DNA from: Mesostigma viride
Taxonomy: Eukaryota > Streptophyta > Mesostigmatophyceae > Mesostigmatales > Mesostigmataceae
Direction of reading: 5' to 3'
DNA: 64,000 nt
Assembly: GCA_009746045.1 (NCBI GenBank)
Contig: RPFO01000264.1
Span: 372,001-436,000, forward strand
Both the position numbers and the translations under genes were made by a program. Each line of letters begins with the position of its first letter. Positions within the stretch are counted from its first letter, which is position 1. The notes below the pieces were generated by a model. The model made no database searches and had not been told where the DNA came from. It saw only the letters and a program-made list of their open reading frames with translations. Shown one piece after another: positions 1 to 64,000 of the stretch.

Positions 1-2794
1 TGCCCCAGCTCCCCCAACATGTGCCTCAGTGGAAGCACTAGCTGGGTTACGCTGCTAGCAGCAATGTACTCCGCCTCGCAGGAAGACAGGGCGGTAACGT
101 GCTGCTTGCGGCTGCACCACTCGACTGCGGCCCCCCTGAACATCACTACATTGCCAGAGACAGATCTGCGTGTCTCAGGGCAGTTCCCCCAATCGGCATC
201 CGTCCACCCCTCCAGCCCCCCTTGGCCACCATAGCGCAGTCCCAAGTCCTTGGTGTGGACAAGGTAGCGCACCACTCGCTTGGCCAGCTCCAAGTCGCCC
301 TCCGTGGGTGCCTGCATGCATTGGGCCAGCTGGTTGACAGCAAAAGCAATGTCTGGGCGCGTCCATGTCGCGGCGTACATGAGAGCACCAACAATCTGCT
401 GAAAGAGTTGATGGTTTGGGGCATCACACATTCCCCCCTCGCGACGGGGACTACCAGGCACTATAGGGGTGTGCACAGGGTGAGGGGTAGAAAGCCCAAA
501 ACGGGCAGCAATAGCTTCAATGTAGGGCCGTTGGTGCATGGTAAGGGAACGAGACGCAGGGTCGATAGTAAGGGAAACACCGAGGAAAAGAGAGGGATTG
601 TCCGACTCAGTGATTTGAAAAGTATTAGCCAAACGGCGAGACCAGGATGCCAGCCAGGAAGGGGAAGGATGAGCAGCAAGAATGTCATCGACGTGCACGA
701 ACACGAAACCACGAGACGAAGGGTAGTAATACAGGCACGCATCAATTTGGCTTTGGATGGCGCCGTCAGAAAGAAGGTGTGCACGGAACGTTTTATGCCA
801 ATTGCGTGGCGCTTGCTTGATGCCATACAAGCTGCGGTGCAGCTTCCACACAAGCACATCGCCATTGGCATCCCGCTCTTCAAAGCCAGTAGGGGGACGC
901 ACAAAGACATCCTCCTGTAGGGGAGCATAGAGAAAAGCGGTTCGGACATCGAGCTGCTTGACAGTAAAGCCAGACGTGACAGCTAAAGCAAGAGCAAGTC
1001 GCACGGTGGACGCACGAACAGTGGGGGAAAAGACTTCATTAAAGTCGATACCTTCACGTTGGGCAAAACCTTTCACGACAAACCTGGCCTTGTGACGGCC
1101 GTCGGACTTGACAGCAAATACCCACCGGGAAGGGAGGACCTTGGCACCGGCGGGCAAAGTACGCGGGCTCACAAGCGAGTATACTGCATGATCACGAATG
1201 CTATTAATTTCGCTCAACATCGCAGCCCGCCACTCTGGACTGTTGTTAGCCTCAGTAAAGGAGACGGGAAGGGAAACGTCACTGCCAGTAAAATGCACTG
1301 TGTCAAAAAGATCACGAACTGACTGGTAATGCGGAAAAAAACGAGCCCATTTAGGCGACACCGTGACAGGGGGAGCATAGGTAGTAATCTCCATCGCGAG
1401 GGGTTCACGGGTGCTACCGCAAAACATCAGCTCATCAGCAGTTGCCATGGCGACATTACCAGCTGGGTTACGTCGCAGCGCAGAGATTGTACTTTGCAGT
1501 CGAGCAGCACTTGAAGTGGCAGTGACCGGTGGACCAGCAGACAGCTCCCGTGCGTCACTTGGGGAGACGTCGTCAGTAGTTAGGACGGGCTGTGAAAAGT
1601 TTGGAGCACCGTCGAGCGCCTCCGGAACTGGTCTAGGACTTGGGACGTTGACTGCATCAGGACTTGGTGCGTCCGCTCCCTCGTGGCGAAGCTCCTCAGG
1701 AATATCCCTTCTGGTGGCGTCCAGAAACCTCGCCTGAGACCGGGTGACCGGTCCGCTAGGTTCGGCCAGAGAATTTGGCTGAACTTCTGCTACAGCCGGA
1801 AGATCAGTTGGTGAAGTTTCCTCCAGTGCGGCAGAACTTTCCAGAAGCGGCGCAGGAGTTGGCATGGCCCCATTGCGCCAGGCCTCATTGAAGGTGACAT
1901 GCAGGCGGCGAATGACATCCTTGGATTCTGGACGGTAAATGAGGTACGCCGGCGATTCCAGATCATAGCCGACGAAGATTCCAGGCAGAGCCTTGGCCTC
2001 CAGCTTGCCACGTGGGCCCTCCACCCGATAGAAGGCAGGGCAGCCGAAAATTCGAAGATTCGAGAGATCCGCATTGCGACCGGTGAGCAGGAAGTGTGGC
2101 GTGGCACCTCCAGGATTCGAGCTAGACGGCAGGCGGTTAAGTATATAAACCGCGCAATTGAAGGCTAGTGCCCAGAATCCTTTGGGCAAACCGGCATGCG
2201 TAAGCATTGCCAGTGTCATGCCCATGGCCAGACCCCACAGCCGCTCCGCCACTCCGTTCTGCTCAGGAGTGTAGGGGCTGGAGAACTCCTGGTGCACTCG
2301 GTGTTCAGCGCAGACGGCCCGCCACGCCTGCCCAGTGAAGACTGAAGACTGCGTCGTTGTCGGTCCGGAGAAGAATCGAACCGTTGTACAGGGGCGTAAA
2401 AAGCAGCTGTTGTAAGGCGTCAACAGCCTCGTCCTTGTGTCGAAGCGGAAAGCACCATCGCCAGCGGGTAGCATCGTCGGTGAAGCCGAGCATGTAGCGG
2501 GCGCCTCCAATTGCTGGCTGCATCGGCCCGAGAATGTCGCTGTGAAGCTTGGCTCGGGGAACAGTCGATCGGAGCTGTCCAGGCGAAAATGAGCGCCTCT
2601 TGATGAAGCCAGCAGGGCAGGATGGGCAGCCAGGCGATGACAGGCTCCTCGAAAAAAGGTTAGACTCCGGAATGGCGGCCAGCCTCTTGATCCGATCTTC
2701 GCCAGCATGCCCAAGACGCCAGTGCCAGAGCAGGCTCGCCGGCCGCTCGATGGCCGTGGCAGCCATTGCCGCCTCGTCGCGCTCCGCAGGTAAC
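1..2794 (-). pseudogene. R1 pol: GAG-pre-integrase, integrase, RT, RNase H (partial)
   Basis: Read from high to low coordinates. The GAG-pre-integrase motif LLWHWRLGHAGEDRI is near 2725-2770, the integrase core follows (HSDILGP, then TDNDAVF), and after a frameshift at 2336-2349 the frame continues with SPYTPEQNGVAERLWG (integrase Glu region). RT motif A QLDVRTAFLY lies near 930-955 and the catalytic box FVHVDD near 690-710. Copia RNase H shows WTDADWG and SSCEAEY, and the frame is still open at position 1. As far as I followed it, RT and RNase H have no stop inside the window. This is the polyprotein that integrates and reverse-transcribes the element. It is broken by the frameshift and by insertion I1, so it cannot be expressed whole. 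Confidence 0.9.
2336..2349. repeat. 7-bp tandem duplication causing a frameshift in R1 integrase
   Basis: tgaagac occurs twice in direct succession. Removing one copy restores the integrase frame between TDNDAVF and the downstream WRAVCAEH segment, matching R6, which has FTGQPDWRAVCAEY at this place. With both copies the frame ends at a TGA at 2305-2307. Confidence 0.85.
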
Positions 2795-2916
2795 TTTGTG
2801 AGCTCACGCTCGTATTATCTTTGACTTGCGGCATACTCAAAGGGGGAGGGGCGGCCGCAGTAGTCAGTCCGACTAGAAGTGAGGGGGGGGGTAGTGTGGA
2901 CCGGGGGTGGCGCGGC

Positions 2917-3037
2917 GCCACTGGCCTTTTGGTCAGTGGGCTGGCGCGCGCCACGGCACCACTGGCCTTTTTGGTCAGTGGGCTGGCGCGCGTCACGGTG
3001 CCACTGGCCTTTTGGTCAGTGGGCTGGCACGCGCCAC
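2917..3037. repeat. Three tandem hairpin units in I1 copy A
   Basis: Three ~40-bp units each contain ccactggcctttt(t)ggtcagtgg, a 9-bp inverted repeat with one G:T-type mismatch around a T-rich loop, followed by gctggcgcgcg or a variant. Confidence 0.85.
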
Positions 3038-3096
3038 CCCAGGGCGGTCCGACTACTTAGGGTTGTGGTACTGCCACAATTAGGCCTCTTTGCAGC

Positions 3097-4160
3097 TCTC
3101 GCGACCATCGAAATTCGGTGGCGGCTGGCCATGGCGGCACAAGCCCAAATTAGTCGATGGCTACCAGCCTTCCCGTTTATTCGGGAGGGCCCAGAGTGAT
3201 TTAAATTGTTGGCCGCCGAGGGGGAAGGTGGCGGGGCCCCTGTTTGTCGAAGTACAGGACTCGATTTCCACTGCATTATTTGGGCGCCGACCGACACTAT
3301 GGAACATCATCTCCTGCCACGAGATGATTTGGGCAGGCCAGGCCACAGTCGACGGGAGCTGTGGAATAGTGCAGGCGGGTGGTAAAAATCGTGAGATGGT
3401 GCAGGAATCACTGTAAAACAGTATTGCGTGGTCCAAGCTGCCGAAACCTGAAATTCAGTTCGCCTGGCGTATTCCCTCCGGCCGGCGTGGGCCAGAAGGG
3501 GAGGTGCGGGGGATGGCGAGGTGACGAATTGTTGGGGGAAGTGTCCATGCAGTATATAAGGGCAGAATTTTACCCAACGCATGGAGGAGGAGGAGCCTCG
3601 TGCTGCAGACGAGAGGGTAGGGTCCGGTGCCTTAACGGGCACCCGGCTACTGCTATGTTACATCGTTGGTCTGCTTCCATGGTGCAAAAACATAAAAACG
3701 GGATGACGGGGCATGGCGTACAGGCGGAGGGGGAATCCAAGGACGCAGCTTGGGTGCGGGGGAGGGTGCGTGGAAAACCCTTCACGGGTTGGCAGGTTTC
3801 CAAAAAATTTTTCCCCTCGCGGGGTGCGTGGAAAACGCTCCGCTTCGCCCGCGGTAAGGCTGCGGGCTCCGCTCTGCCTTTGCGTTTTCCCCGCCCCCCA
3901 CGAGGGGGGGGACGTGTAAGGACCCACCTGTGTGTCGGGCCCGTGGGGTTGTGTTTTATCCGGCGTGTCTTTACCCTCGACGAGCTGCACCTTTTGGGGT
4001 GAGGGGATGTGTGCTGGGCCTGGGGATGAATCATCCTGCTCAGGAAGACTATTAGCTCCCCCCGTTGTATTGCCGCCTGGCTAGGCTGATGGAGCCGCTG
4101 GTAGCGGCAGGGGACACGGGGGGCAACGGGAGGCGGGGTCACGCGACAGCCTGCGGCCGA
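3097..4160. other. 1.09-kb segment unique to copy A, with a TATA-like motif
   Basis: This part of I1 is missing from copy A'. It has no convincing open frame; the ORFs on both strands are overlapping shadows. A TATA-box-like tatataag lies at 3553-3560, followed by a purine-rich ggaggaggagg, which could be a plus-strand promoter. Around 3830-3900 imperfect inverted GC-rich blocks (cgctccgctt / gggctccgct) occur. Function is not recognisable. Confidence 0.4.
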
Positions 4161-4506
4161 GGGCCAGGTTGGTTGGGGGTGTGGGGTATTACAAGTCCAG
4201 GTCCTCATGACTGGCCCAGGTGAGTTGGCCCTGGTAATGTGATGTCCTAGCCACCTGTCGGGTGGCCTAGTTAGTCTAGAGTCTCAGATTGGCTACGGCC
4301 TTGACGTGGGCTTATCACTTATATGTAATAAATCTGGTTCTTCTGGCAGCCCCTCACTCCAATGGGATAAAGCAATGATTGGATTTTGTGAGCTCACGCT
4401 CGTATTATCTTTGACTTGCGGCATACTCAAAGGGGGAGGGGCGGCCGCAGTAGTCAGTCCGACTAGAAGTGAGGGGGGGGGTAGTGTGGACCGGGGGTGG
4501 CGCGGC

Positions 4507-4627
4507 GCCACTGGCCTTTTGGTCAGTGGGCTGGCGCGCGCCACCGCACCACTGGCCTTTTTGGTCAGTGGGCTGGCGCGCGTCACGGTGCCACTGGCCT
4601 TTTGGTCAGTGGGCTGGCACGCGCCAC
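4507..4627. repeat. Three tandem hairpin units in I1 copy A'
   Basis: Same three-unit hairpin block as at 2917-3037, with a substitution (ccaccgcacc against ccacggcacc). Confidence 0.85.
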
Positions 4628-4917
4628 CCCAGGGCGGTCCGACTACTTAGTAGGGTTGTGGTACTGCCACAATTAGGCCTCTTTGCAGCTCCCACCCGCC
4701 CTCCCTCGCTGCTTGAGGGTATTACAAGTCCAGGTCCTCATGACTGGCCCAGGTGAGTTGGCCCTGGTAATGTGATGTCCTAGCCACCTGTCGGGTGGCC
4801 TAGTTAGTCTAGAGTCTCAGATTGGCTACGGCCTTGACGTGGGCTTATCACTTATATGTAATAAATCTGGTTCTTCTGGCAGCCCCTCACTCCAATGGGA
4901 TAAAGCAATGATTGGAT

Positions 4918-6224
4918 ACGTAGATGTTGTTCTGCAGCGCAATCTTGTGCGTCTCGTTGTCCAGCACCACTGTCTGCTCGGTGAGGTCGACTTAATTGTG
5001 GCCGTCCTTGGCGAGCTGCCCAGCTGATAGCAGTCGGGCGCTCAAGCCGGGCACGAAGAGCGCACCATTCAGGTGCACATGCTGGTTGGGCAGTTTGAGC
5101 CGAATCGTGCCCACTCCCGTCGCGCGAAGACGTCCTCCTGATCCGACGATGTTCCTAGTGGTGGGGGTGAGGGACACAAAGTCAGTGCGGCATGGGGACA
5201 TGTGGCTGCTTGCAGCGGAGTCCAGAACCCAGGCAGGGGGCTTGGGGCTATACTGCGTAAGTGCAGCAGCCTCCTGCGACGGCGCCGACTCGGCGATGGT
5301 GGTGAAGACGAAGCCCTCCGGCAGCTCCGCGGCCTCCTGGGTGTTGTTGGCCACGCTTCCGCCAGGTGAGGTCTCCTTCTTGGTCGCTTGGTTGCCCCTC
5401 CTGCGCTGGTTGCCCCGCCGTCCTTGATTCTTGCTTCGTGGCTTGAGCTGGGAGTTCTTTTGCCAGCACTGGGTCTCCGCATGCCCACTCCTGTTGCAGT
5501 AGGCGCAGTGCTTCCTCTCACCACCCTTGTTGGCAGTGTGGAAAGCTTGACCTTGGGCTGGCTCCTCCTTGGTGGCTTGAGAAGGCCGTCCTCCCAGCAG
5601 CATGTCCTCCGCCTCCAGCAGCGCAGCCTTGACCTCCTCCAAGCTGTCCTCCTCTTTGAAGTGCGCTGAAATCAGGGCAGGGCGATATCGGTCAGGCAGG
5701 CCGCTCTTGAGAATACTAGCCGCAAAATCTTGGTCGCTCATGACGCCTCCCACCGCACGGTAGTCCGCCAGCAGCAGCAATCCACGTAGGATATACTGCC
5801 CCATGGTCTCCCCAGGCTTCATTTGCAGCCGGTGAAGCTGAATCCTGAGGTCCATGCGGTGACTCTTGGTGAGCTTTTGTTGCTCGTAGACCTCCCTCAG
5901 CGTCTTGTAGAGCTTGCTGCCAGATTGGTCTGGCACGAGCGATAGGATGCGCCTCGCTTCTCCCACAAGTGCAGCTGAGATGACAAGGCCAACAGCTTGG
6001 TCAGCCTTGCGGTCCTGCCTGGTGCCCAGCAGGACGTCCTTAACCTCATAGAAGGAACAGAAACCCTCAAGAGATGTCTTGGTCTCCTCCCAGCCACGTA
6101 GGCTTGTGCCATCGAATTTCAGCACCATCTTGGAGCACACATTCAGCATAGGAGTGAAGTCGACGTCGCTTGCCATGGAGCTTGTAGCTGGGCTGGGTTT
6201 CTTGGTGGTCTTCTTGGAGCTCAT
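4918..6224 (-). CDS. R1 gag-protease, interrupted by a stop codon
   Basis: Starts at ATG 6224, 8 bp inside the primer site. Residues ~50-200 form a copia gag (UBN2-type) domain. A CCHC zinc knuckle CAYCNRSGHAETQC is near residue 238, preceded by few and followed by many basic residues. The copia protease motif VLDSAASSHMSP is near residue 335. The frame meets TAA at 4992-4994, directly after KDGHN, and then continues in the same frame to 4918 (VDLTEQT...QNNIYV), where I1 is inserted. R6 has GHDVDF at this place, so the TAA looks like a 3-nt insertion. Gag forms the virus-like particle; the protease would process the polyprotein. Confidence 0.92.
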
Positions 6225-6231
6225 GAACTTT

Positions 6232-6243
6232 CCTCCGATACCA
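6232..6243 (-). promoter_or_regulatory. R1 tRNA primer-binding site
   Basis: Minus-strand TGGTATCGGAGG abuts the LTR end CCAACA directly. It resembles the copia primer site TGGTATCAGAGC complementary to the 3' end of initiator Met-tRNA. Confidence 0.85.
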
Positions 6244-7021
6244 TGTTGGAAAGGTAGAGGAAACTAATGGGTTTTACACAATGCCTTGTGCTTGGCCTTG
6301 TTACCCTTGCACCTTGCAGGTGATGAAAGACTGAGCTTGAAGACAATGGAAGAGAGACCAGAAAAAGAGTTTTATTTCTTAGGCTGAGAGGTTAGGAAAA
6401 GAGGTACCTGGCCTTAGGAGCCAGTTTCTTTTTATACCTTTCTAGCTAGGAAGGATGACATCAGATGCTGATGTCATCATAGAAGCTTGTAGAAACATCT
6501 AAGCATATTCCCAGCATATTCTCAGTATATTCCAGGAATATTCCTGGCATATTCCTAGAACATTCCAAGGTCATTCTAGAAAGGTTCTAATGAGCTGGCA
6601 TGACAGTTGATTGCCAAATGTCCTCTGAACAATGTGCCACATCTAATGCTTAATAAAGTGACACATGGTTTCTTCTTGGAATGACAAGTGTAATCCAATG
6701 AGTCTATCCACTTGTCAGTCAATGGAATGCAACACTTGTCACTATGAGCTTCCAACACATGTCAGCTCATGGAATGGACACTTGTCTACCAAAGAAGTAC
6801 ACCACTTGTCAAGCATGGAAGTGATGCTACTAGACCAACTCAGGTACAAGAGATCTATGGCCAAATATAGGACTATGGCACATGAACATTGATCAGCTCA
6901 TTGAGATCAATTCATCTAACTTATCAAATCTATCAAATTCTCAGCCCTTGTGAAGTAAAACAAAGAAGAAGAAAGTCAGGCTGGAATATAGTGTGGGCAG
7001 GTGGGTATATGATCCCCAACA
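6244..7021 (-). repeat. R1 5' long terminal repeat (778 bp)
   Basis: On the minus strand it begins TGTTGGGGATCATATACC and ends CCTTTCCAACA, a TGTTGG/CCAACA inverted pair typical of plant copia elements. A TATA box (TATAAAAAG, 6428-6436) and a poly(A) signal (AATAAA, 6371-6376) lie in the right order for U3-R. The 5' half is AT-rich with repeated gcatattc/gtatattc motifs near 6500-6560. Confidence 0.92.
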
Positions 7022-7946
7022 CGCATGACGCGATCGATGCGTGTGGTGAGACCGCCCAGCTTGAGGATCCAGCAGAGTAGCGCGTGGAAATACGCGAGCT
7101 CACTTGCAGCCTCGCAGTACGCACGCGCCTCGGCGGTGTCCGACCCCACATACACACGGCGGTGGAGACGTGAGAACCACGCAAAGATGGAGGATGGCGC
7201 AGATCGGTCAGCGTTTGAGATATAGCTAACAGCCGCACATGCACCAACCACGCATCTTGGTGAGCACCCGCGCATCCAAAGAACTGTCACAATAAGCCCC
7301 AAGCTCGATGGGCTTGTCCCAGTCAACACCCTGCAGTACCAACCCCGGTGAGGCCTGCACATACTCAGCTACAACCGGGCGGGCCAACAAGCAGAGAACA
7401 TCGTCTGTCAACCGACTAAGGACAGCAAAGTCAGGGCTCGTGGTACACGCAAGCCAATTGAGTTTGCCACGCAGCGCACCACACTCAGAGGGAAGGATAG
7501 GCCCAGTGCGGGCCATGACCTCCTTGACCAGGTCGGGGACATAGCTACCCTTAGGATGCAGCAACATGACCCACTGCCCTTGCTCATCGTGATCGAGAAT
7601 AGTGTCCATGCCCATGAAGGGCACGATCTTGCCCGGCTCCCTAAAGACGAGCTTGCCCACAGGGTACACTGAGTGCACGAGCGAATGGAACCACACAATC
7701 CACTCCCGTGGCCCCAGGCAGTCACAGTCATCGGCATGCACAAAAACAAACACGAGCTCCCCCTTCCAGACACCAACAAACAAGGAGGGGTCCAGGTCGC
7801 TGTACATCATGCGTGCGCGGTTAAGTAGAAGGCGCTCTAAACTCTTGCGCCACGCCCGCGGCCCGGCCACGGTCCCATCCACAGCCTTCACCAACCTCAT
7901 GAACTTCTTGCCCACAATAGGTTCCCACATCTTGGGTGTCCTAACA
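7022..7946 (-). pseudogene. R2 RT (C-terminal part) and RNase H (interrupted)
   Basis: From ~7945 down: VGKKFMRLVKAVDG, then AWRKSLERLLLNR (RT region B of copia type), the catalytic box VFVHADDCD near 7730-7755, and the thumb. The RNase H start AYCDSSLDARVLT is near 7265-7300. A frameshift near 7230 moves the frame to AVSYISNADRS, FAWFSRLHRR and TAEARAYCEAASELAYF before R1 cuts it at 7021. The box is HADD, not YVDD. The 5' half of the same RT is 10.3 kb away at 18253. Confidence 0.85.
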
Positions 7947-8600
7947 ATTTGCGCAGCAACTCGTCAGCAGAGCTTGTGAGCTCCTGGTCCTTGCCGGCTG
8001 GAATGACCCTAGGCTGCTGGCTAGCAACCTTTATCCTCACACCAGGCCTACGACCCTCGATAGGCTCGCCACTCGTCGTGACGACCAAGGTTCGTGTGTG
8101 AAGACGCTCGTTGCCTCGTTGAGCCTCGAGCTATATGCAACCTCGTTCCATCCTTGTTCCTCGGTCATGAGCAACGCTGGGCAACGCTACATTGCCAGAG
8201 CCTCGTATCGCTGCCTTGCATCCTCGTTGCAGGCAGCATACAGGAATCTCTGGCTATCCTGTGTCTAGGACAGCACAGGACCTGCCACAGTCCTGCAAGG
8301 ACTTACATCCTTGCAGACCTGCTGGCTGGTTACTGGCTTCTACTAGCCACAGTACCGTTGAGCCCTCAGTACACTGTGTCCCAGTCACGTGAGAGTCCAG
8401 GCTAAGCCTGTGCAGGCACGGCCTGCCACGTGTCCTGTCCACTATGCCCTGAGTGTGCACCGCCCTCGCCCACCGGTCGGCAGTACTTCGGGACTTGATA
8501 ACTTTCTAGTCCCTTGTCTGTTCTAGGCGGTTGACACGGCGTTGGAAAGGTCTCCTCAACCTGCATCCATCTAGCACATTGGTGCCCCAATATGCTAACT
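7947..8600 (-). repeat. R3 3' LTR
   Basis: Plus-strand termini are atttgcgcag...tatgctaact. It matches 17590-18247 except for a 4-bp difference near 8230 and a few substitutions. The minus-strand start AGTTAG follows a purine-rich tract. Confidence 0.92.
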
Positions 8601-8908
8601 CCAACCCTTTCTTGTTTTGGAGCTTGGACCAGCCTGAGAACCTATCAGCCACTGTCCCCACAAGCCTTCAGACATCTGATCCCTCCCAGAGACCAGACCT
8701 GCCTTTTCTTTTGGAACCTGAGGTGCCTCCAAATATTAGCTAGGCCTGCTCATTGGTTCAAAGGTTGCCCTCTGACCCACATGACATCCCAACCCTTTCT
8801 TTGGGAACCTGGTGTAGATTAAAGTTAGGTCTTCACTTAGTCAGAGGAGTTTGGATAGAGGAGTCCATGAACGTACTATTGTGAGTTCCTGGTCATCCAG
8901 TTATCACA

Positions 8909-8933
8909 GGCGCCCGTTCATATGGCGCCCGCC
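8909..8933. repeat. GGCGCC-rich hairpin in R3 3' UTR
   Basis: ggcgcccgttcatatggcgc and following cccgcc: an inverted GGCGCC pair with a short loop. R8 has ggcgcccgtcttacggcgcc at 38310-38329 in the same relative place. Confidence 0.6.
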
Positions 8934-9063
8934 ACGGAGCCTCCTTTATCTTTTAAATCCTTCCAAAGACTGAGAGAGCCCTGACAAATGTTAGCCAACA
9001 CATGGGGAGCCCATGTCCTCACTGAGTCTCACTCAGGATTCATACATGCCAGGCTGAGGTCAG

Positions 9064-9084
9064 CTGGGGAATCGAACCCCACCC
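9064..9084 (-). other. tRNA T-arm-like stem-loop in R3 3' UTR
   Basis: Minus strand: GGGGTTCGATTCCCC, a perfect T-stem/T-loop with the RNA polymerase III B-box consensus GGTTCGANNCC. No full cloverleaf could be drawn around it. Similar blocks occur at 38478-38497 (R8) and 19638-19658 (R4). Confidence 0.5.
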
Positions 9085-9535
9085 CATATCCTCCAGGTTT
9101 GGATCAGCTCCTGGAACTGAGCATCACAAACAACAAGACATGACAATAACAAGATTATGTTTTATTATAAAGGAGTATAACCCATAGTGAGGCCCCTGGC
9201 AACCACGTCCAACATGGTCACACAACCAGGGATTTTATTAGCATGCAACAGGTTGGTTACAGAGAATATATACAAATGTACAGCAACCTGTTAGAGCCAA
9301 CACTTGGGCTGCCCTTGCAGGGTCCATTCCATGAAGACCCAAGGCCCATTACAAAGTCCTTAAGACTCTTCTGCAGCTCCATGACAGAGCCAGGCGAAAT
9401 TCTCAGCCAGGGGAGTGACTCCACCCTGACCCCTGTCCAGCAGAGTGTGTCTGAACTCTGAAGGACCTGCTGTCAGCCACCACGTGGCTGCCCAGCCCAC
9501 TGGGATGCCTCCCACCTAGAGCAAGGCTGTTTGGT

Positions 9536-12500
9536 CTACTCTGGCCCTCCCCCCTTGGAGGCCATGAGCCCACGAAGCAAAGGGTATTGCAGCTCAGCCT
9601 TCTCCTCCAGCTTGGTGAGAGCATCTGCAGGGTTGTCCACGCCAGCCACATGTTCAATGTTAGCTAAGCAAGACATTTCCTTGAGCAACAAATAATCAAG
9701 GTCCCTGCTCCTGGCCAGCTGCCTGTGCACAAACTGCACCATGCCCATGCTGTCAGTTCTTACCAGTGTGTGCATCTGCAACCGACAGGAAGCCACTTGA
9801 CATAGCTGGTAAAATAGCTCCCTCAAGTAAAGAGCAGTATGAAGCCCTTCACAGATTGCCCTGCACTCAGCAATGTCACTGCTGGGAGTTACCCTGTTCT
9901 GCAACCGACTGTACCAGCAGACCAGAGAGGACTGTTCCTGCACCAGGGATATTAATGCTGCTGCACGGCCCCTGACCTCTGTGACCTTCCTACTATCCAT
10001 AGAACTGTCCACATAGAGCATCATGTCAAAAGGCCTGTACAAATCCAAAGGACCCAGCATGAGAGGGGGAGACATGCGAACAGCCTCTACCACTCTCTCA
10101 GCACCCACCTCAACCAGTTGGGAATCGGTCAACCGACTCAGTACCAACAGGTCAGGAGCACAAATGCTGGCCAGCCATGCCAACATACCTCGTATTGTTG
10201 CACATCTGGCCTGGGTGATGGGCTCCTGCAAGGCATCTATGATCTGCTGAGGATAATCCTTACCACCCTCCAGCTGGATGGACCATGTACCCTGCTGATG
10301 GACCAAGGTCGCCTGCATTCCACAAAACACCATGGGCTCATTCTCAACCATGTACTGGATCTTACCCAGTTCAAACCGTTTCTGGATCCTGGCCAGAGTC
10401 AACTCTTGCCAAGTGGGATGGCCCAGGAGATGCAGATCATCACCATGCAGGGAGGCAAACGCTGGCAGCCCCTCATAGCTACCCTGAAACAGACAAGGAT
10501 CAACTGGAGAGACTGAGAGACCACAGACAGACCTGAGGTACTTCTCCAAGCTCTTCCTCCAGATGATGGGACTCGATCTAAGGCCTTCCACGCCTTTGAG
10601 AATCCTCAAATACCTCGTCTTCAGCTCTGCCCTCCACACTGCAGGCACCTTAACAAAGAAAGGGGGTATTGTGCGCCAAGTATCCTGTGCTTCCTGCTGA
10701 TCACCCTTAAGAAAAGCCCTCTTGAAATCTACCAACACAGAGCTATAGGGTATCCCCTTCTGCAGAAAAGACAAATAAATGCACAACAAAATCCTCCATG
10801 TATCATGCAGCATCCCTGGTGTGTAAAGCTCCTCATCTGCTAACTGTCCAGTGCCATGGTACTCAGTCACAACTGGTCTAACATGTGGCACCTGCACGCC
10901 ATCTACCTCCTTGAGCTTGAGGACAAACATCAATCTGAGCAGCTGGTGATCCTCAGGGAGGACATCCACAGGCTCTGCACAGTTGGCAACTATCCACTCA
11001 TGCCCAGAAGCAACAAAGCCAAGAGTCCATGCCTTAGCCATCTTGGGGCTTTGCATCATCTCCACTAGCTTGCGCCAAGGTACAGGACTCGTTCCTGGGA
11101 TCTGGTACCTCTGCACACCCAACTCACGTGGGTCAAACGTAGTAGGGAGGATCAGCAGGTCCCCAGCAATGGGCTCCTTTGTATCAGGACCCTCTGCCTC
11201 TAGACCCCTCACAGCCCTTACAGCCACACTAAGACCCTGGGAGTAGCGATATCTCTGCAAGGGAAGGCGGCCCTGCCCTTCTAATGCTAGCTCCTCAGAG
11301 GATATCCTCACCCCTGGTAAGCACAAGAAGTTCTGACCTAGAATGGCAGGCCCCTGATACCCTTCAACCACACTGAACGTGGTGGGCACCCCCAGGATAG
11401 GCACACTCACTTCTCCCAAGATCTTCATGGACACATTCCCAGAGAAATCAGACACAGCTAGGCAGCTAGGGGATGACCACTGCAAGCCTGCAGCATCCTC
11501 TACCCTTAGAATGGACACCTGTGAGTTGGTATCCACTTCTAGTGCTGGTGCCCCACATGACCCCCATCCCGTGAGCTTAGATACCTTGGGATCACGCTTG
11601 CTGTTCTGCAGAGCTCGAATGATGTCCGCCATAAGCAGCCCCCTGGACTGTGGTGCAGCCCTGGCCACCTCTGGCCTTGTGACAGACGTCTCAGCAGACT
11701 CCTGCTCACCCTCATCCATCCAGGACAGACCATAATCCAAGCATGGTGGGTTAGCATCTGCTGCCTGGCTCTCATCCTGCTCATCTCCCTCCAAGGGAGG
11801 ATCAGGGCCGTCTTCAGGCCAGATTGCAGTTGGCCTTCTCTCCTTGACGTGAGCCCAGGATAGCCTGTACACGTGCTTGGGATTACTCTCCAAAGCCACC
11901 AGACAAGAATGGTTAGCTTCCTCAACATGGGTTACCTGCCCATCTTGCCACTTGCCACGCTTGCCTGGTAATGACGGTTCCTTCCACATCCTGACCCTCA
12001 GTCCCACCTGGGGCCTCAGCATTTTCCAACCCTTGTCCTTACGCCTCAATCTGGAAAACACCCTGTCTGCCTTCTTCAGGCAGGCTGCCACCACGTCCTG
12101 TGATAGCATACCAAACTGCAATGCCAGGGGAGAGACTGCCACACCATCATAGTAATAGGTTACCCTGTGGTTAAGCTGCTCCTCAATCCCCTTACACCAA
12201 GCTGCTTTCTCTAGAGCTGATGCCACAACAGGCACACTCCTAGCTGCTAGCACCACTGTTTTTACTTCACGTATAGATCTCTCTACAGCTCCCTGCTGCC
12301 CATGGCATTCCCTAGGGACCACTACCAACTTACAAGGAAGCTGGTCAGCCAGCTTGATCAAGCAGTCAAACTGCAAGTCAGCTTGCACCTTGGTGTACAC
12401 CCCAAAGCCTGGCAACAAAGACTGGAGACCCATCAACAGCTGATGCTCCTGCATTCCAGGAAGAATGGTCAGCAACCTATATCTGCTAAACCTATCCACC

Positions 12501-12993
12501 CCCACCAACAGATACATGCCCCTGATGTGTTGGATGTCCACCTGGATATCCCCCCGCTCTCTAGCAGGTTCTCTGGCATGGGACTGTGGGAGGCGAACAG
12601 CATTCTCCTGACAGACACAATTCTGAGCAGCTGCACTGCAGGCCTCTAGCAAAGGCTCCTTGCCAATCTTCCAAGCAAACATCTCTGCCTGCTTAGAGTG
12701 ACCAAAGATATGGTGTAGAGTGTTTCCAGCCTGAGCATAGCTCAACCCCCTGTCAGCCTGGCTGCACAGAGAGGAACGTGACAAAGACTGTGTGCTTGGG
12801 ATAGCACGACCCACCTGCTGTTCTCTTGCTCCAGGGACCTCCTCCAAGGTAGCTCGGCTCCCAGAGCCAGCCCCGGTTCCCACAGAAGCTGCAGGTCCTT
12901 CCAGTCTGGCGGCTTGACTCCCAGAGTCAACCCCAAAACTGGAGACCCTGCACCTGCCACAGGCACAGGGAATTCCACTGCTGCAGCAGCGTT
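9536..12993 (-). CDS. R3 pol: integrase - protease - RT - RNase H in one frame
   Basis: The frame opens at ~12993 after a TAA and has no obvious ATG; numbering below is from 12883. Integrase zinc-finger-like part HHIFGHSKQAE...CVCQ is at ~55-95. The core has Asp (IQVDIQHIRG), Asp (VQADLQFD) and Glu (GAVERSIREV), then an SH3-like tail (KRGKWQDGQV). Next comes a retropepsin-like domain, ALEVDTNSQVSI at ~449 and AILGQNFL at ~512. RT follows with VDFKRAFLKGD at ~717, GLRSSPIIWRKSL, and ASLHGDDLHLL at ~812. RNase H has YVDSSMDSR, ECRAICEG, RTDSMGM and DNPADALTK. Protease between integrase and RT matches neither copia (PR-IN-RT-RH) nor gypsy (PR-RT-RH-IN). It probably needs recoding from gag for expression. 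Confidence 0.93.
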
Positions 12994-13128
12994 ATTGCAA
13001 TCATTGAGTGGAAGCACCTCATCATTCCCAACCCCTTGCTGCTGCACAAGAGGGACACCCCCATTACTATGTACAACTGTTCGTCCCACTAGGGGTGATT
13101 GACTATTTACAGGGGACAACATCTCAAG
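12745..13128 (-). other. R3 open extension of gag after a TGA, overlapping pol
   Basis: Directly after the gag stop (cca TGA ctt) the same frame stays open for ~127 codons, with a protein-like linker (VGRTVVHSNGGVPL, then an Asn/Ala-rich part). It overlaps the pol frame, which lies at -1 relative to it. In the overlap the gag-frame triplets GTT TTG GGG contain the heptamer T TTG GGG (12931-12937), which fits the X XXY YYZ slippery pattern. Read-through followed by -1 shifting would give gag-pol; this is inference. Confidence 0.5.
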
Positions 13129-14478
13129 TCATGGCTTACCCACCTGGCCAGAGCCTGCTCCAGCAGACTTGGCCTGGTCTGGGCAGTCACGTCGCCAATG
13201 ACCCGTCCTGCCACATCCAAAGCACTTGTCATCCTTCCCAGCAGCAGCCTTCTTCAGGCCACCCTGGTTCTGGCTGCTCTGACTGGCCTGGGTGCCCTGG
13301 CCCTGGCTCTTGCCTTGCCCTTGGCCACCCTTGTTCTGCTGACCACCCTGGTGACCACCAGCCTGCTGCTGACCCTTGCCTTTGGATCCCTGCTGCTGGC
13401 CCTTGCCACCCTGGTTACCATTCTGCCTGCGCCTGTTAGCCCTCTGACGCCTACTAGGTCTGGTTTCTCCCTGAGCACCCTGCCCAGGGGCGTCACCATG
13501 GACCTGATGAGCGGAGGCTGAAGGGGCACCAGTCACCTGGATTGCCTTGCAAGCAGCATTGTCAGATGGACGGATATTGAAAATAACCTTTTGCAAGGCT
13601 GGCCACGTCCCATCTGTCTGATCAGCAAACATCCTAGCTGCATTTCTCCCATCCACACTCAGCCCCATGCGATCCAGGAAGTAATCTGCCACTGCTCTAT
13701 CAGTCAGATTGAAGCCATGCTTGGCCCCCTTCTCCCTGATGCGTGTGAGCCGCTGCAGCTCCTCAGCTATTGTGCCCTTGATCTCAAAGGTATCATAGCT
13801 GAGCTTATAGTGATTAGTGAGGTTGAGTACCTTATCAGAAAACTCCTGACGTAGGCCCTCTAGGAACTGAGACCAAGTCAGCTTGTCCTTGACAGCCTGC
13901 CTAGCCTTGTCCCTCACCCTCTCACTTGAATCCCTATTAGTCGTGGATGTGTGGAATACCTGCACAAGGTTGACAGTGGGATCTACAGAGCATGAAACTA
14001 GCTCCATATCCTCCAACCACTTGTCTAGCTCTTCCTGTCCCACAGGAGGCTTGAGAGGCTTCTGGCCATTCATCACAGCCACAGCACTCATATGAGGTCT
14101 AGTCCCAGGCAAAGCACGAGGGTCACTGCCAATGACAGCAGCTCCTACTGGTGCTAATGGCGCAGGAACATGAGCTGCAGGAACACCAGACGGAGGCACA
14201 CATGGTCTCTTACCAGGTGCTTGCCGTTCAGCATCATTCTGGCCCTCCCCCGTCAGCACCACGCCGTCGGTTGGCCACCCTGCACGCTCCTCCCCTTGTG
14301 CTACCTCTTTCCTCTTCCGGTTGGACGCCCTCCTGCCATTGACGCCCTCTGCCGTTGGGATTGCCTGTCCCTCTGGCACGACGTTGGCGGGGCCTTCCGT
14401 GTCTGCCCTTGCCTCACCCCCGCCATCCCCCGCTCCCGCCCCGCTCCCGCTGCCACCCCCGCGCGTGTTACGAAGCAT
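13129..14478 (-). CDS. R3 gag with CCHC zinc knuckle
   Basis: ATG at 14478, 449 codons plus TGA. The N-terminus is Gly/Ser/Ala-rich. A central helical capsid-like part (LDKWLEDMELVSC ... WSQFLEGLRQEF ... DYFLDRMGLS) is followed by a Gln/Gly/Lys-rich basic stretch and the knuckle CFGCGRTGHWRRDC about 20 residues before the end. R8 gag has the same plan. It would form the particle and bind RNA. Confidence 0.88.
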   Translation of the reverse strand: MLRNTRGGGSGSGAGAGDGGGEARADTEGPANVVPEGQAIPTAEGVNGRRASNRKRKEVAQGEERAGWPTDGVVLTGEGQNDAERQAPGKRPCVPPSGVPAAHVPAPLAPVGAAVIGSDPRALPGTRPHMSAVAVMNGQKPLKPPVGQEELDKWLEDMELVSCSVDPTVNLVQVFHTSTTNRDSSERVRDKARQAVKDKLTWSQFLEGLRQEFSDKVLNLTNHYKLSYDTFEIKGTIAEELQRLTRIREKGAKHGFNLTDRAVADYFLDRMGLSVDGRNAARMFADQTDGTWPALQKVIFNIRPSDNAACKAIQVTGAPSASAHQVHGDAPGQGAQGETRPSRRQRANRRRQNGNQGGKGQQQGSKGKGQQQAGGHQGGQQNKGGQGQGKSQGQGTQASQSSQNQGGLKKAAAGKDDKCFGCGRTGHWRRDCPDQAKSAGAGSGQVGKP

Positions 14479-16327
14479 TATAGAATACCACCGAAAACAC
14501 ACGCAGATATGGCTGCTGGAACCCTCTCAGGCTCACGCACTTACTCCAGACGAGGCCGCCTCCTGGCTTGCACTCGCCTGCCCCTCCTCACGGTCTGGAC
14601 GTTGCTCAACACCCTCAGCAACCGATGTGGCTGCTGCTGCCTCTGCGACAATCTGGAGGTTTGGGTTAAGGGGAGGTGGCACCCCAAAACCCTTAAAAAT
14701 TGAACTATGGTAATAACACTTGAAATTCATTTGCACAATGCTGAAATATGATTGCGGGCACTAAATAACATCTCTTGTGAGTTGTCCATGCACTTGTTGG
14801 GGGTACTACCCCCAAGTATACGCCAATATTGCGCTATAAATAGAAAAAGACGCTAATTAGGGCTGGGTATGCCCCAGCCAATGCACACATTTGTTGGCAA
14901 CCAAAAATCAACCATTTGTAGTTCCCTGAGTGTGTAGCTTGCTGAGCTATTTACATCATGGAAATGGCAAAACCTTGAACAGTTATTAATTTTCCCGCAA
15001 AACAGGTCTTTTTTTACCGGACATTGGGAATAAATGTATCATAAACACTTCAAATAAGGCCACAAAATCAAGCGAAAATCCGGCTAACAGGGGGACAGCA
15101 GTGGTCCAAGTCCCAGGTCATTCCGACAAGTCTAGCTCAAGTTATAAGGTTTTGCGTGCTAAAACCTGAACATACGCTAAATGAGGTTTTTCTGATTATA
15201 AGGCCACCTAGACATCATGTTTTCCATACAAGAAGCCAAAAAACATGCCCAACTCGATCACACAACATAAGAAAAGGCTGGGCACCTCATCTGCCCTCCC
15301 CTGCCCTCAGCATGGCCAGCCTTGCCAGCGTGCGCATAGCAACACCATCGCTAGGCATACACGCACCAAGAGAGCATACACTATTGCTCAACCCAAGGTT
15401 ACCATGTAAATTTATGCCAAGAACTCAGCAAGTATACGTGTAAAAACCTTAGAAAGACTGCCCAAGCAATAGAGGCAACTGCAGCCTGCAAACTTGGCAG
15501 CAAATCATACATGTTGTCTGCCAACCATTCACATCCTATCCAGCTTGCCTTGCTGCACACATAGCAGGGAAGTCTTAATGGTCATAGCTCAAGGAAAGCA
15601 ATATAAACACCTATCTAATGCAATGCCACTCATGCAGTATGGCCAGCAAAAGAACCACTCTCACCTTCCTTAATTCCAATATGGCAATTTGCTAAGAAGC
15701 TGATGCCAGCTTGTTAGCCTCTAGGCACATGCCGGATGTCGTTACTAAAACAGGCGTGTCAGATCCGGCACATAACAAAGCGTCTGAGCAAGCTCATGTC
15801 CAAAGGATGATGGAAAACAAATGTCAACACATTACCAACAATTACTTGACCTCTGCGCATTTAGCATGCCAGCCACAAACTACACGAAATTGTACGAAAT
15901 TGCTAGGAATCTGACGATGCAACCGAAAGAAATGGAGAGCTTCCTGCAGGGAAACTGCCCGAAAAAAAGGCGAAAGGCCGACGTCAATGCACCTGCCTGC
16001 GTGGAAATGTTTCATGCATAAACTGGCACGCAAGCTCGAACAATAAAAGACATCATCCATTGATCAGGCGAACAAGGAAGGTGCGCCTTCCGTGAATACG
16101 TCGAAGGCGACATGCGCAGGCCTGCGTAGGTTCTTACCTTGAATGCCGGAAATGTAAAAGAAACCGGGAAGCTTCGGCACAAACTCGACAACGCCATTAA
16201 GTAAGCTTCATAATCGGTCTTTAGAGCCTACGTTGCCTCACAATAGCTGCCGTAAACCTGCATTAAATTTCATGATCCGCAAGAGAAATTATATCCTGGA
16301 CCCCCGCGCCCGTAGCCGTTCGAGAAA
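14479..16327. other. 1.85-kb non-coding stretch between R3 ORF1 and gag
   Basis: No supported gene; AT-richer than the surroundings. It holds a perfect palindrome with a 1-nt loop at 14797-14815 (ttgggggta-c-tacccccaa) and a TATA-like tataaata at 14835-14842. In R8 the corresponding gap between ORF1 and gag is only ~0.2 kb, so much of this may be a nested insertion, but I found no duplicated target or inverted ends. Confidence 0.45.
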
Positions 16328-17566
16328 TTAGCGATATTGCAAACCGTAAACTTTCCGCCATGAAATGAGGTCATCAACTAATCTTCTGCGAAATTCAAGC
16401 ATTTTTTCTAGCTGTTTACGTGCCATATCGATTAATATTGCATAAAGGCATGCCGCCATGGCCACCTCCGCGAGTGTTGAGCGGTCCGGGCACACATTAT
16501 ACACCGTACGGACGGTACCGCGAATTTTTTGGCGCGGAAAATATTCGGCGCGCCACGTCCCCTTAAACTCTCCCAGCACGCAGGTCACAGGTCGCCCGTC
16601 TTCCTTGCGTTCGACTGGATGTTGTGTCTCGCCTGGGTTGCGATGCCAAGCAAGATTGCGCAACCACCGCTTACCGCCGCCGACAAGCTCGTTCTGCTCG
16701 CCTCGGCCGTAACGGTCGTACTCGTGAGTCGCCTCACGAGGTATATGCAGATCAGCTCTCTGCCTTGCCTCGTAGGTCTCGGTAGTGCCGTCGCCCTCGT
16801 TTATCTGCTGGGCTGAGCGCTTGACGGAGCCCTCTGGCTTGTCAGTCCACTCAAAATGGACGTCTTCAGGCGTCTTCTCGACCCCTGCGACAATCTCCAC
16901 CTCCGGACCCCACGCAGTGGTGGTTTCCGGCCTCGGTGTATCAAGCCTGGAGTACACTCCGAAAGGCTGCGTGGTAATATAGAACCTGTCTGCGTACCCT
17001 CTCGACTCTTGCAAAAGGACAGCAACAAGATTCTCAATGGTTTGGGCAAATACCTCTGCCGTGCTCCAAGGATTTACCGTCTCCCGAGCACGCGCGTTCC
17101 GGATGATGTCGGCGTCTGGTACCCCCTCTCCTAGCACTGCTGTCGCCACCCAGTGGTTAAACAGTCGGGTGCTGCCGAGCGCTGTTGCCACAATCTGGCT
17201 AAGCGCCTCCCTGGCAAGGTCGAGACCGGCAAGCGTGATATGGGCGCCCTGATAAGCGACCTCCACACGATTAGCAGTTTCAGCTAGCGCGTCCCGTAGG
17301 CGCACCAACTCTTCCACCGCCACTCGCCCCGTCTCACCTGGAGAAATCACGACGCGAGCCCGTTGAATAATCGGGTCCGCCGCCGCTGGCCTGTTGCCTC
17401 CCCCGCTCACCGCCACCCACCCCTCTTCTGCCAAGTGCCTCGCTACGTAGGCCGCTTGCACGAATGTTGGAGCGTTTGCTTGGTTACGGTAGGGGAAAAA
17501 CGCTTGCGCGTCTCTCTGCTCGTTCGCCTCACCAGCACCGTGGCTGCTTGACGATGAACCAGACAT
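16328..17566 (-). CDS. R3 ORF1: extra protein between 5' LTR and gag, function unknown
   Basis: ATG at 17566 (MSGSSSSSHGAGEANEQ), 24 bp inside the 5' LTR, 412 residues. An upstream in-frame extension into the LTR exists but looks accidental. Residues ~60-180 are predicted helical (VEELVRLRDALAETANRVEV). The C-terminal third is rich in Trp, Arg and His and has no zinc motif. The central part (FAQTIENLVAVLLQ ... VEKTPEDVHFEW) resembles R8 ORF1 (RQVLINLVAFLSALREW ... HTPEMEDPEFTYE), in the same place relative to its LTR. I do not recognise the family. It is not gag (no CCHC), and too long and intact to be chance. Confidence 0.7.
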   Translation of the reverse strand: MSGSSSSSHGAGEANEQRDAQAFFPYRNQANAPTFVQAAYVARHLAEEGWVAVSGGGNRPAAADPIIQRARVVISPGETGRVAVEELVRLRDALAETANRVEVAYQGAHITLAGLDLAREALSQIVATALGSTRLFNHWVATAVLGEGVPDADIIRNARARETVNPWSTAEVFAQTIENLVAVLLQESRGYADRFYITTQPFGVYSRLDTPRPETTTAWGPEVEIVAGVEKTPEDVHFEWTDKPEGSVKRSAQQINEGDGTTETYEARQRADLHIPREATHEYDRYGRGEQNELVGGGKRWLRNLAWHRNPGETQHPVERKEDGRPVTCVLGEFKGTWRAEYFPRQKIRGTVRTVYNVCPDRSTLAEVAMAACLYAILIDMARKQLEKMLEFRRRLVDDLISWRKVYGLQYR

Positions 17567-17589
17567 GGAAGCGTGGAAGCAATAGTACG
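17567..17589 (-). promoter_or_regulatory. R3 leader with non-canonical primer site
   Basis: After the LTR the minus strand reads CGTACTATTGCTTCC. It does not start TGG, so it is not complementary to a tRNA CCA end. R8 (CGTATT), R5 (CGTACT), R4 (TGTATT) and R9 (TGCATT) carry a similar hexamer at the same spot. Confidence 0.55.
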
Positions 17590-18247
17590 ATTTGCGCAGC
17601 AACTCGTCAGCAGAGCTTGTGAGCTCCTGGTCCTTGCCGGCTGGAATGACCCTAGGCTGCTGGCTAGCAACCTTTATCCTCACACCAGGCCTACGACCCT
17701 CGATAGGCTCGCCACTCGTCGTGACGACCAAGGTTCGTGTGTGAAGACGCTCGTTGCCTCGTTGAGCCTCGAGCTATATGCAACCTCGTTCCATCCTTGT
17801 TCCTCGGTCATGAGCAACGCTGGGCAACGCTACATTGCCAGAGCCTCGTATCGCTGCCTTGCATCCTCGTTGCAGGTGCCCAGCATACAGGAATCTCTGG
17901 CTATCCTGTGTCTAGGACAGCACAGGACCTGCCACAGTCCTGCAAGGACTTACATCCTTGCAGACCTGCTGGCTGGTTACTGGCTTCTACTAGCCACAGT
18001 ACCGTTGAGCCCTCAGTACACTGTGTCCCAGTCACGTGAGAGTCCAGGCTAAGCCTGTGCAGGCAAGGCCTGCCACGTGTCCTGTCCACTATGCCCTGAG
18101 TGTGCACCGCCCTCGCCCACCGGTCGGCAGTACTTCGGGACTTGATAACTTTCTCGTCCCTTGTCTGTTCTAGGCGGTTGACACGGCGTTGGAAAGGTCT
18201 CCTCAACCTGCATCCATCTAGCACATTGGTGCCCCAATATGCTAACT
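17590..18247 (-). repeat. R3 5' LTR
   Basis: 658 bp, matching 7947-8600. Ends on the plus strand gctaact, next to the TSD taaca at 18248-18252. Confidence 0.92.
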
Positions 18248-19174
18248 TAACATACAGCGGTGTGGTGCCCTCCCACGATTGAGCCGTCTCATCTGAATCC
18301 CCGTTAAGGAAGGCCTTAGAAAAATCCAGCACCGCGGAGCCATGCGGCAAGCCTTTGTTGAGGCGCCCGAAATGAAAGCACACTAACAATCGCCAAGTGT
18401 CTTTATTTAAGCCCGGGGCAGTCAGGGCTGAGGAGGGCAGGTTAGAAGATCCAGAAAATTCTAGCACCACAGGTCTAGCAAACTCTACTTTCCTGTCAGT
18501 GCCGGGAACCGGCTTCATCTGGAAGGTCCATTTGAAACGAAGCAACCGGCCATCCCTTGGGACTAGGTCCACTGGCTCCACACAACCCAGTCCTAACCAT
18601 CGTTCCCCTGCAGCCAGCATAGCCCCTTGGGTATTGTCTAGCCCTTCCTCGGTTGAGACGTGCCTGGCAACATCATGGAAGGACATGGGGCTTTCAGTGG
18701 CAACATCGTGGAAGCTAATCCCCAAACTGTCAGGGGTGAGGGCTTTAGGGGTGAGAAGATCGCGTGCAGGAGGCAATTCAGAATCCTTGTACTCTACCCC
18801 TTTCATGGCAGCCACCATAGGCAATGAGAGACCCCGAGCAGCGACATCGAGGGAAAAATTATTCAATCGCATGCCGCTCGGGACAGCTGTGTGCTGCTCA
18901 CTGTAACCCCGGGTAGCGTCAAGAACGGATGCCCTAATAAGGCGGGCCCATCATACCCCTCTGCCACACACATGGGCGTGTCTGCGCCGAGTATGGTTAA
19001 GGGAAATTCCCCCAGGACCTTGTAGGACCCTGACCTAGCAAAATCAGTGACCTGAGTCCAATGAGAGGGAAGCAAAGGAAAGTCTACACAATTGGCCCCG
19101 ATAATAGAGACCTGGGCCTGGGTATCAATGAGGAGCCCACAATTCAGCGCCCTAGCGGTTAACAAGGAAGAGAT
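18248..19174 (-). pseudogene. R2 protease and N-terminal RT (interrupted)
   Basis: Protease: LLIDTQAQVSIIGAN near 19110-19140, then YDGPALLGHPFL near 18940. A frameshift near 18880-18890 (protease frame ends at TGA 18863) leads to MRLNNFSLDVA and the linker. RT then starts with LLRFKWTFQMK, DTWRLLVCFHFGRL and motif A VLDFSKAFLNGD near 18305-18340. At 18252 the frame stops against R3 and resumes at 7941. The protease frame is at -1 relative to the integrase frame of the same element. Confidence 0.85.
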
Positions 19175-19519
19175 AGTTAAAGCCCGACCGGCTCAGCTAT
19201 GGCGGTCGGTCACGTTGAGCTTGGGATAAGGTGAACACAGAGAACTGCTGTCGGAGCTGGCCCACCACTGGTTTATGTCTTAGCAAGCAAACCCTATCCG
19301 GTTAGCCGTAACCGTGGGACAAGCTAGCTGTCCGTACCGACCCGGATAAGGCCCCGGACTGGGGCCTAGGTGGCGCCGGCCCTAGGCGCCGCCCTTAGAC
19401 CGGTCGACCGCATCGGACCGCCGGATTATAGCCGGCGGCTTAGCGGACGCTAGCGGAAGGCGTGCGGACGGACATGGGGAACTTAGAGCCAAATCCTAGG
19501 GCTCTAGAGTTGCTCAACT
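19175..19519 (-). repeat. R4 3' LTR
   Basis: 345 bp, plus-strand termini agttaaagcc...gctcaact: a 4-bp AGTT/AACT inverted pair. It contains many cgg/ccg inverted blocks between 19380 and 19470. Confidence 0.93.
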
Positions 19520-19896
19520 CCGACATACTCTTTTGTTCTTTGATTAATTATCAAAATAATTACATCAAATGCAGACCATACAAAACCCTCTAAGGTAGGG
19601 AACTCAAGGGGGCCTCAAGGCCGTCAAAATCACCACGGTATCGACCCGCGCCCTTGTGATCACACATGAATAGTGATGTAATAAGTAGCGAGAAAAAAAC
19701 AACTATGCCACCAGACAAAAGGTGACCCATTTATTAGGACCAGTGACCCGCCGACGGGCCCAAGGCACCGTCCAACGTGGCTAGGGTATGGTCAGGACAA
19801 GCAAAAAAACTACCACCATGATATTCGTGAATGCTAGCAACACAGGGTGAGTTATGGCTGTATTCATAAAGCGCCCGAGCCGTAACCCTGTGTGGC
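19520..19896 (-). other. R4 3' untranslated region
   Basis: No gene. Next to the LTR the minus strand has the purine-rich aaaagagtatgtcgg. At 19638-19658 the minus strand reads gcgcgggtcgataccgtgg, similar to the T-arm-like blocks of R3 and R8 but with one base fewer in the loop. Confidence 0.55.
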
Positions 19897-22215
19897 TCAC
19901 GGGTGTTGCATCGTCATGCGCTTGCGCAACACTGCGTACTGCGGGGCAGCCTCCCGCGCCTCCTTGGTGAGTGCATCCGCGGGATTGAGTTCATCCGCGA
20001 TGTGCTGGAGACGCGTGACGCAGGAGGCCGCCTCAGCGAGTACGAGGTAATCAACGTCCTGTGACCGCGCATAGGGATTGTCAAGGAAGGCCAAACAACT
20101 TTGTGAGTCAGTGTGCACCGTGCTAGTCCAGTGAAGAGTGAACCCACACGAGCCAAATACCCAACCCAGCAAGTACCGCAGCCACATGCCATGTGAGATA
20201 GCTGAAACAATGCCCCGGCATTCAGCCGTGTTGGGGCTAGTGGCAATGCGGCTGTGCAAGCGCGAGTACCAATCTAACAACATGCCAGGCTGTCCCTCAT
20301 TGCTAATAAAGAACAGTGCCCCCATGCGGGCCCGCACTTGGCTGACTGTGCGCGTCTCTAGATTAGCATCCGTCACTATCTCGAGGTGCACCGGCTGTGA
20401 GCAATCGAGCCCACGAAGCACAATGCCGGGCGTCATGGCCAGCTGCCGCCGAACATGAATGGACCCTAGTCCTTCCAGCACATCATCGGGCAGGCGAGCG
20501 AGCACCGCCAAATCAGGTGCCACCGTGTCCGCCAACCACCCGAGCTTGCCCTTAACCGAGGGCCCATGGGTTGCCAACAGCGGGGACGGGAGGTCGGCCA
20601 GCAGGTCAACCACATAGTTGCGGCTATCCTGCATGTGCATGACCCATTCGCCAGAACGCGAATCCCGCTGCAACGTAGACTGCACGCCGCAAAACACCAC
20701 GGGTTTACCCTCCTCATGATCCACCGCCCTGCCCAGGGGAAACTTAGCCGCCACTGCAGCAAGAAACTGGGTAGCAAAGGTGCGAGGTGCCACCAGCTTG
20801 AAGTCATCGCCATGCCACACGAAGAGGGCTGGCTCGCCAGGGACGCCGGTGGGGACCACAAAGAAGTTAGGATCCGCGCGATGGTACGTGGCCCCTAAGC
20901 TCTGCAAGACCTCCTCCGCGGAAATGCGGAAGATGATGGGAGAGCTCTGCAGCCCCTCCACCCCTGTCAACAGCTCGATATACTCGCTGCCAATGGTGCC
21001 ATCCTGCCAGACCACCGGGACCTTCACCACGTAGCGGGTGCCTTGCCATGTTTGCTGCGCGACCCCAGCGTCGCTGTGGAGGAATGCCCGCTGAAAGTCA
21101 CCGCACCACATCCCGTAGTCCTTGCCCGCGTTCCGCTTGCCCAAGTAGATGACCGTCAGTAGCCGATGCGAAACATGGTTGAGCCCAGGGGTATAAAGAT
21201 CCTTGGCGTCCAGCGGGGAGGACCCCTTCGTCTCCGTGACCACGGGCCTTACCCGGAACACCACCGAAGAGTTGGTCTCGTCCGGCTTGTAGGTGAGCAC
21301 GAACTTCAACCGCAACCGCGTGGCCCCGGCTGGCACACTCTCCAATCCTCGGTAGACCTCGCGCTCTCGCCACTGCTCCTTGGCTCGAATGAACGCGTCG
21401 CGCCACAAAGCAAACTTGAGAGGATCTTGACAGTCCAGGACAAGTTGCTCCCACGTCACAGGGCTATCCGCCGCCAGTGAGTGTGAGTGGAGGCCGAAGC
21501 TGCGCGGGTGCCAATCCTGAGGCTGAATGATGGACTGGACGAGCGGCGGTGTGGAAAACGCCGCCATCGGTAAGCGCCGCACGACGCCGGGCTGCCCGAC
21601 CACCACCCCCAATGGAGCGTGGTACTCGCGAAGCGGGATGCTGCCCACCCCCGCGACTGACAGCAAGTCAGCGGACACTGAGAACCCCGGGTATGATACG
21701 AAAGGTTCGCCCAGCAAGGCCACATCCTCGTAGCCATCCACGACGTGAAACGGCGTGTCAATGCCCAACACCGGCAGCACCACCATCCCGGTAACTTGAT
21801 ATGCCGAAGTGCCTGCAAAGTCGGTCACCGATTTGTACGGCGACTCTAGCACTGGATACAGGGTGGCTGCCCGACGAGAGATAATAGACACGGATGCTTG
21901 CGTGTCCACAGCCACCAGCTGCCACGGTCTACACGTAGGAAACAAGGCTGACTTAACCGGCCTGACCCCCTGTGAGAGAGTTTTGACCTGAGCCACCCCT
22001 GATGCAGCTTTCGCTTTAAGCGCCTGAGCACGCCACAAGGCCGTGACCGTTGAAGCCAGGTCCCTAGGTGGGCGAGGCGCATGGGCAGGACCCTGACCCT
22101 CCGGCGAGGCCACGCTAGGCGGGCCTCCCACATTATCCGTGGCTAGCACAGGAGGTGAGTCACTACGTGCACTAGGTCCCGTCAAACCCACCCCATCCTC
22201 ATCCCACCCATCCAC
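19897..22215 (-). CDS. R4 protease - RT - RNase H
   Basis: Open frame of ~772 residues, extending further upstream without a stop. Protease-like VAVDTQASVSII at ~103 and ALLGEPFVSYPG at ~167. RT motif A GDFQRAFLHSD at ~374, GLQSSPIIFRISAEEVL, box FVWHGDDFKLV at ~466. RNase H: IVTDANLETR at ~617, AECRGIVSAISHG, HTDSQSCLAFL and NPADALTK at ~745. It overlaps the integrase ORF by at least 34 bp and lies at -1 relative to it. In the protease motif Gln replaces the usual Gly. All main catalytic Asp/Glu residues of RT and RNase H are visible and there is no internal stop. Confidence 0.93.
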   Translation of the reverse strand: MDGWDEDGVGLTGPSARSDSPPVLATDNVGGPPSVASPEGQGPAHAPRPPRDLASTVTALWRAQALKAKAASGVAQVKTLSQGVRPVKSALFPTCRPWQLVAVDTQASVSIISRRAATLYPVLESPYKSVTDFAGTSAYQVTGMVVLPVLGIDTPFHVVDGYEDVALLGEPFVSYPGFSVSADLLSVAGVGSIPLREYHAPLGVVVGQPGVVRRLPMAAFSTPPLVQSIIQPQDWHPRSFGLHSHSLAADSPVTWEQLVLDCQDPLKFALWRDAFIRAKEQWREREVYRGLESVPAGATRLRLKFVLTYKPDETNSSVVFRVRPVVTETKGSSPLDAKDLYTPGLNHVSHRLLTVIYLGKRNAGKDYGMWCGDFQRAFLHSDAGVAQQTWQGTRYVVKVPVVWQDGTIGSEYIELLTGVEGLQSSPIIFRISAEEVLQSLGATYHRADPNFFVVPTGVPGEPALFVWHGDDFKLVAPRTFATQFLAAVAAKFPLGRAVDHEEGKPVVFCGVQSTLQRDSRSGEWVMHMQDSRNYVVDLLADLPSPLLATHGPSVKGKLGWLADTVAPDLAVLARLPDDVLEGLGSIHVRRQLAMTPGIVLRGLDCSQPVHLEIVTDANLETRTVSQVRARMGALFFISNEGQPGMLLDWYSRLHSRIATSPNTAECRGIVSAISHGMWLRYLLGWVFGSCGFTLHWTSTVHTDSQSCLAFLDNPYARSQDVDYLVLAEAASCVTRLQHIADELNPADALTKEAREAAPQYAVLRKRMTMQHP

Positions 22216-24280
22216 GGGGTCATATTGGGGCCCAGGGGAGGGGGGGGTGTAGCTGTGTCTGCCCCTGGGAGCGACCCGTGGGGTACCACCTCAGATGCTA
22301 CGACAGGCGCATTATCCTTCACTACCCACCCCAGTGCCCTGTTGGCTGCCAGCTCACTCTCCATGCTATCCCCTTGCTTATAGCCTGCCACCGATGCCCA
22401 TGGTACCCTATACACCCGATCATTCCACTCTATGTCTATGACCCGCAGCGGCCAGTCTAACTTTGTGATGGCCCCAGGCCCCTGCATGGTGCCCCGTTTG
22501 CCGCTGGGCGAGCTCTCCTTGTGGAACATGACCAACTGCCCGACCTCAAAAGCGCTAGACAAATCAGGCAGCGTGGCATCCTTGAGCCGCAGCTTGGCGG
22601 CGGTATCCTGTAGATGCTGTTGGTATGCCTCTACTACCTCGGGTGAGTAGGTGCCCGCTGACAGCCCCCGAGGCGTGACTAGCCCAAAGCCCTTGACATC
22701 AAGCACGTGCCTATGGTTGCACACATGCATGAGCTCCTTGCACCACGCCGTCTTGACCGCGTAGGATTTGCCATGTGGGTTATCCTGTCGCTTGGCTGCC
22801 ACAGTCTTGACATAGCTTACAGTGCGATCTATCATGCCCATATTGCCGTGATCCTCACGCCCCACGATGACCACGGCCTCCATCCCCGGCAAACCTTGCA
22901 CACAGCGGAACTGCTGGTCTAGCATGAGCTCCACTACGGGATGAAAGAAAGCCAGGCTGATCTTGATAGCCCTGTGCAGGTCAGCCTCAAACATGTGAGG
23001 CAGCGGCTCAATGTAGGTGGCCTTGCTGAACCTATCCTTGACTATGAAATAGGTGTCCCCCCCTTCCATGTGCATGACATCCCCCACAAGGTACCCTCGC
23101 TCCAAGGGTGGAGTCTTGGCATGCCGCCTACGCGACTTCTTCCTGATCTTGATGCAGGCAGGACACTGAGCACGCACATTCTTCAGCTCGTTGTATAAAG
23201 GTGCCCCTAACATGTGTGCCCCCTCTACCTCGGCTTGGGCCTCATGCCCGTATGCACGGTGCATCTGGTATGCTAACAGTTTCAGGGTGACAGCCTGAGG
23301 TGCAGTGGCATTGTCAGGATTCTCAACAGGTGGGGTGACTACTGGGGTAGTGACATTGGCTAACTGGGCAGCTTCAGAGGCTGCACGAAAGGCCGCCCGT
23401 GTGAGCACCTTGCCAATGTGAAGATCCACACTAGGGTGGTGTGTACCGAGAACATCTGCCCGCCCAGCATTCTCTTGCACTGTCACAACATTCCTCATAG
23501 GCCCAACCGCCCCAGTATCTAGCTGGGGTGCTGCAGTAGTGCTTGGTCGCTCGGCGTTGTACACACCCGACCTAGAAGACACCACATTGCTTAGGTCACG
23601 CATTGTAGACCCGTGCTCAGGAAGCACGTGATCCTGGCGCGACAGAGCCAGAGCAGCATCAACGGATTGCGTGAGCACATCACGGAATGAGACAGAGGAT
23701 GCAGTCACGTTGCTTTTAGGAACGACGTCAGGCTCTACGACGGCCCGGTTCAGCGTGACGCATTGAGCAAAAGAAGGGGTATCGAGCGTGCTCTCACCTG
23801 ACTTTCGTGCTGCCCGTCGCTCTGCCCACTCCTCGCGTGTGCCGTGGACGACGATGCGCTTGGCCTTGCACGCCTCCACGCTGTGACCACGCAGAACGTC
23901 GTGGCACTTGCGGCAAAGGTTGTCCTCGAGCTCCAGGTCCGGGCGAACTCGGCAGTCATCCCGGACATGGCGACGTCCGAAGCAGCGCTCACAGCGTTGC
24001 TTGCGGTCAGTAGACGCCCCCTGCTGCCGCTTGGCCGGGGGATTATCACCCTGCTTGGCGTCGCCACCATGCCCGCGCTTGCGCCCTCGCTGGCCCCCGT
24101 TGTTGCCGTGGCCGACGACCTTTTTCAGGATGGCCGTAAGCTCCGACCGCGTAATTGGAGCCTCTGCGCCTGAAGAAGAAGACGCGCCGGCATCCACCTT
24201 GCGCAGGGATGGCAGAGCAGCCGAGGCAGCCGGCTTGGACTGCGCACTCTTGAAGCATGAGATAAATACAGCATGCCCTC
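22182..24280 (-). CDS. R4 gag C-terminus with two zinc knuckles, and integrase
   Basis: The open frame formally reaches 24374, but similarity begins ~24280 (CFKSAQSKPAA). Zinc motifs CERCFGRRHVRDDC and CRKCHDVLRGHSVEAC, then a long linker, then the integrase H2C2 part HRAYGHEAQAE...CPACIK. Core: VGDVMHMEGGD (Asp), LMLDQQFRC (Asp), but GMIDRTVSYVK where R2, R3, R8 and R9 have VER or IER; the third catalytic residue is Asp, not Glu. SH3-like tail: VGQLVMFHKESSPSGKRGTMQGPG. Near the end a run of eight C (22240-22247) sits where this frame and the protease frame are both open. Confidence 0.88.
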
Positions 24281-24964
24281 GTCGAAACTGACAGCACTCT
24301 TCTTTTTGAGTTCCGTCGCTATGGTCAGATGCACATCCGACGACAGGTCGCATTTCTTGAGAAATCGATTGCACAGGAAAATGGGCTTGAGAGTATCTAG
24401 CAGCTTGTGCTTGTGCACGAAGACCTGGAAATCACGTGCAGCCCCGGGCAAATTTGCCTTATTAACTGCATAGCCCTCGAAGTCATTGAAGGCTTGCTCG
24501 TCGGCCTCTTCCTTAGACCGCGACAAGTGGGCATCTAGACCGTTGTAAAAAACTTCCCAGGTTTGTTTGTTGTCGTCCGCAATGCGAACTAGATTGGCAA
24601 TGTTTGGGTGCTTTGTTGTACTGCAGAATACTGCACGGAACTTGCCAATCAGCTCCGAATCTTTGTCTGCGCGTCCATCGCGCAGACGCTTGAGAGCAGC
24701 TAGAAAATCTGCTGCGTCGTCCGCCGTATAGTCGGCAGGTAGATCCGCGGGCACCTCCGTTTGCTTGAGAGGGCCGCGATTCAGTGCATCGTCAGCAGCA
24801 AGCATCAGATGCTTGAACTGCTTGGCCAGTTCAGGTTGCGCCACGAGGGTTTGCATCAACCTCGTGGCCTCGTCCGCACTAAAGCGTGGCAGGACGGTCC
24901 CTGCGGCCTCGCCACTTGGCGTATCTGTGTGTTCGCCGGTGCGGCTCCGTGTACCGGAAGCCAT
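24125..24964 (-). CDS. R4 gag, N-terminal part
   Basis: ATG at 24964 (MASGTRSRTGEH), 19 bp inside the 5' LTR. Residues 30-240 look like a helical capsid domain (DEATRLMQTLVAQPELAKQF ... DAADFLAALKRLRD ... WEVFYNGLDAHLSRSK). After DEGMLYLSH the frame changes nature (Arg/Leu-rich), and the natural continuation lies at -1 (FISCFKSAQSKP), which carries the zinc knuckles. A one-base loss near 24270 is the simplest reading. Confidence 0.85.
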   Translation of the reverse strand: MASGTRSRTGEHTDTPSGEAAGTVLPRFSADEATRLMQTLVAQPELAKQFKHLMLAADDALNRGPLKQTEVPADLPADYTADDAADFLAALKRLRDGRADKDSELIGKFRAVFCSTTKHPNIANLVRIADDNKQTWEVFYNGLDAHLSRSKEEADEQAFNDFEGYAVNKANLPGAARDFQVFVHKHKLLDTLKPIFLCNRFLKKCDLSSDVHLTIATELKKKSAVSFDEGMLYLSHASRVRSPSRLPRLLCHPCARWMPARLLLQAQRLQLRGRSLRPS

Positions 24965-24983
24965 CGGGATTTTTATGAATACA
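24965..24983 (-). promoter_or_regulatory. R4 leader with non-canonical primer site
   Basis: Minus strand TGTATTCATAAAAATCCCG lies between the LTR end TTTAACT and the gag ATG. Only 19 bp, no TGG. Confidence 0.5.
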
Positions 24984-25328
24984 AGTTAAAGCCCGACCGG
25001 CTCAGCTATGGCGGTCGGTCACGTTGAGCTTGGGATAAGGTGAACACAGAGAACTGCTGTCGGAGCTGGCCCACCACTGGTTTATGTCTTAGCCAGCAAA
25101 CCCTATCCGGTTAGCCGTAACCGTGGGACAAGCTAGCTGTCCGTACCGACCCGGATAAGGCCCCGGACTGGGGCCTAGGTGGCACCGGCCCTAGGCGCCG
25201 CCCTTAGACCGGTCGACCGCATCGGACCGCCGGATTATAGCCGGCGGCTTAGCGGACGCTAGCGGAAGGCGTGCGGACGGACATGGGGAACTTAGAGCCA
25301 AATCCTAGGGCTCTAGAGTTACTCAACT
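24984..25328 (-). repeat. R4 5' LTR
   Basis: 345 bp, same termini as 19175-19519; TSD gagat follows at 25329-25333. Confidence 0.93.
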
Positions 25329-26725
25329 GAGATGACTGCAGTGCTCGGGCCCAGCTGAGGGGGGACGCTGCAGTCTGTGGTGGGCGGCGAAGGGAGCCTA
25401 ACCCCATGTTATTGTCCCGGCGCAGCCCTAGAACAATCTTGCTGAGCAACCCACCACCCCGGCGAGGCTGACTAACGGCAGCCGGACCCTGGCTAACGGC
25501 AGGGGTAATGCCCTCCCTACTACCCTCGCGCAGGTCAGCAGGGGGCTCGCGAGCTAAGCTCTGCACATCTGCAGCAAGTGCCACCAGATCACCGTCCTCC
25601 TCAACATGCTCATCGTCCTCTACCTCCCGAGCTTCGGCAGACATTTGCATAGGGTCAGAGGCAGGCATGGGTAAAAGAGGGGCAATCACGTCACCTGGTG
25701 GAGGCCGCAAGAAGTTGTCCGCGTCCTCGTAGTAGTGCAGAAGGCGCTCCCACGCACTTGTGTTCGGTTGATAGTGCTTGAGCTTGCTCCACGGGATGTG
25801 GTGTTGCTTGTCCTGCAAGGAAACAACGGCCTTGCGCACACTCCCATCCACGGACACTACCGTGGCTGGACCATTCCACTGTCCCCTCTTTCCAAAGGGG
25901 CCCTCTTTATGCACCCAAACCAGGTCTCCTACACTATAGGCGGTAACCGGCCTACGTGTATCCCTTCGTACCAGGTTGGCAAATCTACCCTGCAAATGGC
26001 GTGCCCACTCCTCTTCTATCTCTGGTGGGTAGTGGCCGTGCTGCAATCCCTCAGCTGTTATCACCACATTGCGAGAAGGAATGGACAACAACACACGCCG
26101 ATTAAGGCATACACAAATCCGCAACGCCCACATGAGGCAGGCTGCGTATGCCGAAAGGGATGCATCACCTTGTCTCCGTGCAGCTTGCTTGAATTCTTGC
26201 ACGGCACGCTCCACTATACCCTGACCAGTGTGGTCCTCACGCCCAACTGTCTTGAGGCATTCAAATCCAGGCTGGCCCTCTAGACACGCGAACTGCCTCT
26301 CCATCTGTATTGACTCGAGTGGTGAGAAAAAGGACGAAGAGACATCCATGGCTTCTGCCAGGTCGGCGGCTTCCATATGACGCAAAGGAACTACAGCTAC
26401 GTTATGAGCATATCTATCTATTGCAATAAAGTATGGCATGTGTGCCCAGAACAGCACATCACCTACGATTTCCCCCTTTCTCGCAGGTGGATGCTTTACA
26501 TGGTGGCGAGGAGGCTTGGGGCCTGACGATTGACATTGTGGACAATCGGTTTTCTCTGAATATAGTTTAATTAACGCATGCGGGAAAGATAGGGCCGCTA
26601 TGCCTTGGCCTGGATGTGGAAGGCTGTCTGCGACATGGGCTGACTGATTCGATCTGTACAAAGGGTTTCCTGTTCGCCCAAATTCTCCTTGGATGACCCG
26701 GTTGTTTATAAGGGTCGGTGGCTAT
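25329..26725 (-). pseudogene. R2 integrase and linker (truncated upstream)
   Basis: The frame opens after a TAG near 26722. H2C2-like part HVADSLPHPGQG...CPQCQ, then the core: GEIVGDVLFWAH (Asp), IQMERQFACLEG, where the other elements have Asp (MLDQQF) and R2 has Glu, and GIVERAVQEF (Glu). SH3-like tail VGDLVWVHKEGPFGKRGQWNGPA. An acidic linker runs to ALQS at 25334, where R4 is inserted. No zinc knuckle or gag is found upstream. The unusual second catalytic residue and lack of gag suggest this copy is dead or depended on others. Confidence 0.85.
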
Positions 26726-26765
26726 TAATTAGTGGTCCGAGAAAACTAATTGTAGGTGTTATACG

Positions 26766-27312
26766 ACTTGCTTGCAAAGATTCGTGTTTGGTTGCACCAG
26801 CTGAGGTTAGGTGGGGACCTGTAGGGTCGGCTGGCTTCTTAACAAATCTTTGGCTGATTTGTTTTCTTTAGTGAGTCGTGATTAATTATTGTATAGTGGA
26901 TTCGGACCGGCCCAAGGGGGTTGATGGGCGAGTTTATTGTTTGCCAAACTTGGGAACCTTGTACAACTACCTGTACGGTTAACGCACTAGCCTGGGGGTG
27001 CGTGGCCACGTTGTTTGTAGTGGCGTTTTCAACACTGTTCAGGCCGGCGTGTGACGCATGGTGGTGTTACTTAATTTAGGATGATGTCAGCTTGTGTGTC
27101 GGCGGGCCATGCCTTAAGCAAGCTAGGCAGGCAATTATCCGCAATTGTTTCTTTCCCCTCCCTCCCACCCTGGAGGCTTCTTGCTTCCGCGTGCGGATTG
27201 AGAAACCATAAGGCCACTGTTAACTGCTGCATTTGTGGCAGGGCTTCACTTATTGTATTCAATCAAATGCTGGTCTTCTTGGGAGCTCAGTGATCTTAAT
27301 TTTCGTAACACT
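26766..27312 (-). repeat. Candidate R2 5' LTR
   Basis: No coding sequence. The right border is where R5 integrase breaks off (plus strand taacact then cacgac). At the left border the minus strand reads CGTATAACACC just outside acttgcttg, matching the CGTATT/CGTACT leader start of R8, R3 and R5. Minus-strand ends would be AGTGTTACG...GCAAGCAAGT. The partner LTR lies outside the window, so this rests on position and the leader motif alone. Confidence 0.4.
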
Positions 27313-27844
27313 CACGACATGCTTCTAGCATTGGCGCCCCACCAAAAGCCCTAGCAAACTTGTAAGCGTTTGTTCCATGGCCAAAGAAGATGTGAAACCG
27401 AGACGCGCAGGCATACTTGAAAATTGGATCTGTATTGATCAAGTTTGATATTGCCTTAACATCCGGAGCATCGGCCATAAAACTGCCTACATCGTCTACT
27501 GCCAGGAGCCTCCTATGCTCCATAGCGCTGTCCTGCCCTGGGGCCTTCAGTTTTCCTGAGCATTGCGCACCCACGTGAACCGCTGGCGCCTAATAGGCCC
27601 AGCCTTGCCAACATTGTCCGCCTGGTTGGCAGCAGTCCGCGACTTGCAAAACCGGGCCTTGTGCCCTGGCTTGTGGCACTTGCCACACTGTCAGGTTCGT
27701 CCCCAACGGGAAAGCCTTGTTGGCCTTGCAGGTCTCGCGGGTGTGACCAGTCCCCTGGCAGCGAGGACACTTCAGGCGCCCGTCACCGGCGCCAAAAACG
27801 GCCCTGATGGCAGGGCCATCGGCATTGACTGCTGGCGTCGGCTT
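27313..27844 (-). pseudogene. R5 gag C-terminus with two zinc knuckles, and integrase start
   Basis: From 27844 down: PAVNADGPAIRAV and CPRCQGTGHTRETC (first CCHC). A frameshift follows near 27690, after which CGKCHKPGHKARFC (second CCHC) reads in another frame and ends AQEN-TGA. Then ADAPDVKAISNLI ... FHIFFGHGTNAYKF ... MLEACRE, matching the integrase H2C2 start of R3 and R8. R2 cuts it directly afterwards. Confidence 0.8.
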
Positions 27845-28277
27845 TGTTTGGGAGTGAGAAAACAATGTTTGCCACAAAGTTTTACTTTATTTCACTCAGA
27901 TAAAAATAAGTCTCAGTCAGCAGCTGGCCGGCTGCTAGTTCCACCACAGGAGTGTGTGAGGTGTGAGGTACTGAGAGTGCAAACATTGTGCGTAGCTTCG
28001 CCTTTTAAACAATTCCAGGCTCAGCTACTGGGTAGCAGTTATGATCTTCCTACAACGTGGCCACACCAAACCGGGTCTTTTCTGACTGTGTGGCAGTTAC
28101 AATCATAACGTGATCTCGAGCCAACCATTCACAACCAAAGTTCAAGGTAAGTCACAGAATGACTGGGTCACTTATGGAACAGAACTTAAACATGCGGCAC
28201 ATGCTCGTCCATGCAGTCCAGAGCTAGCACTAAACTATAAGTACTAGTTTCAGGCAGGTGTGTCGATACTTCTGGTC
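27845..28277 (-). repeat. R6 3' LTR
   Basis: Matches 34629-35061. The last three bases read gtc instead of aca, so the minus-strand start TGT is altered here. Preceded on the minus strand by the polypurine tract aaggggggtgga. AATAAA (minus) is present near 27888. Confidence 0.9.
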
Positions 28278-28424
28278 CACCCCCCTTACTCGGCACACAG
28301 GCCGGAAAACAAACTCAAGCAAGCCAGAACAAATGTTCACTAAAAGAACTGTAGTATGGAACCAGTGACCGTCACAGGCTAGCAAGTGTGTCCTTGTGTT
28401 GTCTCATCACGAACTGCCAGTAAC

Positions 28425-28968
28425 TCAAATACCCAACAACTTGTGTCTGAGCTCCACAAAACGTGGCTCGGGTAGTGCCTTGGTGAGCATGTCGGCGATC
28501 ATCGCAGCCCCAGGAAGGTGAGACACCTGAACGGTGCCATCCGCGACCTTCGCGCGAATGTAGTGGTACTTGACGTCGATGTGCTTGGTACGCCGAGGGT
28601 GAACAGGGTCTCGTGACAGAGCCACAGCACCAGTGTTGTCGCAAAACACCTGAATTGGCCCTGAGGCCGGGTCACCCAACTCCTTGGTGATGGTGAGAAG
28701 GGGGACCACCTGCTGGGTGACACCGCACAGGGCCATGTACTCGGCCTCACAGGTGGACAGGGCTGGAGTGGGCTGCTTGCGACTGGTCCACTCCACCGCA
28801 GCACCGCGGTACATGACCATGTTGCCAGTGATTGACTTGCGGTCCACAGGATCGTTTGCCCAGTCGGCATCCGAGTAGGCCACCAGCCCCCCTGCCCCGT
28901 GTAGGACAGACCCAGGTCCTTGGTGTGTACCGCGTACTGAAGCACCCGGCGTGCCAGCCCAAGGTCGC
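28425..28968 (-). pseudogene. R6 RNase H (frameshifted)
   Basis: LQYAVHTKDLGLSYTGQG near 28890-28945 is in one frame and AYSDADWANDPVDRKS, ALSTCEAEYMALCG, FCDNTGAVAL, RTKHIDVKYHYIR and MLTKAL are in the next. All copia RNase H landmarks are visible and the frame ends with TAG near 28425. One base shift near 28885 separates the halves. Confidence 0.88.
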
Positions 28969-31350
28969 TTACAGTATAGGGTTTTTCATCTTCTGAGTCA
29001 GCAGGTTGACTGCGAATGCCAGGTCAGGCCGAGTGCATCCCATCGCATACAGGAGTGCCCCGGTGATCGCTTGGTAGACGCGAGTGTCGTCCGCGTTGAG
29101 AAGCCCCCCCTCACCACGGGGGGTGTTGGGGACGATGGGCGTCTTCACCGCCCGTGGGGAGACCCCAAAGCGCTCAGCGAGGGCCTCCAGGTACGGGCCT
29201 TGGTGCAGAAAAACTGTGCGCGCCGGCGGGTCGAGGACCAGGGAGACCCCCAGAAAGAGGGAGGGGGCATCCGTCTCGGTGATCTGGAAGCGCTGGGACA
29301 CCCGTTGGGTCCACTGCGATAGCCACTCCGCCGAGGAGTGGGAGACCAGGAGATCGTCGACATGGACGAAGGCAAAACCACCAACATACAGGAACAGACA
29401 CGTGTCCGTGGTGCTCTGGACAGCGCCAGTCTCATGGATGAGGTAGTCCCGGAGCGTGTGATGCCAGTTCCGGGGCGCCTGTTTGAGCCCATAGAGGCTC
29501 CGCCGGAGGCGCCAGAGGTACGTTTGGCCAGTGGGGTCGCGCTCCTCAAAGCCCTTGGGGGGAAGGACATACACGTCCTCCTCCAACTCAGCATAGAGGA
29601 ACGCGGTGCGGACATCCAGCTGCCGGATGGGGTGGCCAGCAGTGCCAGCACGATCGAGCCAAGCCCAGGCGCACGGTGGCAGCACGGACGGTGGGAGCAA
29701 AAGTCTCACCGAAATCAATTCCCTCGCGCTGTGCAAACCCCTTGCACACGAACCGGGCCTTGCACCGCCCATCAGCTTTCTGGGCGAAGACCCACTTGGT
29801 GGGCAGGAGCTTGGCACCGCGCGGAAGATCACGCACATGCAGAAGCTCGTAAACCTGGTGCTCCTGGAGGCTGGCCAGCTCACTCTCCATGGCCGTGCGC
29901 CATTCCGGCAAGGCAAGGGCGGCAGCGGGAGAGGAGGGCACGGACGCAGGCTGGCTATGAAAAGCAGCAGCGAAGCACAGGTCGGCGACAAGTGAGTGAT
30001 GCGCGTGGATCCGTGCAGCCTTGGTGACAGGTTGATCCGGCCAGGAAGAAAGCGCGTCATCCAATACATCATCGCCCCCGAAACCAGGGGGAGCGGGGGT
30101 GTTACTGCCATGAGAAAGGTCGCCACACAAGGCAGCACCACGGGAACCCCACACGGGGAGGAGACCTGCAGAGGCACCAGGGGACGCCGGAGGAGAATAG
30201 CCGGTGCTGTCAGCCGTGCTCTCCAGGTCAACCGAGGTACTCAAATGCGGCGCCGGGAGGCATCCCCGCCCCGGCGTGTTCATATGACGCGGCAGAACGC
30301 GAGTGGCCAGAGGCCGCCCGCGCAACAGAGGGGCATGCTGTCGAGCATCTGACACGGTGAGGTAAGATGTCGGGGCCGAGGCAGGAGCCGGAGCCGTCGG
30401 AGCAGGGCCATTCCGCACAAGTGCCTGGATGGCCACAGTGGCGGCCGGGGGGAGAACGAAACGCTCAGGAGTCCCCCCGATGCTGACATAGCTGTCCTCA
30501 CGGCCTGCGGGCAAGGCAGTGGAGGGCGTTGCTGGCCCCCCAGAGTCCTCGGCAGAGGCAGAGGGTAACTGCAAAGGGCAGGAGTCAGCATGTCGGCGGG
30601 AAAGAGGTCGGCCTCCGCAAAGGGGGCCGCCGGGAGCCACTGCGCAGCCTGCGGGGCCCGGTTGCGCCACGTCTCGTCGAACTGCACGTGCTTGCGCTCG
30701 ATGACACGCCCGCCGCCCGTCGCCTTGTCGGGCACCCATACGAGGTAGGCCGGGGAGTCAAGCTTGTATCCCACGAAGAGGCCATCCTCAGCGCGAGAAT
30801 CAAACTTCTCACGGGCTGCCCCCTCAACCAAGACGTGGGAGGGGCAGCCAAACACACGCATGCCGGATAAATCCGCAGGGCGCCCATACATGAGGAAGTA
30901 GGGCGTTGCGTGCTCCGGGTTGCTGCGGCAGGGCAGCCTGTTGATGATGTAGATGGCGCATGCAAAGGCTAGAGCCCAGAACTCCTTGCCGAGGCCAGCA
31001 TGCGCCAGCATGCTCCTGGTCATGCTAACTGCGACGCCCCAGAATCGCTCCGCCACGCCGTTCTGCTACGGCGTATAGGGGGACGAGAACTCTTGCCGCA
31101 TGCCATACTCGGCGCAGACGGCGCGCCAGTCCGGCTGGCCAGTGAAAACCGCGTCTTGGTCGGAGCGAAGCTCCACAGGCGCCGTGGCCGCGGACGCCCG
31201 GAACGGCTTGATCTCCGTGGCCAGGAAGTGACGCAGGCTCCCAACGGCAGCGTCCTTCGTCTTCAGGAAGTAAACCCAGTGAAAACGAGTGGCTTCATCC
31301 GTGATGCCCAGGACATACCGCCAGTCCCCCAACACGGCAGGGGTCCGCAT
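28969..31350 (-). pseudogene. R6 integrase C-terminal part and RT (nonsense and frameshifted)
   Basis: Starts after the TIR element with RTPAVLGDWRYVLGITDEA and RSDQDAVFTGQ. Then SPYTP-TAG-QNGVAERFWG, with TAG (~31065) where R1 has GAG for Glu. A long Pro/Ser-rich linker precedes RT (KWVFAQKADGRCKARFV). After a frameshift near 29670 come QLDVRTAFLYAELEED, SLYGLKQAPRNWH and the canonical box FVHVDDLLV near 29350. The frame breaks again at 28969. Confidence 0.88.
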
Positions 31351-31527
31351 GGCATTACAATTTGTTCAAGTGGCCCGCCGGAGCGGCTGTACAATTTTTC
31401 CCAGTGAGCGCGCTGCCAAGTGTACTTGTGGGCAAATTTTTAGGTGCCCCGTCACTTCGAGGTACTAAAAATTAGGCTACGGTACGAATTCAGCGAATTT
31501 CAGCGAATTTTCAGTCGAACCAAAGGA

Positions 31528-31700
31528 AGTGACGTCAACTACCAAAAAGTTTCCGTTACGAATTTTCAGCCCAACACTCGCGCAAAATGAAGTGACGGCA
31601 ACTACCAAAACGTTTCCGGTTACGAATTTTCACTCCCACACGTTTGCACAAGAGGAAGTGACGGCAACTACCAAAAAGTTTCCGTTACGAATTTTCAGTC
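31528..31700. repeat. Three ~60-bp tandem repeats in the TIR element
   Basis: gaagtgacggcaactacc followed by aaaaagtttccgttacgaat recurs three times with small changes. Confidence 0.8.
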
Positions 31701-31710
31701 CCACACTTCG

Positions 31711-32020
31711 CGCGAATTTTAGTAGGGCTGCACGCAAGCTACCTTTCAAAATTTTGCGCTAGTATGGAACGCATTTCATTCGTCTGGAGGAACGCTGCCC
31801 GCCAACTACCCCCGTTCAGAATGTTCCGCCGAAATTTACTTGAGATTTGGAAATCTGAACGTGCGCGCAAATTTTAGTAGGGCTGCACGCAAGCTACCTT
31901 TCAAAATTTTGCGCAAGTATAGAACGCAATTCATTCGTCCGGAGGAATGCTGCTCGTCAACTGCCCCCGTTCAGAAAGTTGCGCCGAACTTTACTTGAGA
32001 TTTGGAAATCTGAACGTGCG
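31711..32020. repeat. Two ~155-bp tandem repeats in the TIR element
   Basis: The block from gcgaattttagtagggctgc to tttggaaatctgaacgtgcg occurs twice in a row, the copies ~90% alike by eye. Confidence 0.8.
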
Positions 32021-32136
32021 GTTGGAGTTTCGCGGGGAAACCCAAGTTCCCTAGTAATTCACCAATGACGCGCTTCGAACACTTGCCCGCTAAAACCTAA
32101 GCAGCCGCTCCGGCTGGCCACTTAAACGAAACTTGA

Positions 32137-33317
32137 TGGACCAAGCAGGTCGCAGTGCAGGTGACGGCGAGGGGTCGCGCAGCGTGGCGTCGTGCTGGGG
32201 GGAAAGAGCTCTGCTCCGCCGCAAGTGACCGGCAGGGCAGGAAGGACACGTGGGAGCCTTGGGACCGTGGGTCACCATGTTTGAGGCGGGGTCGGCGGCT
32301 AGCCGAGCAATACGATCTGCGCCAGCGTGTCCGAGGCGCAGGTGCCACTGCATCAGGTCCACGGGGGCGGCCGATGTGGCTAGGGCATGGGGCGCCACCC
32401 CGCGGAGCAAGTAAATGCCGTCACACTCCACGAGGGGGAACGTGCGGGTCCCCAAAGTGAGGCGCAGGTGCTTAAAGTCCACATCATGGCCGGCTTTAAA
32501 GAGCTGGCTCACCGAGAGTAGGCGGGCCTGAAGGCCTGGGACATACAAAGCTGGGCCGAGGTGCACGTCCGGGGTGCCGAGCCGGAGATGCAGAGTGCCC
32601 CTGCCGCCCGCATGCAGATTGCCGCCCGAGCCGGTGATGCGCAGCCGGAAGGCGGGATCAAATCCATCGCCAAAGTCCGCCCGGTGAGGCGTCATGTGGT
32701 ACGTGGCACCCGTGTCAACCACCCACTCCGGGGCACACCTAGCCGAGGCCGTTGCGGCCGTGTGAAGCACAGAAGGAGCGGTGGTTGAGGAACCAGCCGT
32801 CGAGTCCGAGGAGGTGCTGGGGCGGGGTGCCGAGAGACGACTGCCCGAGCGGGACGGGGAAGGCGCAAGGCCGTGCACTGGACGAAGCGAGGCCTGCCCG
32901 TGAGGCTGCACACCGTCGCGCAGGGAAGCACCCAAAGGGTTGGCGCGCAGGGAAGCACACAAAGGGCCTCGACCCACGTGGAACACGTACGTCGTCTCCA
33001 AGGGAGGCAGGCCTGCGTCGGTGTGATGGGCGTGCCCGGCGCCGTCACCGCGGAGGTGAGCAGGGCGCTGGGCGGGATGGGCAGTCCAGCAGGTGGCGGC
33101 GTCATGTCCAGGCTTGGCGCAGATGGAGCAGGGCGGCCCGCGACCACGCCCGACCCCTGTGCCACCACCGCGACCACCGCCGCGCCTGCCGCGCCCCCCG
33201 CTGCTGCCGCCATGGCCGTGGCCGTTGCCGTGGCCTTTGCCGTGGGCGCGGCCGTTGCCGTGGCCGTTGCCGCTGCCGTTGCCGCTGCCGCTGCCGTTGC
33301 CGCTGCCGTTGCCGTTA

Positions 33318-33368
<51 letters not shown>

Positions 33369-33679
33369 CTTCCGGTGCCGTTGCTGTTGCCGTTGCCGTT
33401 GCCGCGGGCACCGCCATTCCGTGGGCCACGCCCCCGGCCAGGGGTATGGTACGCGTGCTTGGAGGCAGAGCCAGAATCTGCAGGGGACGGGAGGCCACCC
33501 GTCAGCAGATCTTCATCTTCCATCAGGCGCTGCCGCAGGACCGGAACAGTCTCGACCTCGTCAAGACGGAGGGAGATCAGCGCAGGCCGGTACTCTGCGC
33601 GCAGACCGCTGAGGACGCTTGCAATGAAGGCAGCGACTGGGAACGTAATGCCTGCAGCCTGGAGCTTGGCGTACAGCAT
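32137..33679 (-). pseudogene. R6 gag C-terminus, protease and GAG-pre-integrase
   Basis: From 33679 down: AKLQAAGITFPVAAFIASVL (end of gag UBN2-type domain), a Gly-Asn repeat of ~60 residues, the zinc knuckle CSICAKPGHDAATC, protease WVVDTGATYHMTP, and pre-integrase MQWHLRLGHAGADRI followed by CPSCPAG. The protease has a normal D-T-G. A second frame just before the TIR element gives LHCDLLGP, the standard integrase start, so a slip in the C6 run near 32203 is likely. Confidence 0.88.
33232..33412. repeat. gttgcc microsatellite encoding Gly-Asn in R6 gag
   Basis: Six-base gttgcc-type repeats (minus ggcaac, Gly-Asn) with ccgctg variants. Long ORFs on the plus strand here (Ala-Val, Leu-Pro, Arg-Cys) are by-products of the repeat. 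Confidence 0.85.
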
Positions 33680-34379
33680 GCAGTTCCGAGCGGTTCACAT
33701 ACGGCTCCACAGTCTCGCAAGCAGTTTGACGAAGCTGGGCCATTTGTTTCCACAAGTCCAGACGCATGGACTTGGTGAGCTTGCCATGCTCATAGACCTG
33801 GATGAGCTTGGTGATGGCCAGACTGCCCAGGCGACGATCCAGGGGGAGCGTCTGCATCAAGGCACGCGCAGGCCCATCGACGACAGCCAACAAGGCAACG
33901 TAAAGGAGCCGATCCAGTTGCACGTTCGGGATAACACCTGCCAGCACTCCAAGAAGGCCAGCATAAAGGGAAACAAGGCCCAAAAAATGGTCCTTAAAAG
34001 GGATCCACAGCGTCCAATCTGAGCCGGTAAAAACCTTGACCCCACGAACATCCTTCAAAAGCTCCTTGCAAGCCACAAAGGAGGCTCGGGCGGGGCCCCC
34101 CCCCGCCGTACCACGGCTCAAACCACCACCATCAGCAGCCGGATTCTCACCGTCGGGAGCACCGAGGGCGACGTCTTCGTCACCACCTGGCGGTTGCAAG
34201 GCCAGGGCAGCCAGCCCAGCTGCGGCGTCAAAAAATACTTCGCCTGGGAGACCCGAATCGGTAACGGTTATGGACGATGCAGTCAAAGCGGCCAGACCGG
34301 CAGCGTCGTCGGCATCAAAATCGTTACTGCCAGCAGCGCGACTCGCGGAAGCGACCTAGCTACGAGTGCCGGAAGCCAT
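33561..34379 (-). pseudogene. R6 gag N-terminal part
   Basis: ATG at 34379 gives MASGTRS and then TAG at codon 8; the frame then stays open (LAALTASSITVTDS ...). The gag domain is seen at VKVFTGSDWTLWIPFKDHF, LGSLAITKLIQVYEHGKLTKS and LDLWKQMAQLRQ, equivalent to R1 gag. After CETVEPYVNR the frame slips (about 7 extra bases near 33675), and the true continuation MLYAKLQAAG is in the next frame. Confidence 0.85.
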
Positions 34380-34616
34380 TTCAGAAAAAAACAGCAGAAA
34401 ACTCCGAAAAAAAAAGGTAACGTTGACTAAGAGATTCCGGCCAGGAATCGAATCGAGCACTTTTGTATTCCGCGCCAGACGGGAATCAAATCTCCGCCTA
34501 CGCTGTCGTCACGCAAATCTCGCCGAAATACACAAATCTAATAAAGTGGTACGCGAGCAGAGCCTCGAGAAAAGACTTTTACCAGCGGTAAGCAGGTCGA
34601 AAGGCGTGCGAACCGC

Positions 34617-34628
34617 ACTCCGATGCCA
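34617..34628 (-). promoter_or_regulatory. R6 primer-binding site
   Basis: Minus TGGCATCGGAGT directly after the LTR end CCCAAACA; close to R1's TGGTATCGGAGG. Confidence 0.8.
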
Positions 34629-35061
34629 TGTTTGGGAGTGAGAAAACAATGTTTGCCACAACGTTTTACTTTATTTCACTCAGATAAAAATAAGTCTCAG
34701 TCAGCAGCTGGCCGGCTGCTAGTTCCACCACAGGAGTGTGTGAGGTGTGAGGTACTGAGAGAGCAAACATTGTGCGTAGCTTCGCCTTTTAAACAATTCC
34801 AGGCTCAGCTACTGGGTAGCAGTTATGATCTTCCTACAACGTGGCCACACCAAACCGGGTCTTTTCTGACTGTGTGGCAGTTACAATCATAACGTGATCT
34901 CAAGCCAACCATTCACAACCAAAGTTCAAGGTCAGTCACAGAATGACTGGGTCACTTATGGAACAGAACTTAAACATGCGGCACATGCCCGTCCATGCAG
35001 TCCAGAGCTAGCACTAAACTATAAGTACTAGTTTCAGGCAGGTGTGTCGATACTTCTGACA
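34629..35061 (-). repeat. R6 5' LTR
   Basis: 433 bp. Minus-strand ends TGTCAGAAG...CCCAAACA (TG...CA). Followed by TSD ggctt at 35062-35066. Confidence 0.92.
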
Positions 35062-35729
35062 GGCTTCACGGCACCCTTGCCGGCCAGCTCCTGAGCAGCG
35101 CCACTGAGCGCCATGATTTCGCGGATGCAGGCGAAAGCAGCAGCCTTGCTTGGCAGCTTCTCCTTGGTCAGGACGGACGCCAGACTCTGCACGGTGCTTT
35201 CTGACATAGCACCGCTGCCAAGGGCCTTGCCCAAGAACAGGACCACCGAAAAATCATCAGCAAATTTTAGATTGGTTTCTTCTAGCATCCGCTCGAAGGC
35301 CAGCGTGGCCTTGGCAGTGTCACCTGACACTTGGAACGTCAGCATCTGCATGACGTCCTTGATGGACTTCACCAGCCCTGTCGGCGCGAGAAGCTCAGTG
35401 AGCCGCTCAAGGAAATGATTCCAGTCCCATGCCTTCTCCTGGGCGATCCGAATCAGGTCCCGCACCGCCTGCGGCCCTTTGCTGGCCAGTGGAGCCCCCC
35501 GCAAGATCCGAAAAATCTGCGCGGGAGTCTTCACTACCGTGCGGACTTTCTCCTCCCAGGCCTTGATTGCCCAGACAAAGTCACGGTTTTCCTTGTCCGT
35601 AGCCTTGTCGGCCAACGGCTCTGGCAGCATGCGAACCACCAGTTCGTGCTGTCGCAGCTCCTTGTAAGCATCGGCACCATCGCCAGTCAACTGAATGGCG
35701 TCCGTGTCGGAACGGGAGCCGCGAGCCAT
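35062..35729 (-). pseudogene. R5 gag, N-terminal part (split by R6)
   Basis: ATG at 35729 (MARGSRSDTDAIQL), 24 bp inside the candidate 5' LTR. A helical capsid-like domain: YKELRQHELVVRMLPEPLAD, DFVWAIKAWEEKVR, WNHFLERLTELLAP, LAFERMLEETNLKF and KLPSKAAAFACIREIMALSG. It is open up to GAVKP, where R6 interrupts; the zinc knuckles continue at 27839. No stop or frameshift in this half. Confidence 0.82.
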
Positions 35730-35753
35730 TGTAAATAGCAGCTTTTGAGTACG
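35730..35753 (-). promoter_or_regulatory. R5 leader with non-canonical primer site
   Basis: Minus CGTACTCAAAAGCTGC follows CTCAACT, as in R3 (CGTACT) and R8 (CGTATT). Confidence 0.5.
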
Positions 35754-36123
35754 AGTTGAGAATGAGAATGATGTTTGCAAGAATGCGGCACTAGGTGCCT
35801 GGGTTTATTATCAATTTATATGTTTACAAGTCATGTGTGCAACCCCAAGATTGCGATAGGCCTTATCGACATTGCACCAATCACATTTCATGTGCATTAG
35901 CGATTTCCAAGAGGCACACTGAACTAGCGTTACGCCAGCGTTGCACAATGCTTCTAGACGCTTCTAGAATCATTTACAAATATCCATTAGCAGGGAATAT
36001 TGCCGTATTTTTCTGCCCGCTGAAGGGGTGTTTTATCTCATCAATCCTTGGCACGACTTCAACAGCCTGACCGACAGTCAGTGCTCGACAGTCAGCGTGA
36101 CCACTAATTATAATGCATCAACT
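35754..36123 (-). repeat. Candidate R5 5' LTR (370 bp)
   Basis: Plus-strand ends agttgagaatg...gcatcaact, the AGTT/AACT pair of the lineage; no coding sequence inside. The right border is inferred from the motif because the partner LTR is outside the window. Confidence 0.5.
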
Positions 36124-37205
36124 TGGCTATACTGCCACCATGGTCATGCACACAAGCTGTGTGCAGCAATTGTGAGTATTGTTTCACAGATTTACATTCC
36201 ATTATGCATGCACCAGTTTATACACGCATTTCGGTCATGCGACAGATTGCAACTGATATGTCGCCTATACCTACCAATAATACTAATAATACTAATAATA
36301 CTACTACTAATAACAATAATAACAACAATACTCGTGGTAACAGACGGGACTCCTTGAAAACGGTGCACCATCTCACTCCTCAAGGTAACTTGCGTACCTC
36401 ACCTCCTTCTCCTACTACTGGTGGTCGCCGTCGTCCCTCTCTTACCCCACCTACCTTTGAACAACGTGTCAGATTTAGTGATGACCCCTCTTTTACCCTG
36501 AACCAGGCCCCTGCCCCTCCTGCAGCCTTGGCTCAACCCTGAATTAGTTCCTCACTCCCTGACAATGCTTCTAGGCCTCCTCCTCACCCTGTGCCTTCCA
36601 TCCCTGCTTATAACACGGGTCGTACCTCTGCCCCTGTCGGCCCTTCTGGTGGCCCTAGTGCAGTTCCATTTTATCCTCCTGCTTTTTGGTCCTACCCTGA
36701 CACGGCCTACGAGGCTGCCCAGGTCCCTACCCATGTGGCTGAGTTAGAAGTTAATAGTGATTTTAGCACCATGCCTCTAGATGACAGAAATTATGATCAT
36801 TTTGCCTACTCCTCCCTTCGTGACCCATATACTGTTCCCTTCTCCTATGGGCACCATCCTGAAACGGTGGCCCCTTCTAGACCCCTACCCAAAACCTTTC
36901 CTCTTCCTTCCTTCTATCCCTCTTATGTAGCAGTTGAAGACAGTGGTCCTATGGGTAAATCTGATCCTTCCCATCCTCCTAAGCCCCCTGCTCTTCCCCT
37001 CTTTGCTAACCTTCCCAAGTTGGATGTCAAGTCTACCCCTCAACAGTTTTTCACTTTTATTATGTTGCTTACCCAGAACACAGAGTCGTGGCAAAATCAT
37101 AATAGATGGCGTCTCCCTGATGCTGTATTAGTCCCTCACTATCTTACTACCTGTATCACCCCTGAGCTTGCTAACCTCATTCAGTGTGAATCCTTGGCCT
37201 CTCAT
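36124..37205 (+). pseudogene. R7 gag, N-terminal part, with in-frame TGA (plus strand)
   Basis: ATG at 36258 (MSPIPTNNTNN). An Asn/Thr repeat from an (aat/act) microsatellite at 36276-36330 is followed by a Pro-rich disordered region. A TGA at 36540-36542 is in frame and the frame continues (SSSLPDNASRPPPHP ...) into a gag-like domain: LPKLDVKSTPQQFFTFIM, then HYLTTCITPELANLIQC. At ESLASH (37205) R8 is inserted; the frame resumes at 57641. The only LTR-type coding sequence on the plus strand. Probably a gypsy-like gag; no pol is seen. 36124-36257 is its untranslated leader or LTR. Confidence 0.72.
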
Positions 37206-37819
37206 AGTTGTATGAGAGTTGCCCTGAATTCCGCCATGGTTCTTGCAGGAATGTTGCCTTTATTAAGAATAAGGAACACAGACGTAAGTCACGTCACTTC
37301 CAAGACTGCACGCAACACAGACGACAGGGTCGCAGTGCCAAGAGAACGTGCACGCAAGAACTAGCGTCCCGGTGCGACCAAGTCACACATATAGCTTGCT
37401 AGGGACGCGTCCAAGTATTCAGCTGTACTGTCACAGCTGAACTGTCAATCAATTGATTACACAGACTCTGGCACGCCTTTGGCGCGCAGATCTATCAATT
37501 GTCCATACGGCTAGTCCTGTGGACCTATCCGTACACTACTCAGCATCAATTGTCTCATAGGTCCTGGCGCGCTACAGCACGCCTACCTATCAATTGACCA
37601 TCAAGTCCTGTACAAGTCCTGTCAACGTCCTGCGGACTATCAAAGTGACACTTGTACATCCTGTGTCCGTACGCGCCCACAGTGGCGCGCCGGGTACTGT
37701 CGGCACAGCCTAGGAAACGTCATAACTTTTACGTTCCTTAACCAAATGAGGCGTTCAAGGTGCCGTTGGAAAGAGCGTAACAATCTCTATCCATCTAACG
37801 TAAATCCTTTACGTTAACT
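37206..37819 (-). repeat. R8 3' LTR
   Basis: 614 bp, plus-strand ends agttgtatgag...tttacgttaact. Rich in caattgat-type inverted motifs (tatcaattgtc, tcaattgacc). Confidence 0.93.
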
Positions 37820-38772
37820 CCGATCCCTTCTTTTCTTTAGGGATCACATCCCCTGCCAGGGACCCTTGAAGTAGCTTGAAATGTCCTTCACTCCAGCTTG
37901 AAGCTTGCACAGATGTCTTTAATGGCCATTGCCATTCCCCCAGCCTTTTCTTTGAAGGAACTGGAAAAGAAACAGATCTGCCACAGGGAAAACCATTTCA
38001 TGAGAAATGGATAAAAACCTATGGAAGTGGCATTACAGAGTACCACCAGATATTAGGAACACACAAAATTAAATACATACAGGTTAATTCTATGAGGTCT
38101 TCTCCAGGAATTAATCCCATCACCTCGGTAGAGCCTCCAGTACAATGACCTTCTGGCGGTGAGTTACATTAATCCCAGATACTAATCCCATAAAACCCAG
38201 TACATATTCAATATAAGTACCATAAATCCATGACAATTAAAATACCACTTGACAAAGTATAAGGCGTATTACAATAGTTTGCCTGTCATTCTCTCAACAG
38301 GGGTCTATTGGCGCCCGTCTTACGGCGCCCCGGCCGTCTACTTGCCAGATGGTAAACTGCCACAGCAAACAAATGACAAAATGAAACACATAGGCAACAA
38401 TTAAATCCTGCCCTGGGGAACTAGGGAAGTCTGAACAGGCAAACACCTGAACAGGCCAGCTTGTAGAAACATAATACCAGGGAATCGAACCCCGCCCTAT
38501 AAACCCCAGTATGAAGGTTCCCAGACCATTGTGAGAAGTATGTACAAATATACATTTCTAAATAGAATACATGGTCTGTAATGGACCTGTCAACCTTGTA
38601 TAGTCAACAGCATGAACCCCAGCCAAAACCTGGCTGTATCCTGAATAAAATCAGAGTGAGTGTACCATGGTCCATGAGCCTTAGTACAGACTAAAATACA
38701 GGTATTATGCCAGTCACAATGCTGACACTACCACACAACCTGCTCTCCAATGCCCTATAACCAGGCACCAGC
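37820..38772 (-). other. R8 3' untranslated region
   Basis: No gene. Polypurine tract (minus aaaagaagggatcgg) next to the LTR, hairpin ggcgcccgtcttacggcgcc at 38310-38329, T-arm-like element at 38478-38497. Same layout as R3 8601-9535. Confidence 0.65.
38478..38497 (-). other. tRNA T-arm-like element in R8 3' UTR
   Basis: Minus ggcggggttcgattccctgg, with the B-box GGTTCGATTCC. Upstream ~35 nt on the minus strand, cttcatact would sit like an anticodon loop, but no acceptor or D-stem pairing is visible. Confidence 0.5.
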
Positions 38773-39441
38773 TTAGACAGCTTGCAGAGATGGGTCCATC
38801 AGAGACTGAAGAACCTTGTATTGCACTGCTGCCTTCTGCACTAGCTTGGTCAAAGCATCAGCAGGATTGTCAACCCCAGGGATATGCTCAATATTGGCCA
38901 AGGAGGACAATTCCTTAAGAAGGAGATAATCCAAGTCCCTACTTCTGGCCATCTGCCTGTGCACAAACTGCACCATCCCCATGGAGTCTGTTTTGAGAAG
39001 AGTGGTAACCTGAAGTGGCCAAGGAGTGTTAGAAGTCATCTGATGAAGCAACTCCTTCAGATAAAGGCTTGTGTGAATGCCTTCACAAATAGCCCTGCAT
39101 TCTGCCACATCACTGCTGACAGCCACCCGTTTGTGCAGGCGACTAAACCAGCTCACCAAACTCCCCAGGCCTTCCTGTCTGAGCACAAAGAGCCCTGCAG
39201 CCCTGCCCCTGACCTTGGAGACCTGCCTGCTGTCCATTGAGCTATCCACATACAGCTCCATGCAAATGGGTTGTGATAAATCCACTGCAGACAACAGAAT
39301 GCCAGATGAAGCCCTGACCTGATCAGCCACCTTGGCAGACCCTAGCTCCATCAGCATGTCATCAGGCAACCTGGCTATGACCATAAGGTCTGGCCTGGAA
39401 ATGCCTGCCACCCAAGCAACCATGCCCTCACCATGGGACAC
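38773..39441 (-). pseudogene. R8 RNase H
   Basis: LMVIARLPDDMLMELGS (RT connection), ELYVDSSMDSRQVSKVRGRA, SWFSRLHKRVAVSSD, AECRAICEGIHTSLYLKELL, KTDSMGMVQFVHRQMARSRD and GVDNPADALTKL. All four RNase H catalytic positions are present. Intact in itself, but the RT frame upstream differs by one base near 39430-39510. Confidence 0.88.
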
Positions 39442-41043
39442 AGTGCCTGTGTGATGACTGGAGGAAGCTTGCTAATGAGGGTCTCTTGATAATCATTGCC
39501 CCCCACCAGCAGCATACGCCACTCCCCCCCTTCTTCACCAGTGTGGCCTCCATGCCCACAAACAGCAGAGGCTCATTCTCCACCTGCCATTGCTCCCTAC
39601 CCAGAGGAAACTTGGACTTAATGATGGAGATCAGCTCCTTAAGCCACGACGTGGGAGCCAGCAGGTGCAGGTCATCCCCGTGCAGCGAAGCATACACTGG
39701 TAGGCCTTCCCATTGCCCCAGAAACAGACAGGGGTCTACAGGAGAGACCTTCAAGTTGCAATGCTCCTTCAGGAAACGGTTGAGAGTCTCCCTCCAGATT
39801 ATTGGACTTGACCTCAGGCCCTCCAGGCCCTTGAGGATTTTAAGGAACTCAGTGTGAATGTCCCTTTTCCATACAGCAGGCACCCTGACATAGAAAGGCG
39901 TCTTGCCCTCCCACTTTTCCTGTGCCACATCTGCATCCCCTCCAGAAATGCCCTCTTGAAGTCTACCACCACTGAGCCATAGTCCAAGCCCTTGTTGAGA
40001 AGGCCTAGAAATACACACAGCAGCAGCCTCCAAGTGTCATGCAGCATGCCAGGGTATACAACTCCTCAGCAGTGCACTCACCAGTACCCTTGAACTCATT
40101 CAGCACTGGCCTGACATGTGGTACCTTGACCCCGTCCACCTCCTTCATCTTGATGACAAACTTGAGCTTGAGTAGACGTCGTGCAGGAGGCAGGTCATTG
40201 ACAGGTTCCACGCATTTCTTGGAGATCCAGTCCTCCCCAGATTTAATCAGACCCAGTGTGACCTGGGGACACATAATGGGAGAGGACATGAGCTTCACCA
40301 GGCCTTGGTAGTTGATAGGGCTGTGTCCAGCAAGTGAGTGAGGACCAATGCCCAAGCTGCTTGGATGACTAGCAGCTGGCAATATGAGGTCATCAACCAA
40401 GGGCTCCTGCCCCTGGCACACTTGCACACGCTTAACCGACCTGGTTACTGCAAGTGATAGGTGAGTGGTCCTGAAATTAATCTGTGGGACCTGACCAGCC
40501 CCTTCCTTAGTCAGGAGAGAGGACGTGATCACTACCCCATCCTGGCATAGGAAATTCTGCCCCAGAAGAGCAGGTCCCTGATAGCCCTCCAAGACACAAA
40601 AAGCAGTGTCCTGTCCAAGGATAGGAATAGATACCTCGCCCAGTACCTTCACGTGTACCCCGCCACTGAAGTCAGACACAAACTGATAGCTGGGTTTAGT
40701 CATGCTGTACCCTGCTGCAGCTCTGGTCCCAATGATGGAAACCTGAGAATTAGTGTCTACCTCTAAGGCAGTGTCCAGCCCTAGATTGCCATGCCACCTG
40801 AGCTTGGCTACCTTGGGCTGCTTCTTGGCCCTTTGCAGAGCCCCAATCAATGCAGCCAAACTTGTCCCCCTGGGCTTGGTTAGAGCCTTGGGCTTGACAG
40901 TTGACTCCCCAGCTGTTGACCTTGCAGCCTGTTCAACAGGTACCTCTGCAACCTGGCCAGGGCTGACAGATTCCCCTGCAACAGATGTGGTCGTTGCGTC
41001 AGTGATGTCACTTGGGACCTGAAAATCCTGCAGATCCTGTGAG
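39428..41043 (-). pseudogene. R8 linker, protease and RT (three frameshifts)
   Basis: From 41043 down: Ser/Thr/Pro-rich linker, LAALIGALQRAKKQPKVAK, protease ALEVDTNSQVSIIGT and PALLGQNFLC. A first one-base loss at ELYTP (near 40060, ACCCTG for ACCCCTG) leads to MLHDTWRLLLCVFLGLL and motif A VVVDFKRAFLEG. A second loss in a G run (near 39935) leads to ADVAQEKWEGKTPFYV, GLRSSPIIWRETL and the box ASLHGDDLHLLA. A third slip near 39510 leads to RNase H. Each lies in a homopolymer, so sequencing error cannot be excluded. Confidence 0.88.
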
Positions 41044-41048
41044 CCTTG

Positions 41049-44000
41049 TCACGTCCGTGATCATTTACGTCCGTGCACTCAAGAAGTTACGTGGTTGCCG
41101 TAATCGGAATCGTTACCGACGTTTGGTTGGTTCCGATTCAGTAGGCCGCAGGCTTTGTTCCTTGGGCCGGTGTGGAGCGCCGCGCCGGAAAGGCCTGAAT
41201 TTCTAGAGTGACAGTCTTAGGTGACCTGACTTAGGTTCAGGCACAAGACTTTGGGGCGCAAAGCCTTGGTGGCTTGCGCAATATTCCGGTGCGTGACATT
41301 TGGCAGTTACGAATCTTTTGTATTGTCCAGACGGAATGATGTTCAGTCCATCGGACAAAGTTAGATACGCAGATCGTAGTGTGCGGTGTGCTGGCTCGCA
41401 CGTGGCTGTCGAACAGACTTGCTCTGCATTTTGCTGGCAGTCTAACTGCACGTCAGGCGGCTTGCTGGCAAATGCGACAGCGCATGGATGCCGGGATTTT
41501 TGGAGGTATTTAGGAGCACAGCAGCGGCCATGGTGGTCGTTGTTCGCTCGTTACTCTCCCTCACAACTTGGTGTTGTCGTCAAGGGGTTTAATAGTGGAA
41601 CAATCCGGAGCAGCCCCCGAGAGTGGTTGCAATGAGTAATTGTCATGAGATTGGTTGACGGAAGTGATAACTGTTTGGTTTCGTCAAGATGATGTGTGTA
41701 TTGTGGGCGAGACTCGGGAAGGAACCCGGTCGTCGTTGGCCAGTGAGCCATAGCTGGGGTAAGCGGGATAGGTAGACAGGATAGGGGGCGCTAAAGGACA
41801 CTGCCAGCCGTAAGCCAAGCGGAGCAGTGTGGCGTCACCCGAGGCCTGCTAGGTTATCAAGAACCGCTTAGCCTTATTTGGACAGTGACGCACAAGTACG
41901 ACATTATACGACTAGACAACACTTGTATTCTTGTCGATGTCTTTTGAAATTAAATGTGAATGGTTTGGTTGCTTTCCAAATATATAAAGCATCATGGTTT
42001 TATTCTACACCTGGCTGGCTACGGAATTGCCTGTCATGAGGTCGGCGGCCAAGTATGTCCGTGACCTGCATCACACTGGATTTTAACGAGCGAACAACCC
42101 TTGGCGGGTTCAGTTCGGCCAGCCCGAGCCGGAGGTATACCCAAGGTGCTGGCAGGGTCGAGCACTTGGAAGAGGATTAAGCTTATCCTGTAAAAAGCTA
42201 TGAAGCGGATTAGGCTTATCCTTGAAAAAGCCATAAAGAGGATTATGCTTATCCTTGAAAAAGCACTGAAGAGGTTATTGCTTAGCCTATTTGAAAAGCA
42301 TGTGTGGTCCTGCCGTGGGAATTTTTTTTTCCTATGTGATCCTCTTTTTTTTTACTTTTTGGCTCTTCCCCTTTTTTCGAGCTAAAAAGTGGGGGGGAAT
42401 ATAGTGGATCACACACATGAGTACTCTATTGCTATGGATATGCATTCCAAGTGATAGGCTAGGATATAATGGCACGCAAACGCGACAGCTGTCACGTCCG
42501 TGATCATTTACGTCCGTACACTCAAGAAGTTACGCGGTTGCCGTAATCGGAATCGTTACCGACGTTTGGTTGGTTCCGATTCAGTAGGCCGCAGGCTTTG
42601 TTCCTTGGGCCGGTGTGGAGCGCCGCGCCGGAAAGGCCTGAATTTCTAGAGTGACAGTCTTAGGTGACCTGACTTAGGTTTAGGCGCAAGACTTTGGGGC
42701 GCAAAGCCTTGGTGGCTTGCGCAATATTCCGGTGCGTGACATTTGGCAGTTACGAATCTGTTGTATTGTCCAGACGGAATGATGTTCAGTCCATCGGACA
42801 AAGCTAGATACGCAGATCGTAGTGTGCGGTGTGCTGGCTCGCACGTGGCTGTCGAACAGACTTGCTCTGCATTTTGCTGGCAGTCTAACTGCACGTCAGG
42901 CGGCTTGCTGGCAAATGCGACAGCGCATGGATGCCGGGATTTTTGGAGGTATTTAGGAGCACAGCAGCGGCCATGGTGGTCGTTGTTCGCTCGTTACTCT
43001 CCCTCACAACTTGGTGTTGTCGTCAAGGGGTTTAATAGTGGAACAATCCGGAGCAGCCCCCGAGAGTGGTTGCAATGAGTAATTGTCATGAGATTGGTTG
43101 ACGGAAGTGATAACTGTTTGGTTTCGTCAAGATGATGTGTGTATTGTGGGCGAGACTCGGGAAGGAACCCGGTCGTCGTTGGCCAGTGAGCCATAGCTGG
43201 GGTAAGCGGGATAGGTAGACAGGATAGGGGGCGCTAAAGGACACTGCCAGCCGTAAGCCAAGCGGAGCAGTGTGGCGTCACCCGAGGCCTGCTAGGTTAT
43301 CAAGAACCGCTTAGCCTTATTTGTACAGTGACGCACAAGTACGACATTATACGACTAGACAACACTTGTATTCTTGTCGATGTCTTTTGAAATTAAATGT
43401 GAATGGTTTGGTTGCTTTCCAAATATATAAAGCATCATGGTTTTATTCTACACCTGGCTGGCTACGGAATTGCCTGTCATGAGGTCGGCGGCCAAGTATG
43501 TCCGTGACCTGCATCTCACAGGATATTAACGAGCGAACAACCCTTGGCGGGTTCAGTTCGGCCAGCCCGAGCCGGAGGTATACCCAAGGTGCTTGCAGGG
43601 TCGAGCACTTGGAAGAGGATTAAGCTTATCCTGTAAAAAGCTATGAAGCGGATTAGGCTTATCCTTGAAAAAGCCATGAAGAGGATTATGCTTATCCTTG
43701 AAAAAGCACTGAAGAGGTTATTGCTTAGCCTATTTGAAAAGCATGTGTGGTCCTGTCGTGGGAATTTTTTTTTCCCTATGTGATCCTCTTTTTAACTTTT
43801 TGGCTCTTCATTTTTCGAGCTAAAAAGTGGGGGGGGAATATAGTGGATCACACACAAGAGTACTCTATTGCTATGGATATGCCTTCCAAGTGATAGGCTA
43901 GGATATAATGGCACGCAAACGCGACAGCTGTCACGTCCGTGATCATTTACGTCCGTGCACTCAAGAAGTTACGTGGTTGCCGTAATCGGAATCGTTACCG

Positions 44001-45056
44001 ACGTTTGGTTGGTTCCGATTCAGTAGGCCGCAGGCTTTGTTCCTTGGGCCGGTGTGGAGCGCCGCGCCGGAAAGGCCTGAATTTCTAGAGTGACAGTCTT
44101 AGGTGACCTGACTTAGGTTCAGGCACAAGACTTTGGGGCGCAAAGCCTTGGTGGCTTGCGCAATATTCCGGTGCGTGACATTTGGCAGTTACGAATCTTT
44201 TGTATTGTCCAGACGGAATGATGTTCAGTCCATCGGACAAAGTTAGATACGCAGATCGTAGTGTGCGGTGTGCTGGCTCGCACGTGGCTGTCGAACAGAC
44301 TTGCTCTGCATTTTGCTGGCAGTCTAACTGCACGTCAGGCGGCTTGCTGGCAAATGCGACAGCGCATGGATGCCGGGATTTTTGGAGGTATTTAGGAGCA
44401 CAGCAGCGGCCATGGTGGTCGTTGTTCGCTCGTTACTCTCCCTCACAACTTGGTGTTGTCGTCAAGGGGTTTAATAGTGGAACAATCCGGAGCAGCCCCC
44501 GAGAGTGGTTGCAATGAGTAATTGTCATGAGATTGGTTGACGGAAGTGATAACTGTTTGGTTTCGTCAAGATGATGTGTGTATTGTGGGCGAGACTCGGG
44601 AAGGAACCCGGTCGTCGTTGGCCAGTGAGCCATAGCTGGGGTAAGCGGGATAGGTAGACAGGATAGGGGGCGCTAAAGGACACTGCCAGCCGTAAGCCAA
44701 GCGGAGCAGTGTGGCGTCACCCGAGGCCTGCTAGGTTATCAAGAACCGCTTAGCCTTATTTGGACAGTGACGCACAAGTACGACATTATACGACTAGACA
44801 ACACTTGTATTCTTGTCGATGTCTTTTGAAATTAAATGTGAATGGTTTGGTTGCTTTCCAAATATATAAAGCATCATGGTTTTATTCTACACCTGGCTGG
44901 CTACGGAATTGCCTGTCATGAGGTCGGCGGCCAAGTATGTCCGTGACCTGCATCACACTGGATTTTATATAGTGGATCACACACAAGAGTACTCTATTGC
45001 TATGGATATGCCTTCCAAGTGATAGGCTAGGATATAATGGCACGCAAACGCGACAG
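41049..45056. mobile_element. T: tandem array of a 1.44-kb non-coding unit
   Basis: Three head-to-tail copies: 41049-42491, 42492-43930, 43931-45056. Copies 1 and 2 have the form A-B-C; copy 3 is A-C, lacking the ~317-bp B (42084-42400 in copy 1). Copies are ~98-99% alike by eye. The array is flanked by ccttg (41044-41048 and 45057-45061), as expected for one insertion event. Unit ends are tgtcacgtccg and acgcgacag, a TGTC/GACA pair. B ends with ctaaaaagtgggggggaat, like a polypurine tract. The repeated ~110-residue ORFs have no recognisable motif. Possibly a short non-autonomous LTR element amplified in tandem. Confidence 0.75.
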
Positions 45057-45112
45057 CCTTGTGCCTGACTGCCCTCATTCATCAGGTTAGGCTTGACATA
45101 TATATGACCAAC
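45057..45112 (-). pseudogene. R8 linker fragment between T and the LINE
   Basis: Minus frame IYVKPNLMNEGSQAQG continues into GSQDLQDFQ at 41043 once T and one ccttg are removed, and back to HRLSW at 46179 with one extra base. It shows that T and the LINE hit the same linker 41 bp apart. Confidence 0.7.
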
Positions 45113-46030
45113 GGCACTCCCTCGGTCGCCTCCGTTCAATCTCCCGCCGCATTCCCTGCTCGCGTCATCGATAAACACCAGAAAACCTACGCGGGTATTC
45201 TGCACACGGCTGATTGGATTGCTCTTTTCGCGGACCTCAACGCCCAGGGACGTGCGTGGCTGTTCTCGCTTTCCTTGCGGAGTGTGGGCTCGGCGTACCT
45301 TCGTGCTCTTCCCATGGCCCCCCCATTCGCCTTGGCTCCCAGCCACTACTCGGTGGCGCTCCGGCACCAGCTATTTGCCCCGCAGCCTCTTGTTCCGGCC
45401 GGGCGGCCTTGTGGTAGCTGTGGGCAGCCGCTGGATCCCACGGGGACTCACTACCTTGCCTGCATGGGGGGCCAACAGAATCAGAATTGGTATTTGTATT
45501 TGCACACTGTCCTCCTGACGGTGGTGCTCGCCATGATTCGGTCGGTTTTCCCCCACGCGAACATCCGGTCCGAGGATGCGGATGGCGCTGCCTTCTATTC
45601 CCCCAACCACCGGCCTGACATCGTGGTGCTGGACTTTGAGGGGGGTGGCCGGCATCTGCTTATTGACGTTTCGGTGGCGCGGCCCTTGGCTCTTAGCCAC
45701 GTGGCTGGGGCCTCCCTCACGGCAGGTTACACGGCGGACCGGGCGGAGCGGGCCAAGCTCCTGGCCTACGGCGACGTCGGGCACCATCGTGTGGTGCCCT
45801 TTGTCCTGGAGGAGTTTGGGGCCATGGGGCCCCTGACCTCCGCCTTCTTCAAGGAGTGTTGCCGGCTCCGGGAGGACCGGCTGGACCTGGAGGGCCAGCG
45901 GGCCCCATGGTCGGCGCGGACCTGGACGTCATATTGGCGTCAGCGCTTGTCGGTGGCGCTGACTCGGGCCATGGCGGACATCATGCTCCGCCGTACGCGG
46001 GCTGATTTTGCGGTGCAGCAGGGCTATTAG
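45113..46030 (+). pseudogene. LINE ORF2 C-terminus: zinc finger and restriction-like endonuclease
   Basis: Open from the insertion point to TAG at 46030 (~305 residues); the start is lost by truncation. CGSCGQPLDPTGTHYLAC is the C-terminal zinc motif. SPNHRPDIVVLDFEGG, LLIDVSVARPLAL and AERAKLLAYGD fit the R/KPD - PDxxD - K pattern of the restriction-like endonuclease of R2/CRE/Dualen-type LINEs, and HHRVVPFVLEEFGAMGP the conserved following block. The RT domain is absent. The domain nicks target DNA. Confidence 0.8.
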
Positions 46031-46163
46031 GTTCCTCCCGTTAGGCGTTTCCATTGGTCTTATCGTAGTATAGAGCTTTGACATGGCTCTGTATATAGGT
46101 TTATAGCTGGGCGTTTGCTTTGGTTTGAGTGATTTCACTCTGCTGTAAGTAATTATATTTTTA
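45113..46163 (+). mobile_element. 5'-truncated LINE with 15-bp target duplication
   Basis: Flanked by atatatatgaccaac (45098-45112 and 46164-46178). Holds only the C-terminal end of ORF2 and a ~130-bp 3' UTR ending in an AT-rich tail (attatatttttaat) without a long poly(A). 5' truncation and long direct repeats are the signature of target-primed reverse transcription. Confidence 0.85.
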
Positions 46164-46178
46164 ATATATATGACCAAC

Positions 46179-46664
46179 TCAGCCGGTGCACATGCTTTGG
46201 TTCGTCCTCCATGCTGACCAAGCATGCGTGGCTAGCTTCATCAACCTGGGTAACCACCCCAGGACTCCAGCTACCACGTTTGCCATAAAGGCTAGGTTCC
46301 TTCCAAGCTAGGACCTTCTGACCCACTTGTGGCTCCAGCATCTTCCAACCCCGGTCCTTCTCCCTCAGCTTGGCAAAGGTGACATGTGCAGCATGTTTCC
46401 AGCCCTCCAGCACATGTGGTGGGCACAGGCCATGATATAGACCCATTGGGCTGACAGCAACTCCATCATAGTAGAAATTGACCCTGCTGTTCAGCTGCTG
46501 CTCCACGTTCCTCAGCCATGCACTCCTGACAAGTGCAGGTGCAGACAAGGGTACCCAGTCTTCAGAGATGATCAATTTCTTGACCTCCTGGATTGCCCTC
46601 TCTATAGCACCCTGCTGCCCATGAGCCTCCCTAGGTGTAACCAGCAACTCAGGAAGGGTGGGAT
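46179..46664 (-). pseudogene. R8 integrase, second half
   Basis: DPTLPELLVTPREAHGQQGA, then catalytic Glu in AIERAIQEVKKLI, VNFYYDGVAVSPMGL, and the SH3-like tail VGQKVLAWKEPSLYGKRGSW ending KHVHRLSW. The first half is at 54150-54964, separated by R9. One extra base at the LINE target shifts the frame into the linker. Confidence 0.88.
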
Positions 46665-47032
46665 CACACTGAGCTGGGAATGCTTGGGCAGCGCCAAATG
46701 GCGTGTGTGTGAACGACGAGACACCTTGGCATTAGGATAGAATGGCACATATACTGCTGGTCAGCCGTCAATTGCGGCTGACCAGACTTTGCGTAAGTTA
46801 AGCCTAACTTACTGATCCTGGACGGACTAGACTATCAGTTACAACCTGATCTAGTCAGTCCTAACATGACAACTACAGTCCCGGTACTGAGGTACCGGCT
46901 CATCACATACTGAGTCTAGCCACGTGTCCATGCCACGACTGCTCTAGTCCAGCACCGTCCCAGTACCCAATTGGGCGCCGGCGGTGCTGGCACGTGTCCA
47001 CTTAGGCTACAGGCGGGAGACTTAGACTAACT
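46665..47032 (-). repeat. R9 3' LTR, outer end truncated
   Basis: 368 bp matching 53782-54149; plus-strand inner end agactaact. The outer agttatgga is missing. Contains inverted ggtcagccgtcaa/ttgcggctgacc. Confidence 0.9.
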
Positions 47033-47415
47033 CCCACTTTAAGTTTTCTTTGGGTTTCAACAGAAACACACATAGCCATCAAATGGACGCAGCCATTCCC
47101 AATGCCTTAAAAAACTGTCAGATAACCTACTAGGACCCAAAGGTCACCTCACACATGTACAAGAGATGCATTAAAAAGGCCCCATGTCTCAAGCATGGTT
47201 TCTTAACTGAGTGAGATGGGTGCTCCAGGCCCCAGCATGTCATGGTCATCCAAACAAGTGTCTCACAAAATTTTATTCAATAAATAACACATTCATCATG
47301 TCCCAACTTTCTAGACCAGTGCTTCTCACTGTCAGAAAACTACCCAGCTGCCACTGCAGCCTTTCAGCTGCAGTATTAGGCAGGGGGTCATGGGCTAACA
47401 TGTACAATGTGCCAG
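47033..47415 (-). other. R9 3' untranslated region
   Basis: No gene. Purine-rich minus aaagaaaacttaaagtggg abuts the LTR. Unlike R3, R4 and R8, no T-arm-like block is seen. A minus-strand AATAAA-type signal lies near 47272-47285. Confidence 0.55.
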
Positions 47416-49452
47416 TCACTTCAGACTGTAACCAGGGTTCATCAACCCATACAAGACCTGGTATTGTGGTCCTGCTGCTTGTGGCACCTTGGTCAGTGCA
47501 TCTGCAGCATTGTCTTTGTCCCTGACGTGGGCTTTAGACTCCAGGTACTTGCATTCCTGTTTTAGCACAATCCAATCCAGGTCCGAGTGTACAGCCAAAG
47601 GATTGGCAAGGAAAGAGATGATAGATTGAGAGTCAGTCAGCAAATGTGCTTTCACTCCTGCAGAGCTACCAGCCTGGTGTTGAAGCCAGACCAGCAAGTG
47701 ATTGAGATACCTTGCATGCAAGACAGAAGATACCACAGCCCTGCATTCAGCTACATTGCTACTCACAGCTTTCCTCTTGTGCAATCTACTGAACCAGGAG
47801 ACTAGTGACTTCTTCCCACCTTGGTTATGCAGGAAAAACAATCCAGCCTCTCTGGCTTGAACCTTGGTAACTACCCTGGACTCCATTGAACTATCCATCA
47901 TGCACGTGATGTGAATGGGAGTAAACAGGTCCAGTGAGTGAAGCATCAAAGGTGGACCATCATGCAACAACTGCTTGATTGCCCGTGCTCCTACCTCCTG
48001 TAGTACCTCATCATCTACCCTGCTCACAAAAGCCAGGTGGGGTGCACATGTAGCACATAGCCAACCAAGCTTGCCTCTAATGGTAGGGCACATGTCAGGG
48101 GTGATGTGAACAGGCAGGACATCCAGACAAGACTTAATGTATTCAGCAGAGGCCTGCATGGAACAAACCCAGCTGCCCTGCTGCTGCAGCAACTCAAGCA
48201 TCATGCCACAGAACTTGACTGGCTCCTTGCCCAGCTCTAGCTGCTTGCCAATCTCAAAACTGGCAGACACCTGAGCTATGAAAGCATCCACTGCAGCTCT
48301 AGGACCTGAGATTAACTGATCATCCCCATGCCAGACAAACATCATCATTCCATCAGGGTGTGGGATGACAAACAAGCAAGGGTCAATGTCATCATAGGTG
48401 GCCCCTAGCTTCATGAATACCTCCTGTGCAGACAGCCTAAAAATTTTTGGAGCTGACTGCAACCCTTCAACCCCCAGGTTTGGCCTCAACAAGGGTTGAA
48501 CAATATCCCTGTGCCACACCTTAGGAGTATTCACCACGTATACCTGACCTCTCCAGACCTGCTGTGCTATGGCAGGGTCCCCCTTTAGAAAGGCTCTTTT
48601 GATATCTGTGGCTTTACACACATAATCCTTCCCTGTATTAAGCTGATGCAAAAACAAGGAAAGCAACACCTTGAGAGACGTTTGCTGAATACCAGGAGTA
48701 TAAAGCTCAGCCTCTGTCAGCTCTGTAGAGCCCCTGAACTCAGTGACACATGGCCTAGCATGGAAAATGGGTGGTCCCCCATCAGCCTGAGGTTTATGCT
48801 TGCACACAAACTTTAACCTTAGCTTCTTGGCTCCAGCTGGCATAGCATCAAGAGGAGTCACAGGTGGTGTGTGTGTGGGACTACGTGCATCTGGAACAAC
48901 CCACTCCTCCCTGGCTTTGGTAAAAGCCTCCAGCCACTTAAGAAACCCAATCTGCGTCTGGCAGTCCCGTACAATATCATCATAGGACAGGGGAGACATG
49001 GATGCAACATCCCATCTACCAAGCCCAAACGCTGAAGGGTGTAGCTTTTGAGAGTGTATGAGGTCCTCCACACACGGTTCCTGACCTGGGAGGTACTTGG
49101 GCTTAACTGCATTGATGGCAGCATCCAACCCAGTGCTAATCTGGCTCAAAGGGATTTTAAAATGATCTAGAGGCACCTGTCCTACCCCTGCCACACTCAA
49201 CCTCCCAGCTGAGATGACAACACCAGGGTAAGATACAAAAGGTTCCCCTAACAGGGCATTCCCTGAGTAACCCTCAACCACCTGAAATGGAGTGGGCATA
49301 CCCAAGATTTGAATGCTCACCTGACCTTTGACCTGCATTTTGGTTTTGCCTGAAAAATCTGACACTCTAGCCCATGGTGAGGCCTTCATTTTCAGACCAG
49401 ATACAGCTGCTGCACTGATGATACTCACCTGTGCTTGGGTGTCTACAGCCAA
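47416..49452 (-). CDS. R9 protease - RT - RNase H
   Basis: 678 codons without a stop. Begins at the protease MAVDTQAQVSIISA (TTG as first codon; the frame is open ~15 codons further up), then ALLGEPFVSYPG at ~66. RT: LRLKFVCKHK, DIKRAFLKGD at ~282, GLQSAPKIFRLSAQEVFMKL, FVWHGDDQLI at ~378. RNase H: MMDSSMESRVVTKV, AECRAVVSSVLHARYL, LTDSQSIISFL and DNAADALTKV. It has no start of its own and lies at -1 relative to the integrase frame upstream, so expression by recoding is likely. Best-preserved catalytic half in R9. Confidence 0.93.
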   Translation of the reverse strand: MAVDTQAQVSIISAAAVSGLKMKASPWARVSDFSGKTKMQVKGQVSIQILGMPTPFQVVEGYSGNALLGEPFVSYPGVVISAGRLSVAGVGQVPLDHFKIPLSQISTGLDAAINAVKPKYLPGQEPCVEDLIHSQKLHPSAFGLGRWDVASMSPLSYDDIVRDCQTQIGFLKWLEAFTKAREEWVVPDARSPTHTPPVTPLDAMPAGAKKLRLKFVCKHKPQADGGPPIFHARPCVTEFRGSTELTEAELYTPGIQQTSLKVLLSLFLHQLNTGKDYVCKATDIKRAFLKGDPAIAQQVWRGQVYVVNTPKVWHRDIVQPLLRPNLGVEGLQSAPKIFRLSAQEVFMKLGATYDDIDPCLFVIPHPDGMMMFVWHGDDQLISGPRAAVDAFIAQVSASFEIGKQLELGKEPVKFCGMMLELLQQQGSWVCSMQASAEYIKSCLDVLPVHITPDMCPTIRGKLGWLCATCAPHLAFVSRVDDEVLQEVGARAIKQLLHDGPPLMLHSLDLFTPIHITCMMDSSMESRVVTKVQAREAGLFFLHNQGGKKSLVSWFSRLHKRKAVSSNVAECRAVVSSVLHARYLNHLLVWLQHQAGSSAGVKAHLLTDSQSIISFLANPLAVHSDLDWIVLKQECKYLESKAHVRDKDNAADALTKVPQAAGPQYQVLYGLMNPGYSLK

Positions 49453-49478
49453 AATACTAGGATCTTGACCTGCATCCC

Positions 49479-51148
49479 CTACAGCATTGACTGTGCTGTA
49501 CCTGTTGCCACAACTGCTTTAGTGTTGTGTGCCTTGTGCAAGGCCTTAAGAATCTCAGCAAATGACTTCCTGGGAACGACAGGATCTGCTCTATTTTGTG
49601 ACTCCTCCAGGTGTGAGGGAGGTGCTACCTGCTGCTCACCCTGTGCACCGTCCTCCTGCCCAGGTGGACTATTGGGTTGTAGTGGGGCTGCACTACTGAG
49701 GAACACAGGAGCTTCTACTGTGGTACTAGTGCTTGCATCAATGACGTCCTTAGCCAATTCATTGGGTGAGATCAATCCACCAGACTCCTGCTCTGAATCC
49801 ATGTCCAAGAATTCTACCCCTGACACGTCTGCCAGTGGTGGGTAATAAAGCTTGAGTCTATGCTTGCTGACCACACGCTCTCTGTCATGTTGTATAGTGA
49901 CTGCAGTCCCTTCTTCATGAATTTTGGTGACTACAGCTGGACCGTGCCATCTGGCAGAGTGTGCTCTTCCTCTGTCACCCTCTCTGAAAAACAACACATG
50001 GTCCCCCACTTCAAACACAGGCCTGGCATTATTTTTGTCTTTCTTTGCCAGCAACTTGGCTAAGTGCTGCCTTTGTGTGTTGTAGTGAGTGTGTACCTCT
50101 GAAGCATAGCTGCCTGACTGAAGGCCAGTTGGGGTGATTTCCCCAAAAGGTGAGGACATTATTGGTTTGGCGTTTAGCTGGGTAGTCACCCCTGCTGCCC
50201 AAGATGCCCTGTCAGCATAGCTACCAGAGTCAGCCAACCTGGATGGCATTTTTCTTATCACATCCCTGATGGCTCTCATGGTACGTTCTACCAACCCCTG
50301 ACGTTCATGATCTTGAGCCCCAGACACTTCTATCTTGGGCAGGTCATTCCTGTCCTGGATGCAGAGAAACTGCTGATCCAGCATTACTTTTTCAATGGGG
50401 TGAAAACGTGCCAAGGCTATCTGTAAAGCTCTGTGCAGCTGCTCTTTATCCATCCCAGGCAGGGCTCCACTACCACAAACCTTGACCAGGCATCCTTTAT
50501 GACTAGGTAGTATACCGTGTCCTTCACCACGTGTATAACATCCCCAACCAGTTTGCCTCTAGCCAGTGGTGGTGTGGCCACATGCCATTTTCTGGGCTTA
50601 GGAGCATATAGCTGACATTGCTCACAGTGCTTACGTACGTGCCTGCACATCTGTTCCAGATCATGGCCTTGTATTTTATTGGCTAGCCTTTCAGCCACAG
50701 CCTCATGGCCCATAACCTTGTGCAGTTGCTCTGCTAGAGCACCATACGTGATTACCTTTTCTGCTGCTGCACTAAGGGAAGCTATGGTGGGGTCACGCAT
50801 CATGTGTGACAGTGTCATGTCATATGCCACTTCCCAATCCACATCATCACACTCAGGCAACACTTGGCAGACAGAAGGTAACAGGAAACCATTTGTGAAA
50901 AATGGTGAGGGTAGCTTACAGGAGTCTCCCTGGTCTGCCGCCCCCGCGCGGTTGTAGCGCCCTGGCGTGTTCTTGTTGTGCCTGGGAGCCGTGCAGCGCG
51001 CTCCTGCTGCAATGGGGTGACGTGTTTTCCAGCATCCAGGACAAACATCAACGTCAGAACCATAGTCGGGTTTGCCCTTCCAGCAATCATCTTTTAGGTG
51101 CCCCTTACAAAGGCACCTAGTGCAATGTTTGGTGGGGTCATGAGGCAA
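49479..51148 (-). pseudogene. R9 zinc knuckles and integrase (one frameshift)
   Basis: CTRCLCKGHLKDDC, then CPGCWKTRHPIAAGARC, the H2C2 part LHKVMGHEAVAE...CEQC, and GKLVGDVIHVVKD (first Asp). At EPCLG (near 50445) the frame moves by -1 to MDKEQLHRALQI, as R4 has MFEADLHRAIKI here without a shift. Then VMLDQQFLCI (second Asp), QGLVERTMRAIR (Glu) and the SH3-like tail FEVGDHVLFFREGD...WHGPAVV. The frame ends TAG at 49479-49481, just before the protease. Confidence 0.88.
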
Positions 51149-51221
51149 CCTCTTGTCCCCCCCTGCTGGCTTAGCACCCCCTGGCTTGCTAGCTCCCCCA
51201 CTTTGTTTTCTGTTTTTATTG

Positions 51222-52136
51222 TTATTGTTCTTTCCCCCCCCTTGTTTCCACCTCCCCCACTTTTGTTGTTTTTGTTTTTATCCCCCCCATTACCGCCTTT
51301 ACCTGGGCCACCAGCGACTGCATCTGCTTCTTGGAGAGCCCCGTACCTGAGGCTTCCTCCCCCTTTACCTGCTTCACCTTTACATCCTTGGCTGCAGCAG
51401 CAAACGGCTCTAGGCATTGCTGCACATAGGCCATTGCCTTCCTGAAGTCCTCCCACTTATCCTTCAGACCTGCCAGTATGACTGACAGGGTGGTAGGGTC
51501 CAGTTCTGCCTTTTGTAGCCATAGGTGTACTAGGTACTTGGCATTGAGCTTCTTCAGCTCCTCATCCCCTCTATGTACATGACATACTTTTTGTTGTCAC
51601 TCACATAGTCACGCTTATTGACCTTATACGCCTCTATCCACTGGAAGCCCTTAAGTACTTCTAAGTGCTCCCCCGTGGTAACAAGTGCCCTAAGGTCAAC
51701 CATGAACTGCGCCCACAACACATTTTCTGCCACGTCTACCCCGCTGCTGGCACGCTTTTGGTACAATTGTACCAACTGCTGGATAGGCTTGGCAGATTGA
51801 TGGATGGGTGTGGATGCACGTAGGGATGCAAACCAATCACGGACATTATCACTAGCATATGCATGTGACAACTTAAACAACCACTCCCTAGCTTCGTCCT
51901 GGGTATGGCCCTCTGGCAAACCCGGAAACACTAGCTTATCCTCTTTCTTTTTTGGATCAAACCTGGGCCTATTCAAGGCCATGTTGGAGGTTGTGGTCGT
52001 TCCTGCAGGTGGTGGCTGCTGCTGCTGCTGCTGTTGCTGTTGCTGCTGCTGCTGCTGCCGCTCCCCGCCCTCGTGCCGTGTTGGTGCAGACTCCTGGGTG
52101 CCGTGTCCTCCCCCGCCCTGGTTGCCCCCCTCTCTC
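51222..52136 (-). pseudogene. R9 gag with N-terminal poly-Gln (frameshifted)
   Basis: The main ATG may be 51982 (MALNRPRFDPKKKED); the frame is open upstream through a Gln15 tract (cag/caa repeat, 52015-52060) to a TGA at ~52134. Beyond it, an in-frame ATG (MAASRHGGEAGG, 52256) overlaps the end of the upstream ORF. Capsid-like domain: EAREWLFKLSHAYASDNVRD, LWAQFMVDLRALV. A one-base loss in a G run near 51570 (EGMRS-TGA against EGDEELKKLNAKYL) moves to a frame with KDKWEDFRKAMAYVQQCLEP and a Lys-rich end. Confidence 0.75.
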
Positions 52137-52247
52137 CGTCATCCTCCCCCTCGTCCCTCCTGCGTTTTTGCTGTGGCTGGCACGCCTCCTCCGGTGCCCT
52201 TCGCTTTGCTGGCTTCAGCGAGGCCACCAGCCTCGCCACCGTGTCTG

Positions 52248-53669
52248 CTAGCGGCCATGCTCCGCCGGGGTGAGCTCCCTCCCCTCGTCCAGCATCTGCT
52301 GGGCCAGTTGGAGTTGCCTCCGGATGTCCTCCCGGTGCGACAAGGTCGCTGGACCGGGTTCGCCCCGGTGCGTCACCCTGGTCCTTGCCGCTGTGCCGTC
52401 TCGGTTTGAAATGGTATGCGTGGGCTGCGACAAGAAATGGTACAGTTGCTCGGTGGAAATGCGCTCATCCGGCATTAAACCAAATTCAGCTCTTACCGCC
52501 TCCCCCATGCATCCCCTCACAGCAGCCTTCTTGATGTTCTTCGACATACGGCGTCGCTGCTTCAGCATACGCCTCTCCAGTCGGCCTACGCTTGCCTCCC
52601 AAATGGCCAGCTTCCGGCGGTAGCGCGCCTCGGCTTCCCTACGAGCCGGCCCCTGCAGTGGTGCCAACTCGGCGACCTTCCTGTATTTCCAGGTCTTCAT
52701 GTCGCGGGTGAGACGCTCACACCGCACCTTGGTGTGAGACATCTTCACCCTAATCCTCGCCGCGAGCGCCTCCGCCCTGTCGCGCTCTTGCTGCTCGCGC
52801 AGCTTCCTCTGCTCAATCGCCTCGCGCCTGCGCTGCTTCTTCGCCCTCTCCGCCTGGAAGACCTCCAGCCTCCGCTTGGCCTCCTTCTCGCGCTCCTGCA
52901 TAGCTGGTGTCATCTCCACCAGGTCTTCAGCGTCCGAAGCCGACGGGCCCGTCAGAGAAAACTCTGACTCTTGTAGCACCCCGTCGATCTCCCGCGGGAT
53001 CGTCTCGGACCTGCGAAGACGTTGAAAACAAGCCAGGTCGCCCCGCCTGACCACCTCGTAGGTCGGCGAGGCCGGCCTCCTCAGGGCCGCTCGGACCCTC
53101 GCAGCATCCTCCATCTGTGCTGCCCTCTCACGTGACCTCAGGTCCAGCCTCCTCTCCTCTGCTGACTCCTGCTCAGCCATGCGACGTGCCAGTGCCGCGT
53201 CGGCCTCCACCTGAGCCGAGCGTGCCTCATCCGCCGATGAGGGCTGCATGCCGAACAACCCGAGTGAGCTGGAGTCGGACTCCCCGCCCGACTCCCCACC
53301 AGTCTTTTCCCCCGACGAGGTGACACCCGGCCCCGCACCACATGGTGCATATGGCGGGCCCCGCGGTGCACGACCCACCACCGGCGTCGAACCCCTCACC
53401 CTACGCATTAGTGGAATGCGCACCACTTCCTGCACGACATCCCTATACGACGGGTCATCCTCCTCGATGTCGTCCGGGTGCGTCTCGTCCCGGGTCTGCC
53501 GGTCCAGAATTTCCTGGCGCAAGCTCGCCAAGTCCGAATCGGACGTCCCCGAGTCATCAGACAGCGGGGACGAAGACGACTGATACTGCGTGACTGATGG
53601 CGACTCCTCCTCCGAGGAGGTCGCGCCCATCGGGGCCTTGCCCTTGTTGTTGGGAGTCTTGGGAGCCAT
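52248..53669 (-). CDS. R9 extra ORF upstream of gag: charged coiled-coil protein
   Basis: ATG at 53669 (MAPKTPNNKGKAPMG), 473 codons, ~100 bp inside the 5' LTR. N-terminal ~150 residues acidic, Ser/Pro-rich and disordered. Residues ~190-400 form a long Arg/Lys/Glu coiled coil (AMQEREKEAKRRLEVFQ, EQRKLREQQERDRAEALAAR) and a very basic stretch. The end has TEQLYHFLSQPTHT and a final helix. It occupies the place of ORF1 in R3 and R8 but shows no visible similarity to them. Its TAG overlaps the ATG of a short gag leader frame. Function unknown; could be a nucleic-acid-binding structural protein. Confidence 0.75.
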   Translation of the reverse strand: MAPKTPNNKGKAPMGATSSEEESPSVTQYQSSSSPLSDDSGTSDSDLASLRQEILDRQTRDETHPDDIEEDDPSYRDVVQEVVRIPLMRRVRGSTPVVGRAPRGPPYAPCGAGPGVTSSGEKTGGESGGESDSSSLGLFGMQPSSADEARSAQVEADAALARRMAEQESAEERRLDLRSRERAAQMEDAARVRAALRRPASPTYEVVRRGDLACFQRLRRSETIPREIDGVLQESEFSLTGPSASDAEDLVEMTPAMQEREKEAKRRLEVFQAERAKKQRRREAIEQRKLREQQERDRAEALAARIRVKMSHTKVRCERLTRDMKTWKYRKVAELAPLQGPARREAEARYRRKLAIWEASVGRLERRMLKQRRRMSKNIKKAAVRGCMGEAVRAEFGLMPDERISTEQLYHFLSQPTHTISNRDGTAARTRVTHRGEPGPATLSHREDIRRQLQLAQQMLDEGRELTPAEHGR

Positions 53670-53772
53670 TGGTACAAAAAAGTAGGTAGAAAATGAAGTG
53701 GGTTTTCGCGAAATAAACGCTTTGAACGCTCGTCGTCTCTCACGCGTGTCTTTTACGGAGTTTTTTAATGCA
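53670..53772 (-). promoter_or_regulatory. R9 leader with non-canonical primer site
   Basis: Minus TGCATTAAAAAACTCCG follows the LTR end CATAACT. Confidence 0.5.
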
Positions 53773-54149
53773 AGTTATGGACACACTGAGCTGGGAATGC
53801 TTGGGCAGTGCCAAATGGCGTGTGTGTGAACGACGAGACACCTTGGCATTAGGATAGAATGGCACATATACTGCTGGTCAGCCGTCAATTGCGGCTGACC
53901 AGACTTTGCGTAAGTTAAGCCTAACTTACTGATCCTGGACGGACTAGACTATCAGTTACAACCTGATCTAGTCAGTCCTAACATGACAACTACAGTCCCG
54001 GTACTGAGGTACCGGCTCATCACATACTGAGTCTAGCCACGTGTCCATGCCACGACTGCTCTAGTCCAGCACCGTCCCAGTACCCAATTGGGCGCCGGCG
54101 GTGCTGGCACGTGTCCACTTAGGCTACAGGCGGGAGACTTAGACTAACT
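53773..54149 (-). repeat. R9 5' LTR
   Basis: 377 bp, plus-strand ends agttatggacac...agactaact. Matches 46665-47032 over its inner 368 bp. Confidence 0.9.
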
Positions 54150-54961
54150 CCCTTGAGATGCTGAAACTGCATGTCCACCTGGATCCTCGTGGTAGGAAAC
54201 TTGGCTCGTACATTCTGCAGGGCAGCCAGCAAGTACCTGTTCTTCATAGAAGGTAAATGCTCTAGCACCTTGTACTTTGTGTACCTGTCCACGCACACCA
54301 ACAGTTGCATTCCCCTGATGTGTTGGATATCACACTGCAGATCACCAATGCTCTGAGGTAGAGCTTTGGCATGTGATTTCCTGGGCTTGTTGGAGGACAA
54401 CTGGCACTTACACCGTGAGGCAGCTTGCTGACACGCCTTGAGAAGGGGTGCCCTGCCCATACGGAAGGCAAAGTTGTTGGACAAAGAAGTGGCATGCCCA
54501 AACATGTTGTGGATTCGGGCACCCAACTCCTGGTACACGGAGGAAGCAGTCCCTGGCACAGTCAGGACTGTGCTGTCAGGTTGTCCAGCATCACCATGCT
54601 GACTTCCATCCTGTTCTGACTCAGAGCCTGAGTCACCCTGCTCATGCCCAACACCTGGACCGCCAGCAGGGACCACATGCATACCACCAGAGGCCTTCAC
54701 ACCCCTGTGTGGTTGTACATTGGTTTCTCTCAAAATGAGAGGTCCACCCTCGTGCCCAGCACGAGGATGCATGGGGTCAGACATTCTTACAGCTGCACCA
54801 GCTGTCAAGGACGTCTTCATAGGAACCTGTACCTCTCCAGGTGACCTGGGGCCACCCTGAACCTGGAGATCACCCTCTTGTTGCCCAGATATAAAATCTG
54901 CATTGGAGCACCTGGCCTCCCCCTTGGGTGAATTAAGGTGTGTAGGGGTTGCCTCAGACAG
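54150..54961 (-). pseudogene. R8 pol start: linker and integrase first half
   Basis: Continues the gag frame after its TGA without another stop: LSEATPTHLNSPKG, an acidic Gly/Asp/Ser linker, then the H2C2 part ARIHNMFGHATSL...CKCQ, the core GDLQCDIQHIRGMQLL (Asp) and RIQVDMQFQH (Asp). At HLK R9 interrupts. Equivalent to R3 12994-12300. Confidence 0.85.
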
Positions 54962-56074
54962 TCACTGCTCCTTGTTTTCTTCTTGTTGACTGCCCTTTGA
55001 AGGCTGGCCTGCCTGGGACTTGTTCTTGTTGTTGTTTTTGTTGTTGTTATTCTTGTTGCTGCCTTGGCCCTGGGTCTTCTTGAAGCTGGGACACTCCTTC
55101 TTGATGTGCCCCCACCCCTTGCACAGGTAGCATTGGATCTTTGACTTGCCCTGGCCACCGCCCCCGTTGTCAGATGCGTTGCCCTGCTTGGGCTGACCAC
55201 CCACCCGCCTGAACACCGACTTGGAGTGTGACCTCCCGTCAGGGTCGGGTGAATGATTGGCCTTCCGCTTGTTGTGGTTGCCCCTACGCCCTCCTTGGCT
55301 TCTGTCAGCCTCAGACGATTTGGAGCCCCCCTGGGTACGCCCACCTGCCTGGGTTGCCTTCACTGCTGGCACTCCACCCTCAAACAGCTCCTCTGCCTCG
55401 AGTGCTTGTTTGATTATGACCTTGTAGGCCTTGAGGGTTGAGTGTGGGGCACACATGACCTTTAGAGATCCACGTGTGGCCTTATCCAGCCCAGAGACCT
55501 TCAACCAGTTGGTCAGGGCTATGTTGTCTGCCACGTTGAAACCGTGGGCCCTGCCTTCCTCAACCATTTTGCAATAGCTAAGGAAATTCTGGATGAGATC
55601 CCCCTTGACCTCCCACCCTTGATACTTGTCTTGCCAATGGATGCCGACCTTCTTGCGTTGGTCTTCCAGCAGCTCCTTCAGCTCAGCTACGTACAGCGCC
55701 CAGGCCTTATTGGCCTTCTTGCACTCCCTGGTCAGGTCCTTAATCTGGTCAGTACACTTTCCAAAAGTGCTACTTCCTATCCAGATCTGATAATAATTTG
55801 TTCCACCGTACAAGCTAGGGAACCCTTCCAATCCTTCCACAAACTCTTCAGCCTGCTTAGGCTTGGAGTCTGAGGTTACAGGCTGCAGCTGATTAACAAT
55901 TAAAAGACCCTGTGTGGTGAGATCAAATCCAGAGACAGCATGTGTATTATTATTAACAGGTACATTGGTAATCTCGCCGGTAACCCCCACGTCATCTACG
56001 TGGGCGGTCCCACTACCTGCACCTCCATTATTACCACTGGCTGGAGCACCCTTGCTACGGCGCCCGTCCGCCAT
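54962..56074 (-). CDS. R8 gag with CCHC zinc knuckle
   Basis: ATG at 56074 (MADGRRSKGAPAS), 370 codons, ending with CAG TGA CTG. Capsid-like helices: QAEEFVEGLEGFPSLYGG, LYVAELKELLEDQRKK and YKVIIKQALEAEELFEGG; basic Gly/Ser/Arg part; knuckle CYLCKGWGHIKKEC; Asn/Lys-rich tail. Same plan as R3 gag. The reading frame is intact. Confidence 0.88.
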   Translation of the reverse strand: MADGRRSKGAPASGNNGGAGSGTAHVDDVGVTGEITNVPVNNNTHAVSGFDLTTQGLLIVNQLQPVTSDSKPKQAEEFVEGLEGFPSLYGGTNYYQIWIGSSTFGKCTDQIKDLTRECKKANKAWALYVAELKELLEDQRKKVGIHWQDKYQGWEVKGDLIQNFLSYCKMVEEGRAHGFNVADNIALTNWLKVSGLDKATRGSLKVMCAPHSTLKAYKVIIKQALEAEELFEGGVPAVKATQAGGRTQGGSKSSEADRSQGGRRGNHNKRKANHSPDPDGRSHSKSVFRRVGGQPKQGNASDNGGGGQGKSKIQCYLCKGWGHIKKECPSFKKTQGQGSNKNNNNKNNNKNKSQAGQPSKGSQQEENKEQ

Positions 56075-56267
56075 GATGTACAACAAGCTGTCTTAGCAAA
56101 CACCAGAGTAAAGCAGCAAAAGAAAGTATGTACAACTGTCGACGAATGCCGCCTGCACCGGTGTCGCCGCCGCCCCCGCAAAACGCCGCTGAAAAGTCGA
56201 CTAAACGCCGACGAGCACTGGAAAAAAAAATTGGCCGACTTATTCAGTAGTCGAGGCCCCGGAAATC

Positions 56268-56997
56268 TCAGTACTCATATGTAAACTCAGGATCCTCCAT
56301 TTCCGGCGTGTGAGCCGGACCTGCACCGGTGTGAATCAAAACCGGTGTGTTCGCCGGGTTTTGCGTCGGATCGAAAATTGCGATGCGCCGACGCGCGACG
56401 AGACGAAGAGGATGAGTAAAAATGGAAAGCAACTCCCAGCCTGCGGGAATCCACTCTCGCAAGGCCGAGAGAAATGCGACCAGGTTTATAAGGACCTGTC
56501 GCTCGCGAGTGCGAACGCCGCGTGTAAGCAGCGAAAGCAATGCGATGTCCTGAAACAGATTTGTAGTGACCACCGGCGCGCCCCCCGTGCGCGTCGAGGC
56601 CCAGTTTTGCAAATTGCGCTGGTAGTAACCCGGTGAGCGAAGAAATTGCGTTGTCCACCTCCTCGATGGCGGTGGTGACCTCGTTCACCGAACGCAGGCC
56701 GCCTCGGACCTGAACCGTAAAATGTGAAAGAATATTTCGGATTTGGTCTAATGGGCCGCGAATCGCCGGCACCAGCTGCGGCAGACGGGGGTTCTCGGGA
56801 AAATCTCCCAGCAAAGGGAGAGCTGCTCGCTGTCGACGATGTAACTCGTCGAGGGAAACGGTGACTTCGTCAAGAAGTGCTTGCCACGATGGCGCAGCCG
56901 GCCGTGGCTCGCGCGGACGCGTAGCCGGTAATGGATCAGCCGCCGGAGCAGCTACCTCCTCGTCGGTGGGAATGCGGAATTCCTCGGAATTTGGCAT
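56268..56997 (-). pseudogene. R8 ORF1, homologue of R3 ORF1 (frameshifted)
   Basis: ATG at 56997 (MPNSEEFRIPTDEE), 25 bp inside the 5' LTR. Helical part: SWQALLDEVTVSLDELHRRQ, LDQIRNILSHFTVQ and VTTAIEEVDNAISSL. Near 56620 the frame shifts to LQNWASTRTGGAPVV, RQVLINLVAFLSALREW and HTPEMEDPEFTYEY, then TGA. The order and the NLVAFL / NLVAVL and TPEMEDPEF / TPEDVHFEW blocks match R3 ORF1. Function unknown. Confidence 0.65.
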
Positions 56998-57021
56998 GAT
57001 CGTGAAAAGGCGAGTAATACG
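56998..57021 (-). promoter_or_regulatory. R8 leader with non-canonical primer site
   Basis: Minus CGTATTACTCGCCTTTTC follows LTR end CACAACT. Confidence 0.5.
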
Positions 57022-57635
57022 AGTTGTGAGAGAGTTGCCCTGAATTCCGCCATGGTTCTTGCAGGAATGTTGCCTTTATTAAGAATAAGGAACACAGACG
57101 TAAGTCACGTCACTTCCAAGACTGCACGCAACACAGACGACAGGGTCGCAGTGCCAAGAGAACGTGCACGCAAGAACTAGCGTCCCGGTGCGACCAAGTC
57201 ACACATATAGCTTGCTAGGGACGCGTCCAAGTATTCAGCTGTACTGTCACAGCTGAACTGTCAATCAATTGATTACACAGACTCTGGCACGCCTTTGGCG
57301 CGCAGATCTATCAATTGTCCATACGGCTAGTCCTGTGGACCTATCCGTACACTACTCAGCATCAATTGTCTCATAGGTCCTGGCGCGCTACAGCACGCCT
57401 ACCTATCAATTGACCATCAAGTCCTGTACAAGTCCTGTCAACGTCCTGCGGACTATCAAAGTGACACTTGTACATCCTGTGTCCGCACGCGCCCACAGTG
57501 GCGCGCCGGGTACTGTCGGCACAGCCTAGGAAACGTCATAACTTTTACGTTCCTTAACCAAATGAGGCGTTCAAGGTGCCGTTGGAAAGAGCGTAACAAT
57601 CTCTATCCATCTAACGTAAATTCTTTACGTTAACT
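57022..57635 (-). repeat. R8 5' LTR
   Basis: 614 bp, plus-strand ends agttgtgagag...tttacgttaact; a few substitutions against 37206-37819. Confidence 0.93.
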
Positions 57636-57640
57636 CTCAT

Positions 57641-57840
57641 GCCTACCTCAACTCAGTAGCAGAATTGTTTAAGCGGTTAGAGAGCCATTTAGTTCCTCCT
57701 GATGCAGATTGGCAGGATAGATTAGCCTTTGGTACCTTGCAGCAGAGTACTAAACCGTTGAGGGAGTATATGAAAGAATTTGATGCACAGATGGTACGAA
57801 TTACAGGGTCAGCTCACTTCCTTATAGTGATTTCGGCACC
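57641..57840 (+). pseudogene. R7 gag, continuation after R8
   Basis: Resumes in frame from 37205: AYLNSVAELFKRLESHLV, DWQDRLAFGTLQQSTKPL and YMKEFDAQMVRITGS, typical of a retrotransposon gag capsid domain. After ~57810 the frame loses its gag character (a shift would give LPYSDFG) and R7 seems to end or be broken. Confidence 0.7.
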
Positions 57841-59126
57841 TCAATTAGTGAAAATTTTCGGTTCATTAGTACGGTTTACCCGAGAGATCTGGTCCGATAC
57901 TGATTAGTGACAATTCGTACCCGACCAAATCCGATCCGAAAGCACTAACGACGCGAATAATTAGTACATGCAACTCACTTCATTAGTATGATGGCGAGGT
58001 CGTCAGCTCGTGGAGCTATGGAGACGGCATTTCCCATTCTTGCTGCAAAAACAATCGTTTCAGAAAGAAATATGTGAAAAATCTCGTGCTTATGTGTATA
58101 ATTGCTACATTTCTCAGTCGGCAGCGCTCCACGCTGAGGTTGGAGTCATGCATATAGCGACCGATTGCGATGATCAAAGAATGAAAAACTGGGCTATCCG
58201 GAATCGTGTGAATCGTGTGCCTACAGCTGCCTACGTGACGCGATCACTTCAAAAAGGCGTCGAATGCGGGATACATCCATGGGCTCCATCGTACAGCATT
58301 TTTGGGGCGGACCGAGGTAGCTGCCGGTGGGAATGCCGTGAGAATACTGCGGAAACGTGCGTAAGTGAAAACTGGATACTGCTTGACCTCCGGAGCATCT
58401 GGTGAGCCGCAGTTCTGGTTTAGGGTGATAGGGTGGTTGAAAATGGAGGTCTAGTCAGGGTTTGTTATTGTTTGTTGCGTTTCTTGCTGGAATTTTATTT
58501 TCCGGTGCTGTCGGTGGCCGCTGAAGAAATTATTTGCGGGACCTAGGATGTGTGCTGTCCTTCCGTCTGGCACCGCTGCCGTGGATTCGACGGCCGCAAA
58601 CACCTGCATTGATAAATTGCCGCACCTGACTGCGTCAATGTTATGGATGCTCAGGGTATTATGGCGCCTTGAGTGTCATGTTGTCCATACGTCTTGCATA
58701 TGGCACTTTTGCCTCTTGCTGTTGGTTGCTTTGCTTTTATGCGCTTTATTTCATTTCCTTGGTGGGATTAGCCTGTGGAAGGCGGCCTCCCTCCTGCATC
58801 CTGTGTCGGCAGACATACTGACAGGCAGGATGAAGTGCAGGCAGAGGGGCAGGCGATCAGCCGTTTATATTTGCACACATGCTTGCCGCTGGTACGCTAG
58901 TTCGCGTGTATCTTTGCATGGTCATGTTTTGGCAGGCCTGGACAGATATGTTCAAATATGGTCGCATGCGTGCATGCACGCATGCATGAATGGGTTTACG
59001 CATGTTGCCAGCCACATAGGTAGGCACGTGGGAACGCTCGCAAGCTGACGACACTACCAGGGGTAGGTTCAGGCTGGTCTGGACCTGGAAGACACACAGG
59101 AGGCAGGCAGCCTTGGATGGTGTGGT
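57841..59126. other. Unassigned stretch
   Basis: No recognisable gene or element. An ORF of 131 codons (58010-58405, plus) and one of 166 codons (58548-59048, plus) have no motif I can place. Near 57850-57970 the word attagt occurs about six times, suggesting an old AT-rich repeat. 58963-58990 has gcatgcatg repeats. Confidence 0.4.
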
Positions 59127-59195
59127 GGGGAGGGAGGGAGGGAGGGAGGGAGGGAGGGAGGGAGGGAGGGAGGGAGGGAGGGAGGGAGGGAGGGA
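59127..59195. repeat. (GGGA)n microsatellite
   Basis: About 17 copies of ggga in an uninterrupted run on the plus strand. Confidence 0.95.
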
Positions 59196-59316
59196 GCCCT
59201 AAGCACACCTGGAATTGTACTCCACCACTAGTACAATTTGACTTTTTTTCAACTTTGTTATTTTGTACCTCTCTTAGGTCCAAAGGTAGGAGGTAAGTGT
59301 CTCATCATGTTTTGAC

Positions 59317-59690
59317 ACCGTTGCACCGTTGCACCGTTGCACCGTTGCACCGTTGCACCATAAAACTACCATTTTATGATTTTGTATGGTGTCACGAGGT
59401 AACCTAACGTCCAATACTAATGTTATAATGTCCACAAGCACTGCCTAAAGTGGGGTGCCACTGTGCCACCGTTGCACCGTTGCACCGTTGCACCGTTGCA
59501 CCGTTGCACCATAAAACTACCATTTTATGATGCTGTATGGTGTCACGAGGTAACATAACGTCCAATACTAATGTTATATTGCCCACAAGCACTGCCCAAC
59601 GTGGGGTGCCACTGTGCCACCGTTGCACCGTTGCACCGTTGCACCGTTGCACCGTTGCACCGTTGCACCGTTGCACCGTGCCACCGTGAC
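59317..59690. repeat. 8-bp minisatellite (gttgcacc)n in three blocks with a ~155-bp higher-order repeat
   Basis: Blocks at about 59317-59358, 59466-59512 and 59618-59690. The ~110 bp after blocks 1 and 2 (ataaaactaccattttatga ... caagcactgcc) are nearly the same, so the whole is a tandem repeat with period ~155 bp. The inverse form (ggtgcaac)n lies at 62524-62576, beyond the gene at 60008-62407. Confidence 0.9.
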
Positions 59691-60007
59691 ATGTCTTGAC
59701 ACATCATTTTTTGACTTTTCCTACGCAAGTAATGCAAGCACATGGCAAAATAAAATATTGATGATTACTTTAGACAAATATTAATTGATTATCAGCATTG
59801 TCTCCAATGTCTCCTACATGTAACATATGGAGAAGCAAGTACTACGTGATCGCAACCACAATTCCTTTGTTCGCCAACTAATACATCACAGCATAAAAAA
59901 GCTGAATAAATGGCTGAAAACTGACAAAGAGGTGCAAACACGATCAATATGAACATGAACCATAATAAACTGGTTCCCCTCGCTCATTTGCATCTTGCGA
60001 GTACGGC

Positions 60008-62407
60008 TCAGTGATGCCTTTTCCGCGATGGAGGGGCGGGGGGCGGTGGGCGGGGGGCGCTGCGAGCACGCATGCGTTCATCATCAAAGTTGCTGTGAGT
60101 CGTGAGACGAGTATGCTGAGTGGCTGCATAATGTCCCTCAGCATAATGGGGCCTATCTGGCTCCCTCATGGCGGCATAACGGTAAGCGCCCTGCAAGGGC
60201 TCACCGTGGGCCATATAATAGGAGTCATAAAGCTCGTACAGGCCATGCGATTCATCTTGCCAATCCAGCTTCCTTGCCTCATCGATCGCGGGTGCGCGCG
60301 TGCGCGGCTCTGGCTCATCTTGCCAATCCAGCTTCCTTGCCCCATCGATCGCGGGTGCGCGCTTGCGCGGCTCTGGCTCACGGCGTGCCGGCTGCCATTC
60401 TGCCCCCTGCATGCCGGTGAAGCCTTCACGTTGCCGCGATGTGGGAGGCGCAGCAGGAATGGTCGGCCGGTGAATCTCCGTGCCGCGGCTTGAGGTTGGA
60501 GCACATTCAACAGGCGTGCATGGCACTCGTTCCCTTTCCAAAGCATCAACCCTCTCCGTCAGGGATTTGACCTGTTCCTTCAGCTTCGCAGTCGCGGGGT
60601 TCTCTGGGGCGGCAGCCGGCTTTGCACGCGCTGCCAATGATGATTGGCACTTGGAAACCTTTGCATTCAAATCAGCGATCTGCATAGCCACAGACGGCGG
60701 CGCCTTCTTCCTCCCTTGCTTCGCTTGAAACCCCACCCAGTCCTTCAGCTCTGCGATTGCTGCCTGTGCTGCTTGCAACCCCTGAGTAAGGGGCGCTAGC
60801 CACCTTGCCGGGGGAGCTGCCGGGGGAGGCTCTGCCGGGGGAGCTGCTGGCATCGCACTCTCGGACGGTGCTGACTTTGCTGCGCGAGGCGGCAGTGCCT
60901 TCCCGCCCTGGTATTCAAGCTGGCGTGCAGGGCGCAAGCTCCGCTGGCCCCCCCCCCCCGCCGCCTTCGAGGCGCGCTTCTTGGGCTTGACGGGTGATGT
61001 TTGTTCCTCGCTGCCATCGTCACCCCCCCCTTCCCCATCATTGTGCTCCTCCTCCACCTCCTCTTCATCCTCCAGGTCATAGCTGGCATCGCCCCCGCTT
61101 TCATCTTCATCTTCATCTTCATCGGATGGAGCAGGCGGGACGACAGCGAGCACCTGAATTGTAAACATGCACGCATACAGAGATTGACATTTTACATCAA
61201 CAATACTTGGAAATTAATGTTTTATGGTGCTTACAAATAGAGTGCTCCTGATGGTGTCTTCTAGTATGCACATTGATCATATGCGCCAGTGTGGTTTGCG
61301 CTCGGCTGCGGTTGGATTGCGCATGGCATGTTCTAGCATATGAATGTCAACAATGCAAAACCGATCTGAGATACTTACAAGATAGCCCTGCCCGGTGGTC
61401 TTGTTGGTCGCGCTCCTTAACTGGTTGATGCGCGACTCCTGGCGGGTAAACACTGACGTGATGTCCGCCATGGCATCCGCCAAGGTAGTACTCGAATGGC
61501 AATGTAATTCGGCGGTGGCGGCAGGGTCAACCGTCAAGTTATATGGTCGGCACCACGCTACACGGATTTCACCGGAGGCGAATGAGGTAACCGTCCATTC
61601 TCCTTCCTCGCAGCTGTAAATGGGACGCACCAACGCCACAAAGGACTGGTACTCATGGCCAGTGCTGGCTGCCCTCACACAAGCGAGTCCGAGGATGACA
61701 AGCCGCACAACGGTGTTGCCCGTGGGAGTGGCACGCAGGTCACGCATTAGCTCAGGATCCGCATGACTGCAGATGTCACCGATGGAGAACGACGTCACCT
61801 TGGCGGTGCTACGAGAGCCAGCCTTTTTGCACGAAACATACAGCGGAGGCCAGTCACTCTTGGTGTCTAGTTGGGCCAGGGAATCCTTTTCATCAGACAG
61901 CGTGTAGAAGTTGTGAGCTCGTGTGATGTTGTGCTCTGGAACGGTTATCTGAGGAATACCGTTGATGAACCTGCTGTTGGTTGGAAAACCCTTGCCCACG
62001 TCGAGCATGTGAAGCACAACTGGCTTGGCCGCAGTAGCACCCCGGGATGCAATCGAGAGGCTGCCGGCTCCCTTCACGAGCACCCCCAAATATCCCAGAT
62101 ACTTGACGAGGCACTTCTGCGCAACTGGGTCCTGCGATGGTGCCTGAGATTTCCGGTCGGTTTCCTCATCCGAAGCACCGGAGGCATTCATTCTATGAAG
62201 TTCATTGACTGCTCCCCTGACGTACACGTTTGATGCCCTTTTCTTCTGTTCTTCATCACCTACAGCGCCCACTGATACAGGGCCTGTATCCATTGTGTCC
62301 TCTTGCCCCGGTGGTGCTACTGCGTCCTTGTCACTGGCATGCTCCACATGTCCGGCATTCCCGCCTTTGTTTTCATAACCTGCCTGCGGCTGCGCGCCGC
62401 TAGCCAT
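60008..62407 (-). CDS. Two-exon gene of unknown function (724 residues)
   Basis: Exon 1 is 62407-61379 (343 codons, ATG at 62407) and exon 2 is 61153-60008 (ends TAA or similar after KRHH). The intron, 61154-61378 (225 bp), has ctt|GTAAGTAT at the 5' end and TTTACAATTCAG|gtg at the 3' end; phase 0, joining GQGYL to VLAVV. Exon 1 holds a possible globular domain (KYLGYLGVLVKGAGSL, PLYVSCKKAGSRSTAK, VVRLVILGLACVRAA, GEIRVAWCRPYNLTVD). Exon 2 is disordered: acidic Asp/Glu run, Lys/Ala- and Pro-rich parts, one coiled coil (LKEQVKSLTERVDALERE) and a repeated RAPAID.ARKLDWQDE block. No transposase motif recognised. Inverted 8-bp minisatellites flank it. Confidence 0.7.
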
Positions 62408-62523
62408 TCTCAGCTATCCGGATTTCCGAACTACGCCAATACCTGGCCAGAATGGCTGAAAATTTCCACGAAATGCATCCAAGTGCACGAATTATTGAGT
62501 CGGTGGTGGCACGGTGGTGGTGG

Positions 62524-62576
62524 CACGGTGCAACGGTGCAACGGTGCAACGGTGCAACGGTGCAACGGTGCAACGG
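62524..62576. repeat. 8-bp minisatellite (ggtgcaac)n, inverse of the 59.3-kb array
   Basis: About six copies of ggtgcaac; the reverse complement of gttgcacc. Confidence 0.9.
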
Positions 62577-62730
62577 CCAGTGATTGGCCCGTTGCTGATT
62601 TTGTGATATGCGCCTAGTAAAAATTGGCCGCAAATCTTGTGCCCACGTGCGACCGGACGAATTTGCGGCCAATTTTTACTAGGCTGCATGTCAGCAAATC
62701 AGGAACGGGCCAATCACTGGCCGTTGCACC
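62568..62730. repeat. Fold-back inverted repeat with 25-bp loop
   Basis: Arms 62568-62635 and 62661-62730 are near-perfect inverted repeats (gccagtgattggccc / gggccaatcactggc; cctagtaaaaattggccgca / its complement), with a loop at 62636-62660. Both arms end in the gttgcacc minisatellite; (gttgcacc)n continues to 62747. Looks like a fold-back/MITE-type element or the joined ends of two elements. Confidence 0.85.
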
Positions 62731-62789
62731 GTTGCACCGTTGCACCACCAAATTTTACTCCAGAATGCCCGTCTTTACATGTAGGGGAT

Positions 62790-62957
62790 AATGAACCAGC
62801 GATGGAAGCAAGGGGATAATGAACCAGCGATGGAAGCACCAGCGATGGAAGTGATGGAAGCGATGGAAGCGATGGAAGCGGGAGGGGGAGGGGGAGGGGA
62901 GGGGGAGGGGGAGGGGGAGGGGAGGGGGAGGGGGAGGGGAGGGGGAGGGGCGGCCGT
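62790..62957. repeat. gatggaagc repeats and (gggag)n purine tract
   Basis: 62798-62880 has about eight gatggaagc units and a 26-bp direct repeat (aggggataatgaaccagc). 62881-62957 is an uninterrupted G/A tract of ggggga units. Confidence 0.9.
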
Positions 62958-62982
62958 ATAATATTATGCAGTTCCTAAAGCC

Positions 62983-63815
62983 ATGTATTACGCAGTTCCT
63001 AAAGCCATGAAGGGCCTGGGCATTATGGAGCCCGATGCGGGGGCGCAGGTTTTTGGAATGCTATTCTCGCTGCTTGTCCTGGTGGTCGTGTTGCTCGTCA
63101 TGGCGAGACGAGGGCTCCGTCTTAGCGCTGCCGCCGTCTTAGCGAAATGCACCACGGATGCGTCCTGTGCTGCGGCACTTAGCAGGGACTGGGACTGTGG
63201 GTGTGGCCGCCATTGTTTGCGAAGCGTGCATTTCGAGGAGATAAGAGCGATGAGGGCAGACTTTTGGTCCAAGCCGAAGCAGGCGGATCGGAAACATTTG
63301 ATATCGAACCAGCTAATTACCAAGCGGGTCAGAAAGAAGATGAAATTCCGGGGAGCTTGCGTCACAAACGCAGTCGAGACGAGGGCTTCCTTTTCGCAGT
63401 GGATGGCTACGTTACTTACCCAGCTGATAGGCATCAGCCAGAGTCGGCAACCCCGTTTCGGCATCGCATGTGTGAAGCCGCTTTCCGCCGTGCTTTGTAT
63501 ATCAACCCCAATATGTGGCACGCGGCTGTCAAGGAGACAACCCGCCCTCGACCTTTGCCTGGCGATCGTGATTTGGAGTCCGGCTTGGGTAGCACTGCTG
63601 GACGGCGCATTGGGGTATCCCGGTCATTGTCTGCCAAGATTGGGGAGGCCAAGGCGCTTTGTGAGCTGTGGATTCGGCGTTGGTTCTGCCCAGCAGTTGA
63701 GAAGGATCCCCGGGATGGCGCCAGCATCATTGAGCAACCGTGCAAGAAGACTTTATACTCGGACTACACTGCTGTTGCGTGCCCGACCCTTGGAACGGGC
63801 GCAACAATGGAATAA
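62983..63815 (+). pseudogene. Cys-containing gene, probably transposon-derived (frameshift or unspliced)
   Basis: First part (ATG 62983 or 63007) contains a hydrophobic segment (FGMLFSLLVLVVVLLVMAR) and CGCGRHCLRSVHFEEIRAMR followed by DFWSKPKQADRKHLISNQL. In another frame (from ~63365) come FLFAVDGYVTYPADRH, FRHRMCEAAFRRALYINPNM and CELWIRRWFCPAVEKD up to TAA near 63813. The two parts resemble consecutive blocks of a family of transposon-like proteins in algae and animals (C..C..CL then an F/W...L block, then an MCEAAF-like block); I cannot name it. A one-base shift or a missed intron between 63330 and 63390 would join them. The gene may continue past the edge. Confidence 0.4.
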
Positions 63816-64000
63816 ATTATGTATTTTGGCTTGTTGTCATAGTCCGTAGGACTTTGGGACTCATTTCGGGACGTAATTTGGGAATTGTCCCTTGGTCAGG
63901 ACTTTTGTATGGAACTATGATAGTTTGTGTGATTCGGACTAGTTATTTTGGGCCTAGGTTGATGTATGAGATCTTCTACTAGGGGCCGGCGCAGTCGCGC
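63816..64000. other. Right edge, nothing recognised
   Basis: An ORF (63740-63982, plus) crosses this stretch but lacks recognisable motifs. Confidence 0.5.

Follow-up and report, generated by a model that had tools for sequence, protein, structure and literature searches.

The window, a 64,000-nucleotide stretch of Mesostigma viride DNA, contains retrotransposons in which integrase stands in front of the protease-like domain of Pol, which is in turn followed by reverse transcriptase (RT) and RNase H. This order is real and is retained in five families of the window (R2, R3, R4, R8 and R9), and among LTR retrotransposons the lineage represents a new variant. We consider it likely that these are autonomous elements of M. 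viride, or of a very near relative, that form one lineage with an RT nearest to the copia type. To judge from their near-identical copies and LTRs, the elements were recently mobile. By taxonomy, the host is a streptophyte alga. The earlier note had interpreted the sequence as a retrotransposon lineage with the order gag, integrase, protease, RT and RNase H, and this interpretation is supported.

Element R3

R3 is bounded by a 5' LTR (17587–18247) and a 3' LTR (7944–8600), which are 98.9% identical in a self-BLAST of the window, and, like all elements described here, it lies on the minus strand. The 5' LTR starts with AGTTAG and probably ends with GCAAAT, three bases inside the repeat match. 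The gag ORF (13129–14526) encodes one CCHC zinc knuckle (zf-CCHC, E = 2.7e-5). The pol ORF (9536–12991, 1151 residues stop to stop) is a single open frame consisting of an integrase with an H/C region, a DDE core and an SH3-like end (about 12736–11834, ends approximate), a retropepsin-like domain assigned with a predicted model (11563–11252, DTNS at 11533 and AILG at 11347), and an RT (HGDD at 10447) with RNase H (together 11059–9551), which match RVT_2 at 18.1 bits and a lineage RT–RNase H profile built partly from R3 itself. The order integrase–protease–RT–RNase H, which the earlier note had read in this frame, is thus confirmed.

The window copy of R3 carries about 1.9 kb of extra sequence between the leader and gag (14670–16560), which is missing in five other copies compared. 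Long open frames are present 5' of gag in R3 (16328–17773), R9 (52248–53774) and R8 (56287–57075) and match no Pfam family above cut-off. A protein encoded upstream of gag (ORF0) was dropped as a component of the element design because the frame varies among R3 copies and is not intact in all of them.

With an LTR pair, a target duplication, gag and pol, the lineage has the make-up of LTR retrotransposons. By eye, the LTRs of R3 and R4 start with AGTT, those of R4 and R8 end with AACT, and no TG..CA ends were seen in R3 or R4. The repeat match reaches past AGTT by 9 bases in R8 and by 3 in R9, and for these two AGTT was taken as the start from the duplication or by analogy. Target duplications of 5 bp were seen by eye in R3 (TGTTA), R4 (ATCTC) and R8 (ATGAG), and an R3-family copy on another contig (C2111) has CTCTC. 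In R9, no target duplication was found by eye, and the 3' LTR seems to be without its last bases. The canonical element R5 has LTRs of the form TGT..ACA and the duplication AAGCC.

Four further families in the window

Self-BLAST of the window gave LTR pairs for R4 (19175–19519 and 24984–25328, 99.1%), R8 (37206–37828 and 57022–57644, 98.9%), R9 (46665–47035 and 53782–54152, 99.7%) and the canonical R5 (27845–28274 and 34629–35058, 98.8%), and none for R2. Mapping of P0004, which like P0003 is a EukProt protein from the JGI set Mesvir1, shows that R4 and R3 interrupt R2 and that R9 interrupts R8. R5 also appears to be inserted in R2, judging from the position of a gag frame (35034–35804) the start of which nearly matches the gag of R2 copies.

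The window copies of these four families are split by frameshifts or insertions, and their domain order was pieced together from neighbouring segments. The R2 pieces are 95–99% identical to P0004 and comprise the integrase (25297–27478, in pieces 27478–27299 and 26547–25297 with 98% and 95% identity to P0004 residues 1–60 and 60–477), the retropepsin-like domain with a DTQ motif (18875–19174, 97% identity to residues 465–564, profile E = 2.8e-39) and the RT with a partial RNase H, which is interrupted by R3 (7018–18872, three pieces with 96–99% identity to residues 569–1083); this copy stops at P0004 residue 1083. In R4, P0004 mapping and a profile place the integrase at 22350–23291, and profiles place the retropepsin-like domain at 21625–21936 (DTQA at 21906) and RT–RNase H at 19900–21435. 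The first half of the R8 integrase (54149–54544) is continued past the R9 insertion (46662–46165), and profiles place the retropepsin-like domain at 40476–40787 (DTNS at 40757) and frameshifted pieces of RT–RNase H at 38788–40289. R9 has, by profile, an integrase (49824–50740) with one frameshift, which is unbroken in two other genome copies (L057 and L058), a retropepsin-like domain (49162–49470, DTQA at 49443) and RT–RNase H (47428–48966).

In R4, the frames of integrase and protease share 109 bases (22182–22290) around a run of eight C, which may be a copy-specific indel or a frameshift site. Between the integrase and protease pieces of R8 lies a tandem 1.44-kb unit in copies that are 98–100% identical (41047–45057). 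A plus-strand frame of 330 residues (45038–46030) may, judging by resemblance, encode the C-terminal portion of a LINE protein. At 59296–59701 and 62511–62762, arrays of the 8-base unit GTTGCACC in direct and reverse-complement form make up inverted arms.

A six-frame scan of the window with a lineage protease profile, four of whose six rows derive from the window, gave five matches, one per element (R8 40772–40488, R9 49467–49174, R3 11560–11264, R4 21933–21637 and R2 19147–18875), with E-values of at most 2.8e-39, the next being 2.6. A canonical copia protease profile, two of whose four rows derive from the window, matched R5 (32746–32453) and R1 (5252–4995) only (next E = 0.79). Since the profiles are partly built from the window, the matches arise by construction and the informative part is their absence elsewhere, in scans that a very divergent protease could escape. 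The canonical elements R1 and R5 are an internal control within the window, though one from which the canonical profile was partly built. The earlier note's extension of the R3 order to R2, R4, R8 and R9 holds in that the protease lies between the integrase and RT pieces of each, the order being assembled from adjoining pieces. The protein P0001 has the same integrase–protease–RT order in an uninterrupted frame, and the gene model P0004 shows this order too.

Integrase, reverse transcriptase and placement

The RT motifs align, and RVT_2 matched R9 (E = 3.6e-7), P0004 (E = 3.1e-4), R3 (E = 2.1e-3) and P0001 (E = 0.014), all with scores below the Pfam curated cut-off of 31.6 bits; R4 gave no match. 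In an 11-row RT–RNase H tree, R3, R4, R9, P0001 and P0004 form one clade (100/100, stem 1.75), in which P0004 branches first and the other four are joined at 80/71. Because this tree has no outgroup and its long branches were flagged, the lineage may lie either inside or beside copia.

The integrase is of the retroviral DDE type and consists of an H/C zinc region, a core with a predicted RNase H-like DDE fold and an SH3-like end. Residues H29, H34, C61, C64, D89 and D142 (P0004 numbering) are invariant in four rows, and the third acidic residue, as located by motif, is Glu in P0004, R3, P0001 and R9 and Asp in the R4 copy. The integrase profile overran into the protease and RT (the P0001/P0004 overhang), and positions 1–310 alone were used as integrase.

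Five other relatives, P0005–P0009 (E = 5.3e-11 to 7.4e-5), carry an integrase signal before RT, which is weak in P0008 and P0009; P0007 gave none with the integrase profile but has a Pfam rve match. The protease precedes integrase in P0005 and P0007, both of which are members of the profile used. The protease profiles gave no match in P0006 or P0008 and nothing better than E = 0.46 in P0009. A protein search with an integrase–protease alignment (A3) brought up P0004 together with two proteins that carry Pfam domains of the gypsy type. Viral contigs yielded nothing for R3, and no relative was among the 92 stretches that fitted a pattern for alignment A1.

The protease-like domain

The predicted model of the R3 domain has a retropepsin fold with an ILG-type motif, and the rows shown in fold searches are retropepsins, beyond which there may be matches to other folds. 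The fold that the earlier note had anticipated for the DTNS/DTQA region is thus borne out by prediction. Foldseek gave no match to the model under E = 0.001. Pfam matches within the lineage are weak (gag-asp_proteas in three of five members, best E = 0.0047, and Peptidase_A2_2), and R3's own domain has none. All six PDB matches to a profile of the five window domains (E = 0.0093–0.32) are a protease tethered dimer, presumably that of HIV-1, or retroviral-like aspartic protease 1. Two PDB matches to alignment profile A1, ribosomal L15 and a surface protein, were taken as chance. Alignment of the lineage domain to a mixed canonical protease set with hhalign gave a probability of 0.2. The Pfam families Pol_BBD and gag_pre-integrs are absent from the lineage proteins; Pol_BBD is found in R1 and R5 and gag_pre-integrs in R5.

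In the triad of the domain, the third residue is Asn in R3, R8 and P0001 and Gln in R2, R4 and R9; a DTG/DSG triad was not found, and no lineage protease that was read contains DTG. The Asp and Thr are invariant in these six sequences, the other five of which are 32–58% identical to R3. They are also kept in all 10 further genome loci (eight of an R2 subfamily and two R3 relatives), several of which are near-identical and hence not independent; the third residue there is Gln in seven, Asn in two and Leu in one, a broken copy. To our knowledge, neither DTN nor DTQ has been described in a retropepsin. The retropepsin motif is given as DT/SG in a passage of earlier work (PMC2642776).

Loss of the triad Gly makes protease activity uncertain, and the activity may be lost, while the retained Asp–Thr suggests that the site still matters. 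The domain could accordingly be a pseudoprotease, i.e. a structural or dimerisation module within a genuine integrase-first Pol that is cut by a host protease or stays uncut. The presence of Asn or Gln in place of Gly in all intact copies read points this way, but the invariance of Asp and Thr across divergent sequences and further loci argues against it, as a dead site would not need them, and we find this reading rather unlikely.

The order in the literature

Domain order is a standard criterion for the superfamilies of LTR retroelements, and at least one large survey dropped its violators. Passages of this plant survey list 5410 copia elements with the order GAG-PROT-INT-RT-RH and 8453 gypsy elements with GAG-PROT-RT-RH-INT, and state that elements whose order was unexpected, whose domains were repeated or that showed signs of chimerism were always removed as likely mispredictions (PMC6317226). 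A passage elsewhere likewise puts the copia integrase between protease and RT (PMC3248453). Two genome papers report repeats and LTR elements, and the word copia is absent from their main texts (PMC6947507, PMC7027972). The literature matches listed, obtained with strings and words, include no description of the integrase–protease–RT–RNase H order, which may stand inside full texts. Beyond the matches listed, the order could already be catalogued in Repbase or in a subscription journal; given these matches and a survey that discarded such elements, this is improbable.

Linkers upstream of integrase

The earlier note's statement that no protease-like sequence occurs between the zinc knuckle and integrase in R3, R4, R8 or R9 agrees with the six-frame scan of the window, in which two protease profiles found no second protease. 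The main sequence evidence against it is a D[ST]G tripeptide 5' of integrase in three of the six linkers read (LDTGAVGPM in R4, VDSGS in R3 and GDSGS in R8), where about 0.6 would be expected from composition. A cryptic protease at these sites, with the downstream domain as an extra copy, would explain the excess. Yet the three tripeptides share no context, are matched by neither profile and have no counterpart in the linkers of the R2 family, R9 or P0001. In an R2-family copy, about 82 residues separate the second knuckle from the integrase motif (32 residues of gag and 64 of pol, overlapping by 14), and for this family the idea is already difficult to maintain. A cryptic upstream protease is thus very unlikely, and the tripeptides are regarded as chance occurrences in low-complexity linkers.

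Genome copies and the Gag–Pol junction

Copies were counted in the genome for the R3, R2 and R9 families; the order in R4 comes from the window copy alone. In the R3 family, where 40 of 9957 first-look candidates were scored, residues 18–1150 or more are free of stops in 28 of the 40 rows, the window copy included. P0004 residues 1–1150 or more are stop-free in 11 of 45 R2-family rows, and the protease–RT–RNase H query is stop-free in all 64 R9-family rows. Comparison with other genome copies, proposed in the earlier note, has thus given uninterrupted integrase–protease–RT frames in many copies of all three families.

The R9 family is heterogeneous in frame length. Open frames of 1001–1395 residues are found in 38 of the 64 rows (1287 residues in 10 of them), and in two of these copies (L057 and L058) the knuckles, integrase and protease were read in one frame. 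In the other 26, the frames are shorter (700 residues in seven rows including the window copy, 739 in 17, and 735 and 864) and end upstream near the protease, so that integrase and protease–RT are not in one frame. Recurrence of these lengths indicates that a frame break just 5' of the protease is common to several copies; it might go back to one old indel that these copies share, or be a second arrangement that also works (window copy, 47416–50558).

The Gag–Pol junction (12994–13131 in the window copy of R3) is family-specific, with an in-frame UGA in the R3 family, a −1 overlap in the R2 family and a +1 overlap in the R9 family. In 16 of 20 R3-family loci from the 40 rows, gag ends with TGA and pol continues in frame, the third codon downstream of this stop being ATG. 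The exceptions are the window copy (L009) and L019, which have the TGA with a one-base shift, L026 with another gag end, and L027 without a knuckle. The pol frame of R3-family copies is 1197 residues long (1205 in L028). In nine of 10 R2-family loci, gag overlaps by 43 bases, in the −1 register, with a pol frame of 1194 residues; L045 is the exception, the gag frame of L037 is short at its start, and two zinc knuckles were read in L039. The two R9-family copies read have a gag that ends in a frame needing +1.

Splicing as the source of the pol order in P0004 was rejected, as the 11 stop-free R2-family rows are plain DNA. The window is heavily nested, but a juxtaposition of pieces from separate elements through assembly or nesting is a negligible explanation, since whole-order open frames recur in the R3 and R2 families on many contigs and in two R9 copies, and P0001 and P0004 show the same order; an assembly artefact is rejected by the genome copies.

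A model of Pol expression and its implications

In the preferred reading of an integrase-first, recently mobile lineage, Gag would be made first, as the arrangement of the ORFs suggests, and Pol would be reached by family-specific recoding at the end of Gag, i.e. through the in-frame UGA in R3, −1 in R2 and +1 in R9. Splicing or restart may take the place of recoding. The retropepsin-like domain would dimerise in Gag-Pol and free integrase on its N-terminal side and RT–RNase H on its C-terminal side. The cDNA would then be inserted with the 5-bp duplication seen by eye in R3, R4 and R8. As to origin, the domain is probably either a retropepsin of another type that took over from the copia protease or a relocated and altered copia protease. 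A bolder version, which we hold only tentatively, is that of a superfamily-level lineage (Gag / INT-PR-RT-RH) in which a non-copia retropepsin was captured between integrase and RT, its DTN/DTQ site works, and Gag and Pol are joined in three ways.

The existence of an integrase-first lineage that is diverse, has a high copy number and carries its protease within Pol means that domain order can change and persist. It makes testable the question of why the protease usually precedes the other Pol enzymes and supplies a retropepsin with an altered triad for study.

Comparison with known systems

The lineage resembles Ty1/copia (Pseudoviridae) in its RVT_2-type RT, in having integrase 5' of RT and RNase H last, and in the 5-bp duplication, as in R5. 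In contrast to the Ty1/copia order GAG-PROT-INT-RT-RH, its protease follows integrase, with none found upstream, and is of another sequence type with no Pol_BBD match; the RT box is HGDD or HADD, and the LTR ends are not TG..CA. It shares with Ty3/gypsy the weak protease matches to gag-asp_proteas and Peptidase_A2_2, but its RT is of the copia type and integrase was not found after RNase H. In Gmr1, the protease comes first. Gmr1, described in a passage of its report as a gypsy lineage with a copia-like integrase order, also breaks the order of its own family (PMC2774666). The copia relative of the P0005 type, from an ENA contig, has a distantly related RT (23% identical across 50% of the query) and a partly alignable integrase, but its protease (DSGAS) precedes integrase in a single gag–protease–integrase–RT frame of 1480 residues. 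With the retropepsins HIV protease, DDI1 and ASPRV1, the lineage domain shares the predicted fold, the ILG-type second motif and the Asp–Thr of the first motif, and it differs from them in having DTN or DTQ instead of DTG or DSG.
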